From the NCBI GenBank assembly GCA_022508485.1, contig JAFLVD010000014.1, forward strand, positions 1 to 54,131: DNA of 54,131 bases. The letters run 5' to 3'. Below the pieces are notes generated by a model, which was not told where the DNA came from, did not search any database, and worked only from the letters and a program-made list of their open reading frames with translations. Positions 1 through 54,131 of the stretch are shown here, piece after piece. The DNA is from Clostridiales bacterium. Its GTDB lineage: Bacteria; Bacillota; Clostridia; Christensenellales; Pumilibacteraceae. The position numbers and the translations under genes were made by a program. Each line of letters starts with the position of its first letter. Within the stretch, counting starts at the first letter, position 1.

Positions 1-37
1 TCCACCGCAAGCGGTCCCCCTTCCCCCACGGGGAAGG
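1..37. terminator. Double hairpin at the left edge: terminator or fragment of an intergenic repeat
   Basis: Two adjacent inverted repeats are visible. ACCGC-AA-GCGGT lies at 4-15, and CCTTCCCC-CAC-GGGGAAGG at 19-37. The element lies just downstream of the minus-strand LRR gene. The first stem matches the core of the terminator at 15915-15945, so it may end that gene's transcript. The C-rich second stem resembles dispersed intergenic repeats common in Clostridia, but the left part is cut off by the window edge. Confidence 0.4.
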
Positions 38-72
38 CTATGTGCGGCTGCGCCTGGCCTCCGCTTCGTCCG

Positions 73-1527
73 TCAGTTAAATATATCGGGGCGGTCGACA
101 AACTCGACGTCGTACGTTTTAATGTATTTGGGAAGGTTGTCGTATGTAAGCTTGTCCGATTTTTCCACGTAGATTTTAAGCGACTTATTGCAGCGGAAAA
201 GGGGATCCGAGCTGTTGCAGTCCAAAAAGAAGGTGGAAGGAAGATACAGCTCTTCCAAATGCTTACAGTAAAAAAACGCGTTGTCTTCGAGATATCCCAC
301 GCCGTGCTTCATTATAACGCGTTTCAGTCCCGTCTCGCCGAATGCGTACCGCGACACGCCTTTTACGCTGCCCGGGATAACGACCTCTTCCAAAGACTTG
401 CAGTCCGTAAACGCGCACTCTAATATCGAAACTACGGTATTGGGGATTGTAACGCGTTTTAGGTTTACGCACGACCTGAACGCACTTCCGTTTATATAAA
501 CGACGCCTTCGGGAATATCCATTTCCGTTATGTCTTTGTTGTATGCGAACGCGTCGTTCCAAATTTTTTCAATTCCAAGCCCACTCGGGATTTTGGCGTT
601 TCCGACGGCGAAGGCGACGGCTTTGTTTTTCTTGTTGATAACGCAATTGTCCACCGAACAGAAGCGCGGATTTTCGGGGTCGACCTCCACCTTTTTAAGC
701 CGTGCGCAGTCCGAAAAAACGCCGGCGCCTATTTTCGTCAGGTTTTTGGGAAGAACGATTTCCTCTATTCCGCTTCCCCTAAACGCATACATGTCTATTC
801 CCTCGAGCGCGTCGGGAAGCTTGATATGCCTTAAAGCCTTACAGTCCTCGAACGCGTTCCACCCGATATAACCGATATTATTGCTAAGCTTAATATTTTT
901 AAGCGCCTTGCAGCCCTTAAATGCTTCCCACGCAATATGCGTAACGCTTTCGGGAATAACCAATTTTTTAAGCCCCGTACAGTTGGTGAAAAGGTTAAAC
1001 GCTATATCGTCCAAGCTTTCGCTAAGCGTAATATCTGTAAGCGCGTGGCAGCCGTAAAACGAGCCGGTGCCTATATCTTTAACGGTGTCGGGGATGCGAA
1101 TGCTTTTAAGCGCGGTGCACCCCTCGAACGTGTAATCACCCATGCCGATTAAGTTTTTTCCGAAGTTAATTTCTTCGAGCGAAGTGCAGCCGCGGAACGC
1201 GCCGTTACAAATGCGTTCGAGACTGTCGGGTAAGGTAACGCTTTTAATAACCTTGTTGTTGGCGAAAAGGTGTTGGATAAGGTCGGTTACGCCGTCGGGG
1301 ATTACGACGGCTTCGTCGTTACCCGTGTACCGTATGGCGGCGAGTCTCTCTCCGCGTTTAAGATCGCCCATTATTTGGTTATAATATTCCTCGGGCGTGC
1401 AGCCTTGATACTCGCTCGACCAGCTTTCAAAGTCGTCGTACTCCGCCTTTGTGCGCTCGTACTCTTCGAGCTTTATGTCGTAAACGTCCTCTACCAAAAA
1501 ATCGCCCTTTGCAAAAGAGTTGAACAT
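73..1527 (-). CDS. Cytoplasmic BspA-type leucine-rich repeat (LRR_5) protein
   Basis: The 484-residue product has no signal peptide or membrane segment, unlike most LRR_5 proteins here. Residues 1-85 form a polar, acidic region. About 14 repeats of roughly 23 residues follow (about 88-440), with the pattern IPxSVxxIxxxAFxxCxxLxxI. The start has a good ribosome site (AGAGGT, 8 nt upstream). It is the last gene of a minus-strand run behind the membrane protein and the Gfo/Idh oxidoreductase, 21 nt after the former. LRR_5 arrays generally bind proteins; the partner is unknown. The 50838-52226 gene is a clear paralogue, sharing the N-terminal region (DVYD, EEYER, DDFE) and the central PENP motif. 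Family assignment is firm, function unknown. Confidence 0.9.
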   Translation of the reverse strand: MFNSFAKGDFLVEDVYDIKLEEYERTKAEYDDFESWSSEYQGCTPEEYYNQIMGDLKRGERLAAIRYTGNDEAVVIPDGVTDLIQHLFANNKVIKSVTLPDSLERICNGAFRGCTSLEEINFGKNLIGMGDYTFEGCTALKSIRIPDTVKDIGTGSFYGCHALTDITLSESLDDIAFNLFTNCTGLKKLVIPESVTHIAWEAFKGCKALKNIKLSNNIGYIGWNAFEDCKALRHIKLPDALEGIDMYAFRGSGIEEIVLPKNLTKIGAGVFSDCARLKKVEVDPENPRFCSVDNCVINKKNKAVAFAVGNAKIPSGLGIEKIWNDAFAYNKDITEMDIPEGVVYINGSAFRSCVNLKRVTIPNTVVSILECAFTDCKSLEEVVIPGSVKGVSRYAFGETGLKRVIMKHGVGYLEDNAFFYCKHLEELYLPSTFFLDCNSSDPLFRCNKSLKIYVEKSDKLTYDNLPKYIKTYDVEFVDRPDIFN

Positions 1528-1548
1528 ATATATTACCTCTGCGGCGTT

Positions 1549-2790
1549 TTATAACGCTTTACATTCGTACACCCAGTCGGGAACGCCGTCTATCTTCGGC
1601 ATTTCGAGAAGGTGCCAGTAGTTGATAAAAAACGATTTTTCCGCCTCCGCCTTGACCGTCTTATTCGTACCGTGCTTTTTGAGTTTAAGCACGTACCCGT
1701 TGTCTTTGACAAGAGTCATTCCGTCGGCAAACACGATATTTTTGTTAAAGTCGATTTCCTTCTTTTTGGCGTTTTTATCGTCCTTTTCTTTTTCGGGAGA
1801 AAGGTCGACGTCGTCGTCGATTACGATTGCAAAGTAGAATTGCGGCTTTCCGCCGGTGTAAACAAGCTGGCCGAAGCCGAGCGAGTGGATATGTATTTTG
1901 TTTTGCGCGTACAACGCTCTTACGTGCGGCACGGTCATTTTAAGCAGCGCCGCCGTGCGTACGAGAAGTATGCCCGTCGTCAAATCCTCGGTCGTAAGAT
2001 GAGGAAAGCGTTCCCCGGCCTTAGGCTTGTCGTCCTCGAACGTGTCGTGCACGGTCCTTAGGTCGTCCTCCGAAAACCCGAATGCAAGCGCCGAGGTGAA
2101 CTGGTTTTTGGATAGCGTCGCGTTTCCGCCGCGGTGGGTAACAATCATGCTGTTCCCGTAAAAAATGAACGCGCCGAAGCCGATATGGTTGGACATCTTG
2201 CTTTTGTTAAGCGGCGACAGATACAGTCCGCTCTCGAAAATCTCGCGCACCGACATGTCGCCGTTAAACTCGAAGTCCATTGCGCGGTTTGTTACAAGGT
2301 CGTTGTAAAACGCCGTTCGGGAAGTGAAAAGGGTAACGGTGCCGTCCTCCTCGCGCTTAAAGTCGTCGAGGCGAATCATGGTGGGGTTTGCTATAAAGCT
2401 TGCGCGGTGCGCTTCCATTATAGCGGCGAAGTTGGCCTGTATTACGGGGTCAAGCTCAAAGTGCTTATATTCGTCGTCCTTAACGTCGTAGGCGGCGCCG
2501 TTGCTTTCAATCGCGTCGTACCAGATATGCGTTTTGCCGCCGCCGATAGAGAGCGGCTTTTTGTAGTACACTACGTCGTAGGTGAAGTTTTCTTTTCCGA
2601 GCTTGATTTTTTCCTCGCGCGCAAACAATACGCCCCGCACTAAATCCGCGGTGATATGGGTTGCCATCAAACCGATTATGCTACCCAAAATCTCGAACTT
2701 CAATCCGTCGTAAAAGAAGTATAAAAGCAGTCCTATTCCGATTAAGAAAACTGCGATTTTAACCCATAAAAATTTCCAGTGGTTTCTCAT
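1549..2790 (-). CDS. Uncharacterised membrane-anchored protein
   Basis: I do not recognise the family. The 413-residue product has two hydrophobic segments close together at the N-terminus (about 8-28 and 33-50), then a large soluble part of about 360 residues without signal-peptide features, so it is probably held in the membrane by a short hairpin and faces the cytoplasm. The soluble part is mixed alpha/beta in feel, with an acidic-basic stretch near 335-352 (DDDVDL then EKEKDDKNAKKK). Its ATG overlaps the stop of the upstream oxidoreductase gene by 4 nt, implying translational coupling. No catalytic motif was recognised. Confidence 0.75.
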   Translation of the reverse strand: MRNHWKFLWVKIAVFLIGIGLLLYFFYDGLKFEILGSIIGLMATHITADLVRGVLFAREEKIKLGKENFTYDVVYYKKPLSIGGGKTHIWYDAIESNGAAYDVKDDEYKHFELDPVIQANFAAIMEAHRASFIANPTMIRLDDFKREEDGTVTLFTSRTAFYNDLVTNRAMDFEFNGDMSVREIFESGLYLSPLNKSKMSNHIGFGAFIFYGNSMIVTHRGGNATLSKNQFTSALAFGFSEDDLRTVHDTFEDDKPKAGERFPHLTTEDLTTGILLVRTAALLKMTVPHVRALYAQNKIHIHSLGFGQLVYTGGKPQFYFAIVIDDDVDLSPEKEKDDKNAKKKEIDFNKNIVFADGMTLVKDNGYVLKLKKHGTNKTVKAEAEKSFFINYWHLLEMPKIDGVPDWVYECKAL

Positions 2791-3698
2791 TTTGCGCTAC
2801 CCGAAAATAAAAGTTTGTGAAGCAGAATTGTGCTTTTTATGTTTGCCGTGTCGTCCGGCAAAAGCGAATAGAACAGGTTTTCGTAGTGCGACGACAGCCT
2901 GTCCGGCACCGCGCAGTCAAAAATAATCTTGCCGTCAAACGAAACGGTCTGCGCCGTGTGGTCTACAAAAAGGGTGCCGCCTTCGCACTCGATAACCGAA
3001 GTTTTTTTGTTGCTCTTTTTCGTCCAGTCGACGGTTATCTCCGCGGTAATTCCGCTCGCGAGGAAAACCTTTTTCGCGTACTTCGGCATGCCGCTTTTGT
3101 CGTCGACAATAACTTCCTCGCTTGTTAGGCGTGCGTCGGATAAGTCTAAAATCTCGTCGAAATAGCTGAGGATGTTTATTCCGCTGTCAATCCAAGCGCC
3201 CATAAGCCCCAAGCGGTCTTGCCTTATAGAGCCGTCGGGCGTGGCGGCGTAATCGTCGCACACGCGAGCGCTTATCGACTTTATTTTGCCGTAGCGGCTT
3301 AGGTTTGCCTTTAAGAACTTCACCTCGTCGGCCGCTTTCCAGTGGAACATGCAGATAAGATTTTTTCTGCGGCTTTTCGCAAACGAAAGGCACTCGTCCA
3401 TTTCATCAAGGCTTCCGAACATCGGCTTTTCGGTAATTACGTCCACGCCCTTACTTAAAAGCTCGCGCGCGACCCGGCCGTGCGCGGCGACGGGCAGTGC
3501 GAGAACAGCCACCTCCGGTTTAAGTTTAAGCGCGTCGTCAAGCTCGGTAAAAAAAGGAACCGAAAACAGCTCGCGCGCGGCGCAGGAGGGGTTGGTGTCC
3601 ACAAGTGCGGTAAGAGCGAGCGTAGAAGAATTGCCAAACCCTTTTACGTAGTGCGTGGCGATAACTCCTCCGCCTACAAGTACAGTAGATTTTTTCAT
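2787..3698 (-). CDS. Gfo/Idh/MocA-family NAD(P)-dependent oxidoreductase
   Basis: The 303-residue product begins with a Rossmann nucleotide-binding segment (VLVGGGVIATHYVKGF) and carries the family's TEKPM motif near residue 95 (EKP contributes the lysine near cofactor and substrate). Family members oxidise or reduce sugars, inositols or sugar derivatives; the substrate cannot be read from sequence. Length is slightly short for the family (330-380). The frame extends 13 codons upstream, but those codons overlap the promoter. The start at 3698 is chosen because it coincides with the predicted transcription start and begins directly before the Rossmann fold. It is divergent from the GH31 gene, which fits sugar metabolism. 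Confidence 0.88.
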   Translation of the reverse strand: MKKSTVLVGGGVIATHYVKGFGNSSTLALTALVDTNPSCAARELFSVPFFTELDDALKLKPEVAVLALPVAAHGRVARELLSKGVDVITEKPMFGSLDEMDECLSFAKSRRKNLICMFHWKAADEVKFLKANLSRYGKIKSISARVCDDYAATPDGSIRQDRLGLMGAWIDSGINILSYFDEILDLSDARLTSEEVIVDDKSGMPKYAKKVFLASGITAEITVDWTKKSNKKTSVIECEGGTLFVDHTAQTVSFDGKIIFDCAVPDRLSSHYENLFYSLLPDDTANIKSTILLHKLLFSGSAK

Positions 3699-3733
3699 AT
3701 ATCCATTATAACACATAACGAAGCATATTTCAA
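3698..3733 (-). promoter_or_regulatory. Sigma-A promoter giving a leaderless transcript of the oxidoreductase operon
   Basis: On the minus strand TTGAAA (3733-3728), a 17-bp spacer and TATAAT (3710-3705) are followed by six bases and the ATG. With +1 seven bases after the hexamer's last base, transcription starts exactly at the A of the start codon. There is no Shine-Dalgarno sequence. Confidence 0.8.
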
Positions 3734-3777
3734 ACATAAATAGTAAAAACCGAAAGCTTTATTTTGGCGCGGTATGA

Positions 3778-3806
3778 TTGACTATGTAAGATAAATATTG
3801 TATATT
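3778..3806 (+). promoter_or_regulatory. Sigma-A promoter of the GH31 gene
   Basis: TTGACT (3778-3783), a 17-bp spacer and TATATT (3801-3806) give a start near 3813 and a leader of about 54 nt. It is divergent from the oxidoreductase promoter; the two -35 boxes are 44 bp apart, so one regulator could act on both. Confidence 0.75.
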
Positions 3807-3866
3807 ATTTCAGTAGGAATTTTGCGGTACGCCGCGCGTTCCCGTAAACCCGACATGGAGAAAAAC

Positions 3867-6419
3867 ATGGAAAACTTCGTTATAGGCAATGTGCGCGTTC
3901 AACTGCTGTCCAAAGACGTTATCCGCGTCGAATACAGCAAGACCGGCACGTTTGAGGACGCGCCGACTTTTTTCGTTCCCGACAGAGATTTTTGCGGCGA
4001 GAAGATAGGCGCAAGCGCGATCGAAACCGATAACGGCACGGCGGTTATAATGGGCGAGCTGTCCGTTTTTGTGCCTAAGGCCGCAAACGGTTTAAAGGGC
4101 GTTACGCTTAACCGTAACGGTCAAACGGTCTACGCATGCCGTACGATAAAAAACAGCGGAGAGCTGCCGCCGCTTAATAAAACTCCGTTCGTGTTTGCGG
4201 TTGCGGACAATCCCCGTATCGTCTGCCCGAACGGCGGTTACTCGGTAAATGGTGAAAAGCCGTATCGCATAACGAAAAACGCGCAGGACTTGTATCTGTT
4301 GGTGTGCCGTAACGACGCCAAAAAGCTCAGGAGTCTGTACGTAGCTCTTACCGGCAGAAACGAAATGGTAAGGCTTTCCACGCTCGGCAACTGGAATTCG
4401 CGCTACTATAAGTACACCCAAGCGGAAGCCGAGGAAATGATAGATACGTATATACGTAAGCGCGTTCCGCTCGACAACATGGTTATAGATACCGACTGGC
4501 GCGAGGCGTGCGACCGCGGCATAGGCTACGACATCAACACAAAGCTTTTCCCCGATATGAAAGGTTTTTTCGACTATGCGCACTCTAAGGGCGTCGAGAT
4601 AATGTTCAACGACCACCCCGAGCCGCAGGCAGGCGCAAAAAGCCTTTTGGACCCCGTCGAAATTGCCTACCGCGAAAAAAAGCTAACCGAAATATTGGAA
4701 CTCGGGCTTGATACCTGGTGGTACGACAGAAACTGGAGTACCGCGCTTATTTCCCCTATAAAGTCCGTCCGTCCCGAAACGCTCGGAATGTACCTTTTCG
4801 AGGAAATCACCAAACACCACTACATGAGAAAGTGCGGAAGCGACAATGCTTACCGCCGGCCGGTTATAATGGCAAACGTGAACAACATTCATAACGGCAA
4901 GTATATAAAAATAAACGATTCTGCGTCCCACCGCTATTCCATTCAGTGGACGGGCGACATTCACTGCCGCAACGAGGATTTATTGCGAGAAATTAAAAAT
5001 CTCGTCAAGGCGACGAATAACTGTATTCCGTACGTCAACTTCGACTGCGGCGGACATATAGGCAATCCCGATAAGGAATTGTATTTAAGGTGGATGAAGT
5101 TCGGCGCGTTTTCGCCCGTTCTCCGTCCGCACTGCACAAACAACGTCAAGGTTTTCAGAGAGCCGTGGAACTACGACGACGAAACGGAAAGCGTGGTAAG
5201 GGAATACGTTAACATGCGGTACAGACTTCTTCCCACTACTTACCGCTACGCATATAATAACTACGCCACCGGCGAGCCTATTTATAAATCGCTCGGCTTT
5301 ACATACCCCGACGACAAGATAAGCCTCGCCTGCGAAAAGCAGTACACGCTGGGCGACGATATCATGGTTGCGCCCGTATACGCCGACGCCGACGCTATTT
5401 CCGTCGTTCCCAAAGCGTGCTTTACCTCGCCCGTAAAAGCGACGTACTACGGCGGCACAAACCTCGAAGGGAAGGCGGTTGCCGTAAAAGAGTATGCGTA
5501 TATCAATCAGGAATACAACAGAACCTCGCCCGTAAAGGAACTTGGGCCTTACGACTATTCCGCCGTGTTCGAGTATAAGCTTAAATTCGATACCGACGTC
5601 GAGCTGTTCGTGTGTAACGACGACGGCACAAGGTTCTACCTCGACGGCGAGCTTACTCTCGACGACTGGACCTTCCACGCCGCGTATCCGCAGAAGGTGG
5701 CGTCGCTTAAAGCCGGAAGGGAATACGCCGTAAAAATGGACTACATGCAGGGCGGCGGCGAGGCGGTCGTAAAGCTTATGTACAAAGCCTCGTCCGAAAA
5801 AACGACGGACAGCGAGGTGAGAGCGCACTCTTTCTATATTCCCGAGGACGGATATATAAACGTATTCGACGGAAAGCGGTACGGCAAGGGCAGGCATACG
5901 GCTAAGTTCGGAATTAAGGACTACCCGATTTTCGTAAGACCGGGATGCGTGCTCGCCCTCGCCAAAAACGCGCAGACCACCGCCGAGCAGATCTGGGACG
6001 CGCTCGCCTTCGATATTTACCCGTCCAAAACGCGCGAGTTTTCTTCCTGCCTTTACGAGGACGACAGACAGACCACGGCGTATAAAGTAGGCGAGTACCG
6101 TACGCAGGGCTATACGCTTTATTACGACGAAAAGCAAAACGCCGTAGTGTTTACGGTCGACAAAGCGGAAGGAAGCTTCGACGGCGCGGATAAATTCGGC
6201 GAAAGAAGCGCGTCGCTTCGCTACCACCTAAGCGCACCGTTAGGCACGCTCGACCGCGTTTATGTAAACGGAAAAGAAGTTCCGTTCGACATTATTCCGT
6301 GCGACAAAGACGCCTATCCGTTCGGCTTTACCGGCGGCGCGCCCGACGGCGATATCGCGGAGGTAAAAATCACGCTCTCGCTCGATAAGCCCACCACGGT
6401 TTTATTTAAGCTTAAATAA
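3867..6419 (+). CDS. GH31-family glycoside hydrolase (alpha-glucosidase/alpha-xylosidase type) with PA14-like insert
   Basis: The 850-residue product has an N-terminal beta-sandwich (about 1-175) and a TIM barrel with the GH31 signature WWYDRNW, nucleophile Asp287. The second signature, HRYSIQWTGD, places the acid/base at Asp364. A PA14-like insert (about 565-655, core DVELFVCNDDGTRFYLDGE) follows in the C-terminal beta region. There is no signal peptide, so the enzyme should act on imported oligosaccharides. Start choice: in-frame codons at 3798 lie within the promoter, and the ATG at 3867 has GGAG seven bases upstream (inside an alternative ATG at 3855). Substrate is unknown; the signature ends NW where many alpha-glucosidases have NEP. 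A 38-nt gap separates the LRR lipoprotein gene. Confidence 0.9.
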   Translation: MENFVIGNVRVQLLSKDVIRVEYSKTGTFEDAPTFFVPDRDFCGEKIGASAIETDNGTAVIMGELSVFVPKAANGLKGVTLNRNGQTVYACRTIKNSGELPPLNKTPFVFAVADNPRIVCPNGGYSVNGEKPYRITKNAQDLYLLVCRNDAKKLRSLYVALTGRNEMVRLSTLGNWNSRYYKYTQAEAEEMIDTYIRKRVPLDNMVIDTDWREACDRGIGYDINTKLFPDMKGFFDYAHSKGVEIMFNDHPEPQAGAKSLLDPVEIAYREKKLTEILELGLDTWWYDRNWSTALISPIKSVRPETLGMYLFEEITKHHYMRKCGSDNAYRRPVIMANVNNIHNGKYIKINDSASHRYSIQWTGDIHCRNEDLLREIKNLVKATNNCIPYVNFDCGGHIGNPDKELYLRWMKFGAFSPVLRPHCTNNVKVFREPWNYDDETESVVREYVNMRYRLLPTTYRYAYNNYATGEPIYKSLGFTYPDDKISLACEKQYTLGDDIMVAPVYADADAISVVPKACFTSPVKATYYGGTNLEGKAVAVKEYAYINQEYNRTSPVKELGPYDYSAVFEYKLKFDTDVELFVCNDDGTRFYLDGELTLDDWTFHAAYPQKVASLKAGREYAVKMDYMQGGGEAVVKLMYKASSEKTTDSEVRAHSFYIPEDGYINVFDGKRYGKGRHTAKFGIKDYPIFVRPGCVLALAKNAQTTAEQIWDALAFDIYPSKTREFSSCLYEDDRQTTAYKVGEYRTQGYTLYYDEKQNAVVFTVDKAEGSFDGADKFGERSASLRYHLSAPLGTLDRVYVNGKEVPFDIIPCDKDAYPFGFTGGAPDGDIAEVKITLSLDKPTTVLFKLK

Positions 6420-6457
6420 ACAATATAATTCCCGTAACAGTAAATAAGGAGACAGAT

Positions 6458-9400
6458 ATGAATAAAAAATTTGTTACGCTTATCATTACGATACTCGGTA
6501 TCTTCGCTCTTTCGTTTGCGCTTGTCGCCTGCGATAAGCCGAGCGGCGACAGCGGCGACAAGCCGAGCGGCGACGGTGGCAAAGCCTTAAACGGAACGTA
6601 CTACTACTGCGAAAACGACGAGCTCGATTATTCGCTGTACATAACGTTTAAAAACGGAAAGTGGACTGACGACGAAAATCAGTCGGGCGAGTACTCTTTT
6701 TCGGACGACAAGGTTACGCTGTACATCGAAAAGGACGAGTACGCCTCGGGTACGGTCGACGGCGACGATATTACGCTTTACTTTATGGGGGCGGAATGGC
6801 TGTACCGCAAGGGTCCCGATATCGACCCCACCGCGCCCAAAGAAAAAACGCTCGATTATAAATTGAGCGACGACAAGACGCACTACACCGTCAAGGGCAT
6901 AGGCGGACTTACCGGCGACGTAGTCGTTCCCGACGAATACAAGAAAAAGCCGGTTACCGAAATTGCCGAAGGCGCGTTCGCAAATAAAAGCGAGCTTACG
7001 AGTATCGTTATAGGCAACAACGTTACTTCCGTCGGGGAAAAGGCGTTTTATAAATGCGCAAATCTTACGACGGCTACGCTCGGCGAAAGCGTGGACGGGA
7101 TTGCCGCAAGCACCTTCGAAGAGTGCAGGGCGCTCACGACGGTAACAATTCCTTTAAGCGTAAAAAGCATAGGTAAAACCGCGTTTCGCTTTTGCCTTAA
7201 ATTAAAGGATATTTACTATACGGGCTCCGAGTCCGATTGGGCGCAAATCGATTTTTATTACAGCGTCGGATATAACACAATCGAGGTGTGCAATCCTATT
7301 TACGACGGCGCGACTTACATTGTCGGCAACAATACCGCTTCCGTCGAAAACGTAAGCCGCAATCTTTATATCGACGGCGAATTGCTTACCGACGCGGAAA
7401 TCTATAACGCCGATACCGTTAGCCCGTTTGCGTTTTACGGCTACCGCGCTTTAAAGAGCGTTGCGGTTGGCGGCGACGTTCAAGAGATAGGGCAGTACGC
7501 GTTTTACGACTGTGCTTCGCTGGATGAGCTCAGCTTTTCGGGCGACGCGCTAAAAAAGGTATGTAAGGGTGCGTTCTCCTCGTGCGGCAGCCTGCTTCAA
7601 GTATCGCTTCCGAGCGGCTTAAAAGTGATTGACGAATACGCGTTTAATTCGTGCGGCGAGCTTAAATCGGTTAACACGGGCAACGGCGTTGCGGTAATAG
7701 AATACGGCGCGTTTATGAGCTGCGGAAAGCTTAACTCCCTTACGCTCGGAAGATCGGTCGCCGAAATAGGCGAAGCGGCGTTTTACGCCTGCGAAGAGCT
7801 TACCGAGGTTACCATTCCCGAGTCCGTAATATTTATAGGCAAGGACGCGTTTTTCGGAAGCTCTGTTACGAGCGCGAAGTTCGTGAAAAAAGACGGCTGG
7901 ATCGTCAATAAAGACGTGCCGCTCGAAAGCGCTCAGTTAGAGGACGAGGCTAACGCCGCCGCGCTTTTGGTAAACTCCGTATTGATGCAGGGCTATGCCG
8001 ATACCGATTGGGAAAGGCCGACGCTTCAATATATACTCAGCGACGACCAAACGTATTACACCGTTAACAACGTAGGAACGGGGTGCCGCTCGAATATTGT
8101 CATTCCGGCGACGTATAACGATAAGCCGGTAAAAGCCATAGCGGACAGCGCGTTCAGCGGCTGTTCGGCGCTTATGAGTATTACAATCCCCGACAGCGTA
8201 ATATCGATAGGAAGATATGCTTTTAATAATTGCAGCGGACTTAGTAGCATAACTATTCCTAACGGCGTCGAAACTATCGGCGAGTTTGCGTTTTTCGGTT
8301 GCAGGTCGCTGTCCTCTATCATTGTAGGCACGGGCTTAAAAGAGATAGGTTACAGCGCGTTTGTAGGCTATCTGCCAGCCAAAAAGGTTTACTACACGGG
8401 CGATATAGCAGGCTGGTGCCAAATAGAGGGGCTTGATGACTTAATTAACTCCGAAACAACGCTTTATATCGGCGGAGAACCGCTGTCTGGAAACCTTGTC
8501 ATTCCGAACGGCGTTACGGCTATTTCCTACTACGCGTTTGCGTATAACCGCCTCGTTACGAGCGTTACTCTTCCTGCCACTCTCACAAGTATCGGCGGAT
8601 CGGCGTTTAGTAACTGCGATATAGACACCGTTTACTTTGAGGGCGATCTTTCCAAGTGGTGCGAAGTAGAGGGACTTAACAATCTTGTTTCAAACGAAAC
8701 GACGGTGTATATCGGAGGAAAGGAGTTATCGGGTAATGTGGTTATCCCGAGCGGCGTAACCGCAATCAATTCCGGCGCGTTATATTTCGCCGATAGGGTT
8801 ACGAGCGTTACTATTCCGAATAGCGTAACGTTTATCGGAAGCGACGCATTCAACGATAATATAACAACTTTCCGCTACGAGGGAAGTACAGAGGACTTGT
8901 TCGGCGTTTCGGGCTTAAACAATATTATGAAAAAAGAACTTACGCTGTATATTAACGGCGAAAAGTTTAACGGTAGTATCGTAGTCCCGAGCGGAATTAC
9001 GGAAATTGCCGATTACCAATTTTCCTCTTGCTTTGCTATTACAAGCGTCGTTATCCCCGACAGCGTAGTGAGTATCGGCGATTCGGCGTTCTATTATTGC
9101 CGCTATCTTACGAGCGCTACGATAGGAAACGGCGTAAAGACGATAGGCCCTCGAGCTTTTTACGTCTGCGACAGCCTTACGACGCTAACATTAGGTAACA
9201 GTCTGGAAGAGATTGGCGAAAATGCGTTTTACCTCTGCGACAGCCTTAAAAGCGTCGTTCTTCCCGACAGCGTAGTGAGTATCGGCGCAGAGGCGTTTGA
9301 CGGTTGCGACAGCCTTGAAAGCGTTACCTTCGGAAGCAGTTTAAAGACAATCGGAAACGAAGCGTTTGCATATTGCGGCGCGCTTAAAAGCATAACCCTT

Positions 9401-9715
9401 CCCGACGGCTTAACTACTATCGGAAGCAAGGCGTTTTACGGATGCTCGTCGATTGAGAACGTAGTCATTCCCGACAGCGTAACGGCAATTTACGAGCGCA
9501 CATTCACGTGCGCCGCCCTCACGACCGTTACGATAGGTAAGGGTGTGCAAAGCATCGGCGCTTACGCCTTCACCAACGACGGCAGGAGGGTAACCTTAAC
9601 CTATACCGGCACTTATAACGAGTGGATAAACGTCAAGAAAAATTCCAACTGGACAAGCGGAATGGACAGCTACGTTATGTACGTAGAGGGTGAGATAATC
9701 TCGCAAAGACCGTAA
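6458..9715 (+). CDS. Large LRR_5 (BspA-type) surface lipoprotein
   Basis: The 1085-residue product starts with a lipoprotein signal peptide (lipobox LVAC, Cys25), then a short Gly/Ser/Asp spacer with a KPSGD repeat. A small beta-rich domain (about 45-125) follows; the rest is mostly LRR_5 repeats of 22-24 residues with the core SVTSIGxxAFxxCxxLTSVxIPxSV. Three or four shorter stretches of type YIGGEPLSGNLVIPxGVT interrupt the array. It is expected to be a lipid-anchored, outward-facing protein-binding scaffold. AAGGAG lies 9 nt before the ATG. The gap to GH31 is only 38 nt with no terminator, so the two are probably cotranscribed; a terminator follows at 9738. Family certain, ligand unknown. 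Confidence 0.92.
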   Translation: MNKKFVTLIITILGIFALSFALVACDKPSGDSGDKPSGDGGKALNGTYYYCENDELDYSLYITFKNGKWTDDENQSGEYSFSDDKVTLYIEKDEYASGTVDGDDITLYFMGAEWLYRKGPDIDPTAPKEKTLDYKLSDDKTHYTVKGIGGLTGDVVVPDEYKKKPVTEIAEGAFANKSELTSIVIGNNVTSVGEKAFYKCANLTTATLGESVDGIAASTFEECRALTTVTIPLSVKSIGKTAFRFCLKLKDIYYTGSESDWAQIDFYYSVGYNTIEVCNPIYDGATYIVGNNTASVENVSRNLYIDGELLTDAEIYNADTVSPFAFYGYRALKSVAVGGDVQEIGQYAFYDCASLDELSFSGDALKKVCKGAFSSCGSLLQVSLPSGLKVIDEYAFNSCGELKSVNTGNGVAVIEYGAFMSCGKLNSLTLGRSVAEIGEAAFYACEELTEVTIPESVIFIGKDAFFGSSVTSAKFVKKDGWIVNKDVPLESAQLEDEANAAALLVNSVLMQGYADTDWERPTLQYILSDDQTYYTVNNVGTGCRSNIVIPATYNDKPVKAIADSAFSGCSALMSITIPDSVISIGRYAFNNCSGLSSITIPNGVETIGEFAFFGCRSLSSIIVGTGLKEIGYSAFVGYLPAKKVYYTGDIAGWCQIEGLDDLINSETTLYIGGEPLSGNLVIPNGVTAISYYAFAYNRLVTSVTLPATLTSIGGSAFSNCDIDTVYFEGDLSKWCEVEGLNNLVSNETTVYIGGKELSGNVVIPSGVTAINSGALYFADRVTSVTIPNSVTFIGSDAFNDNITTFRYEGSTEDLFGVSGLNNIMKKELTLYINGEKFNGSIVVPSGITEIADYQFSSCFAITSVVIPDSVVSIGDSAFYYCRYLTSATIGNGVKTIGPRAFYVCDSLTTLTLGNSLEEIGENAFYLCDSLKSVVLPDSVVSIGAEAFDGCDSLESVTFGSSLKTIGNEAFAYCGALKSITLPDGLTTIGSKAFYGCSSIENVVIPDSVTAIYERTFTCAALTTVTIGKGVQSIGAYAFTNDGRRVTLTYTGTYNEWINVKKNSNWTSGMDSYVMYVEGEIISQRP

Positions 9716-9737
9716 ACAAAAAGTCGTAAACAAAAGT

Positions 9738-9771
9738 AAATGCCGAAGGTTTTTCCATCGGCATTTTGTTT
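9738..9771 (+). terminator. Rho-independent terminator after the LRR lipoprotein gene
   Basis: AAATGCCGA at 9738-9746 pairs with TCGGCATTT at 9758-9766 around an 11-nt loop. A T-rich tail follows. Confidence 0.85.
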
Positions 9772-9833
9772 TGAATTTTATTTTATCGCGCACATGCCGT
9801 ATCTTGCACGGCTTAGGGGTAATATTACAAAGT

Positions 9834-9862
9834 TTGACAGTCGAATAAAAAAGTGGTATAAT
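9834..9862 (+). promoter_or_regulatory. Full-consensus sigma-A promoter giving a leaderless transcript
   Basis: TTGACA (9834-9839), a 17-bp spacer and TATAAT (9857-9862) match consensus in both boxes. Six bases later comes ATG (9869-9871), so +1 falls on its A. No Shine-Dalgarno sequence precedes the gene. The promoter drives the four-gene operon to 15904. Confidence 0.88.
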
Positions 9863-9868
9863 TTTTAT

Positions 9869-10870
9869 ATGTACGGAATTTACGGCGAGATAATAGCCGC
9901 CGCGGAAAAGGCGGCGGAGGAATGTTCTCAAGCGGAAGAGCTTTTGGAATACCCCGAGGTTCAAGCGGACAAGGCGTATTATCTTTCCGTTCTGTCTAAG
10001 TACAACAAGCTTAATTCTATTGCGGACAAGCTCGCAAAGCTGAAAAAGCTTTTAAGCTCGGAAAAGTCGGCGGCGGCGCTTATCCCCGAATGCAACGACG
10101 CCGAGCGCGACGAACTATTCGAGGAAATTTCGGCGATAAAACGCGACGCCGCGAGGCTTGCCTCTCTTTTGTCGGACGAGCTTGGATGCAAGCACATAGT
10201 AGAGCGCGCGCTGCTTCGCTTTAAGTTTACCGCCGTTTCCTCTAAGCTCGGCGTGCCGTTTGCCGCCATGATAAAGGATTACGTCATTTCTCGCGGCGGC
10301 GCGGTCGAGGACGAAAGGACGGAGTGTACGGTAAGCGGCGAGGTCCGCGGCGTTTCGTTTATTGCGGAAGGCGAGGACGTTTTATCTCGGCTTATTCCGC
10401 TTACCGGCGCGCACAAGGTTTTTGTAACCGGCGGAAAGGCGGAAGAGCTTTGCTTTGCCGTAACGAGCGCCGAGGAAAGGCTGACGGTCTCGGACGACGA
10501 ACTGAAAATAACGGTAACCCATTCGAGCGGCGCCGGCGGTCAGCATATTAACAAGGTGGAAACGGCGGTGCGCGTAACGCATATTCCCACGGGGCTTTCG
10601 GTCGTTTGCCAGGACGAGAGAAGTCAGCTCGAAAACAAAAAGCGCGCAATCGAGACAATAAAAAAGCGGCTTAACCTATCGCACGAAAAGAGCGAAAAAA
10701 GCCGTATCGAGGCGGATATATATTCGCAATATAAAAAGAAGAGCACGCCTATATCTTTCGATTACGCGTCCAAAACAATGACGGATACGCGGTTGAAAGC
10801 GTTTTCCGCCGTTCCGTTTCCGCTCGAATCGCCGCGCGCGTACATCGACGCACTAAACGCATTATGTTAG
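9869..10870 (+). CDS. Divergent class-I release-factor-like protein: GGQ kept, PxT stop-reading motif lost
   Basis: The 333-residue product resembles RF1. It has a helical N-terminal domain (about 1-110) and a shortened domain 2. The peptidyl-tRNA hydrolysis domain carries SSGAGGQHINKVETAVRVTH (GGQ at 223-225) and then CQDERSQLENKKRA. The GGQ loop normally triggers peptide release in the ribosomal peptidyl-transferase centre. Where RF1 has HRVQRVPxT, this protein reads AHKVFVTGGK, so the PxT tripeptide aligns with Gly-Gly-Lys at about 188-190; RF2's SPF is also absent. It may therefore release peptides without reading a stop codon, as rescue factors do. An upstream in-frame start is ruled out by the promoter. 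The gene overlaps the helicase start by 7 nt. Confidence 0.85.
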   Translation: MYGIYGEIIAAAEKAAEECSQAEELLEYPEVQADKAYYLSVLSKYNKLNSIADKLAKLKKLLSSEKSAAALIPECNDAERDELFEEISAIKRDAARLASLLSDELGCKHIVERALLRFKFTAVSSKLGVPFAAMIKDYVISRGGAVEDERTECTVSGEVRGVSFIAEGEDVLSRLIPLTGAHKVFVTGGKAEELCFAVTSAEERLTVSDDELKITVTHSSGAGGQHINKVETAVRVTHIPTGLSVVCQDERSQLENKKRAIETIKKRLNLSHEKSEKSRIEADIYSQYKKKSTPISFDYASKTMTDTRLKAFSAVPFPLESPRAYIDALNALC

Positions 10871-13233
10871 TTAACTTTACCCTCGACATGCAAAAAATCG
10901 CTCTGTCGTCAAGAAAGAGGTTTTATAAGACAGAGGGGTTTATAAGCTCGACGCGAAAAACCGCCGGTGTGGACGCGTTCGTTTCGCGTGTAGCGGAAGG
11001 CATTTTCAAATCGAATATTTCTATCCCGGAAGGCGGCGGCGAGGTTAAAGTAAGCGACGGGCTTTACACGCTGTACGTATGCCGAAAGGACGTCTACTCG
11101 GGCGATATCGTGTTTTACGGGTTCGAGAGCGGAAACGTAGGAGACGGCGGCGTGGACAGATCGCTTCAAGCCTATTTTTCGCAATCGACCGTTTCGGTTA
11201 CTTTGGGCGAGGCGAAAAATAAGGTAAAGCAAGACGACTTGGTAAGACTGTACCTCGTGTCCGACTCGGACGGCGCGGTTAACTTCCCGTACCTTAACGA
11301 CACCCAGCGGAAGATAGTGGAAACCGAGGACTCCAATATGCTCGTCCGCGGCGTTGCCGGCAGCGGCAAGACCAACGTGTGCGTCGAAAAAATCGTGTAC
11401 TGCGCGTGCAGGTCGTACCGCGGCTCGGCGCTCTACACAACCTTTTCTCGCGGACTGTTAACCGAAACGAAAAACCGAGTGGGGCTGTTCGTAAAAAACA
11501 TAAACGATTTTATTTCCGCATTCGAGCGCGGCGCGGTCGTGTTTTTGGACGACGATCACAAAAAGGCGGTCGAAAATAAGCTGGGCATTTTGTTCTCGGT
11601 GGACGACGACGGCGAGATTATTTCCGCGTTGAAGCGAATTTCCGCGTACCTATCCGAAAAGGTCGATTACTTTCTTATAGAGGATATCTACGCCGACTAC
11701 TACGAGGAGGCGCGCGCCGCCGGCGAGAGCGTGTTCAATAACGAGTATCTCGGCGGCGGAATAAGTCCGCACATAACGGGCGCAATCGATAAGATAAAAA
11801 ACGTTTCGACGGAAATTATTTATAAAGAAATATACGGCATGATTTTCGGAAAGTACGAGCTTTCTTCGCCCCGAAAAATGATGACTAAGGACGAGTACGT
11901 TTCCGCGCGGCGCGACAGCTTTACGCCGCGTGAGTGCGAGATTATCTATTCGGTGGCGGTCGATTACGCCGAGTTCATGGAAAAGCGCGGATACCTCGAC
12001 AACAATCTCATGAGTCGCGCCGTTATGGAAAAGGTCGACTCCCCCAAGTACTCGATAGGCGTTATCGACGAGGTTCAGGACTTTACGCAGGTAAACCTTG
12101 CGCTTATGAAAACGCTTTGCCGCAAGCTGTTTTGCGTGGGCGACGCGCTTCAAATGATAAACCCGTCGTACTTCGGCTTCGGGTACTTAAAGCGGCTTAT
12201 GTACGGCGACGTTACGGGCGTGAGCGAGCTTAAACATAACTACCGCAGTACGCAAAAGTTAGAGCAAATCGCCGAAAAGCTCGGCGAAATGAATATCAGC
12301 CGCTTCGGAACGCACAGCTTTGTCATATCGGGGAAAAGCGTTCCCTCGCCGCTTGACAGCGAGGCGGTGTTCGTCAAGGACAAGGGTTTTTCCGACATGC
12401 TTAAAAACAAGCGGTTCGAAAACCTGACGGTCGTCGTCGGCTCGCAAAAGAAGAAAGAGCGGCTTAAAAAATCGCTCGGCAAGATTGAGGTTTTGACCGT
12501 CGCCGAGATAAAGGGTTTAGAGCGCGGCACCGTTATCCTCGTGGATATTTTAAGCGACAACGCCGACAAATGGCGGCGGCTTAACGAAATGTCGCTTAAC
12601 CGCAAAACCGCCGACGAAAACTCGGTGTACAGATACTACTTTAATCTGTTTTACGTGGGCGTTTCGCGCGCAAGGCAGTATCTTGTCGTTGCGGAATCCG
12701 ATTACCCCAAGTTTTTCGACAAGCTTTTCGACGAGTGCTTCGTCCGCAAAAACCGCGACGGCGCGATAGCGTTTTTAAAGAATATCGCCGGGCGCATAGA
12801 GCTTGACGACGAAGAGTTTATCGAGCGAATCGAATCTTTCTGCGCGCTCGAGCAGTACGACAACGCGCGCTCTGCCGCCGACAGACTTTCCTCGGACGAG
12901 CTGCGAGAGAAAAAGCTCGTGTATATTTCCGTTCACGAAAAGTATCTGCGCTACGGCGCGTACCGCGACGCCGGTATAGAATACTGGCGGCACGGCATGG
13001 ACGCCGAGGCGAGGGAATGCTTTACGCGCTCGGGCGACGAAAAGCTGTTTCCGCTCATGGACGCCTGTCTTAAAGGCGGAAGCTCGCTCGACCCCGAAAT
13101 AGTCAGGTTTTACACGCTCGTCGATGACAACGACGTCGCCAAAAACATAATACTCGAAACACTTAATAACGACTGCAAAGACATATCCGCCGCAATAAAG
13201 TCGGCAAACGCGATTTTGAGGAGAAAATCATGA
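10864..13233 (+). CDS. UvrD/Rep-like superfamily 1 helicase or ATPase with long C-terminal helical region
   Basis: The 789-residue product has an unrecognised N-terminal region (about 1-135), then SF1 motifs: Q-motif area LNDTQRKIV, Walker A GVAGSGKTN (about 161-169), Walker B DEVQD (402-406), motif IV-like HNYRST (about 459-464) and motif VI YVGVSRARQ (about 597-605). The stretch between Walker A and B is long and poorly conserved. After motif VI a helical, TPR-like region of about 170 residues continues to the end. UvrD-type enzymes move on or unwind nucleic acid with ATP. Housekeeping UvrD/PcrA lacks this tail, and the gene context is unusual, so this is a specialised member. It overlaps both neighbours (7 nt upstream, 4 nt downstream). 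Confidence 0.88.
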   Translation: MLVNFTLDMQKIALSSRKRFYKTEGFISSTRKTAGVDAFVSRVAEGIFKSNISIPEGGGEVKVSDGLYTLYVCRKDVYSGDIVFYGFESGNVGDGGVDRSLQAYFSQSTVSVTLGEAKNKVKQDDLVRLYLVSDSDGAVNFPYLNDTQRKIVETEDSNMLVRGVAGSGKTNVCVEKIVYCACRSYRGSALYTTFSRGLLTETKNRVGLFVKNINDFISAFERGAVVFLDDDHKKAVENKLGILFSVDDDGEIISALKRISAYLSEKVDYFLIEDIYADYYEEARAAGESVFNNEYLGGGISPHITGAIDKIKNVSTEIIYKEIYGMIFGKYELSSPRKMMTKDEYVSARRDSFTPRECEIIYSVAVDYAEFMEKRGYLDNNLMSRAVMEKVDSPKYSIGVIDEVQDFTQVNLALMKTLCRKLFCVGDALQMINPSYFGFGYLKRLMYGDVTGVSELKHNYRSTQKLEQIAEKLGEMNISRFGTHSFVISGKSVPSPLDSEAVFVKDKGFSDMLKNKRFENLTVVVGSQKKKERLKKSLGKIEVLTVAEIKGLERGTVILVDILSDNADKWRRLNEMSLNRKTADENSVYRYYFNLFYVGVSRARQYLVVAESDYPKFFDKLFDECFVRKNRDGAIAFLKNIAGRIELDDEEFIERIESFCALEQYDNARSAADRLSSDELREKKLVYISVHEKYLRYGAYRDAGIEYWRHGMDAEARECFTRSGDEKLFPLMDACLKGGSSLDPEIVRFYTLVDDNDVAKNIILETLNNDCKDISAAIKSANAILRRKS

Positions 13234-13946
13234 ACGACAATTCCGTAAAAGAACTGATTGAAAGCTTTATCTCGTACCGCAATCTCATTACGCCCGTCAA
13301 GGACAGCCTTCACAACGTAAGCGTAACCTACGCCGAGATTTTGGAAGATCTTAACGCGCTGAACAGAAGCTTTTCGGGCGGCACGGCGGACAGACTGGAA
13401 AAAGTGCATTCCGCGCTCGCCGCGCAGGCAAAGAGCGGTCAAGAGCTTAACCGCAGGATTGACGAGTACGCGCAGTCGGGCGAAAAATACGCAAAGGCCG
13501 TAACGGAAATGTATTCGCGCTTTTCGTCCGTCGTGGAAAAAATCGACGCGCTGAGCGAGATAGAAAATAACGCGCGCGCTCAGATAGAAAAAATCGACTC
13601 GCTAATCGCGGAAAAGACGGCGTCGTACGACCTTAAAGGGCTTCAAAAATCGCTGGACGGCTACAACGTAAACGTCGAAAAAATAAGCGACTTTATCAAC
13701 AAGGACGTCGGCGCGGTGTTAAAGCAAAACGCCGAAAAGATAGAATCCATTCGTAAGGAAAACGAGGAACTAAGTAAGCTCGTCGCCAAACAGAGCGACG
13801 ACATCGCCACGCTAACTACCATGTTTACCGAGACGACCGCGCTGCTTAAAAAAGTGGTCGAGGGCAGCACAGTCAACGAGCAATACTTGTTTGACGTTCT
13901 CGACAAGTGGGCGGCGGACAGAAAGGTTAAGGTCAAAAAGGATTAG
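13230..13946 (+). CDS. Coiled-coil protein of unknown function
   Basis: The 238-residue soluble product is almost wholly predicted helix, with heptad-like spacing of hydrophobic residues from about 50 to 220 and many Glu/Lys/Ser/Ala. The C-terminus (DKWAADRKVKVKKD) is basic. No signal peptide, membrane segment or catalytic motif is visible. Its ATG overlaps the helicase stop (ATGA), with AGGAGA upstream, so translation is coupled. The position between a helicase and a membrane-anchored protein suggests a bridging role, but that is inference from order only. Confidence 0.82.
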   Translation: MNDNSVKELIESFISYRNLITPVKDSLHNVSVTYAEILEDLNALNRSFSGGTADRLEKVHSALAAQAKSGQELNRRIDEYAQSGEKYAKAVTEMYSRFSSVVEKIDALSEIENNARAQIEKIDSLIAEKTASYDLKGLQKSLDGYNVNVEKISDFINKDVGAVLKQNAEKIESIRKENEELSKLVAKQSDDIATLTTMFTETTALLKKVVEGSTVNEQYLFDVLDKWAADRKVKVKKD

Positions 13947-13951
13947 CGTTT

Positions 13952-15904
13952 GTGGCAAGGGTAGACGAAAAACGATTACTCGACGTAATCATAAACGACG
14001 ACGCGGCGGCGTTTAACGCGCTTAACGGACAAACTCGGCTCGAAAAATATCGGCTGGGCAGATTTCCCGTGCTGTCGCTCATGTATCTTTTTTCGTCTAA
14101 AAAAATCCTTGCCGAACACGAAAAAGAGTTTATAGCCGTTTCCTCGCACCGGGAGTCTTTTTGCGCCGCGGAACCGGCGAGCGTACTCGCATTGTTTTCC
14201 AAAAAAGCCGGTAAGTGCTTACGGCTGTATTTTGACGCGGTCGTTACGCCTATCGAAATGCTTCTTATACTCGATAAAACGAATAAGGTTAAAAAGCTTT
14301 ATCCGCTTGTAGGCGTAACGGACGAGGTAAAATCTCGGCTTAAAGCGATTTATTATATTAAGTACTCGCTCGGTATAGAGTTTAAGGATGACGGCATAGT
14401 CATCGACCGCAGACCGCTTTCCCGAAGCGAAAAGAAAAAAATCGCTATCGCCGTTTCCGCCGCCGCGCTCGTAGCCGCGGTGTCCGTCGTAACGCCCGTA
14501 TCGGTCGTGTCGTATCTTAACAAGTACGGAATAGCCGTGTCGAGCGCCGAGCAAATCGACTTTACCAAACAAAGAACGTATGCGCTTAAAAGCGACGTTG
14601 TTATCCCGAGGAACTATTCGGTAAAAAGCACCGCATGCAATATTATAGGCGGCGGACACAAGCTCGTTTTGGAGGGCGGCGCGTCGCTCGGCAATTTCAG
14701 CGGCAGTATGAGTAATCTTACAGTGGAAACGCAGGGCGCGCCTATATTTACCTCGTGTTCGGGCCGCGCCGTGCTCAAAGATATTACCGTGTCCGTTTCC
14801 GCAGACCTCGATATTAAAAGCGACCATGCGTTCGTTACGGTAAATAATTACGGCACGCTCGACGGAATAACCGTCAACGTGGAGGGGACCGTTCGCGCTT
14901 CGTCGAAGGACGAAGGGGAAGAGCTTGTTTTGGGCGGCGTTGCGGCGTATAACGCGTACTCGAACAGCTCGACGTACGGCAAGATTAAAAACTGCAAGGT
15001 TAACTATACAAGCTTTTATCTCGAAGGGGAAAAGACGGTCAACGCCTCGTTCGGCGGAATAGCCGGCGTCAACAACGGAACGGTAGAGGACTCGGTCGTA
15101 AGCGGAAGCGTGGAAGCGGATACATTCGATATCGCCGGGGCGTGCTACGTGAATAATTCTTCTCTTACAAGGATAGAAAGCGCGGTGAACTTATCGCAAA
15201 AGTCGGAAAACGAGGAGTGGAGTCCGCTCGTCGCCGGCGTGGTCAACGAAAACGGCGGACTGGTCGAGTACTGTAAAAGCACCGGCAGCCTTTCGGTTAC
15301 GGGCGCGGACTTTGCTATCTGCGGCGGAATAGCCGGTCAGTCGTACGGCAGAACGGCGTATTGCTATTCGAGTAGCGATATAACCGTAACCGCCGAGTAC
15401 GCCTATGTCGGCGGAATTTACGGCATGAGCCGGACGGCTTCGGATAACTTCTACGTCTACCTCGGCTTTGCCGATCACTGTTTGAGCGAGAGCAAGATAT
15501 ACGCAAGCTTAGGCGAGGGAAATTCGTGCGTGGGCGGTATCGGCGGACTTGTTCAGCAGCTTAATCTTTACGGCACCTTCTACGGCGGCGGCGTTACGAA
15601 CAGTATTTATCTTGGCGAAATATCGGGCGAGTTTAACTACCGCGGAAGCGTAGTCGGCGTGTGCGGCGCCAACGTTTACGAGGCCAATTCGTACATGTCG
15701 GGCGACGAGGAGGTAGTCAACTTCGAAGGAAATTACTTCCTCGAAGGCAGCGGTACGTCCTTCGGCGCTAAGGCGACCACCGACGAAATATTTTTGCGCG
15801 TCGACGGCAAGGGCGCCACCGCCGCGCCGCTTACGGAAATAAAACAAACCGACGTGTATAAAGAAATCATCGAAAAACTCGAACCGATTAAAATGAAAAA
15901 ATAA
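13952..15904 (+). CDS. Single-pass membrane protein with GLUG-like beta-helix ectodomain
   Basis: The 650-residue product has a cytoplasmic helical domain (about 1-160) and one membrane helix at about 161-189, preceded by RSEKKK, so the N-terminus should be inside. The large outside part is of right-handed beta-helix type. Repeats such as GGIAGVNNGTVEDSVVSG and GGIAGQSYGRTAYCYSS match the GLUG pattern seen in surface adhesins. The start is GTG (13952), five bases after the coiled-coil gene stop. It is the last gene of the operon, ended by the hairpin at 15915. The inside domain could contact the three cytosolic operon partners; ligand unknown. Confidence 0.82.
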   Translation: MARVDEKRLLDVIINDDAAAFNALNGQTRLEKYRLGRFPVLSLMYLFSSKKILAEHEKEFIAVSSHRESFCAAEPASVLALFSKKAGKCLRLYFDAVVTPIEMLLILDKTNKVKKLYPLVGVTDEVKSRLKAIYYIKYSLGIEFKDDGIVIDRRPLSRSEKKKIAIAVSAAALVAAVSVVTPVSVVSYLNKYGIAVSSAEQIDFTKQRTYALKSDVVIPRNYSVKSTACNIIGGGHKLVLEGGASLGNFSGSMSNLTVETQGAPIFTSCSGRAVLKDITVSVSADLDIKSDHAFVTVNNYGTLDGITVNVEGTVRASSKDEGEELVLGGVAAYNAYSNSSTYGKIKNCKVNYTSFYLEGEKTVNASFGGIAGVNNGTVEDSVVSGSVEADTFDIAGACYVNNSSLTRIESAVNLSQKSENEEWSPLVAGVVNENGGLVEYCKSTGSLSVTGADFAICGGIAGQSYGRTAYCYSSSDITVTAEYAYVGGIYGMSRTASDNFYVYLGFADHCLSESKIYASLGEGNSCVGGIGGLVQQLNLYGTFYGGGVTNSIYLGEISGEFNYRGSVVGVCGANVYEANSYMSGDEEVVNFEGNYFLEGSGTSFGAKATTDEIFLRVDGKGATAAPLTEIKQTDVYKEIIEKLEPIKMKK

Positions 15905-15914
15905 AAATGAAGAA

Positions 15915-15945
15915 TTAAAAAGGACCGCAAGCGGTCCCTTTTTTA
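15915..15945. terminator. Bidirectional terminator between convergent operons
   Basis: GGACCGC-AA-GCGGTCC (15922-15937) is flanked by an A-run on the left and a T-run on the right, so it can end transcription from both the beta-helix gene (plus) and the tryptophanase gene (minus). Confidence 0.85.
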
Positions 15946-15968
15946 ACTATTCGCTATTACTTATTAAA

Positions 15969-17345
15969 TCACAGCGGCGCGAGTTTTGCGGTAAAGTGGC
16001 GCAGGATAGGCGGTTCCTCTACTATCTTGTACCCCTTTATCTTTTTGGCGCGTTCCTTTATGTTTATAAGCGCGTCGGCAATTACGTCGAGGTGGGACTG
16101 CGTGTAAACGCGCCGAGGTATAGCAAGCCGAGTAAACTCGAATTCCGCCTCTAACTGCTTGCCGGTGTCGGGGTCGTTTCCGAGCATGAACGAGCCGATA
16201 TCGCACGCGCGTATTCCGGCCTCTCTGTACAGCTCTATGCTAAGCGCCTGCGCCGGGAATTCGTAGTAGGGGATATGGGGAAGAAGCTTTTTCGCGTCGA
16301 CAAATACGGCGTGGCCGCCGACCGGGGTCTGGAACGGAATTCCGCCGTCCGAGAGCCTATCCGCAAGGTACTGCATTTGTCCTATACGGTAGCGCAGGTA
16401 GTTTTCGTCGATACCCTCGTCAAGCCCACGCGCAAGCGCCTCGATATCGCGGCCGGACATTCCGCCGTATGTAGTAAAGCCCTCGAAGGAAATCGTGCGC
16501 TGTTTTATCTTTTCGAAAAGCGCCTTGTCTCGACAGCCTATAAGTCCGCCCATATTGACTATGGCGTCTTTTTTGGCGCTCATGGTAAAGCAGTCGGCGC
16601 CCTCGAAGGTATCCTTTACGATATCGGTTATCGAGCTCGACTTAAATTCCTTTTCGCGCTGCTTGACAAAGAACGAGTTTTCGGCGTACCGCGCGGCGTC
16701 TATCATAAACGTAATTCCGTGTTTGTGCGCGATGTCGCGCGCCGCCCTGACGTTTTCCACCGATACCGGCTGACCGCCGGCAGAGTTGTTCGTTATCGTC
16801 ATTATGATAACGCCGACGTTTTCCGCGCCCAAGTCCTTTATGTATTTTTCGAGCCGGACTAAATCCATATTGCCCTTAAAGTCGTAGTAGGAAGTGGTGT
16901 CGAGCGCCTCTTTTACCACGCAGTCGATTGCGCGAGCGCCGGCAAGCTCGACGTGCGCGCGCGTCGTGTCGAAGTGCATATTGCTTATGGCGTACTTTTT
17001 GCCTTCGAGCAGTATCGGCAAAAGCACCTTTTCCGCGGCGCGGCCCTGGTGCACGAGCTGTATGTGCGGCATACCGAATATGCGAGTCGCCGCCTCTTGA
17101 ACCTTGTAGTAGCAGTCCGCGCCTGCATACGACTCGTCGCCGAGCATAACGCCCGACCACTGCGCCGAGCTCATTGCGCCCGTTCCGCTGTCGGTGAGAA
17201 GGTCGATGTAAACGTCGCGCGAGGCGAGGTTAAACACGTTGTAGGACGCGGCTTTAATCTTTTGCTCGCGCTCTTTTGCGGACAGAATCTTAATCGGCTC
17301 GACGCTCTTAATCCTAAAAGGTTCGGGGAAATAAATAGGTTTCAT
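15969..17345 (-). CDS. tnaA: Tryptophanase (L-tryptophan indole-lyase)
   Basis: The 458-residue PLP enzyme has normal family length. It splits tryptophan to indole, pyruvate and ammonia. The PLP lysine is Lys259 in MSAKKD, and IDAAR (Asp216) and [10 protein letters not shown] are present. Two positions separate it from tyrosine phenol-lyase. The residue aligned with the lyase's substrate-binding Arg381 is Ile in CDIGSF. Near the C-terminus it has RHFTAKL with His450, where tyrosine phenol-lyase has Phe. One oddity is HQGRAAE, where both families usually have HQGRGAE. No tnaC-like leader or tryptophan permease is adjacent. It lies 38 nt downstream of the SGNH lipoprotein gene and may share its transcript. 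Confidence 0.92.
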
Positions 17346-17383
17346 AAATCACTTCCGTTGTGTAATAACCTTGTCGTAACGGG

Positions 17384-19138
17384 TTACATTCCGTGGGTCG
17401 GGTCGAGAATAGACTTTCCGGCATCGGACAGGCAGTAAGTAAAAAATGCGGTTGAAAGCTCGGTATTCGTAAGCTTTGCGATGCATCTGTCGGTTTTGCC
17501 GTTAAGCGTAACGTGCAGCTGCTCGATTTCCGCCTGTGTTATTTGAGTGCCGTCCTGCGTCGTCAGATTGGTTGCGCAGGGGAAAACAATATCCGTATCG
17601 CCCGTTCCGACGACGGCGCTCGTGAACGATGAAATATAATAGTACGGGTCGGTCGTCGTCGCGCCCGTATAATACGTATAGTGGATTTTTTGGCTGTCGA
17701 GTCCGTTTTGGGCGCAGTACGACTTAAAACCGTCGAACAGCGAAGTAAACTGCGTCTCCGTTATCCACCGTCCCCATACCGCAACTTCGAGAGAGTAGTC
17801 GCGCGTGGGCTTTTCGGACGAATCGATTTCGTTTCCGTCATTTTCGAAAACGACGCTGTATGCGACGCTGCGAAGCCACTCGTAGGTGTCGTCGGGGAGA
17901 TTGGGCGCGCTGAATTTTGCTTCGCCCTTAAATGTTGTGTCGCGCACGTCGAGGCCGAGAATCGTCCCTGCGTGAACGCAGGCGCTTAAATACGCGCCCG
18001 TGTAGCCCTGGTGGCGGTTATCCGAAGCCCAAAGATATATGGACGGATCGACTTCGTAGCTCTCCGTAAACGCTTTCCCCACGTACGACACGGGAAGAGA
18101 GCATTCTTTGCCGGCTCTTGTATATGCCTCGCGCAGCCTCTTCTCCATTTCGGGAATGGTGGTGTTCAGTTCGTTTGCCGAGTAGGGCGAGCCCCAGGTT
18201 TCGTAAAGGTAAATTTGCGCATGGTCCTGCGTCGACTCGATTTTTTCCTGCATGGCCTTTACGCCGCTTAAAAAGTCGTTGTAGTTTTGGATAGGATTGA
18301 GGCTTTGCTCTTGCAAAACGATATAATCGAAGTTACTGCATGCGTTTAAAAGCTTATCGACCTGTTTTCCGCAGGCGTCCGTCGCTTTTGCGTGGTTTTT
18401 AAGGTACCAGCCCGGCCCGGTGATTGAATACGTTTCTACGACGTAGCCCAAATCCTCGGCGATATTATCGAATATGCCGGGAACGCCGCTGCTGAATTCC
18501 ACAACGCCGTTTCTGTATGTAAAGCTGTTTCCGATAAAAAGAATTTTGGCTTTTTTCCAAATCTCCGCATTGTCGCCGTTAAAGTGCCAAAAATTTCCGT
18601 CGCCCAAAGTGAGGTCGTCCCCGTCGTCGAATATATCGCCGCGGCTTTGATCCTGCTGCCAGAACCTATCGTAGCTTTCCGGCTTTTCCTCGTGATACAA
18701 ATAGACCGAATAGTCGTCCTTATAATAAATCTCATCGGTATACGCAAGGAGAGGGACGCCCTCCGAAACAACGCTTACCCCGACGTCCTCTATGCTTTCG
18801 GGAAGCACCACCGAGTCGACCTTAGCGCCGTAAAATGCGTAAGAGCCAACTGCCGAAACGCCGTCCGCTATTTCTATCTTGGTGATTTTGGACGCGCTGT
18901 CGTGCCACGGCACTTCGCTTTTGGACTCCCAATACTGCATGTAGCCGTTGCCTGTAATTTTAAGCGTGTAGTTCTTTCCGTTTTCGACAAGCTCTGCTTT
19001 CACCTTGGACGAGGAGTTCATCGAAATATCCCAGGACTTGGGACTGTCGGCGCACGCTACAAGCCCCGTCGTTGCGGCAAGCAGCGTGCATGAGGCGGCA
19101 AGCGCAATAAAGCCTCGGAATTTTCTTGTTTTTGTCAT
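17384..19138 (-). CDS. Lipoprotein with SGNH (DUF4886-like) domain and a solute-binding-like C-terminal part
   Basis: The 584-residue product has a lipobox (LVAC, Cys29). A short LRR_5-like piece (about 85-125, SAVGSYAFYGAKVDSVVLPES) is followed by an SGNH-type domain (about 195-400). That domain has ILFIGNSFTYRNG (block I, nucleophile Ser in GNSF), YIVLQEQS, and a late DNRHQGYTGAY segment with the expected Asp/His, so it is probably an esterase acting outside the cell. The remaining 150 residues, ending FFTYCLSDAGKSILD, look like the tail of an extracellular solute-binding protein rather than an esterase, so the protein may be a fusion. AAGGAG lies 8 nt before the ATG. It is transcribed divergently from the MBOAT cassette. 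Confidence 0.8.
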   Translation of the reverse strand: MTKTRKFRGFIALAASCTLLAATTGLVACADSPKSWDISMNSSSKVKAELVENGKNYTLKITGNGYMQYWESKSEVPWHDSASKITKIEIADGVSAVGSYAFYGAKVDSVVLPESIEDVGVSVVSEGVPLLAYTDEIYYKDDYSVYLYHEEKPESYDRFWQQDQSRGDIFDDGDDLTLGDGNFWHFNGDNAEIWKKAKILFIGNSFTYRNGVVEFSSGVPGIFDNIAEDLGYVVETYSITGPGWYLKNHAKATDACGKQVDKLLNACSNFDYIVLQEQSLNPIQNYNDFLSGVKAMQEKIESTQDHAQIYLYETWGSPYSANELNTTIPEMEKRLREAYTRAGKECSLPVSYVGKAFTESYEVDPSIYLWASDNRHQGYTGAYLSACVHAGTILGLDVRDTTFKGEAKFSAPNLPDDTYEWLRSVAYSVVFENDGNEIDSSEKPTRDYSLEVAVWGRWITETQFTSLFDGFKSYCAQNGLDSQKIHYTYYTGATTTDPYYYISSFTSAVVGTGDTDIVFPCATNLTTQDGTQITQAEIEQLHVTLNGKTDRCIAKLTNTELSTAFFTYCLSDAGKSILDPTHGM

Positions 19139-19177
19139 ATATTTCTCCTTGAATTTATAAATGATTTTGCGTGCACC

Positions 19178-19207
19178 ATTATATCACAAAACGACAAGAG
19201 TCGTCAA
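19178..19207 (-). promoter_or_regulatory. Extended -10 sigma-A promoter of the SGNH lipoprotein gene
   Basis: Minus strand TTGACG (19207-19202), 18-bp spacer and TATAAT (19183-19178) preceded by TGA (extended -10). The leader is about 33 nt and carries AAGGAG. Confidence 0.75.
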
Positions 19208-19340
19208 GACGGTATCGTTTAACTTCCGTCATTTTAATTACGTTTAACGGGCTGTTTTTGTGCAAAACGGTGGGAATGGGTTTTTGCTTAACATATTGTC
19301 TTTAATGACGTATAACAAGGAAAACGAGCTTTTTTCCTAC

Positions 19341-19369
19341 TTGCATTCACGGCAAAAAAATAGTATAAT
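19341..19369 (+). promoter_or_regulatory. Sigma-A promoter of the MBOAT cassette
   Basis: TTGCAT (19341-19346), 17-bp spacer, TATAAT (19364-19369). The predicted start is near 19376, giving a leader of about 72 nt before the ATG at 19448. The 130 bp between this and the divergent promoter show nothing further. Confidence 0.75.
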
Positions 19370-19447
19370 AAAATACACGACGGTCGGTACGGCGATAAGC
19401 CGAAAAATAAATTGAAAGGCAACAATTCGGGGCTGAAAAAAAGGACG

Positions 19448-21229
19448 ATGAAAAAAGCTTTGTGTTTTGTTTTAATATTTATTGTTGCGTTAACCTTCGG
19501 TCCGTTTTTGGGTTGCGCGAATCCTTCTGCGCGCGCTTCGACTTGTTCGATAGTTTTCGAGGACAATCCCGACGTGTACACCGAAAAGCGTTTTTATACC
19601 GTCAACCGCTACGACAATCTTACGGTTCGGCTTATAGTTTCGTCCTCGCTCGCGATAACAGATGTGAACTACGACGATTATTCGCTGTTTGTTTTGACGG
19701 ACGGTACAAAGGAACAAACGCATTACAGCCTTACGCTTCATAACATAAAATATTCCGCGGTCGTTCGGTTTACGGTGCAAAGGCAGTTTACTTTAATCTA
19801 CGACGTCGACGGGCAAACGACGGCGGTAACCGTATCTGGCTTGCACTTGCGGCCCAATACGCTCGCTTACGATCCGCGGTTTTTGCGCGAGGGCTTTGTC
19901 CCTATCGGCTGGAACACACTTCCGGACGGCGGAGGCGTGCACGTCGGGTTCGGAAGCCGCACGGACGGCGACGGCGAAGCGCTTACATTATACTGCGAAT
20001 ATATGCCTGCGCTGCCGCCCGATTGTTTTTCATACGAGACGGACGGAGAGAGCGTCGCCATAACGGGGTTAAAGAGGGGAATAGTGGCCGATTTGGTAAT
20101 CCCGTTTGAAATAGACGGGCTGCCGGTAACGAGTATAAAAAAGGACGCGTTTGCGAAAATCGACGCAAACTCGGTCGTTTTGCCGCCTACGCTCGAGCGC
20201 ATAGAAAAGCGGGCGTTTGGGATTTTGCGCGCAAAGGAACTGTACTTTTTCGACAACCTCCGCGAGGTTTGGGAAGAATCGTTCGGCGATTATTCGATAA
20301 CCCGTTTACATATAAACGCAGCCGTTTCACCCGTTTACAGCATCAATTATTTTGCGACGCTTGCCGATAAGGTGGATAGGCTATACCGACTGCGCGACGA
20401 AAAAAAGCTTGTGTTTTTTAACGGTTCGGCGGCGCGGTTCGGCTATGACAGTCCTATGTTTGCGACCGAATTTCCCGATTACAAAATCGTTAATATGGGC
20501 GTATACGCATATTCCAACATGCTGCCGCAGGCGATGGTTTTGTGCGAATACCTGCGCGACGGCGATGTCGTACTCGGTTCGCCCGAGCTTGACACCATAG
20601 AAACGCAGTTTTGCCGTAGTAATGTGATAGACGAGTCGTGCTTTTGCCTTTTCGAAGCCAACTACGACATGTTTGCGCTTGTCGATTGTTCCGGCCTTAC
20701 AAATCTGTTCGGTTCGTTTAAGTATTACAACGATACGCGAAAGGACATGCCGGTATATACCTACGACGATTCGCCGGTGTACTACACCGAGGACGGTTAC
20801 TTTGCTTACGGTCAAACGTATAACGCTTACGGCGACTACATTTTTTACCGCGAGGATAACGTAAACAAAACGGAATTTTCGCCCGGCAGAAAGGCGTATT
20901 ACAATCCCGACTACATAACCGACGCCGACTTTGCCGGGATTAACGCCATGTACGAGTCGTTCGGTGCGGCCGGCGCGGACGTGTATTTCGCATTTTCGCC
21001 GAGAAGTAAATACGGGCTTTCTCATGACACGACGGACGAGAGTATCGCGCGGCTCGACGCGGTCATGCGCGAAAGACTTTGCGTGCCCGTAATCTCTCAT
21101 GCGCGCGACGCGATATTGGATCCGCTGTATTTTTACGGCACCGATAATCATTTAAGCACCAACGGCGTAAAGCTGTGGAGTAAAAAGACAATATCCGAGT
21201 TGAAAACCGCAATGGGGTACGGCGTATGA
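19448..21229 (+). CDS. Lipoprotein with InlB-like repeat, LRR_5 piece and SGNH/AlgX-like domain
   Basis: The 593-residue product starts at the ATG with AAGGA upstream. It has a lipobox (FLGC, Cys23) and a Flg_new/InlB-like beta repeat (about 115-185). Two or three LRR_5 units follow (about 195-290, DGLPVTSIKKDAFAKI). The C-terminal SGNH-type domain has block I FFNGSAARFG and the terminal Asp/His segment DNHLSTNG. SGNH proteins encoded beside MBOAT enzymes usually move acyl groups to extracytoplasmic polymers, as AlgX/AlgJ and PatB do. The stop overlaps the next gene's start by 4 nt, so it belongs to this cassette. Acyl acceptor unknown. Confidence 0.82.
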   Translation: MKKALCFVLIFIVALTFGPFLGCANPSARASTCSIVFEDNPDVYTEKRFYTVNRYDNLTVRLIVSSSLAITDVNYDDYSLFVLTDGTKEQTHYSLTLHNIKYSAVVRFTVQRQFTLIYDVDGQTTAVTVSGLHLRPNTLAYDPRFLREGFVPIGWNTLPDGGGVHVGFGSRTDGDGEALTLYCEYMPALPPDCFSYETDGESVAITGLKRGIVADLVIPFEIDGLPVTSIKKDAFAKIDANSVVLPPTLERIEKRAFGILRAKELYFFDNLREVWEESFGDYSITRLHINAAVSPVYSINYFATLADKVDRLYRLRDEKKLVFFNGSAARFGYDSPMFATEFPDYKIVNMGVYAYSNMLPQAMVLCEYLRDGDVVLGSPELDTIETQFCRSNVIDESCFCLFEANYDMFALVDCSGLTNLFGSFKYYNDTRKDMPVYTYDDSPVYYTEDGYFAYGQTYNAYGDYIFYREDNVNKTEFSPGRKAYYNPDYITDADFAGINAMYESFGAAGADVYFAFSPRSKYGLSHDTTDESIARLDAVMRERLCVPVISHARDAILDPLYFYGTDNHLSTNGVKLWSKKTISELKTAMGYGV

Positions 21230-21471
21230 CGGTAGCGGCGCTTGGATACCCTATGATTATCGCATTGTTTGTAGCGGCCGCGGTCGGATCGGGCCTTGCG
21301 ATGGCGATAAAAAAATACAATTTTATCCCTGCGATAATTGCCGGTATTTGCACGGTGGCGCTTGTAATTTATGCGCTTTACATATCGCTGCCGACGTGGG
21401 AACTGCTTTCCATGCTGCTTATTTTGTGCGTCGCCCTCGTTTTTGCGCTTCCGAAAGGGGGTAAAACGTAG
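21226..21471 (+). CDS. Small three-helix membrane protein of the MBOAT cassette
   Basis: The 81-residue product is nearly all hydrophobic, with segments at about 4-24, 33-53 and 58-75 and a short basic tail (PKGGKT). I do not recognise a family. Its ATG overlaps the upstream stop (ATGA) and its TAG touches the next ATG directly, so it is tightly coupled to both and is very likely real. Small membrane partners occur in D-alanylation (DltX) and alginate acetylation (AlgF) systems, which suggests an accessory subunit; sequence likeness to either is not evident. Confidence 0.78.
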   Translation: MTVAALGYPMIIALFVAAAVGSGLAMAIKKYNFIPAIIAGICTVALVIYALYISLPTWELLSMLLILCVALVFALPKGGKT

Positions 21472-22905
21472 ATGAATTTTACCTCTCTTGTGTTTTTTGT
21501 ATTCCTGCCGGTTACCGTTCTTATTTATTGGCTTACGCCCGATAAGTATAGGTGGGTTGTTCTTCTTGTCGCGTCGTACGTATTTTACGCGTTTTACAAC
21601 GTGTGGTTGATTTCGCTTATTCTCATAACCACGCTCGTTTCCTATTTAAGTGGGCTGTGCGGTCAAAACGCCAAAACCAAACGCGGCAAAAAAGCGGCGG
21701 TGGGATTTACCGTAGCCGTATGCTTAATATTGCTGTTCGTATTTAAATATCTCGACTTCGCTTTAAGCGGACTGTTTGCTTTGTTCAGGCTGTGCGGCGC
21801 CGACGTAGCCTTTAACGGGTTTAATATAATTCTGCCGATGGGAATATCGTTTTACATATTCCAAACGATGTCGTACACGTTCGACGTATACCGCGGTAAA
21901 ATAAAAGCGGAACGGCATTTGGGTTACTATGCGCTGTTTGTTGTGTTTTTTCCGCAGCTGGTGGCAGGTCCCATAGAGCGGCCGGGCGATCTTATTCCGC
22001 AGCTTAAAGCGCCGCGCTCGCTCGATAAAGAAAGCTTTTCCGTTGGTATCAAGTTTATATTGATAGGCTACGTGCAAAAGATAATCGTCGCGGATTTCAT
22101 TGCGCGGTTTGTGGACGCGGCGTATAATGACGTACATTCCTCGGGTGGGCTTGCGCTTATAATAGCGACTGTTTTGTTCGCCGTTCAGATATACTGCGAT
22201 TTTTCGGGCTACTCGCAAATCGCAATAGGCTGCGCGCGTCTTATGGGGATAAATCTTACGCAAAACTTCCGTCGGCCGTATCTGGCATGCTCGCCGCGCG
22301 AGTTTTGGCGGCGGTGGCACATAAGCTTTACACGGTGGTTTACCGATTATATTTATATTCCGCTCGGTGGGAACCGCAAGGGTACCGTCAGACGTTGCCT
22401 TAACATAATGATAGTGTTTTTGCTAAGCGGTTTGTGGCACGGCGCCAATCTTACGTTTGTCGTGTGGGGCGGACTGCACGGACTTATGCTCGTTATACAA
22501 AGCCTTATTCCAAAAAGGCGGAGTGAAGTCGGTGCGTTAAAGCCGCTGTTTGTTGCGCTGACGTTTACCGCCGTGTGCTTTACCTGGATATTCTTCCGTT
22601 CGGCTACTCTTTCGGACGCCGGCGAGGTTATACGCTCGGTGTTTTCCGATTGGAAGGCGAGCGAAACGCTTACGGCGCTCGGAATGAGTCTTGAAGACGT
22701 CGTGCCGTGCTTTCTCGCGCTTTTAATGTTGCTTTTATCGTACAGAATTCCCGCGCTTGTCGGCGGACTGCCTTTATCTCGCAGCGTCGCCGGGCAGGTG
22801 CGCACGGCTCTTGTGTACGTGCTTATCATAGTTACGGTAGTTACATGCCGCTGCTACGTTGCGGATATAAGCGGCGTCGGGTCGTTTATCTATTTCAGTT
22901 TTTGA
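21472..22905 (+). CDS. MBOAT-family membrane O-acyltransferase (AlgI/PatA type)
   Basis: The 477-residue polytopic protein has about 11 hydrophobic segments. Hallmarks are VAGPIERPGDLIPQ, DFSGYSQIAIGCARLMGI, the FWRRWHISFTRW motif and SGLWHGANLTFVVWGGLHG with the conserved catalytic His323. AlgI-type enzymes take an acyl group from a cytosolic donor and pass it across the membrane to a partner that modifies a glycan. Both flanking genes encode SGNH-type candidates for that partner. The start follows the previous stop without a gap. The family is certain; the acyl group and polymer are not. Confidence 0.95.
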   Translation: MNFTSLVFFVFLPVTVLIYWLTPDKYRWVVLLVASYVFYAFYNVWLISLILITTLVSYLSGLCGQNAKTKRGKKAAVGFTVAVCLILLFVFKYLDFALSGLFALFRLCGADVAFNGFNIILPMGISFYIFQTMSYTFDVYRGKIKAERHLGYYALFVVFFPQLVAGPIERPGDLIPQLKAPRSLDKESFSVGIKFILIGYVQKIIVADFIARFVDAAYNDVHSSGGLALIIATVLFAVQIYCDFSGYSQIAIGCARLMGINLTQNFRRPYLACSPREFWRRWHISFTRWFTDYIYIPLGGNRKGTVRRCLNIMIVFLLSGLWHGANLTFVVWGGLHGLMLVIQSLIPKRRSEVGALKPLFVALTFTAVCFTWIFFRSATLSDAGEVIRSVFSDWKASETLTALGMSLEDVVPCFLALLMLLLSYRIPALVGGLPLSRSVAGQVRTALVYVLIIVTVVTCRCYVADISGVGSFIYFSF

Positions 22906-22915
22906 GGGAGAAACG

Positions 22916-24337
22916 GTGAAAAACATAAACACAATGCGCAAAAGACGCTCGATAACGGTAATCGCCGTCATGGTGGTAATAATCGCGATACTGCCTATCG
23001 TTATTATTTCGTGCGCTTTTTTGCCTGCTCGGTTCGACGAAACCTTCCTCGGCGAAATGAAGTACAAAATGCGGCGGCTTATGGATACCGACGGAAAAAG
23101 GATAATAGTTATAGGCGGAAGCAGCGTACCGTTTGCGCTGAAAAGCGAGATTGCGGAACAGTATATCGACGGGTACTCGGTGGTAGACTTCGGAATGTAC
23201 GCCGATCTTGGCACTACGGTCATGCTCGACTTTGCAAAGGCTAACATAAAGAATGGGGATATTGTCGTAATCTCGCCCGAGCAAAGCGCGCAAACGCTTT
23301 CCACGCATTTTTCGGGCGAGATGTTTTGGCAGTGTGCCGACGGCGAAACGTCGTTGTTTTCGTACCTTTCGGCCGAGCGCAAGGAACGCGCCGCGCTCGC
23401 TCTTCCGTCGTTTGCCGGCAAAAAGCTGTATTACACCGTAAACGGAAAACCGAAAACAGACGGCGTATATAAACGCTCGGCGTTTAACGAATACTGCGAT
23501 ATTTCATATCCCGACAGGGAATATAACGTAATTCAAGGCGGATACAATCCGAATCTTCCCATAAGCTTCGACTTGAACGCGATAGAATCGGATTTTATCG
23601 ACGAGCTTAACGACTTTGCGACTTTTGTTAAAAACAAGGGCGGAAAAGTGTTTTATAGGTTTGCGCCCATGAACGCGCTCGCGCTGAAAGAAGGTACCGT
23701 AAAGGCGGATATCGACGCGTACTACGACGGACTTTCCGCCTTGCTCGACTTTGACATAATGGGCAATCCGCACAAAAGCGTTATGGAAGGCGGCTGGTTT
23801 TACGATACCAACTTTCACCTGAATAACAGCGGCGCCGTTGTTTTTACAAAGGCGTTTATAGAAGATATAAAGTTGCTTCTCGGCGACAGTTCGCCTACCG
23901 ATATAGCGTTGCCTGCGATACCGCAGGCGCCGAGCGGTTCGATTTACGAGGGCGACGACCGCCACGCGAATTTATTTACCTACCGCGAGGCAGAGGACGG
24001 ATTTATCATAGACGGAATAAACTTGGGAAGCGTTCGCGACCCGATAATTCCGTGCGTATACGAGGGTAAACCCGTTATCGGCATAGACGACGGCGTTTTC
24101 CGCGGCTCGAACATTAAAAGCGTAACAATCCAGCCCAACATTCGCCTTCTGCGCGACGGAATGTTTGACGGCTGTGCCTCGCTCGAAACGGTAATACTCA
24201 CCGGCGCGCCGACGCAGTATACCGTAGGAAATAATTTCCGCTCGGGCGCGGCGTTTAACATTAAAGTGCCGGAGGAATATGTCGCGAGTTATAAGCTTAA
24301 CTATTCCTGGCAGAAGTACGCCCGATATATCGTTTAG
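22916..24337 (+). CDS. Membrane-anchored SGNH/AlgX-like acyltransferase with C-terminal LRR_5 tail
   Basis: The 473-residue product begins with GTG (GGGAG five bases upstream) and a basic stretch MRKRRS. A signal-anchor helix follows at about 15-38 (no lipobox). The SGNH-like domain (about 60-325) has block I VIGGSSVPFAL and the late Asp/His segment YDTNFHLNNSG. Residues about 350-440 contain LRR_5-like units (VIGIDDGVFRGSNIKSVTI), and the end lacks a transmembrane or sorting signal. It is probably the extracytoplasmic transferase working with the MBOAT protein. A second SGNH protein at 19448 suggests two acceptors or a two-step transfer. No terminator was found before the next promoter. Confidence 0.82.
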   Translation: MKNINTMRKRRSITVIAVMVVIIAILPIVIISCAFLPARFDETFLGEMKYKMRRLMDTDGKRIIVIGGSSVPFALKSEIAEQYIDGYSVVDFGMYADLGTTVMLDFAKANIKNGDIVVISPEQSAQTLSTHFSGEMFWQCADGETSLFSYLSAERKERAALALPSFAGKKLYYTVNGKPKTDGVYKRSAFNEYCDISYPDREYNVIQGGYNPNLPISFDLNAIESDFIDELNDFATFVKNKGGKVFYRFAPMNALALKEGTVKADIDAYYDGLSALLDFDIMGNPHKSVMEGGWFYDTNFHLNNSGAVVFTKAFIEDIKLLLGDSSPTDIALPAIPQAPSGSIYEGDDRHANLFTYREAEDGFIIDGINLGSVRDPIIPCVYEGKPVIGIDDGVFRGSNIKSVTIQPNIRLLRDGMFDGCASLETVILTGAPTQYTVGNNFRSGAAFNIKVPEEYVASYKLNYSWQKYARYIV

Positions 24338-24386
24338 GATAAGAAAGTTTTTCTTTTTGCGGAAAGATTGCGGCGCGGCATAGCTA

Positions 24387-24415
24387 TTGACAAAAACGCC
24401 TCCGTCGATTATAAT
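24387..24415 (+). promoter_or_regulatory. Consensus sigma-A promoter of the two-component pair
   Basis: TTGACA (24387-24392), 17-bp spacer, TATAAT (24410-24415). The leader is about 33 nt with AGGGGAAGG before the ATG at 24455. Confidence 0.85.
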
Positions 24416-24454
24416 AATATATACGCGGCAGCGCGGTAAACAAAAGGGGAAGGT

Positions 24455-25156
24455 ATGATAAGGGCGGCGATATTGGAGGACGACGAAAAAGAGGCGCGCG
24501 TTCTCGAGCAGGCGATTGTTCGCTATGCAAAGGAAAACGATTTATCGATAGAAACCGAGTCTTTCGATAAGCCGCTTGCTTTTTTGAGCAATTACAAAGC
24601 GAGCTACGATATAATATTTTTCGATATCGAAATGCCGGGCATGAGCGGTTTGGAGGTGGCGGAGGAGATTCGCAAGACGGACGACACCGTCGTCATTGTT
24701 TTCGTAACGCACATGGCGCAGCTTGCCGTAAAAGGGTACGGCGTGGACGCAACCGACTTTGTGGTAAAGCCGGTCGTTTACAACGACTTTGTGGGCGTTA
24801 TGTCGCGCGTAAGGCGGCGGCTTTCGGTAAAACAGAAAAAGATGCACACCGTTCGCTCGCTTAGCGGCGTAGTCAGGATAGACGTTTCCGAAATTACATA
24901 CGTCGAGGTATATAAGCACCGCCTTTTTTATCATCTTGCAAACGGGCAAACTCACGAGGCGTGGGGAACGCTCGTTCAGCTCGAGGAAGAGCTTCCGTCG
25001 GAAAGATTTTGCCGTTGCAATAATTGCTACCTCGTAAACTTACAGTTCGTGCGCGGAGTAAAGGACGACGTCGTTACCGTGGGAAAAGACGAGCTTAAAA
25101 TTTCACGGCCGCGAAAGCAGGAGTTTATAAACCGGCTCGTCGCTTTTACGGGGTAG
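24455..25156 (+). CDS. LytTR-family response regulator (AgrA/LytR type)
   Basis: The 233-residue product has a receiver domain with acidic pocket EDD (8-10), phosphoacceptor Asp57 in FFDIEMPGMSG and the conserved Lys in FVVKP. A LytTR DNA-binding domain follows (about 135-230; EITYVEVYKH, FCRCNNCYLVNLQFV). Such proteins bind paired direct repeats upstream of target promoters. It is followed three bases later by its kinase gene. No LytTR-type repeat was recognised in nearby promoters. Targets are probably local surface genes, but that is inference. Confidence 0.95.
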   Translation: MIRAAILEDDEKEARVLEQAIVRYAKENDLSIETESFDKPLAFLSNYKASYDIIFFDIEMPGMSGLEVAEEIRKTDDTVVIVFVTHMAQLAVKGYGVDATDFVVKPVVYNDFVGVMSRVRRRLSVKQKKMHTVRSLSGVVRIDVSEITYVEVYKHRLFYHLANGQTHEAWGTLVQLEEELPSERFCRCNNCYLVNLQFVRGVKDDVVTVGKDELKISRPRKQEFINRLVAFTG

Positions 25157-25159
25157 AAA

Positions 25160-26446
25160 ATGCAGGTTTTTACTGTTTCGCTAAACTATATTTTGTACGG
25201 TGTTTCTCTTTTTGCCGCCATTATGCTGTTTTGCTCGAAGCGCGCGTGGAAAGAGTGGTTCTGGCTTAAAGTTGCAATCTTCGGCATAGGGTACGTCGCC
25301 GTACTGGTCTCTCTTGCCGTAATATATGTGTACGCCGAAGCGCCCGGCTGGCTCGATTACGTTAACTATTCGCTTGCAGGCTATTCAATCGAAGTGTTTA
25401 TGCTCTTTATGTTTAAAGAGCGAAAGACAAAGCTTGTATATAATGTATTTGCAGGCTCGCTCGTGCGCTTTGCGGCAGGAAAAATCATAGGCGCCGTTTT
25501 TACGTTCCATCCGTTCCCCTCCGATATAGGCAGGTTTTTTATTACCGCGGCGTTTGTGGGCGTTACCTATATTCCGACGTACTTCTTTTTTGCGCGGCAC
25601 ATTGCGCAAGACGCCGAGTTTAAGCCGTCCGTGCGCGAGGTAGTGTTTATTTTCGTGCTTTCGATGATACTTCTTCCGTCCGCCTTCCTCGAACCTATCT
25701 TATTTAAGGAAAGCGAGATTGCGTACGTATATCTTATCGCTATCGAAATCGTAACCGGGTTCGGTATCCTCGGCTTTCAATACATGATACACACCAACGC
25801 GGTAAATATGCTTAGTGTCGTGCGCGAGGGGGAGATAAGCAAGCGCAGAGTAGAGCAGTACGAAAATTTCCGCGGCGTTATAGAGGTTATGAATCACAAG
25901 GTGCACGACCTTAAACACCAAATCCGCCACCTCGCCGAAAAGCACGAGGTAAGCGAGGAGGTTTTGCACGGCTTGGAGGGCGTCGTAACAGACTACGAAG
26001 CGTTCGTGCGCACCGGCAACGAAACGCTGGACACCGTGCTCACCGAAAAGAAGTTCTATTGCATTTCCAAAAAGATAGACGTAAAGTGCATGGTGGACGG
26101 ACCGGCGTTTTCCTTTCTGTCCGTCGAGGATATGAACGCGCTTTTCGGCAACCTTCTCGACAACGCTATCGAGTATCTCGTAACGGCGGAGGAAGAAAAC
26201 CGTCGCCTTCACGTTTCGTCGTCGCGGTCCGACTTTTTCCTTAAACTAAGCGTCGAGAACTATTTTTCGGGCGAGCTTATTTTGGACGACAAGGGCTTTC
26301 CCGTTACGAATAAAGAGGATAAGCTTATGCACGGTTACGGTACGAAGAGCATTGCGCGCATTGCGGAAAAGTACGGCGGAAACGCCGCGTTCAGAGTAGA
26401 AGACGGGTTGTTTAAGGCGCAGGTCATTTTTCCCGTCGGCGCATAA
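25160..26446 (+). CDS. GHKL-type sensor histidine kinase (AgrC-like)
   Basis: The 428-residue product has about six membrane helices in residues 1-215, a coiled helix, the phosphoacceptor region MNHKVHDLKHQIRHL (about 242-256), N-box LFGNLLDNAIEY and G-box HGYGTKSI. This is the layout of peptide-sensing kinases such as AgrC. No AgrD-like pheromone or AgrB-like protease gene is adjacent, so the signal may be an outside peptide, a cell-wall product or encoded elsewhere. A terminator follows at 26467. Confidence 0.92.
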   Translation: MQVFTVSLNYILYGVSLFAAIMLFCSKRAWKEWFWLKVAIFGIGYVAVLVSLAVIYVYAEAPGWLDYVNYSLAGYSIEVFMLFMFKERKTKLVYNVFAGSLVRFAAGKIIGAVFTFHPFPSDIGRFFITAAFVGVTYIPTYFFFARHIAQDAEFKPSVREVVFIFVLSMILLPSAFLEPILFKESEIAYVYLIAIEIVTGFGILGFQYMIHTNAVNMLSVVREGEISKRRVEQYENFRGVIEVMNHKVHDLKHQIRHLAEKHEVSEEVLHGLEGVVTDYEAFVRTGNETLDTVLTEKKFYCISKKIDVKCMVDGPAFSFLSVEDMNALFGNLLDNAIEYLVTAEEENRRLHVSSSRSDFFLKLSVENYFSGELILDDKGFPVTNKEDKLMHGYGTKSIARIAEKYGGNAAFRVEDGLFKAQVIFPVGA

Positions 26447-26466
26447 TATAAAATATTCGGGTCGGG

Positions 26467-26497
26467 GCGTACCGCATAGCAGGTGCGCTCTTTTTTT
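26467..26497 (+). terminator. Rho-independent terminator after the kinase gene
   Basis: GCGTACC (26467-26473) pairs with GGTGCGC (26482-26488, one G-U) around an 8-nt loop. Seven T follow at 26491-26497. Confidence 0.85.
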
Positions 26498-26556
26498 GCC
26501 GAAAAACAAATTTTTAACAAAAGAGGAAAGCGAATCGACAGAAGAGGTTGCGGATA

Positions 26557-26585
26557 TTGATTAAAATAATGATTACGGCTATCAT
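26557..26585 (+). promoter_or_regulatory. Sigma-A promoter of the lipoprotein/GH3 operon
   Basis: TTGATT (26557-26562), 17-bp spacer, TATCAT (26580-26585). Predicted start is near 26592, giving a 30-nt leader with GGAGG. Confidence 0.6.
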
Positions 26586-26621
26586 GGGGTCAAGAACAAA
26601 AAAATATGGAGGAAAACAAAA

Positions 26622-27605
26622 ATGAAACTCAAAAAAGTGTTAGCCGTAGCTATGGGCGTTGCAGTAGCCGCCTGCGCTATCCCCGGACTCGCCGCGTGCG
26701 ACGACAATAACGTCGAAGACACCGGCAAAGCATACACCATTAAGCAGGTGTATACCGACGACAATAAGGGCGATATTCCCGTGGACGCCGTAAACCAGGT
26801 CATGTTCGCTTACAACCCGGACGAAGTTTACGTAACGTTCGAGACCAAGCTTACGCTCGACTCCGACGGACTTAACTACACGCTCTACAAGACGATTTAC
26901 ACCAAAAAGATTGATGTTGACGGCTCAGGCAAGCTTGACTACACCTTTAAGGGCGAATGGGAATTTAAGGGCGACTACACGGTAGACGCGAGCAATTCGA
27001 ACGCGATTACCCTCAAGGTCCCCTCGACCGGCAAGTACAACTGCTACTATCCCACTGCGCTTAACTACCAGTCTGTCGAAAAGCAGACACAGGACTGGGT
27101 GGACAGTACCGAGTATCCCACCCTCATGACTCGCTTTAACAAGTGGTATCCCGTCAAGGCGGCTAAGGTTGTCGACCAGCCCGTAACGCTCGACGGCAAA
27201 ACCATGACGTTCGGCACGGTAGATCTCACCGTTCCCGACGAGGGCGACGAAGGCGACGAAGGTGATGAGGGCGACGATCCGGAGGATATGAGCGGCTGGG
27301 GTCTCGACGACGAGGCGCTCATCGCGGTCGGTGCCGGCGGCAAAGCTCTTAACATCTACGAGGACGGCACCTACAAGGTTGTCTACAACGACTATAATCT
27401 CACCGACGAGGGCACCTGGGAATTTGTTCAGACCGCAACCTCGGCTACGCTCACGCTTACCGCAGGCGAAAGCGTCATTACGGGAAGCGTAGACAGCGCA
27501 GGCAAGCTTGCTATCCACTACGTGTTCAGCACGCTCTCCATGATTGAGCAAGACTTTGAGCTTACTTACAGTCATTGGAGTCTGTTGACGCAGTCCGCCA
27601 ACTAA
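26622..27605 (+). CDS. Lipoprotein of unknown function with acidic Gly-Asp-Glu linker
   Basis: The 327-residue product has a lipobox (LAAC, Cys26) and two beta-rich parts (about 35-205 and 228-325). They are joined by an acidic linker with repeated EGDEGD units at about 207-222. The second part (ALNIYEDGTYKVVYNDY, then TDEGTWEF) resembles small lipocalin-like beta domains frequent in clostridial lipoproteins. No family is recognised with confidence. It is upstream of the GH3 gene and probably cotranscribed, separated by a 12-bp hairpin. A role as substrate-binding or chaperone partner of the GH3 enzyme is a guess from position. Confidence 0.85.
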   Translation: MKLKKVLAVAMGVAVAACAIPGLAACDDNNVEDTGKAYTIKQVYTDDNKGDIPVDAVNQVMFAYNPDEVYVTFETKLTLDSDGLNYTLYKTIYTKKIDVDGSGKLDYTFKGEWEFKGDYTVDASNSNAITLKVPSTGKYNCYYPTALNYQSVEKQTQDWVDSTEYPTLMTRFNKWYPVKAAKVVDQPVTLDGKTMTFGTVDLTVPDEGDEGDEGDEGDDPEDMSGWGLDDEALIAVGAGGKALNIYEDGTYKVVYNDYNLTDEGTWEFVQTATSATLTLTAGESVITGSVDSAGKLAIHYVFSTLSMIEQDFELTYSHWSLLTQSAN

Positions 27606-27614
27606 GTTTTACAC

Positions 27615-27644
27615 GATAAATCCGATTGAAAAATCGGATTTATC
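27615..27644 (+). other. Perfect 12-bp hairpin between lipoprotein and GH3 genes
   Basis: GATAAATCCGAT (27615-27626) pairs perfectly with 27633-27644 around loop TGAAAA. No T-run follows, so it is not a normal terminator. It begins 9 nt after the lipoprotein stop and ends 20 nt before the GH3 start. It could protect the upstream message from 3' decay or adjust the ratio of the two products. Confidence 0.65.
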
Positions 27645-27664
27645 ACTTAATAGAGGTATTAAAT

Positions 27665-30600
27665 ATGAAACTTAAAATGAGTAATTTTAAATTCCGCCTC
27701 ATTCTCATTCCCATTATGGCTTTTCTGTTTTTGATTATCGTAGTGGGAACGCCGATTGCGATGTACTTCGAGTCATCTCTCGATACCTACCTCGGCATGG
27801 GCGACAGAAAGGTCGTAGGCGGCGGCGGATCTTACAGTAAAGAGCAGACCGATTATTACGGTCAAAAGTACCCTTTAAACGATAAGGGCAAGCTCGATTC
27901 GAGCTATGCGGCTTACAAGGTGGGCGAGGAAATATCGGACGAGGGCGAGGTCCTTCTTAAAAACGACGGCACCCTTCCGCTCGCCAAACAGACAAAAGTT
28001 ACTCCGCTCGGATTCCGTTACGTTACGCCCGTCATGACGGGTACCGGCTCGGGTGCGGCGACGCTACTGCAAAGCTTTGTCGTCCGTCCGAGCGGCGCGC
28101 TCAACAAGTACTTTGACGTCAATAAAAAGATGGAATCGGTACTTAACGGCGCCGACCCCACCTACGCGACTGCGCAGGGCTATAAGGGTAAATCGGACAA
28201 CAACGGCACGTTCAGCGGTGCGACAAGCTCGGTCGGCGAGTTTAAGCCGACGATCTATAAGGCAAGCGATATAGGCGATTACAAAACGGCCATTGTGTTT
28301 ATAGGCCGTCAAGGCGGCGAGGGCGGCGACCTGCAAATGACACCGTACTACGACGGCGCCACCAAAATAGCCGAACACCAGCTTCAGCTTATGCCTTACG
28401 AAAAACAGATGATTGCCTTTGCCGAGCTTAACTTCGACAAGGTGGTCGTTATCGTCAATTCGCCCAACCCCATGGAACTCGGTTCGCTTCAAGCCGACAA
28501 CAAGATTAACGCCATTTTGTGGGTAGGCACCACCGGAAGCCGCGGCTTCGAATCGATGGGCAAAATCCTTTGCGGCGACGTCAATCCTTCGGGCAGGCTC
28601 GTGGACACTTACTACCGCGATTTTAAGGCGGACCCTACGTTTAATAACTACGGTTACTTCTATTACACCAACGATTCCGCGTTTACGCACAGGAAGGAGG
28701 AGCACGACGACAAGGCGCACTTTGTGGAGTACGAAGAAGGCATCTACCTCGGCTACAAGTACTACGAAACGCGCTTTACGGACGAAGGCGAGTACGCTCA
28801 GGCGGTCGTGTATCCGTTCGGCTACGGCCTTACGTACAGCGGCAATGCAGTCAGTCAAGAGCTTACCGAAGTTACCTACGACAAGGCTACCGGCGCCGTT
28901 ACCGTAAAGGGCAAGGTTAAGAACGACTCGGCGCTTGACGCCAAAGAGGTTGTGCAGGTGTACTTTAATCCGCCGTACAGCACTTCGAGCAAAATAGAAA
29001 AAGCGGCAAAAAACCTTGTCGCGTTCGAAAAAATCTCCGTCGCCAAAAACTCGGAAAAGAGCTTTGAAATATCCTTCGCGGCCGAGGACATGGCTTCGTA
29101 CGACTACAAGGGCTACTACTCCGAGGGTAAAGGATCGTACGTGCTCGAAGGCGGCAGCTACGAAATCCATATCGGCAAAAACTCGCACGACAGCTGGGAC
29201 AGCGACACGATTTCGGTCGAAAAGACGATAGTCTACTACAACGCTTCCGACGTCGCTTCGCCCAAGTCCGACTGCGAGTACGTAGGCAAGCGCGCCTCGG
29301 ACGAAATCGTCGCCACCAATCAATACGACTATATCAGCGACTACATGGACGGCGTGGGCGAGTTCGGCGCGAACGGAAAAACCGATAAGCTCACTCGCGA
29401 GGACGGATTAAAATCGGGTACGACCGCGCCGGTAAACGTAGCCGCACCCAAAGCGGTTATCGACCAGTTTAAAAAGAGCGCGGAAGGCTCGTTCGACTAC
29501 GACAAATACATCACCGAAAAGTACGGCAGTAAAGCGCCCAAATCGGGTGCGGACAACGGCCTTACGCTCTCCGAGCTTCGCGGCCTTCCTTACGACGACG
29601 AAAAGTGGGATCTCCTTCTCGATCAGCTCGATTATTCCTCTAACGAAATCGATAAGCTTCTCGGCTACGGCGCGTTTAATACGGCGGCGGTCTCGGCAAT
29701 CGGAAAGGGCAAGACCAACGACAGCGACGGTCCGCAGGCGATAGGCAAAACGGGCGTGTCCGACGGAACGGGCGCGGCAAATGCGTACCCGGCGGAGGTC
29801 GTTATCGCTTCCACTTGGAACAAAGAGCTTGCCGAAAAAATGGGCGTTGCGATAGGCGACGAGGCGCTCGCGCAAAACGCCAACGGTTGGTACGCCCCTG
29901 CGTGCAACATTCACCGCAGCCCCTTCCTCGGCAGGGTGTACGAGTATTACAGCGAGGACGCGGTGCTGTCCGGCTACATGGCGGCATACACCGTTCAGGG
30001 CGCGGCGTCTCGCGGCTTCACCGCATTCATCAAGCACTTTGCCGTAAACGACCAAGAAAGCGGCAGAATAGCGGCAATGACCTGGCTGGACGAGCAAACC
30101 CTTCGCGAGATATATCTCAAACCGTTCGAAATGGCGGTAAAGCTCGGCAAGGTAGAGGAAAAGTATCTCTCTAAGGACGCGGACGGCACATATTCCGTTA
30201 AGACCGTAACGAGAAAGGCCGCTACCGCAATGATGACCTCGATGAACTATATCGGCGCCGTCTGGACGAGTCTCGACTACACTCTCACCACCACGGTGCT
30301 CAGAAACGAGTGGGGCTTTGAGGGCGCGGTAATCACCGACTCAGCCACCCCCGAAAAGAACCAGCTCAACAACTCGATTGCGGCAGGCAATGATTACTAC
30401 CTCACCTTTATGAGCTCTAAGCTGACCGACAAAACCTCCGCCGCGGCGCAGTGGGCGATTAGGCAGGCGGTTCACAACATCTGCTATGCGGTTGTAAACA
30501 GCAACTATACGCAGTACGTGGGTCCCGGACAGAACGTTGAGTTTACAATGTCCCCGTGGAAGATAGGTCTTATAATAGGCGACGTAGTGCTCGGCGCGCT

Positions 30601-30739
30601 TGTTGTCGGCGGCGCGGTGTGGATTGTAATGCGCACCCTCGACGAAAAGAAGCACGACGGTAAGTACGCTAAGCGCGGCAAAAAGACCGCGAGCGCGGAC
30701 GAAGCGCAGCAGGATAAAAAAGAAGAAATTCAAGAATAA
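27665..30739 (+). CDS. Permuted GH3 glycosidase anchored by membrane helices at both ends
   Basis: The 1024-residue product has a membrane helix at about 15-45, then the GH3 C-terminal alpha/beta domain first (about 90-390, GEVLLKNDGTLPL to YPFGYGLTY). A FnIII-like domain (about 410-505) and the GH3 TIM barrel (about 635-930) follow. A second membrane helix (about 965-988) and a basic tail end the protein. Barrel motifs are intact: DGPQ (near 687), NIHRSPFLGR, FIKHFAVNDQE and the nucleophile Asp892 in VITDS. This reversed domain order is known from some rumen Clostridia beta-glucosidases. Both ends should be cytoplasmic, holding the catalytic part against the outer membrane face. The ATG at 27665 (GAGG upstream) is preferred over in-frame TTG at 27626, which lies in the hairpin. 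Confidence 0.93.
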   Translation: MKLKMSNFKFRLILIPIMAFLFLIIVVGTPIAMYFESSLDTYLGMGDRKVVGGGGSYSKEQTDYYGQKYPLNDKGKLDSSYAAYKVGEEISDEGEVLLKNDGTLPLAKQTKVTPLGFRYVTPVMTGTGSGAATLLQSFVVRPSGALNKYFDVNKKMESVLNGADPTYATAQGYKGKSDNNGTFSGATSSVGEFKPTIYKASDIGDYKTAIVFIGRQGGEGGDLQMTPYYDGATKIAEHQLQLMPYEKQMIAFAELNFDKVVVIVNSPNPMELGSLQADNKINAILWVGTTGSRGFESMGKILCGDVNPSGRLVDTYYRDFKADPTFNNYGYFYYTNDSAFTHRKEEHDDKAHFVEYEEGIYLGYKYYETRFTDEGEYAQAVVYPFGYGLTYSGNAVSQELTEVTYDKATGAVTVKGKVKNDSALDAKEVVQVYFNPPYSTSSKIEKAAKNLVAFEKISVAKNSEKSFEISFAAEDMASYDYKGYYSEGKGSYVLEGGSYEIHIGKNSHDSWDSDTISVEKTIVYYNASDVASPKSDCEYVGKRASDEIVATNQYDYISDYMDGVGEFGANGKTDKLTREDGLKSGTTAPVNVAAPKAVIDQFKKSAEGSFDYDKYITEKYGSKAPKSGADNGLTLSELRGLPYDDEKWDLLLDQLDYSSNEIDKLLGYGAFNTAAVSAIGKGKTNDSDGPQAIGKTGVSDGTGAANAYPAEVVIASTWNKELAEKMGVAIGDEALAQNANGWYAPACNIHRSPFLGRVYEYYSEDAVLSGYMAAYTVQGAASRGFTAFIKHFAVNDQESGRIAAMTWLDEQTLREIYLKPFEMAVKLGKVEEKYLSKDADGTYSVKTVTRKAATAMMTSMNYIGAVWTSLDYTLTTTVLRNEWGFEGAVITDSATPEKNQLNNSIAAGNDYYLTFMSSKLTDKTSAAAQWAIRQAVHNICYAVVNSNYTQYVGPGQNVEFTMSPWKIGLIIGDVVLGALVVGGAVWIVMRTLDEKKHDGKYAKRGKKTASADEAQQDKKEEIQE

Positions 30740-30801
30740 ATCGGAAACACGAGAATAAAATACAGAAAGAACTTAGATTACATTCTTAGTTTTTCCTCCA
30801 T

Positions 30802-30841
30802 AGGAACGCTTTCGGGTCAGTCCGAGGGCGTTCCTTATTTT
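30802..30841 (+). terminator. Rho-independent terminator of the GH3 operon
   Basis: AGGAACGC (30802-30809) pairs with GCGTTCCT (30828-30835), with an inner TCGG/CCGA pairing. TATTTTT follows. Confidence 0.88.
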
Positions 30842-30876
30842 TGCTTTATTGCGCGGTTGCATATACAATCGGCGTA

Positions 30877-30905
30877 TTGACAAAACAAGTAAAAAGTTAT
30901 ATATT
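30877..30905 (+). promoter_or_regulatory. Sigma-A promoter of the 77-residue protein gene
   Basis: TTGACA (30877-30882), 17-bp spacer, TATATT (30900-30905). A leader of about 27 nt carries AAAGGGGAG. A TATAAT also occurs at 30905-30910 but at poor spacing. Confidence 0.7.
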
Positions 30906-30938
30906 ATAATTAACAAAATCGACGAAAGGGGAGAGCAC

Positions 30939-31172
30939 ATGTCTAAAATAGTCGAAATCGGTTATGATACCGAAGTTCAGGTTCGCCGCAAGGTGAGTGG
31001 GGTTAAATGCCTTTGGAAAATGGGCGAGCTTGATAACGGCGAGCGCTGTCTTATTTTAAGCACCTACAATCCTGCCGCCAAGAGCGGCGCGGTTAACCAG
31101 TCCCTTCACATAACCAAAAAGGTTGCCAAACAGTTAATCGAGCTTTTTAACCGCGAGCTTTTAAATAATTAA
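30939..31172 (+). CDS. Small protein of unknown function (77 residues)
   Basis: Family not recognised. The product is soluble and compact in feel, with a predicted beta-rich first part (IVEIGYDTEVQVRRKVSG, then CLILSTYN) and an amphipathic C-terminal helix (TKKVAKQLIELFNRELL). The ATG at 30939 is chosen over an upstream in-frame codon because a strong AAAGGGGAG site lies just before it and a promoter lies further upstream. It has its own promoter and a weak hairpin downstream, so it is likely monocistronic. Confidence 0.75.
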   Translation: MSKIVEIGYDTEVQVRRKVSGVKCLWKMGELDNGERCLILSTYNPAAKSGAVNQSLHITKKVAKQLIELFNRELLNN

Positions 31173-31194
31173 CCGATAACTAAAAACATATCCG

Positions 31195-31217
31195 CGCTTT
31201 TATCTTGCTTAAAAGCG
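31195..31217 (+). terminator. Possible weak terminator after the 77-residue protein gene
   Basis: CGCTTTTA (31195-31202) pairs with TAAAAGCG (31210-31217) around a 7-nt loop. Only TTT follows directly; a run of seven T comes about 14 nt later. Confidence 0.45.
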
Positions 31218-31351
31218 TTTATACCGTTGTGTTTTTTTCGAGGTTCGGGATAGTAAAGCGAATAATTATCCCGTCGTCTTTTCGGGCGGCGAATTGCTAA
31301 GCTAAGTATACCGCCGGGGAAAAACCGGAATAATTATTTTCGGGGGTGCGC

Positions 31352-32383
31352 ATGAAAATAGCTGTTTTCGACGCAAAGGATTACGACGTTCGGTCGTTTA
31401 CCGAGTGTGGGGAAAAGTACGGTATCGATTTTAAGTTTTACGAAACGAAGCTCAACGAGGATACCGTAAATCTTGCATGCGGCTACGACGGGGTGTGCGT
31501 GTTTGTAAACGACACTGTAAACCCTGCCGTTATCGACAAGCTTTACGCGGCGGGAATTCGCGTAATTGCGCTTCGCTGCGCCGGGTATAACAACGTGGCG
31601 CTCGAACACTGCTTTAAAAAGATTCACGTTTTTCACGTTCCGGCGTACTCGCCGTACGCGGTTGCGGAACACACTATGGCGCTTCTTTTAACTTCCGTCA
31701 GGCGGATTCACAAGGCGTACAACCGCACTAAGGAATTTAACTTTTCGCTGAGCGGACTTACCGGGTTCGATCTTCACGGCAAAACCGTGGGCGTAATCGG
31801 AACGGGCAAGATAGGGTGCATATTTATCGATATCTGCAAGGGCTTCGGAATGAACGTTATCGCCTACGACAAATTCCCAAAAAAGGACGCGGATATAAAT
31901 TACGTTCCGCTCGACGAATTGCTGTCAAGTAGCGACGTAATTTCGCTTCACTGTCCGCTCACCGAGGACACCTTCCACATTATCGACGACGGCGCTGTCG
32001 CCAAGCTGAAAAAGGGCGTTATCGTGCTGAACACGTCGCGCGGCGCGCTTATCGATTCGGAAGCGCTCTTGGAGGGCATAAAAAAGCGCATAATAGGCGC
32101 GGCGTGCCTGGACGTTTACGAGGAAGAGGCGGACGTTTTCTTTCAAGACTTTTCGGGGCATATCGTAGAGGACGATATTCTCGCGCGGCTTATTTCAATG
32201 CCAAACGTTATCGTAACGTCGCACCAGGCGTTTTTAACGGAGGAGGCTTTAAACAATATCGCCCAAACGACCGCCCAAAACCTAACAGACTTTTTTAACG
32301 GGAAGAGCAACGATAACGAGCTTTGCTACCGCTGCGGAAACGTAGATACGTGCAGGAAAAAGCGTAAAGCCCGTTGCTTTTAG
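31352..32383 (+). CDS. D-lactate dehydrogenase / D-2-hydroxyacid dehydrogenase
   Basis: The 343-residue product has the fermentative D-LDH pattern: RCAGYNNV (about 75-82), the NAD-binding GTGKIG, catalytic Arg in LNTSRGALID, Glu in DVYEEE, and His in TSHQAFLTEEA. It reduces pyruvate to D-lactate with NADH, regenerating NAD in fermentation. The ATG at 31352 is chosen because it starts the standard MKIAVFDAK; a GTG two codons earlier is part of the G-rich ribosome site. The C-terminus carries an unusual tail with four Cys in 17 residues (CYRCGNVDTCRKKRKARC). No clear promoter was found; two copies of an AATAATTAT palindrome-like motif precede it. Confidence 0.92.
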   Translation: MKIAVFDAKDYDVRSFTECGEKYGIDFKFYETKLNEDTVNLACGYDGVCVFVNDTVNPAVIDKLYAAGIRVIALRCAGYNNVALEHCFKKIHVFHVPAYSPYAVAEHTMALLLTSVRRIHKAYNRTKEFNFSLSGLTGFDLHGKTVGVIGTGKIGCIFIDICKGFGMNVIAYDKFPKKDADINYVPLDELLSSSDVISLHCPLTEDTFHIIDDGAVAKLKKGVIVLNTSRGALIDSEALLEGIKKRIIGAACLDVYEEEADVFFQDFSGHIVEDDILARLISMPNVIVTSHQAFLTEEALNNIAQTTAQNLTDFFNGKSNDNELCYRCGNVDTCRKKRKARCF

Positions 32384-32411
32384 CCGTTTCTCACGCAAAT
32401 TACGGCAATAA

Positions 32412-32444
32412 AAAATCGGCAGGCGCAAAACGTCCGCCGATTTT
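32412..32444. terminator. Bidirectional terminator between the D-LDH gene and the 69-residue gene
   Basis: AAAATCGGC (32412-32420) pairs with GCCGATTTT (32436-32444). A-rich sequence on one side and T-rich on the other allow use from both strands. Confidence 0.82.
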
Positions 32445-32458
32445 ATAATGCAAAAAGT

Positions 32459-32668
32459 TCAGTCGAAAATGATAAATGGGTTAAGCTCGGAGGGGCTTTT
32501 CCAGTCGATATTGTACTTTTCTTTAAGAAGCTTCTTTTTCGCATGCCAATACACATGACAAAAGCCCAGACCGCGAGGCGCGTCTTTAAACCTTTCGTCA
32601 AGCTCTTTTTCAAGCTCGCTCTCTATCTTTTTGTATTCCTCGGTTTCTTCTATCGGATCTTTGTACAC
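32459..32668 (-). CDS. Small charged protein of unknown function (69 residues)
   Basis: Family not recognised. The N-terminal half is a strongly charged helix (ETEEYKKIESELEKELDERF), followed by GLGFCHVYWHAKKKLLKEKY, whose FCHVYWHAKK segment is distinctive. It has a GTG start with AGGAAGGGA upstream, its own promoter (TTGACT-N17-TATAAT) and a shared terminator downstream, so it is well supported as a gene despite its size. Confidence 0.75.
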   Translation of the reverse strand: MYKDPIEETEEYKKIESELEKELDERFKDAPRGLGFCHVYWHAKKKLLKEKYNIDWKSPSELNPFIIFD

Positions 32669-32700
32669 GGTATGTCCCTTCCTGCTTTATTTCGATACCG

Positions 32701-32729
32701 ATTATACTACGACCGAACGGAAAAGTCAA
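32701..32729 (-). promoter_or_regulatory. Sigma-A promoter of the 69-residue gene
   Basis: Minus strand TTGACT (32729-32724), 17-bp spacer, TATAAT (32706-32701). Leader is about 26 nt. Confidence 0.8.
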
Positions 32730-32783
32730 TATCCCTTTTTCCGCCGCGGATTATCTTTTGGGCAGGGGTGGGCGAAGTAACAG

Positions 32784-32805
32784 TCGGGCTAAAATTTTAG
32801 CCCGA
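32784..32805. promoter_or_regulatory. Perfect 22-bp palindrome, candidate operator
   Basis: The half-site TCGGGCTAAAA is followed at once by its exact reverse complement. It lies between two divergent genes, 41 bp before the -35 box of the large surface operon. Neither adjacent gene ends here, so it is not needed as a terminator and more likely binds a dimeric regulator. Confidence 0.5.
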
Positions 32806-32845
32806 TTTGCCGAGTATGGAACATATTCGACCGATTATGACCGAG

Positions 32846-32874
32846 TTGTGGATATCAAAACGCTATTATATTAA
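32846..32874 (+). promoter_or_regulatory. Possible promoter of the 16-kb surface operon
   Basis: TTGTGG (32846-32851), 17-bp spacer, TATTAA (32869-32874). Both boxes are weak, which fits an activated or repressed promoter. GGGAGAAAAGG precedes the ATG at 32913. Confidence 0.45.
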
Positions 32875-32912
32875 AATGTAGTAGGCAAAAAAATATATAC
32901 GGGAGAAAAGGC

Positions 32913-34430
32913 ATGAGGAAGATTAGGTATATTGCGGCTATTACCCTTGCGGCGGTTACTGCTATTTTGTGCAGTCTTACGTTTGCCGGCTGTGGGTATT
33001 GTCAGCATAAACTGACCGAGCTTGTAAAGGAGCCGTCCACATGCGTAAAGCAGGGACTGCGCACCGCGTACAAGTGCGAAAAGTGCGGCACCATGTTCGG
33101 CTACTCGCTCGAAAAGGGGTTGTACGAAATAAAAAAGCGCGAAAAGGCACCGCTCGGCAAGCACACAGTGGGGCCGCACTGCGAGTTTGCTATTCCCGAG
33201 GGCAAAACCTCTTTTGCGGATATGAACGTGTATTCCGAGTGCGCCGAGTGCGAGGAACGGTTCCTCGTCGACAAGGAAGGACTTATTCCGTTTACTCCGT
33301 CCGATAATAACAACACGGCAAGCGCAAAGCACGTGCGCGACGGCAATTATTCGGCGACCGAAATAACTTTCGCGGCAGGTACTCAAAGCGGCGCGGTGCA
33401 TACTATTATGCCGCTTAGCGACAGCAAGTCGGACGCGCGCGCCAACGTTAACGTTCCGTTCGATTCCAACGAGCCGCGCTATCTTATTACGCTTATTTAC
33501 AACCTCGGCAGTAAGGACGTAACCGTTACATACGGCGCCGAGTGCTACGGCGAGCACTGCACGTCGCCCGAGGTAACCGTGCCGGCAGGCGGCTTTGCTA
33601 CGGCGTCCGCAGAGCTTGTCTTTACTCTCACTCAGCCGAGAAGCTATCACGAGCTTACAATGCTGACCACGCTCGACTCGGCGGTTACGCTTAGGGTAAT
33701 GGGCTACTACTACACAACCGACAAAGTAAAAAGCGTCGAGCTTGCGAGCAAGGGCAGAACGGACTACATGCAGGGCGAAATGCTCGACACCGACCGCATA
33801 ACGCTTACCGCGGTGTACGGTCCCGACGTAAGCAAAATCCTCACGCCCGACGAGTACACGATTAACCTCGAAGGAAAAATCCTTACGGTCGAGGACACCG
33901 AGGTTGTCATAACCTACAAAAAGCAGACCTTTAAATATAACATCACGGTGCGCAACTATACGAGAGGGCAAAACCTCGCGCTCGGCAAAACCGCCACCGC
34001 AAGCGAGACAGGGTTTAATCCGTCGCAGTTCGGACTCGAAAAGCTGACCGACGGAAAGTACGATAACTTTAACGCCTGGGGTTCCGACAAGCACCCTTCC
34101 GAAAAATCCACGGTGTGGGTTCAAGTCGACCTCGAGGACATAACGGAAATCGACAACGTAGTGCTGTACGCGCGGCACGACGGAATGTACTTTCCGCGCT
34201 CGTACTACATAGAGGTTTCTACGGACGGTACAAACTTTACAAAGGTGTTCGAGGAAGAAGAGGACGAGGAAGCGCTTCAAAACGGAACAAATTCCCGTGC
34301 AATCCTGTTCGATACGAAACCTGCGCGTTTCGTAAGAATTGTAGGCACCGCTCTTACTAACGGATCGGGCGGCGCGTACTACTTGGAGTTTGCGGAAATC
34401 GAAGTATACAAAACTACGGAGGCAGGCTGA
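32913..34430 (+). CDS. Lipoprotein with Cys-rich head, Ig-like part and discoidin (F5/8 type C, CBM32-like) domain
   Basis: The 505-residue product has a lipobox (FAGC, Cys27) followed by a Cys/His-rich head of the type CxHxL...STC...KCEKCG common in clostridial surface proteins. A beta region (about 125-270) and a Big_3-like segment (about 275-345) come next. A C-terminal discoidin domain (about 348-500) has NLALGKTATAS, VWVQVDLEDITEIDNV, YIEVSTDGTNF and PARFVRIVG. Discoidin/CBM32 domains usually bind sugars. It is the first gene of the 16-kb operon, and its stop overlaps the next ATG by one base. It probably helps capture the glycan cut by the GH3 protein. Confidence 0.9.
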   Translation: MRKIRYIAAITLAAVTAILCSLTFAGCGYCQHKLTELVKEPSTCVKQGLRTAYKCEKCGTMFGYSLEKGLYEIKKREKAPLGKHTVGPHCEFAIPEGKTSFADMNVYSECAECEERFLVDKEGLIPFTPSDNNNTASAKHVRDGNYSATEITFAAGTQSGAVHTIMPLSDSKSDARANVNVPFDSNEPRYLITLIYNLGSKDVTVTYGAECYGEHCTSPEVTVPAGGFATASAELVFTLTQPRSYHELTMLTTLDSAVTLRVMGYYYTTDKVKSVELASKGRTDYMQGEMLDTDRITLTAVYGPDVSKILTPDEYTINLEGKILTVEDTEVVITYKKQTFKYNITVRNYTRGQNLALGKTATASETGFNPSQFGLEKLTDGKYDNFNAWGSDKHPSEKSTVWVQVDLEDITEIDNVVLYARHDGMYFPRSYYIEVSTDGTNFTKVFEEEEDEEALQNGTNSRAILFDTKPARFVRIVGTALTNGSGGAYYLEFAEIEVYKTTEAG

Positions 34431-34984
34431 TGAGCGATAACACGAAGCAATCTTTTACATCGATCGAGGATAAAATAAAACGGTTTTTCGTTTCCCTCGG
34501 AGGAAAGCTTAAAGCGCGCGGCGCGGGATTTTACCTTTTGCTTTTCGTCGTTTTATTGAGCTTTGCCGTGCCGTTCGTTTACATGCGCGGATTTTTAAAC
34601 ACCGAGTACATAGGCGTCTGGGCAATTATACTTCCGTTTTTTACCGTCGCCGCGTTTGTTATGGTGTTCTTTAAAAAGACGGCAAGATACGCGCCGTTTG
34701 TAATGTTCGGAATAGTGCTTGCGGCGTTTCTCGTGTTTGTCAAAACGTCGTACATGCATCTTTCCACCGCATTCTTCGGCGGCGTAACGGGCAATGTTTT
34801 TGTAAAAGCCGGATTTTCCTTTTCGTTCTGCACAATCGCGTACGTAACAAATATATTGGTTTGCATAACGGCGATGTTCGTTAAGCAGTACCGCGGCGAA
34901 AAGGACTACTACACCGACGTTAAAGCCGAGTCGGTGGCGGAAATCGAAATAACGACGGAGGAGGCGACAAATGAGCAGAGGTAA
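34430..34984 (+). CDS. Four-helix membrane protein of unknown function
   Basis: The 184-residue product has a basic N-terminus (about 1-32), four hydrophobic segments (about 33-52, 62-82, 88-106, 125-150) and an acidic, Glu/Thr-rich cytoplasmic tail. No family was recognised. The start overlaps the stop of the discoidin lipoprotein gene (TGATG) and the end overlaps the giant GH3 gene by 14 nt, so it is tied to both in translation. It could be a membrane partner of the GH3 protein. Confidence 0.82.
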   Translation: MSDNTKQSFTSIEDKIKRFFVSLGGKLKARGAGFYLLLFVVLLSFAVPFVYMRGFLNTEYIGVWAIILPFFTVAAFVMVFFKKTARYAPFVMFGIVLAAFLVFVKTSYMHLSTAFFGGVTGNVFVKAGFSFSFCTIAYVTNILVCITAMFVKQYRGEKDYYTDVKAESVAEIEITTEEATNEQR

Positions 34985-37900
34985 AAAGATGGAAATAGGC
35001 CGCAAGGCGCTGCTTGTTTCAGTGCGTGTTTTTGCGGCGTTGATGTCGATTGTTTTGGGCGTACTGATTGTAGCGCGCGAGCTTATGCTTGCCAACGAGG
35101 ACACCATTACCCAGTACTTCCGCCAGGACTTTGTAAACATCGTTAAAATCGAGTCGGACGACGAGGACGGGGAAGAGGTAGATTCCGAGTACTTTAAGTC
35201 GGAGTACGACAGCGTTAAAGCGGTAAAGGACGCCGGCATGGACCTTACCGAGCGCGTTATGGCGGAGGGCGCGGTGCTGCTTAAAAACAACGGCGCGCTT
35301 CCGCTCGACAAATCCAAGGATAAAGTAAGTCTGTTTTCGATTTCCTCCGTCGACCCGGTGTATTCGGGCGCGCGCGAGACGTCGATGAAAAAGAATTCCT
35401 CGGCGGCGGTCGATCTTTATAACGGGCTTAAAAACGCAGGTCTTACCGTAAACGACGATCTCTACAATAGGTACGGCGATCTTAAATCCACTTACGGTCG
35501 CAGGCTTATAGGCACAAACAGCAGCATTTACGAGATATACAGTATAAACGAGGCGCCGTGGAGTGCGCTCGGCGAAAACAAAACCAAAAGCGGATTCAAT
35601 ACGGCGATATTCGTTCTGTCGCGCATAGCCGGCGAGGGTACCGACTGCGCGGTGCGCGATCTCGGCGAAAACAGCGACAAGACCGACGCGACAAACGGCA
35701 ACTATTTGCTTTTAAGCCCCGACGAAAAGGACGTAATGAGCAATATTTACGCCGAAAAGCAAAAGGGCACGTTTGATAAATTCATAGTGCTCATGAACAC
35801 CACCAACCAGGTGGCGTGCGACTTTGAGGACAAGTACGGTGTGGACGCGGTTCTGTACTGCGGCGGACTCGGGTCGAAGGGCGCAAACGCGGTAGGTAAA
35901 ATACTTACCGGCGCCGTCAATCCGAGCGGAAAGCTTTCGGACACGTTCTGGAAAAATCACTATCTCAATCCGACGCTTACCAACTGGGGACAAATGACGT
36001 ACAACAAAAGTATGTCCATGATTTACCAGTACGTCGGCTTTACTTACGACAACACCAACAGATACCAGGACGGGTACGTCGTGTACCAAGAGGGAATATA
36101 CTCGGGCTACCGTTACACCGAAACGCGGTACGAAGATACGGTTATGGGCGTCGAAAACGTGGGCGAGTTTAACTATAACGACGTCGTAGCATACCCCTTC
36201 GGCCACGGCCTGAGTTACGGCGAGTTCGTTTATTCGGGCATGACTGCCGAATACGACAAGGAAACGGACAGTTATACGGTTTCCGTCAAGGTTACTAACC
36301 GCGGCAAAAAATCGGGCAAAAACGCCGTTCAGCTTTTCCTTCAAAAGCCGTATACCGATTTCGACAAGAAAAACGGAATAGAAAAGGCGGCGGTCGAGCT
36401 TGTAGACTTTGAAAAGACGGAAGAGCTTAATTCGGGCGCGAGCGCGACCGTTAAGCTTAGCGTTCCGAGGCGCGAGCTTGCTTCCTACGATTCGTATGTT
36501 AACGGCACGTACATACTCGAAGAGGGCGACTATTATCTTACCGTTGCGAGCGACGCGCACGAAGCGGTAAACAACATTCTCGCCGCAAAAGGGTTTAAAG
36601 GCGACGCCGACGGCGACGTCGCGCTTGTCGAAAAGATAAACGACGTTACTTCCGACGAGCTGTTGCTTTACTCGACTTCCAAAACCGGCAAGAAGATAGT
36701 CAATAATTTCGACGACGCCGACCTTAAAATTTACAAGGGCGCGGGCAAAAACGCGGACGCGTTCGATTACGTATCGCGCAGTAACTGGAAAGGCACGGTA
36801 AAGCTTGCGTACGACCTTAACACCTTTGCGTTCCTAAATAACTACGTCAAGCTTTCGCGGACCTCGCAGATAACCGCCGACGAAACGACCGTTCCCAAAG
36901 CGGATAACGGCAAATATCCCACGTACGGTGCGCCGGCAAAGTGGCAGCTTGTGGACTTGATGTACGACGAAAACGGCGAAAGACTGCCTTACGACCATCC
37001 GCGCTGGGAAGAGCTTCTTGATCAGCTCACCTTTACCGAGACGGCGGACTTGCTCTCGAACGGCTTTGCTATGACTAAAAACGTCAACTCGATAGGCAAG
37101 CCGGCAACGTACGACTACGACAGCGACCTCGGCGTTATAAACTCTTACGACTCTGGAAGCGCGGGGCTTGCGCGGACTACCAACGACCCCAACAAGGGTC
37201 AAAGCCCTCCGCTCTACCTCGACAACGGAATAGTGGGCGCGACGCGCAACAAGGCGCTGCTTTTGGAATACGGAGAGCAATGGGGTGAGGACTGTCTGTG
37301 GGCAGGCTACCAGGGTCTTTACGGCACGGGCGCAAATATTCACCGCAGCCCGTACCTCGGCAGAACGTACGGATACTTTTCGGAGGACCCGGTCATAACC
37401 GGTCTGTGCGTGGCGCAAATAAATATCGGCATGGAAAGCAAAGGCTCGTACATGCTGCTTAAACACTGCGTGCTTAACGAACAGGAATGCAACCGTTGCG
37501 GCGGCGCAAGCTGGGCGAACGAGCAGACCATTCGCGAGGTGTATTTAAAGGCGTTCCAGATAGCGATTGAGCGCGGCGGCGTTCAGGGCGTAATGACCTC
37601 TCTAAACCGTATCGGCGCGACGCCTGCGCCTCACCACCCGTTTATTAACGAGATACTCCGCGGCGAGTTCGGGATGCGCGGTTACTGCGTTACCGACAGC
37701 TACATGGGCTATATGAATATCGGCAGCTGCGTGCTTGCCGGTAACGACCTTCCGCTCGCTCAGGACAGCAACATTTACGATTACAAGAGCGGTTACAGCG
37801 CGGTCGCTTGGGCTATGCGAGAAGCGGCTCACAACATTCTGTACTCGGTTGTAAACAGCAGTGCGATGAACGGCATAACAAGCGACGTTCGCTTAATTTC

Positions 37901-40900
37901 GTTCGAGCCGGAGTGGAAGCACAATATCAACGTGGCAATGCCGGTCGTTACGGTGTTTGCCGTGCTTATGATACTTCTTCTTATCGCGGCGGAGATTTGG
38001 CGGTACTTCTGGAAGCCTATCCCCGAGGAATACTACGCGGAAGAGAAAAAGACGGTGTACTCTTACGAAACCGACCCTACCGCTTCGGACAACGCATATT
38101 ACGGCGAGGGTGCGACGGAAGGGGGTAGCCCCGACGGGTGGACGCCCAATCCCGTAACCAAGCCCAACGTTAAAAAGAGGAGAAGACCGGGACTTCTCGC
38201 GTCGAGCGTAATAACGACGAGCGTGCTCGGTCCGCTGGCGATTGCGCTTGCGGTGTTCCTGTTTGTCGGAAATCTCGTACTTATTCCTACATACGACGTG
38301 CTTCTTACGGTATATTTCGGTTATACCGGCGGAACACAGCTCGCTTACGACACCAACCAGTACTTCGAGCGCAAAACGACAAGCCTCGACGTGGCGACTG
38401 GTATCGCGCAGCAGATAGGTATCGAGACGGAGGGCGAGGGCGCCGTCCTTATGAAAAACGAGAACAAGGCCCTGCCTCTTCCGGACGGTGCAAAGGTCAG
38501 TCTTTTCTCTATCTCGTCGGTGGATATGGTACGCTCTGTCGGCGGCGGATCGGGTGCGAGCGGCGGCGGATCGGAAACGCTTAAAGACGCGCTCGCAATG
38601 TTCGGCGTGGAAGCCAACCCCAAGCTTTGGAATTATTACCGCACAAGCAACAAGCACCGTAAGATAGGCGGTCTCGCCCAGGCGACTCACCCCTATAATG
38701 CGTACAACTTCGAGATAAACGAGATTCCGTACTCACAGTATCCGTCCGACGTGATAAACAGTTATGCGGCGTACGGCGACGCGGCGATTGTCGTTATAGG
38801 CAGAACGGGCTGCGAAAACGGCGACCTTCCGCGCAGTATGGCCGTGTCTACCGGCGGCAAAAACACCGGCTCGCTGTTAGAGCTTGACGCCGACGAGCGC
38901 ACTCTATTACAAAACGTTCGCGCAAGATTTAATAAGGTTATAGTGCTTCTCAACACCACCAACGTTATTAACTGCGGATTTTTGGACGAGTACAACGTGG
39001 ACGCGTGCTTGTGGGTAGGTGGCGTCGGCTACTACGGTATGCTTTCGGTCGCCGGCATTCTGGCAGGAAAATTAAATCCGTCGGGACGGCTTGCCGACAC
39101 GCACGTTTACGACGTTATGTCGGCGCCTGCCGTTCAAAACTTCGGCAACTTCGAATACGTCTATAACGGCACGACGACCGAACACCATTACGTTACATAT
39201 TCCGAGGGAATTTACGTCGGCTACCAGTATTACGAAACTCGGTACGAGGATAAAGTGCTGGGAAGAGGCAACGTCGGCAATTACAACTACACTAAGGAAG
39301 TGGCGTACCCGTTCGGCTTCGGATTAAGCTATACCGACTTTAAGTGGAGTAAGTATTCGGCAACGCGAAACGGCGACGAGATTACCGTAAAGGTGTCCGT
39401 AACCAACAGCGGCACTAAACCGGGCAAGGACGTCGTGGAAGTGTACGTTCAGTCGCCGTATACCGAATACGACGTGCAGAACAAGGTGGAAAAATCCGCA
39501 GTCAAGCTCGTTCAGTTCGGCAAAACCAAAAAGCTCACTCCGGGCGAAACGGAAGAGCTTGTCATAAAGTTCGATATAGAGGATATGAAGTCGTACGACC
39601 AGTTCGGGAAAGGCACTTACATTCTCGAAGCGAGCGACGACTACTACGTAACGGCGGCGCGCGACGCGCACGCGGCGGTAAACAACATTCTTTCCGCCAA
39701 GGGCAAATCGGTGTCCGACGGAATGGACTACGACGGCGACAAGACCTATACCACCAAGCTGAAAATGGAAGAGCGCGTCTACGACAAGGACACGACCACC
39801 GGGAATGCCGTAGGCAACCTGTTCGACGACTGCGACGGCTCGGAATACTACGACAATATCAAATATCTAAGCCGTAACGACTGGTCGGTTATGGACAACA
39901 ACGGACTTCAAAACGGCACGGACACCAAAAAGTCGGACGCAGAGGGCAGCATATTCAGCGCGCCCATGTCCGCCGCGTTAAAGCAAAAGCTGGAAACGAT
40001 AGGCTATGCCGCGGCAGGCGCGCCCGACGAGCAATTCGCTAAGGTTACGACGGGCGCCAAAAACGGGCTTAAACTAATCGAGCTTAAAGATTTGGACTTC
40101 GACGATCCGATGTGGGATGAGCTTCTCGACCAAGCGACTGTAAACGAGCTTGTAAAGATAGCGTCGCAGTCGGCTTACGGCACTCCGCAGATAGATTCGG
40201 TAGCCAAGCCGCACGAATCGGATATAGACGGTCCGCAGGGCTTTAAGTCGTTTATAGGCGACAACGTCAACATGGCCGGACTTCCCGTCGAGGTCGTGGT
40301 GGCTTCCACCTGGAACCAAGAGCTTGCCTACCGCGTAGGCGATATAATAGGCGAATTGTGCTTATGGCTTAAAATGAGCACAAACAACCTTACCGGCTGG
40401 TACGCCCCTGCGATGAACATTCACCGCACGCCTTTCGGCGGCAGAAACAGCGAGTATTACAGCGAGTGCGGAATGCTTTCCGGCATTATCGGCGGTAACG
40501 TGGTAAAGGGCGCGTCCGACCGCGGCGTAATGACTTACATTAAACACTTTGCGCTAAACGACCAAGAGCGCAACCGCATGACCGACAACGTAACCTGGTC
40601 GAGAGAACAGGCGATACGCGAGATTTATCTTAAACCGTTCGAGATGTCTATTAAGTACGGCGGATCTAAGGCGGTAATGACCTCGTACAACCGCATAGGC
40701 ACCACCTGGGCAGGCGGAAGCTACAACCTTCTTACCGGCGTGCTCAGAAAGGAATGGGGCTTTAACGGCTTTGTTCTTACCGACTACATGGACGGCGATT
40801 ACGAAAACATCGACCAAATGCTCGCCGCCGGCGGCGACGGCGCGCTCAATCCGCAAAACAAGGGCGGCCCCGTTTCGTCCTCGTCGGATAGGTCGCTTAC

Positions 40901-41888
40901 TTACCTTCGCCGCGCCATGCACCACTGCTTGTACTCGGTTGTAAACAGCAACGCCATGAACGGCATAGACAGCAACTCCACAATCGACGTCGGCACGCCT
41001 AAATACTACACGTACTTATTATGGATAAACATAGGCGTAAGCGTGCTTATAGTATTGTTCCTCGTGCCTATAATCGTTCTGTGGGCTATGTATATCGTAA
41101 AGAAAAAGCGTATGCTCGCTAAGGGTAAAGTGCAGGAGATGAGCGGCGGCGACGGTACCCCTCCGCCCGACGTAACACCCCCGGACGGCGCACCGCCTGC
41201 GGACGAAACGCCGCCTGCGGACGAAACGCCGCCGGTAGATGAGACACAGCCGACGGACGAAACACAGCCTGCGGAAACAGCGACGGAAGAGCCGATTACA
41301 AACGAACCGCCGACAGAGGAGACGCAGCCGGAAGAGCCGATAGCCGAGCCTGCGGCGGAAGAAACGAGCGAATCGGTTGCGGTAGCCGAACCGGCGGCGG
41401 AAGAGGTGAAGGAAACGGTTGCGACGGAAGAGTCTAAGCCGGAAGAAAAAAATACCACACCCAAAAAGAAGAAAACCGCTAAATCGGACGGCGCGAAAAA
41501 GGCCTCGCCCAAAAAGAAAGAGGCGGCCGAGTCGAAAGAAACGGCGGTAAAGCCGGAACCGAAAAAGAAAACCGCTAAATCGGACGGCGCGAAAAAGGCC
41601 TCACCCAAAAAGAAAGAGGCGGCCGAGTCGGAAGAAGCGGCGGTAAAGCCCGAGCCGAAAAAGAAAACCGCAAAATCGGACGGCGCGAAAAAGGCCTCGC
41701 CCAAAAAGAAAGAGGCGGCCGAGTCGGAAGAAACGGCGGTAAAGCCCGAGCCTGAAAAGAAAACTCCGTCGGAAGAAGCGGCGGTAAAGTTTGCGCCCAA
41801 AAAAAAACGATTAAAGCGTGAGAGACGGCGGCAAACCATGCGCCTTGAAAGGAAAAAAGACATTCACACAACCGAAAACAACAAATAG
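34971..41888 (+). CDS. Giant four-pass membrane protein with two permuted GH3 modules and a charged cytoplasmic tail
   Basis: The 2305-residue product has membrane helices at about 12-38, 983-1010, 1075-1108 and 2013-2043. Outside segment 1 (about 60-975) and segment 2 (about 1120-2005) are each a permuted GH3: alpha/beta domain first, FnIII, then TIM barrel. Module 2 keeps DGPQGF, NIHRTPFGGR, KHFALNDQE and nucleophile Asp1938 (VLTDY). Module 1 keeps NIHRSPYLGR and Asp909 (VTDS), but DGPQ is replaced by an SGSAGLAR region, ASTWN is absent and KHF is KHC. It may be inactive or differ in specificity. Helices 2 and 3 are joined by an inside linker with KKRRRPG. The inside tail (2045-2305) is Pro/Glu/Thr-rich, then Lys-rich with three 32-residue repeats. 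Confidence 0.93.
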   Translation: MSRGKKMEIGRKALLVSVRVFAALMSIVLGVLIVARELMLANEDTITQYFRQDFVNIVKIESDDEDGEEVDSEYFKSEYDSVKAVKDAGMDLTERVMAEGAVLLKNNGALPLDKSKDKVSLFSISSVDPVYSGARETSMKKNSSAAVDLYNGLKNAGLTVNDDLYNRYGDLKSTYGRRLIGTNSSIYEIYSINEAPWSALGENKTKSGFNTAIFVLSRIAGEGTDCAVRDLGENSDKTDATNGNYLLLSPDEKDVMSNIYAEKQKGTFDKFIVLMNTTNQVACDFEDKYGVDAVLYCGGLGSKGANAVGKILTGAVNPSGKLSDTFWKNHYLNPTLTNWGQMTYNKSMSMIYQYVGFTYDNTNRYQDGYVVYQEGIYSGYRYTETRYEDTVMGVENVGEFNYNDVVAYPFGHGLSYGEFVYSGMTAEYDKETDSYTVSVKVTNRGKKSGKNAVQLFLQKPYTDFDKKNGIEKAAVELVDFEKTEELNSGASATVKLSVPRRELASYDSYVNGTYILEEGDYYLTVASDAHEAVNNILAAKGFKGDADGDVALVEKINDVTSDELLLYSTSKTGKKIVNNFDDADLKIYKGAGKNADAFDYVSRSNWKGTVKLAYDLNTFAFLNNYVKLSRTSQITADETTVPKADNGKYPTYGAPAKWQLVDLMYDENGERLPYDHPRWEELLDQLTFTETADLLSNGFAMTKNVNSIGKPATYDYDSDLGVINSYDSGSAGLARTTNDPNKGQSPPLYLDNGIVGATRNKALLLEYGEQWGEDCLWAGYQGLYGTGANIHRSPYLGRTYGYFSEDPVITGLCVAQINIGMESKGSYMLLKHCVLNEQECNRCGGASWANEQTIREVYLKAFQIAIERGGVQGVMTSLNRIGATPAPHHPFINEILRGEFGMRGYCVTDSYMGYMNIGSCVLAGNDLPLAQDSNIYDYKSGYSAVAWAMREAAHNILYSVVNSSAMNGITSDVRLISFEPEWKHNINVAMPVVTVFAVLMILLLIAAEIWRYFWKPIPEEYYAEEKKTVYSYETDPTASDNAYYGEGATEGGSPDGWTPNPVTKPNVKKRRRPGLLASSVITTSVLGPLAIALAVFLFVGNLVLIPTYDVLLTVYFGYTGGTQLAYDTNQYFERKTTSLDVATGIAQQIGIETEGEGAVLMKNENKALPLPDGAKVSLFSISSVDMVRSVGGGSGASGGGSETLKDALAMFGVEANPKLWNYYRTSNKHRKIGGLAQATHPYNAYNFEINEIPYSQYPSDVINSYAAYGDAAIVVIGRTGCENGDLPRSMAVSTGGKNTGSLLELDADERTLLQNVRARFNKVIVLLNTTNVINCGFLDEYNVDACLWVGGVGYYGMLSVAGILAGKLNPSGRLADTHVYDVMSAPAVQNFGNFEYVYNGTTTEHHYVTYSEGIYVGYQYYETRYEDKVLGRGNVGNYNYTKEVAYPFGFGLSYTDFKWSKYSATRNGDEITVKVSVTNSGTKPGKDVVEVYVQSPYTEYDVQNKVEKSAVKLVQFGKTKKLTPGETEELVIKFDIEDMKSYDQFGKGTYILEASDDYYVTAARDAHAAVNNILSAKGKSVSDGMDYDGDKTYTTKLKMEERVYDKDTTTGNAVGNLFDDCDGSEYYDNIKYLSRNDWSVMDNNGLQNGTDTKKSDAEGSIFSAPMSAALKQKLETIGYAAAGAPDEQFAKVTTGAKNGLKLIELKDLDFDDPMWDELLDQATVNELVKIASQSAYGTPQIDSVAKPHESDIDGPQGFKSFIGDNVNMAGLPVEVVVASTWNQELAYRVGDIIGELCLWLKMSTNNLTGWYAPAMNIHRTPFGGRNSEYYSECGMLSGIIGGNVVKGASDRGVMTYIKHFALNDQERNRMTDNVTWSREQAIREIYLKPFEMSIKYGGSKAVMTSYNRIGTTWAGGSYNLLTGVLRKEWGFNGFVLTDYMDGDYENIDQMLAAGGDGALNPQNKGGPVSSSSDRSLTYLRRAMHHCLYSVVNSNAMNGIDSNSTIDVGTPKYYTYLLWINIGVSVLIVLFLVPIIVLWAMYIVKKKRMLAKGKVQEMSGGDGTPPPDVTPPDGAPPADETPPADETPPVDETQPTDETQPAETATEEPITNEPPTEETQPEEPIAEPAAEETSESVAVAEPAAEEVKETVATEESKPEEKNTTPKKKKTAKSDGAKKASPKKKEAAESKETAVKPEPKKKTAKSDGAKKASPKKKEAAESEEAAVKPEPKKKTAKSDGAKKASPKKKEAAESEETAVKPEPEKKTPSEEAAVKFAPKKKRLKRERRRQTMRLERKKDIHTTENNK
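41475..41762 (+). repeat. Three 96-bp tandem repeats encoding a Lys/Ala/Glu-rich tail
   Basis: Units begin at 41475, 41571 and 41667, each 96 bp (32 codons) with only a few differences; a partial unit follows. The peptide unit starts TAKSDGAKKASPKKKEAAES and ends with KPEPKKK (KPEPEKK in the last copy). Near-identity suggests recent expansion by slippage or unequal crossing-over. Confidence 0.92.
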
Positions 41889-41927
41889 GACGAAGCAAAG
41901 AAAAGCGATAATGAGTAGGAGGAAATT

Positions 41928-44900
41928 ATGAAAAGCAAGTTTTGGCAGAAGTTAGCCGTAGGCGCTTTGGCGCTTATAATGTCCCTTGCGGTTTTCGCCT
42001 GTACTCCCGACGATAATTTCGGCGGCGGAGGCGGTGGCGGAGGCGGCGGCTACGGCAACCTCGACGACTTTTTTAACGACTTCTTTGACGATTGGGGCGG
42101 AAGCGGCGACAGCAAGCACGAACAAGAGGATTGGTCGGAAAAGTACGGCGACGTCGGCAGTCTGTCCGATTATATAAACGCTACCGGCAGTCAGACCTTT
42201 AATCCCTCGTGGGGCACTCATCTGTACGAGGCGGAGTATGCCGAGTTTACTTCTCCTGCGAGAGTGCTGTTCGGTTCGGGTTCGTCCGGCGGACTTCAAG
42301 TCGAGTACATAGAGCAGAGCGTTGTGCTTTCCCTCGACGTGTACGCGACTAAGGACTGCACCGCGCTTCTCGGTATGGGACTGGGCTGTTCGGGCGGCAA
42401 CGTTCTTACGACCGATCTGTTTGCCATAACGTATTCCGACGCGAGCGGCGAGAATGCCGGCACGGTAGAGATTGACGACTACTACTTTACCGCAGGCGGT
42501 TGGCTGGCGTTTACCGAGCAGAGTATAGGCGAGGTGCCGCTTAAAGAGGGCAAAAACACCATTACGGTGGTGTCGTTCGGCGGCTTTAACCTCGACTACT
42601 TTACTCTCACGCCGCAGCTTGCGGACAAAACCGGTAAGCCGTCCGACTCGTACAATCCCACCCCCAAAGCGCAGTGGGAAAACGTGTTCGGTTCGTACAA
42701 GCTGAAAGAATACTTCCGCGGAGAAATAGTCGAGGAAGGCTTTAACCCTACCTGGGGCGCATACAAGTACGAAGCGGAATCCGCCAAGCTGTTCGGCGGT
42801 GCGTCCGGAAAGACGAGCAACTCTCTCGCGTCCGGCTACGCCACGGTAGGAAGCGCGTCCGCTTCGTTTATCGATTTTGTTATCAATTCGACCGCCGACT
42901 GCGAGGTTTTACTTAAAGGCGCGGCGACGACTGCGCCTACCTACAAGGCGACTTCGATTAACTCGCTTATGAGAGTGAGCGTTATCGGCGGCGACAAGGC
43001 GTCAAATTCGGACAACATGACTTCCACCGGCGGCTTTACCGGCCAGCCTGTGGAAAACGACCTCGGCACGGTCAGATTCAACAAGGGCAGGAACATTTTA
43101 AGGATAGAGCCGCTCGTTCACGAAACGTTCGAGCTTGACTATATCGCGGTCCTTCCCGTCAAGGAAAACGTTACCGGCAATCCCGACTACGACCCCAACG
43201 CCGGCTACGTCGTGCCGTTTGACGATTGGGGCGCCGTGTACGGCAAGTACGACAAAGGCGATTACGTTTCGGGCAAGAGTCATTCCTTTAACCCCGAATC
43301 GGGCGCACATATCTACGAGGCGGAGGACGGCGAGCTTGGCGAGGGCTTAAAGACCGAGAACAAGGCAAACGCTTCGGGCGGCCAGCAGGTCGCAGGCTAC
43401 GACGAAGACAGCCATACGATTACGTTCACGATAGAATCCACGTGCGAATACACCGCGCTTATTTCCATCGGCTACACTTCGGCGCCCGACTTTGCGCATT
43501 ATCTCACCGCGGATCATTTTATTAAAATCACCTACGGCGACGGCAAGATTGTTAAATGCACCGACAGCAGAATTACTGCGGCCGACTGGACGGGCAACAG
43601 CACTTACAGCGAAAGCTATATCGGCGAGATAACGCTTGCCGAGGGTACCAACACGGTTACGCTCGAATGCTTTAACATGAAGTACCCCAACACCATCTGT
43701 CTCGACTATATGCTGTTAAGCCCCAGACAGGAGGACGCCGTGGGTTACGCCGTAACCTACGACTTTGACGGCGGCGAAGGCGAGCCGATACCCACCGTAA
43801 AACGCAAGGCGGGTTCCACCTTTACCGTAGCGTACGCGACCGGCATCAAAAAGACGGGCTATTTGTTCGGCGGCTGGTCCGACGGACAGGATATTTACCG
43901 CGGCGGCGACAGCTACGTCATGCCCGACAGCGGCGTAACGTTTACCGCGGTGTGGATAAAAGCGGATCTTCGTAAGGTTTCGTTCAACCTCGACGGCGGA
44001 AACGGAACGATTAACGACGAAACGCATTACGCAGGCGAGGCGTTTAACCTTCCCGACGGCGACGCTATAAGTAAGGCGAATTATGCCTTCGGCGGCTGGA
44101 CCGACGGAAAAGCCTGCTACGGCGGCGGATCGCGTATGGAAATGCCCGACGCCGACATAACGCTCACCGCGATATGGGTTCCCGTAAAGGATAGCTGGGA
44201 CGGCGTTTACGGCGCGGCGGATCCCGACAAAAATTACCGCAAGGCGACGTCTTCGGACGGAGTATTCGACTACTACGTCGAGCGCGGCACGCATCTGTTC
44301 GAGGCCGAGGATCTTAACCGCGGCGCAGGATTAAGTGTGGAGGACGGCAAAGTAAACGCTTCGGGCAACAAGCAGCTTTCGGGCTTTGCGGAAGCGACGA
44401 GGACGTTTAGCATGACGGTTAACGCCACGCGCCGCGGTCCCGTGCTTCTAACTTTGGGTTATACCGGCAATCCCGGCATGAATACAAACGTAGCCGCTTC
44501 GCACTACTTTACGGTTATGAACGGCACCCACATTCTCGACTGCACGGCTACTAAGGTTATCGCAGGCGACTGGGGCAACGATATCTACGTTGAGCTGCGC
44601 CTCGGCGTAATCTACCTTAACGAAGGGGTTAACACAATCGAGTTCTCGTTTGCCCACCTGCCGTTTAACGATTGCATTGCGCTCGACTATGTGCTTCTCA
44701 CCGCGGCAACCTCGCTGTACGAGGATAAGGTAACGCTTACTTACGACCTTAACGGCGGCAAGGGCAATATACCGCCCGTGTCGATGTACGCCGGCGAAAA
44801 GTTCCGTCTTGCGGACGGCAGCGGCATTACGTACGCAGGTCATTACTTTACGGGCTGGACTGACGGAGTAGTTACCTACGAGGGCGGCGAGCTGTTCACC

Positions 44901-47900
44901 ATGCCTTCCGAAAACGTTACGCTTACCGCGGTTTGGGAGCTGTCCGGCAAGCACACGGTAACTTACGACGTGGACGGCGCCGCCGGCACCGTTCCCGACG
45001 AGAGCCATGTGGCTAACGACGAGTTTAACCTTCCCACCGGCACGGGATTAAACAAAACCGGCTACACTCTTCGCGGCTGGTTGAGCGACGGCGTAATGTA
45101 CGCGCTCGGCGAAACCGTTTCGATGCCCAACAACGACATCACCTTCAAAGCGCTGTGGATAGCCGACAGGGATAACTGGACGGCGGTCTACGGCGAGGAA
45201 GAGGACTACCGCCACTACACCGTGCAAAAGCCCACAGATGGCGAGTTCGACTACGATTCCGCAATCGGCACTCAGCTCTACGAGGCGGAGGACGGTATAC
45301 TCGGCGCATTTAACGTCGAGAACAAGGGCAACGCTTCGGGCGGAAAGCAGATAGGCGGCTTCGGCGATTACGAGCGCGTCCTCGTCTATAAGATTAACGC
45401 CGTACGAAGCGGCCCCGCGATTGTATCGTTAAGATATACGGGACATCCCGACTTCGGCAAGGACGCGGTAGGCGGCACGCCTATCGAAGGCGGACTGCTC
45501 GCTTCCAAGTACGTTACGGTCAAAAACGGAAAGTTCACGCTCGACACCGCAGGCGCAGAGCTTGCCGTAGGCAACTGGAACGGCGACGGCAATAACGGCG
45601 TGTTCGTCGAAGTAAGAATAGGCGTAATCTACCTTAACGAAGGACTTAACGAGCTTTCGTTCATATTCGACCACTTCGCGTGGCCGAGCTGCATTACGCT
45701 TGACTTTATGGCGCTCACCCCCGAAAAGAGCAGCGTGGGAACAAAGCACGCCGTGTCGTTTAATCTCGACGACGGCAACGGCGAGGTTACCGGCCTCGCG
45801 CCGTCCTACGCCGCTGGCGCAAGGTTCATTGTTCCGAGCGCAAACGGAATAGTAAAAGTGGGCTACAAGTTCCTTAACTGGAACGACGGCGAAAACGACT
45901 ATATGCCGGGCGACTTGTACACAATGCCCGACCGTGCCGTAACCTTTACCGCCGTGTGGGAGGAAAACCACAAGTGTTCGAGCGTTTGCGACGAGTGCGG
46001 CAAGTGCACAAATCCCGAGTGCGACGACGACGCTTGTAAAGCCAAGTGCCCCATTCACTATACGGTAAAATTCGAATTGGACGACGACGTGGAGGGCGCT
46101 ATCGAGGGCTTTGATAAAAAGTTCGACACCAATGCAACCTTCAATCTGCCGAGCGGCGACCACCTCAAAAAAGACGGCTACGTATTCGATTGCTGGAACG
46201 ACGGCGAGAGAGACTACCAGGCAGGCGAGACGTACACCGTAACAAAGGACGTAACCTTTACCGCCAAGTGGCGCGAGGAGTCCGAGCCGGAACCCGAAAA
46301 GTACGCGCTCGAATTCGAGCTTGACGGCGGTAGCGGCGATATAATCGGTATGGCGGAAAGCTATATAGAAGGCGTAATCATAAGACTGCCGAGCGGCGAC
46401 AAACTGTATAAGGAAGCGAACGGCGAGTATTACGCGTTCGATTACTGGGAATATAACGGCGAACACTACCGTGCCGGCGAAGAGTTTAAAATGCCGGCGC
46501 ATGCGGTTACGTTCACCGCCGTGTGGTCCAAGACGTGGGATAAGCTGTACGGCAAAACCAACAGCTACTACAACAACGCGAGCGAGTTTACAAAGGACTA
46601 TATTTCGGGCAAGGACTACGCGTTCAACCCCGATCGCGGCGAGTATATCTACGAGGCGGAGGACGCGGCGCGCGGCAGCGGCTTGTCCCTCGAGGCAAGG
46701 GGTAACGCTTCGGGCGGCAACGTGGTAAACGGCTTCGGTGCCGACGAACGCACGTTAACCTTTACGGTGTACGCGGTGCGCGATTACACGGCACTGCTGT
46801 CCATATCGGTTACCGGGCAAACGGGCTTCGGTACGCGCAATATGTCCGAATATCTTACTATTACCAACAGCACTAACGGCTACAACCTCGACTGCTCGAC
46901 TACCACAGGCGTTGTCGGCGGCGACTGGACTCAAAACCCCGTTCTTTACGCCGAAAACGCGATTGGCGAGATTAAGCTTGTCGCAGGCAAAAACACGATA
47001 GTCGTAAAGGTGAGAAATACCCCGTTCGGAACCGAGTGTATCCAAATGGACTACATGCTCTTGTCGCCCAAAAAGTTCGACGTGTCGTCCGCGGCTCGCG
47101 AAATGCGTACTGTATCTTACGACCTCGGCGGCGCAAGCGGCACCATTCCTTCCGAACAGTACTTAGAGGATAAGCTCATTACGGTAGCAGGGCTGGGCGG
47201 CATCACCTACGAAGGTTACCTTTTCGACGGCTATACGGCAGACTCCGTTCGTTACGAAGTAGGCGACGTGATTATAGTCGGCAAGAGCGATATCACGCTT
47301 ACCGCCGTATGGAAAAAGGATCCTCGTCCCGAGTGGACGGCGGCTTACGGTAATCCCGACAAGGATAGCTGTGTGGACGGAAGCAATAATTCGTTTGTTC
47401 CCGGCCGCGGCGCGTACATTTACGAGGCGGAGGACGCAGAGCTTGGCGGAGGTCTTTCCGTCGAGAGCGGCAAGGTAAACGCTTCGGGCAATAAGCAGGT
47501 AGGCGGCTTTACCACGGCGACGCGCGTCGTAACCTTCAAGGTGTATTCGCAGTACGCGTACAGGGCGCTTATCTCGCTCGGCTACACGACTTCGCCGTCG
47601 TTCTCGTCCACCACATTTGCCGATCGCTTTATGACAATCAAAAACGGCGACGAAGAGGTTTACTGCGCAAGCACATATCTTAACGCCGGCAACTGGACGG
47701 GCGAAGGAATTTACGTAGCAAGCTATATCGGCGAGATAAACCTTTCGGTCGGTCTTAACACCATAGTGTTCGAGATGAAAAACCTGTCCGATCCCAACAA
47801 CCTCTGCCTCGACTACATGCTGTTAATGCCTAAGCTTTCCGACGTTTCCGCACAGAGTAAGTATGCCGTAACATACAACCTGAACGACGGTAACGGCAGT

Positions 47901-48944
47901 GTGGACGACGAGGAACATTACGAGGGCGAGTTCTTTACCGTAGCAAGCGGCGCGGCGCTCAGTAAGTCAGGGTACTACTTTGCAGGGTGGAGTTACAACG
48001 GGCAAACGTACGTCGGCGGCGAGCGGATTATAATGCCCAACGAAACGGTAACCTTTAACGCTCAGTGGGAAAAGAGCGACGAGTACGCCGTAAACTACAA
48101 CCTTAAAGGCGGCTCGGGCGTGGAGAATACCGAGGCTATGGCAGGCTCGCGCTTCAATCTGCCCACGGCGGAAGAGGTTACAAAGTCCGGCTACACGCTC
48201 GGCGGCTGGGCGTACGGCAACGGTTACTATGCGGCAGGCGCCGAGTTCACAATGCCCGAGTCCGACGTTACCTTCGACGCGGTATGGCTTGCGAGTAATG
48301 ATAATTGGGATAACGCGTTCGGCGAGGAGGACTCCACAAAACAATACACCAAAGTGGAGTACGCAGACGACATAAATAAGTCCAACGTCGAGCATACGTT
48401 CGACTACGACCCGGCTAACGGCACGCATATCTACGAGGCGGAGGCTTCCTATCGCGACCTCAATAATCTTAATATAGAGGGTATAAACGGCAACGGGGCA
48501 AACAAACCCAACGCTTCCGGTCAGCACCAGTTAGCCGGATTTGACGGCGCGGTTCATAACTTCTCGTTTAAGATTAACGCGGCAAAGAGCGGCACGGCGC
48601 TTATTACCATTGCGTACACCGGTAACCCCGGCAGCGACGCTTGGAAAAACCCGGCTTCGACGTATATGACCGTTACCAACGGCGAATTTACCGTCGATTG
48701 CAGCGGTACGGTGCTTAAAGAGGCCGACTGGGCAGGCAACGGAATTTACGTGGAAACAAGGCTGGGCGTCGTCTATCTCAACGAGGGTGAGAACGTAATT
48801 AAGTTCTCGTACTTCGGTTGGAACTGGCCTATCGCAATCGGCATGGACTACATTCTTCTTACGCCCGAAGCGGAAGGGGAGACTGCGGCTCAGGTAAACG
48901 CACCGATCCTTCCTCACGAAACGGCGTATATAAAAGAGGACTGA
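41928..48944 (+). CDS. Giant surface lipoprotein: eight CBM6/35-like modules linked by Flg_new (InlB-like) repeats
   Basis: The 2338-residue product has a lipobox (VFAC, Cys25) and a Gly-rich stretch. Eight modules each open with a G-x-YEAE-type motif, near residues 99, 279, 462, 789, 1117, 1574, 1832 and 2167; later ones continue NASGxxQVxGF. This is a CBM6/CBM35-like signature for carbohydrate binding. From module 3 on, ten Flg_new repeats lie between modules (2, 2, 3, 1, 2), with the pattern VTYDLNGGxG to GGWxDGxxYxxGexxxMPxxDVTFTAVW. One Cys cluster (seven Cys, about residues 1348-1372) interrupts the repeats. It probably extends from the membrane as a multivalent glycan-binding chain. 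Ribosome site AGGAGG; the last gene of the operon. Confidence 0.92.
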   Translation: MKSKFWQKLAVGALALIMSLAVFACTPDDNFGGGGGGGGGGYGNLDDFFNDFFDDWGGSGDSKHEQEDWSEKYGDVGSLSDYINATGSQTFNPSWGTHLYEAEYAEFTSPARVLFGSGSSGGLQVEYIEQSVVLSLDVYATKDCTALLGMGLGCSGGNVLTTDLFAITYSDASGENAGTVEIDDYYFTAGGWLAFTEQSIGEVPLKEGKNTITVVSFGGFNLDYFTLTPQLADKTGKPSDSYNPTPKAQWENVFGSYKLKEYFRGEIVEEGFNPTWGAYKYEAESAKLFGGASGKTSNSLASGYATVGSASASFIDFVINSTADCEVLLKGAATTAPTYKATSINSLMRVSVIGGDKASNSDNMTSTGGFTGQPVENDLGTVRFNKGRNILRIEPLVHETFELDYIAVLPVKENVTGNPDYDPNAGYVVPFDDWGAVYGKYDKGDYVSGKSHSFNPESGAHIYEAEDGELGEGLKTENKANASGGQQVAGYDEDSHTITFTIESTCEYTALISIGYTSAPDFAHYLTADHFIKITYGDGKIVKCTDSRITAADWTGNSTYSESYIGEITLAEGTNTVTLECFNMKYPNTICLDYMLLSPRQEDAVGYAVTYDFDGGEGEPIPTVKRKAGSTFTVAYATGIKKTGYLFGGWSDGQDIYRGGDSYVMPDSGVTFTAVWIKADLRKVSFNLDGGNGTINDETHYAGEAFNLPDGDAISKANYAFGGWTDGKACYGGGSRMEMPDADITLTAIWVPVKDSWDGVYGAADPDKNYRKATSSDGVFDYYVERGTHLFEAEDLNRGAGLSVEDGKVNASGNKQLSGFAEATRTFSMTVNATRRGPVLLTLGYTGNPGMNTNVAASHYFTVMNGTHILDCTATKVIAGDWGNDIYVELRLGVIYLNEGVNTIEFSFAHLPFNDCIALDYVLLTAATSLYEDKVTLTYDLNGGKGNIPPVSMYAGEKFRLADGSGITYAGHYFTGWTDGVVTYEGGELFTMPSENVTLTAVWELSGKHTVTYDVDGAAGTVPDESHVANDEFNLPTGTGLNKTGYTLRGWLSDGVMYALGETVSMPNNDITFKALWIADRDNWTAVYGEEEDYRHYTVQKPTDGEFDYDSAIGTQLYEAEDGILGAFNVENKGNASGGKQIGGFGDYERVLVYKINAVRSGPAIVSLRYTGHPDFGKDAVGGTPIEGGLLASKYVTVKNGKFTLDTAGAELAVGNWNGDGNNGVFVEVRIGVIYLNEGLNELSFIFDHFAWPSCITLDFMALTPEKSSVGTKHAVSFNLDDGNGEVTGLAPSYAAGARFIVPSANGIVKVGYKFLNWNDGENDYMPGDLYTMPDRAVTFTAVWEENHKCSSVCDECGKCTNPECDDDACKAKCPIHYTVKFELDDDVEGAIEGFDKKFDTNATFNLPSGDHLKKDGYVFDCWNDGERDYQAGETYTVTKDVTFTAKWREESEPEPEKYALEFELDGGSGDIIGMAESYIEGVIIRLPSGDKLYKEANGEYYAFDYWEYNGEHYRAGEEFKMPAHAVTFTAVWSKTWDKLYGKTNSYYNNASEFTKDYISGKDYAFNPDRGEYIYEAEDAARGSGLSLEARGNASGGNVVNGFGADERTLTFTVYAVRDYTALLSISVTGQTGFGTRNMSEYLTITNSTNGYNLDCSTTTGVVGGDWTQNPVLYAENAIGEIKLVAGKNTIVVKVRNTPFGTECIQMDYMLLSPKKFDVSSAAREMRTVSYDLGGASGTIPSEQYLEDKLITVAGLGGITYEGYLFDGYTADSVRYEVGDVIIVGKSDITLTAVWKKDPRPEWTAAYGNPDKDSCVDGSNNSFVPGRGAYIYEAEDAELGGGLSVESGKVNASGNKQVGGFTTATRVVTFKVYSQYAYRALISLGYTTSPSFSSTTFADRFMTIKNGDEEVYCASTYLNAGNWTGEGIYVASYIGEINLSVGLNTIVFEMKNLSDPNNLCLDYMLLMPKLSDVSAQSKYAVTYNLNDGNGSVDDEEHYEGEFFTVASGAALSKSGYYFAGWSYNGQTYVGGERIIMPNETVTFNAQWEKSDEYAVNYNLKGGSGVENTEAMAGSRFNLPTAEEVTKSGYTLGGWAYGNGYYAAGAEFTMPESDVTFDAVWLASNDNWDNAFGEEDSTKQYTKVEYADDINKSNVEHTFDYDPANGTHIYEAEASYRDLNNLNIEGINGNGANKPNASGQHQLAGFDGAVHNFSFKINAAKSGTALITIAYTGNPGSDAWKNPASTYMTVTNGEFTVDCSGTVLKEADWAGNGIYVETRLGVVYLNEGENVIKFSYFGWNWPIAIGMDYILLTPEAEGETAAQVNAPILPHETAYIKED

Positions 48945-48974
48945 CTTCGCCGAAAAACTTTATATTAAAACTCA

Positions 48975-49004
48975 AAATACGACCGCAAGTGCGCGGCCGT
49001 ATTT
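48975..49004 (+). terminator. Rho-independent terminator of the 16-kb operon
   Basis: AAATACG-A-CCGC pairs with GCGG-C-CGTATTT, one A-C mismatch, across 48975-49004. TGTTTGT follows. The loop side CCGCAAG resembles the other terminators at 1-37 and 15915. Confidence 0.8.
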
Positions 49005-49044
49005 GTTTGTAAAAAAATTAAGATATGTAATATTTCATTTTATA

Positions 49045-49073
49045 TTGACAATTACGTTATTTTTTGCTAATAT
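49045..49073 (+). promoter_or_regulatory. Sigma-A promoter of the SHOCT membrane protein gene
   Basis: TTGACA (49045-49050), 17-bp spacer, TAATAT (49068-49073). The leader is about 33 nt with AGAGGAAA. Confidence 0.75.
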
Positions 49074-49112
49074 TTATTAAATCTATTAAACAAAAGAGGA
49101 AACAGAAAAATC

Positions 49113-49721
49113 ATGAAGAAAATCGATAATATCTTCAAGTGGATTGTTTTTGGTGTGTTTATATTGCATTTATTCACATTCTTTATGCCTATTTATTCTG
49201 CGACCAGAGAGACCTCGTACAGCGACCCGGAAGTTACTTTGAGTTATTTATACAGCTCGAGTTCTACTTATCTTTTAGTATATTTTTCAGAATTGCTGAT
49301 ACCTATCGTAGCAATAGTGTTCCTTTTTGCGAATTTTAAAAGTAGCAGACCGTTTTTTTTCGGATTGATGGGCACATATATGCTTAACGGCATATTTACG
49401 ATTTTGTCTTTATCGCGAATGGTATTAGATAATACTAGTAGCTATTATGATTATGCTTTTCAATACGGTTATTACTTATATATTGTAACGTTAGCCTTTT
49501 TGATTATCGCGGTTATCAGTTCCTTTATTGTGTATTTAGTAAGCAAGTCGCAAAATGCAAACGAAGATGCGGAATCGTCGCGTGAGACATATCAAGAATC
49601 GAAAATAGACGTTTTAAGAAAGCGGATTGAATTGTTGGACGATTTGAAAAGGCAAGGCGTTTTGACGGAACGGGAATACGACGAAAAAAGGTCGGAAATA
49701 ATAAAGGAATTAAAAATTTAG
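49113..49721 (+). CDS. Four-helix membrane protein with C-terminal SHOCT domain
   Basis: The 202-residue product has hydrophobic segments at about 9-28, 52-74, 80-100 and 118-143. A polar linker leads to a SHOCT domain (about 167-202: IELLDDLKRQGVLTEREYDE, then KRSEII). SHOCT is a short helical domain usually placed at an end of bacterial membrane proteins, thought to aid oligomerisation or binding. The gene and its flanks are clearly more AT-rich than the rest (TTA, ATA and AAT codons common), suggesting separate origin. It has its own promoter and terminator. Biochemical role unknown. Confidence 0.85.
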   Translation: MKKIDNIFKWIVFGVFILHLFTFFMPIYSATRETSYSDPEVTLSYLYSSSSTYLLVYFSELLIPIVAIVFLFANFKSSRPFFFGLMGTYMLNGIFTILSLSRMVLDNTSSYYDYAFQYGYYLYIVTLAFLIIAVISSFIVYLVSKSQNANEDAESSRETYQESKIDVLRKRIELLDDLKRQGVLTEREYDEKRSEIIKELKI

Positions 49722-49792
49722 CCAGTAGTAATATCGTTTATGCATATATTAAAATAATGGAATACGCTTGTGTTATCAAAGCGCTATAAGAA

Positions 49793-49824
49793 AGCCGAGC
49801 ACTTTTCGTGCTCGGCTGTATTTT
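49793..49824 (+). terminator. Rho-independent terminator after the SHOCT gene
   Basis: AGCCGAGCAC (49793-49802) pairs with GTGCTCGGCT (49808-49817) around a 5-nt loop. GTATTTTT follows. Confidence 0.9.
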
Positions 49825-50050
49825 TAAAGGTGGCGGCTTATAACCGAACTTCGACCGCCGTAAGTTTTCTCGATTTTGCCTTGAAGAAAAATTAAAATAT
49901 TGACTCCCGTAATTCCGATTATACAACAATAAACATTACCTCTAACGTATAATAAGGATAATAACGGATAACTTCAATACGTTAAACAGATACAAATTCC
50001 AAAAACCTTTTCTAGGTTTACCGATTATAAGGCAAAATCGACGGAAAGTA
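49825..50050. other. Gene-free AT-rich stretch
   Basis: No convincing coding region is seen. A TATAAT-like hexamer near 49950 lacks a matching -35 box. There is no obvious terminator for the minus-strand gene that ends at 50051. Confidence 0.6.
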
Positions 50051-50551
50051 TTATTTGATTTCGAACTTGACCGAGTTGTTTATTACGTCGAGCGCGGTCT
50101 GCATCTTTGCGAGAAGGTCGGATACGCGCTTGAATTCGGCGTCTGCGGCGTCGATATCGTAGTTGGCGTAACGGTATTCGATAATGCTACTGCCAGAACG
50201 GCTGTATTCCCTGGTTTTTGCCTGGCGGCCGCGCATTGACGACAGCTTCATCTTTTGCGACGACAGCTGCGGCATGTAAACGAGCGCCTCGTCTATCGTA
50301 ATGCCGAGTTCGGGAATAACGGTGGTGGTGTTGAACACGTTGAGAGCGTGCTTAACCTTGCGTATTTCTTTTTGTAAACGCTCGATTTCCTTTTGCGTTT
50401 CGGTAAAATCGTACTTGGGACGAATCGATTCCACGTCCTCCGTGGTTGCCGCAATAAACTCGCGCGTCGCCACCTCGGCGCCCATTACGGCCCCGAGCTC
50501 TTCGTTAAGGCTTCTCAGAAGCTTTGCCGCTTCCGCAGACGTATATTTCAT
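50051..50551 (-). CDS. DIP1984-like helical protein
   Basis: The 166-residue soluble product starts at the ATG at 50551 because GGAGGTAAG lies 5 nt before it; a TTG five codons earlier is part of that site. Helix-rich ends flank a middle with GITIDEALVYMPQL, then a YSRSGSSIIEY strand and a final helix ending DVINNSVKFEIK. The layout resembles DIP1984-family proteins (helical hairpin, SRSEI-like strand, C-terminal helix ending near an Asn). Their biochemical function is not established. It has a strong promoter and stands alone. Confidence 0.7.
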   Translation of the reverse strand: MKYTSAEAAKLLRSLNEELGAVMGAEVATREFIAATTEDVESIRPKYDFTETQKEIERLQKEIRKVKHALNVFNTTTVIPELGITIDEALVYMPQLSSQKMKLSSMRGRQAKTREYSRSGSSIIEYRYANYDIDAADAEFKRVSDLLAKMQTALDVINNSVKFEIK

Positions 50552-50621
50552 TTTTCTTACCTCCAAAGGGTTTTTCGTTTTTTTACCGCCGATAAAGTCC
50601 TCGCCGGCAAAACTCTTGCAT

Positions 50622-50651
50622 ATTATACCAGTCGAAGCTCAACCTTGTCAA
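50622..50651 (-). promoter_or_regulatory. Extended -10 sigma-A promoter of the DIP1984-like gene
   Basis: Minus strand TTGACA (50651-50646), 18-bp spacer, TATAAT (50627-50622) with TGG directly before it. The leader is about 64 nt. Confidence 0.8.
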
Positions 50652-50781
50652 CAAAAAGTCGAATTTCTTTGTCCCGAATACGGTACACAACTTTTAACAA
50701 TCGAATAACCGAACCAACCGCCGGTAAATGATTGACAATAAACGCGCCTATGAACGTGGAAAAAGAAAGCGGTAAAAAGCA

Positions 50782-50809
50782 TTGACACGGTTTTCTCTTA
50801 TGGTATAAA
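50782..50809 (+). promoter_or_regulatory. Extended -10 sigma-A promoter of the second cytoplasmic LRR gene
   Basis: TTGACA (50782-50787), 16-bp spacer, TGGTATAAA (hexamer 50804-50809). Leader is about 22 nt with ACGAGG. Confidence 0.78.
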
Positions 50810-50837
50810 ATATAGCAAAATACTTTACGAGGTTTTT

Positions 50838-52226
50838 ATGACGGGGAAGCGCGTAGGCGATTTCGAAATAATCGACGTGTACGATTTATTGCAGGAAGAG
50901 TATGAAAGGTTCCGGGACGAACACGACGACTTTGAGTGGTGGCAAGAGGGTGAAACAAGATATTCCGCCGAGGACTATCACCACTTGCTGTTCGGCGAAC
51001 TGCAACCAGGGCAGGAGATTGCCGTTACTAAATACTTCGGAAGCGACGATAATATAGTTATCCCCGACGAGGCGACGCAGCTTAACGAGGGACTGTTCGA
51101 GGGTAACGCAAAAATCAAAAGCGTTATTATTCCCGACAGCGTGAATACGATCGGGGTCAACGCGTTTAAAAACTGCACCGCTTTAACGGATGTTAAATTA
51201 GGTAAATGCGTTAAGGATATATGCGCGTACGCCTTTTGCGGCTGCAAGTCGCTGAAACAAATCGAACTTCCGAGAGGACTTACCGTAATCCGCAGAGGGG
51301 CGTTTATGGAGTGCGGTTTGACGAGCGTAACTGTTCCGGGCAGCGTAGAGAACGTGTGCGAACATGCCTTTTGGGATTGCACGTCTCTTTCGTCCGTGAG
51401 CCTTGAGAACGGTATAAAACGTATTCATTCCGGCGCGTTTAAAGGCTGCAGGGCGCTTAAAAATATTACTCTTCCGCAGTCGCTGACCCAAGTCGAACTT
51501 TACGCTTTTTTTGATAGTGGGATAGAGGATCTGTACATTCCCAAAAACGTAAGCGATGTGTCGAAATGCTCGTATTTAAACAGCCGCACCCTGAAAAAAA
51601 TCGAAGTGGACCCGGAAAATCCCCACCTTGTATCCAAGTGTAATTGTTTAATCCGTAAATCAAGCGGAATTCTTATTGCCGCGGTGGGGGATTTTAAGCT
51701 GCCCGACGACGGCAGTTTAAAGAAAATAGACACTTGGGTTTTTAACGGCAATCGCAACTTAACCGAAATCGATATTCCCGAGGGTGTTACGCATTTATAC
51801 CATTCGGTGTTTGAATGTTGCGCTAATTTGCGCCGCGTAAGTCTTCCGAGTACGCTCGAGGTTGTCGGGGAAAGTGATTTTGCCGGCTGCGACGCATTAG
51901 AGGAAATCGAAATCCCCGGAAGCGTCAAAGAGATTGAGAAAGAGGCGTTTTATTGCTGCGGAATAAGGAAGGTTGTTATTAAGCGCGGCGTGGAGGTTAT
52001 AGGTTTTAATGCGTTTAACGGCTGTAAAAACCTTGTGGAAGCGTATATCCCGTCTTCCGTGTACAAGATAGATTGCGGACTGTTTAACGGCGAGCTGTTC
52101 CGCGACTGCAACAAAAACCTTTGCGTGTATATGGAAAAGCGCGAGAACGGATCCCACGAATATCTCGCCAGGTTTTTAGGCAAAGTAAAAGTAAAGTTTA
52201 TCGACAGAAACGAAATCTTCGATTGA
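50838..52226 (+). CDS. Cytoplasmic BspA-type LRR_5 protein, paralogue of the 73-1527 gene
   Basis: The 462-residue product has no signal peptide. An acidic N-terminal region (about 1-80; DVYDLLQEEYERF, DDFEWW) matches the start of the 73-1527 product. About 14 LRR_5 repeats follow (about 82-430, IPDSVNTIGVNAFKNCTAL style). A central KKIEVDPENP motif and the final FIDRNEIFD are also shared with the paralogue (VDRPDIFN). The shared N-terminus suggests a defined binding or targeting domain rather than a generic LRR array. It is monocistronic between its own promoter and the terminator at 52266. Confidence 0.9.
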   Translation: MTGKRVGDFEIIDVYDLLQEEYERFRDEHDDFEWWQEGETRYSAEDYHHLLFGELQPGQEIAVTKYFGSDDNIVIPDEATQLNEGLFEGNAKIKSVIIPDSVNTIGVNAFKNCTALTDVKLGKCVKDICAYAFCGCKSLKQIELPRGLTVIRRGAFMECGLTSVTVPGSVENVCEHAFWDCTSLSSVSLENGIKRIHSGAFKGCRALKNITLPQSLTQVELYAFFDSGIEDLYIPKNVSDVSKCSYLNSRTLKKIEVDPENPHLVSKCNCLIRKSSGILIAAVGDFKLPDDGSLKKIDTWVFNGNRNLTEIDIPEGVTHLYHSVFECCANLRRVSLPSTLEVVGESDFAGCDALEEIEIPGSVKEIEKEAFYCCGIRKVVIKRGVEVIGFNAFNGCKNLVEAYIPSSVYKIDCGLFNGELFRDCNKNLCVYMEKRENGSHEYLARFLGKVKVKFIDRNEIFD

Positions 52227-52265
52227 ATATACGTACCCACTCTTTAATACTGCTTATAATAAACC

Positions 52266-52314
52266 ATAAAGGCGAACGGTCTCCCAATGGAAACGTGTTC
52301 GCCTTTATCTTGTT
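52266..52314 (+). terminator. Rho-independent terminator after the LRR gene
   Basis: ATAAAGGCGAAC (52266-52277) pairs with GTTCGCCTTTAT (52297-52308). CTTGTTT follows. Confidence 0.85.
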
Positions 52315-52352
52315 TGGTGAACGCAAGCGGAATGTAAACAAATTATAATCAT

Positions 52353-52381
52353 TTGACATACTGTTGAACACCATTTATAAT
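52353..52381 (+). promoter_or_regulatory. Full-consensus sigma-A promoter giving a leaderless transcript
   Basis: TTGACA (52353-52358), 17-bp spacer, TATAAT (52376-52381), then six bases and ATG at 52388, again placing +1 on the A of the start codon. Confidence 0.85.
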
Positions 52382-52387
52382 TAAGGT

Positions 52388-52957
52388 ATGGATACAAAAC
52401 AGTTTTTGGAAATAATGAATCGCGGCGAATACGTTGTAGCCGGTTCCGAAGCGCACCTCGTTATGCACTATTTGTCTGACGAGGCACGAAGAATCACCGC
52501 AGAACTAAACAACGCCTATCATACTAACGAGGAAATCCGTTCGATCTTTGCAAAGCTCATAGGGAAAGATGTTGACGAGGGCTTTGGGCTGTTTCCGCCG
52601 TTTTATACCGACTGCGGAAAAAATATAACGGTCGGAAAACGCGTTTTCATCAATTCGGGCTGTTGTTTTCAGGATCAGGGTGGCATAGACATCGGTGATG
52701 ACGTGCTTATCGGTCAACAGGTGGTGATTGCAACGCTCAATCATGATTTGAACCCCGAAAAGCGAGGAAGCATGGTTCCGAAGAATGTAAAAATAGGGAA
52801 CAAAGTTTGGATTGGCGCACACGCAACGATTCTTGCCGGTGTAACGATTGGCGACGGTGCGGTAGTCGCCGCAGGCGCGGTCGTTACGAAAAATGTTCCT
52901 CCTAATACCGTTGTCGCCGGCGTTCCCGCAAAAGTCATAAAGGAGATAGAAGCATGA
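52388..52957 (+). CDS. Hexapeptide-repeat sugar O-acetyltransferase (maltose/galactoside acetyltransferase type)
   Basis: The 189-residue product has normal family length. An N-terminal Mac domain (about 5-60, MNRGEYV...) is followed by a left-handed beta-helix of hexapeptide repeats (about 75-185: [51 protein letters not shown]). The catalytic His119 lies in ATLNHD. Family members move acetyl from acetyl-CoA to sugar hydroxyls in the cytosol. The ATG coincides with the predicted transcription start, so the message is leaderless. The stop overlaps the next start by 4 nt. Codon choice (ACA, GCA, TGT more common) differs from the genes to the left. Confidence 0.92.
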
Positions 52958-54131
52958 AAAGATTTTCGACTGTTTTATCCGCTCTTGTTATGTCGGTTGC
53001 GCTGCTATTTACCGCTTGCGGCGGTAATACCGATAATACCGAAAAAGAAATCTATTACACGGTTACTTTCGATTCGCAGGGAGGAAGCGAGGTCGAAAGT
53101 CAGCGCGTATTGGAAGGCAATCCGGCACATACTCCTAAATCGCCTACACGCGGCGACGACATATTTCAGGGCTGGTATAAGTCTGACGATGAAAACGCCG
53201 AGCTTTGGCACTTTACAACAGACCGCGTAACCTGTGATATTACGCTTTACGCTTTCTGGAAGGAAGCCGAAGAAGAGCAGATTGACACCATTGTTTACGA
53301 ATTAAATTCTGCTAAGACGGGCTATATCGTAAAGGGGGACAACGGACAGAGTGCGGCGATCGTAATTCCTGCCGAACATGAAGGATTGCCCGTTGTGGAA
53401 ATAGGCGACAGTGCGTTTGCTTATTCCAAGCATAATTCCGATATTATTTCCGTAATAATCCCCGATACCGTAACCACAATCGGCAAGAACGCGTTTTACA
53501 GTCGTGGGTCGGATTTGACGACGTTCAATATAGGGGAAAACAGCAATCTTACTACTATCGGCAACAACGCTTTTTCGGGTTGCCGTGCGCTTAAATCTAT
53601 TTGGCTTCCGGCAACGCTTTTATCTATTGGCGATTCCGCCTTTAACAACTGCGGTTCGCTCGATACTATTACGGTAGCAGGCGGCAACACAGTATATTCG
53701 AGCGAAGGTAATAACTTAATTGAAATTCCGACTCACACGCTCGTTCGTGGGAGTAACAACAGCATAATCCCGGAAAGTGTTACAACGATTGCACAGGCGG
53801 CGTTCCGTCGTGCGGCTTTGTCAACGCTTATAATTCCGGTGTCGGTAACTTCAATCGGAAACTATATTATTCAGGACAGCTCGGTATCTTCAATAAAATA
53901 TGAAGGCACTGCCGAGCAATGGGAAGCTGTTGCAAAAACGAAATATTGGAATATGGGCAAGACGGATATCGAAGTCGTTTGCTCTGACGAACGTGAGGAA
54001 ATAACAGAAATGTATATTACTATAAACGGCAATAAGCGGAAAGTAACGCTTGCACAGAATTCTACCGTTACGGCGCTTGTGGAATTACTGAAAAAGGGTG
54101 ATATCACCTATACCGCCAACGATTACGGCGG
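52954..54131 (+). CDS. Lipoprotein with Flg_new repeat, LRR_5 repeats and cyclophilin-like domain (cut by window end)
   Basis: The reading frame stays open for at least 392 residues to the window end. The start (ATG overlapping the upstream stop, GGAG 9 nt before) begins [20 protein letters not shown], followed by the lipobox Cys22. A Flg_new-like repeat (about 36-105, [29 protein letters not shown]) and LRR_5 units (about 115-335) come next. From about 351 a segment with [20 protein letters not shown] and [16 protein letters not shown] begins. It matches the start of bacterial cyclophilin-like (Cyclophil_like2) domains, which typically continue FEKVG. The domain is probably completed beyond 54131. 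It is translationally coupled to the acetyltransferase, and both share the shifted composition. Confidence 0.88.

Follow-up and report, generated by a model that had tools for sequence, protein, structure and literature searches.

A recurring bacterial operon combines a release-factor paralogue, an SF1A helicase, a coiled-coil protein and a membrane beta-helix protein and may encode a membrane-linked ribosome-freeing module

What might a peptide-release protein, a helicase, a coiled-coil protein and a protein with a large domain outside the cell do together? Four consecutive genes, here called RF, HEL, CC and MEM, raise this question in the window, the whole stretch of 54,131 nucleotides that was analyzed. 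An earlier note, made from the letters alone, took the genes for one functional unit with one consensus promoter and one terminator, and read them as a surface sensor that signals to a module acting on nucleic acids and ribosomes. The coordinates bear out that the genes overlap or nearly touch, and the promoter is present ahead of the operon (Table 1). Scans of the whole window did not exceed shuffled sequences either for promoters (5 found, 6.1 expected) or for terminators (11 found, 14.8 expected). The operon promoter is nevertheless credible because its -10 position is kept in many relatives, although hits of its class alone are not above shuffles. As for the terminator, the hairpin with its T run is there, whereas terminator hits as a class carry no weight beyond the shuffles.

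Table 1. Positions of the operon features in the window
Feature	Coordinates	Strand	Description
Promoter TTGACA-17-TATAAT with extended TG	9834..9862	+	12/12 consensus match
RF-like gene (333 aa)	9869..10870	+	ATG start; assigned to a third class of release-factor paralogues
GGQ catalytic motif of RF, residues 223-225	10535..10543	+	
HEL gene, SF1A UvrD-like helicase (789 aa)	10864..13233	+	7-nt overlap with RF
Walker A of HEL, GVAGSGKT, residues 163-170	11350..11373	+	67/67 full-length relatives
Walker B/motif II of HEL, DEVQD, residues 402-406	12067..12081	+	65/67 full-length relatives
CC gene (238 aa)	13230..13946	+	4-nt overlap with HEL
MEM gene	13952..15904	+	GTG start; 5-nt gap after CC
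TM-containing helix of MEM, model helix 158-192	14423..14527	+	
Beta-helix ectodomain of MEM, residues 194-625	14531..15826	+	
Terminator-like hairpin, G+C-rich, with T run	15922..15937	+	after MEM, before a convergent gene

The RF-HEL-CC-MEM order was found again in 14 of the 101 genomes (its own included) and at 73 loci of GTDB genomes. Because the same order recurs to this extent, the joint occurrence is far beyond chance, and chance clustering was rejected. Carriers are many uncultured gut bacteria, with one operon copy per genome. Of the 66 loci that extend far enough upstream of the helicase to include an RF-like gene, 64 have one there (63 within 210 nt), and the genomes of the two exceptions (L150 and L151) both encode a loopless RF elsewhere. 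Overlaps of 4 nt are frequent between the operon genes of relatives. The chromosomal places of the operon vary and its distribution is patchy; by a comparison with canonical RF1 in chosen genomes, it seems to have passed from family to family as one unit, and the co-occurrence of the four genes holds even where host relatedness gives no explanation. Kept order, frequent overlaps, signs of joint transfer and the loopless RF in both exceptions strongly support joint working of the genes, and the genome search that the earlier note had proposed returned repeated co-occurrence, not merely scattered homologues. A role in conflict or in stress would agree with this patchy and apparently horizontal spread, which proves neither. 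Searches of open-access literature found no description of the operon.

By its sequence, the RF-like protein stands next to RF1 and RF2 as a third class. It matches the RF-1 domain of Pfam (5.5e-27) and, below threshold, PCRF, and RF-1-domain families of PHROGs are matched as well (best E 1.8e-25). The GGQ motif is kept in 64/64 operon RFs as part of an invariant core, whereas the motif that reads stop codons (PxT/SPF) is found in 0/64, compared with 21/21 canonical copies (20 RF1 and 1 RF2); L018, the operon copy of G022, was left out of the canonical count, and L112:15-788, a canonical RF1, was left out of the 64. The spacing from GxH to GGQ is 37-47 residues in 59 of the 64 operon RFs versus 50-51 in the canonical proteins, and the spacing of 32 in two others (L100 and L152) is probably due to a misplaced landmark. 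In a quick tree search with several long branches, which took 32 operon rows as a subset of those at hand and assigned canonical rows to RF1 or RF2 by their own PxT or SPF, the operon RFs cluster together, separate from both (SH-aLRT 99). Outside the GGQ domain the operon RF evolves fast, and copies range from 208 to 354 aa. All four NCBIfam models gave scores below their cut-offs: prfA (104.7 bits, cut-off 423.25), prfB (99, cut-off 370), prfH (82.6, cut-off 166.65) and ArfB (44.7, cut-off 100). The genome itself holds RF1, RF2 and the operon RF as a third copy. An ordinary RF1 or RF2 was rejected on these scores, on the presence of both in the genome, on the lack of PxT/SPF and on the separate tree group.

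The -10 box ends 6 nt ahead of the ATG of RF, which places +1 at about this ATG, and the transcript is therefore predicted to be leaderless. The same arrangement, with the -10 box placed so that the mRNA would be expected to begin at the ATG, occurs in 37 of 63 RF copies, and an SD-like motif in 0 of these 37. Leaderless-type starts are found at 0/71 CC, 0/71 MEM and 1/66 HEL genes, the single HEL being that of L151, whose operon begins with it. The remaining 26 of the 63 RF starts are not of this type, and some starts may be misplaced. The operon RF is thus often predicted to have a leaderless mRNA; passages of PMC4929434 and PMC9031893 describe such mRNAs as binding 70S ribosomes and as being translated still under kasugamycin.

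HEL belongs to superfamily SF1A, having a UvrD-like fold with motifs I-VI and a UvrD helicase domain in Pfam (3.7e-13). Among full-length copies, motifs I, III, IV and V are present in 67/67 and motif VI, by a strict pattern, in 58/67. To this core are added an N-terminal domain of its own (residues ~1-130) and a helical C-terminal region (~631-789). The fold comparisons, for HEL as for MEM, were made with VIA-align on the structures of Foldseek's list. Rep (26.8) and UvrD and PcrA (mostly 24-27) came at the top, followed by HelD (20-23), the RNA/DNA helicase nsp13 (18-21) and Schlafens (18-20); Schlafens carry a linker domain before the helicase, and some whole-model alignments with SLFN11/14 begin at model residue 22-25. 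The top matches are DNA helicases, and nothing in HEL itself points to an action on RNA or ribosomes. The helix and strand order of its N-terminal model resembles that of a RelE/ParE fold, as a lead only. One more distant helicase gave weak ParE/YoeB matches (E 0.1-0.13), profile comparison lent the RelE/ParE-like reading no support (E 0.75 and 0.37), no Pfam family was matched by the N-terminal parts of four helicases from operons, and a PDB sequence search with the N-terminal part of a further distant helicase gave no match. PHROGs contains a helicase family matched by HEL (4.9e-28).

The remaining two proteins are a helical, coiled-coil protein and a membrane protein. CC has conserved N- and C-terminal motifs and reached the cut-off of no Pfam family. 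MEM consists in its model of a cytosolic helical domain (residues 1-151), one TM helix and an outside beta-helix, whose right-handed fold is borne out by structural matches and a mean pLDDT of 93.7; the list of structural matches is filled by beta-helices and so covers the ectodomain, and the GLUG match of MEM in Pfam is below threshold. The TM helix is present in 51/51 MEM copies, and K/R are more numerous before it than after it in 70/70. By the model and the charge rule, MEM spans the membrane with its helical domain inside and its beta-helix outside, and the envelope protein described in the earlier note is supported on all these points. The cytosolic domain has, in our impression, an ankyrin-like look.

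The combination of these four genes suggests a new kind of ribosome freeing tied to the cell surface. Our preferred reading, to which we would give somewhat less than an even chance, is that the operon encodes a four-protein, membrane-linked module that would free the nascent chains of ribosomes that are stuck or damaged, by a route independent of stop-codon reading. MEM would anchor or trigger the complex at the membrane, its outer beta-helix perhaps reading a surface ligand or stress; CC may bridge the inner domain of MEM to HEL; HEL would pull mRNA or remodel the stalled ribosome; and RF could then act as the peptidyl-tRNA hydrolase, either within the vacated A site or on a split 50S subunit. 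With a leaderless start, RF and the overlapping HEL could still be translated when normal 30S initiation fails. Such a module would be a minimal version of systems that join a helicase splitter to a release factor, as exemplified by E. coli HrpA and by eukaryotic RQT with Vms1/ANKZF1; alternatively, it would resemble PrfH-RtcB with a motor replacing the ligase. The nucleic-acid- and ribosome-acting module of the earlier note stands as far as the intact catalytic motifs of RF and HEL reach. SmpB is encoded in 92 of the 101 genomes, and each of the 14 operon carriers has it (G050 in fragments); ordinary rescue is thus already present, which counts against the rescue reading, and a replacement of trans-translation was rejected. 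The further step, in which an outside signal would pass via the surface beta-helix to codon-blind release by the third-class RF and the SF1 helicase, with a leaderless start still working under blocked initiation, is possible and at present doubtful.

If the preferred reading is true, bacteria own a third release-factor class that works without codon reading and is tied to a motor and a membrane protein, and the cell surface could have a new route to control or rescue translation; if the signal passes across the membrane, a direct line would run from the cell surface to translation termination. The operon is a defined four-protein set and predicts GGQ-dependent, helicase-aided, codon-independent peptide release. 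A conserved leaderless start on the release-factor gene would be a natural case of a gene placed to escape blocked initiation.

Abortive defence is an unlikely alternative in which MEM would detect a surface attack and RF and the helicase would stop translation by indiscriminate chain release, making RF the effector and not a rescuer. The patchy, apparently horizontal spread of a single-copy operon over variable chromosomal places speaks for it, the ectodomain is the more variable part of MEM (mean pairwise identity of 30% outside versus 38% in the cytosolic domain), and a leaderless start would permit expression under translation stress. However, no flanking gene family is common to more than 10 of 74 loci, CC as sole query matched nothing in the phage, plasmid or viral collections searched, and PADLOC found no system. 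By these results, and by PADLOC matches that are generic for the helicase and weak for the coiled coil, neither the surface sensor nor the phage defence of the earlier note is shown. The seven weak PADLOC matches of CC (best DruC, 8.6e-6) are in our judgement typical of coiled coils; a PHROGs tape-measure family matched CC weakly, too (1.7e-5). Carriage of the operon by phages, plasmids or viruses was rejected on the CC query, though single parts have phage kin.

Secretion quality control, with MEM as an anchor and not a sensor and the module clearing ribosomes that jam during the synthesis or insertion of envelope proteins, is quite unlikely: the N-in topology of MEM, its better conserved domain in the cytosol and the giant surface-type proteins made by the host agree with such a role, but a housekeeping function would not be expected to show such patchy and apparently horizontal spread, and a mere anchor would not need a large ectodomain. 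We hold it improbable that HEL and CC act on DNA or on RNA polymerase, as UvrD or HelD do, with the RF-like protein recruited for another purpose. The fold of HEL is closest to Rep/UvrD/PcrA and HelD, and its best PADLOC matches are GajB, which are generic to SF1; yet HEL reached at most 45.7 bits with the UvrD/PcrA/Rep equivalogs of NCBIfam (cut-offs above 900) and 28.8 bits with HelD (cut-off 419), GGQ lies within the invariant core of the RF copies, and a loopless RF is retained even where it does not adjoin the helicase. The idea that RF is a spare release factor of the ordinary kind, in a cluster formed by chance or loosely linked, has the RF-1 domain homology in its favor and, with the decoding motif absent in 64/64 and the order kept at 73 loci, a negligible chance of being right.

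The operon can be set beside several known systems. The beta-helix of MEM shares its right-handed fold with the GLUG-type beta-helix of IgA1 proteases; unlike theirs, it is preceded by a cytosolic domain and a TM helix, and Pfam places no protease domain in MEM. Compared with UvrD/Rep/PcrA, HelD and Schlafen helicases, HEL has its own N-terminal domain, a helical C-terminus and fixed partners. From Gabija (GajAB) the operon differs in that PADLOC matched GajA with none of the four proteins, the constant partners being RF, CC and MEM instead. The HrpA and RQT/ASCC helicases are of other families than HEL, and RQT/ASCC is paired with Vms1, a hydrolase that frees the chain. HrpA is mentioned as a ribosome splitter in a passage of PMC11633108. 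The likeness to the operon lies in the idea of a helicase that clears stalled ribosomes joined to a hydrolase that frees the chain (PMC9938168; PMC7447978; PMC5989216), and the difference in the membrane part, which these systems lack. ArfB/ICT1 and mtRF-R (C12orf65) are described in passages of PMC8786322 and PMC6514570 as GGQ hydrolases without a codon-recognition domain; they have charged C-terminal extensions, unlike the operon RF, and these passages describe them in no operon together with a helicase and a membrane protein. RF1 and RF2 share the GGQ domain and much of the layout with the operon RF, which differs by lacking PxT/SPF, by its separate tree group and by standing beside both in the genome. 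A parallel in organization is PrfH/RFH-RtcB (PMC6514570; PMC9223846). Here, too, an accessory paralogue of the class-I release factors shares its operon with an enzyme of nucleic acids, and the operon occurs sporadically and spreads horizontally, as the present one apparently does. PrfH is without the N-terminal domain, whereas the operon RF, judged by length and the sub-threshold PCRF match, apparently keeps it in most copies. RtcB was not found as a partner gene of the operon RF: the partner of PrfH is this RNA ligase, whereas HEL, CC and MEM are the constant partners of the operon RF.

The operon described in the earlier note as four genes that overlap or nearly touch, with one consensus promoter and one terminator, is present as four head-to-tail genes between such a promoter and a terminator-like hairpin (see the table). 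The product of gene 1 is release-factor-like (RF; RF-1 domain, E 5.5e-27), that of gene 2 is an SF1 UvrD-like helicase, that of gene 3 is a helical, coiled-coil protein with no family above cut-off, and that of gene 4 is a membrane beta-helix protein with a sub-threshold GLUG match.

Features of the operon and of its surroundings in the window
Feature	Position (nt)	Strand	Remarks
Promoter			ahead of the operon; matches the consensus at 12 of 12 bases, with an extended TG
RF, helicase, coiled-coil and membrane protein genes	9869-15904	+	7-nt overlap, 4-nt overlap, 5-nt gap
Terminator-like hairpin			after the operon
BspA-type leucine-rich-repeat protein	73-1527	-	near the operon
GFO_IDH_MocA oxidoreductase-like gene	2787-3737	-	
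Internal ATG of the oxidoreductase-like gene	3698	-	TGTTATAAT 6 nt ahead
GH31 glycoside hydrolase	3798-6419	+	with PA14 domain
BspA-type leucine-rich-repeat protein	6458-9715	+	near the operon
Beta-eliminating lyase	15969-17345	-	transcribed towards the operon (convergent); two other genomes (G015, G011) likewise have a homologue adjoining the operon
Two giant ORFs	34971-41888, 41928-48944		~2,300 aa each; one has GH3 domains in its N-terminal 1,010 aa, the other InlB-type repeats in its N-terminal 1,024 aa

The genome encodes RF1 and RF2, and the operon RF is a third copy. All 64 operon RFs carry the GGQ signature and none carries PxT or SPF, the stop-codon-reading motif, which is found in 21 of 21 canonical copies compared (20 RF1, 1 RF2). 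Canonical copies have 50-51 residues between the GxH landmark and GGQ, and 59 of the 64 operon RFs have 37-47; the remaining five comprise two at 32, probably owing to a misplaced landmark, one at 50, one at 63 (an insert) and one that is not measurable. The GGQ domain holds 10 of 11 invariant columns (49 RF copies). In a quick tree of 80 sequences, a branch with SH-aLRT 99 separates 32 operon RFs from 33 RF1 and 15 RF2, whose classes were assigned by motif. A codon-independent hydrolase would be expected to lose the reader and keep the catalyst, and we infer such an activity from the sequences.

The earlier note also held that the four genes work as a unit, to be checked by searching genomes for the same order, and this search strongly supports it. 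Among 101 genomes (its own and 100 relatives), the helicase and the coiled-coil protein each occur in the same 14, and the membrane protein occurs in those 14 plus two weak matches; an RF-like gene lies upstream in the retrieved neighbourhoods of the operon-bearing genomes. The gene set is divided between two contigs in G019, and the end of the membrane protein gene is on another contig in G050. A coiled-coil profile search of GTDB genomes gave 73 loci, some of them on contigs already counted among the 14 genomes, with hosts labelled Clostridia, Clostridiales, Clostridiaceae, Eubacteriales, Bacillota, Christensenella or plain bacterium. The helicase and the membrane protein are each found at 71 of these loci, the absent ones sitting at contig ends. 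RF is found at 64, within 210 nt of the helicase at 63 and 2.8 kb from it at the other, on the G022 contig (locus L166). In that genome (L166 and L090), two ORFs fill the interval, the sole gap so long among the 64 loci. Seven of the nine RF-less loci start at a contig edge, the exceptions being L150 and L151; L150 is identical to contig C29 of G670 (8000 of 8000 letters), whose RF without the reading motif is on C16, and L151 lies within G821, whose corresponding RF is on C88. Such an RF lies on a different contig from the coiled-coil gene, beside other genes, in G813, and adjoins a helicase of the operon kind in G798. RF and helicase genes overlap at 45 of 64 loci and helicase and coiled-coil genes at 49 of 71, most commonly by 4 nt. 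At one locus (L112), a canonical RF1 gene (15-788) lies ~4.8 kb upstream of the operon RF.

In an order-wide sample of 396 genomes, the coiled-coil protein was matched once in each of 64, spread over nine families. The operon appears to move between families: helicases from seven f3 and f6 genomes share 67-71% identity with that of the window, but those from three own-family genomes in two other genera share just 38-41%. RF1, a single yardstick with little resolution in this comparison, is 50-58% identical between the window and the seven f3/f6 genomes and 59-60% for two of the three own-family genomes (the third, G032, gave no RF1), and therefore the argument is carried by the helicase contrast. 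RF1 and helicase identities to the window are both 62% in G797 (f20), 54-56% and 45% in two f25 genomes, and 56% and 39% in one f17 genome. Ancient duplication with loss could also have produced this pattern. No flanking gene family recurs at more than 10 of 74 loci, and no coiled-coil matches were found in IMG/VR, PLSDB or phage records. A helicase profile search (E 1e-30) of 398 genomes across the phylum returned the window's own genome and seven partial matches (L173-L179), other SF1 helicases in open frames of 862-1203 residues. The two that were translated are both larger than the operon helicase, one with C-terminal ankyrin repeats, also weakly matching ParE/YoeB at its N-terminus, and one with TPR repeats; this may be a related toxin-helicase family.

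Transcription of the operon is predicted to begin at the RF start codon itself. Of 63 RF copies (62 loci plus the window), 37 have a -10 box that ends 5-7 nt ahead of the ATG; in 36 the distance is exactly 6 nt. An SD-like motif accompanies none of these 37 starts versus 5 of the 26 others, some of which may be misplaced since starts were picked by family-model fit; RF copies at L133-L135 have an apparent leader with such a motif. The same test was positive for 1 of 66 helicase, 0 of 71 coiled-coil and 0 of 71 membrane protein genes, the sole positive helicase being that of L151, where RF is not upstream and the helicase is the first operon gene. Under a stricter promoter rule (1,117,458 bases), the 6-nt placement was found in 28 of 31 cases for RF and in 6 of 63 for other ATG-started frames of at least 150 codons, with nested ATGs counted separately and the L151 helicase being one of the six. 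A leaderless RF transcript would thus be kept in the window's clade and a few others, not universally. The internal ATG of the oxidoreductase-like gene is the window's second leaderless-type start. Leaderless mRNAs are reported to be still translated under kasugamycin and to initiate on 70S ribosomes (PMC4929434, PMC9031893), which may be the reason for such a start here.

We tentatively favor a membrane-linked module for ribosome release or rescue, a reading that falls somewhat short of probable. RF would release the peptide codon-blindly, the helicase would power clearing or remodelling of the ribosome-mRNA complex, the coiled-coil protein would serve as a bridge and the membrane protein as an anchor, perhaps a receptor; the putative link among the four is drawn from gene order and co-occurrence. 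Abortive defence, in which the operon would shut down translation, seems unlikely, and secretion quality control is slightly less likely still. A role directed at DNA or RNA polymerase is the most improbable of these readings.

RF, the motor and the beta-helix each belong to a known superfamily, but the system as a whole appears new: no described system is known to have more than one part in common with it. Burroughs and Aravind 2019 (PMC6514570) give the bacterial GGQ factors as RF1, RF2, ArfB and PrfH, and the word helicase is absent from the text of that paper. Among the matches listed in searches of open-access full texts, there was no description of an operon or RF paralogue of this kind. 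Classed under ribosome rescue, the system would count as a novel variant there. The nearest system in spirit is PrfH-RtcB (PMC9223846).
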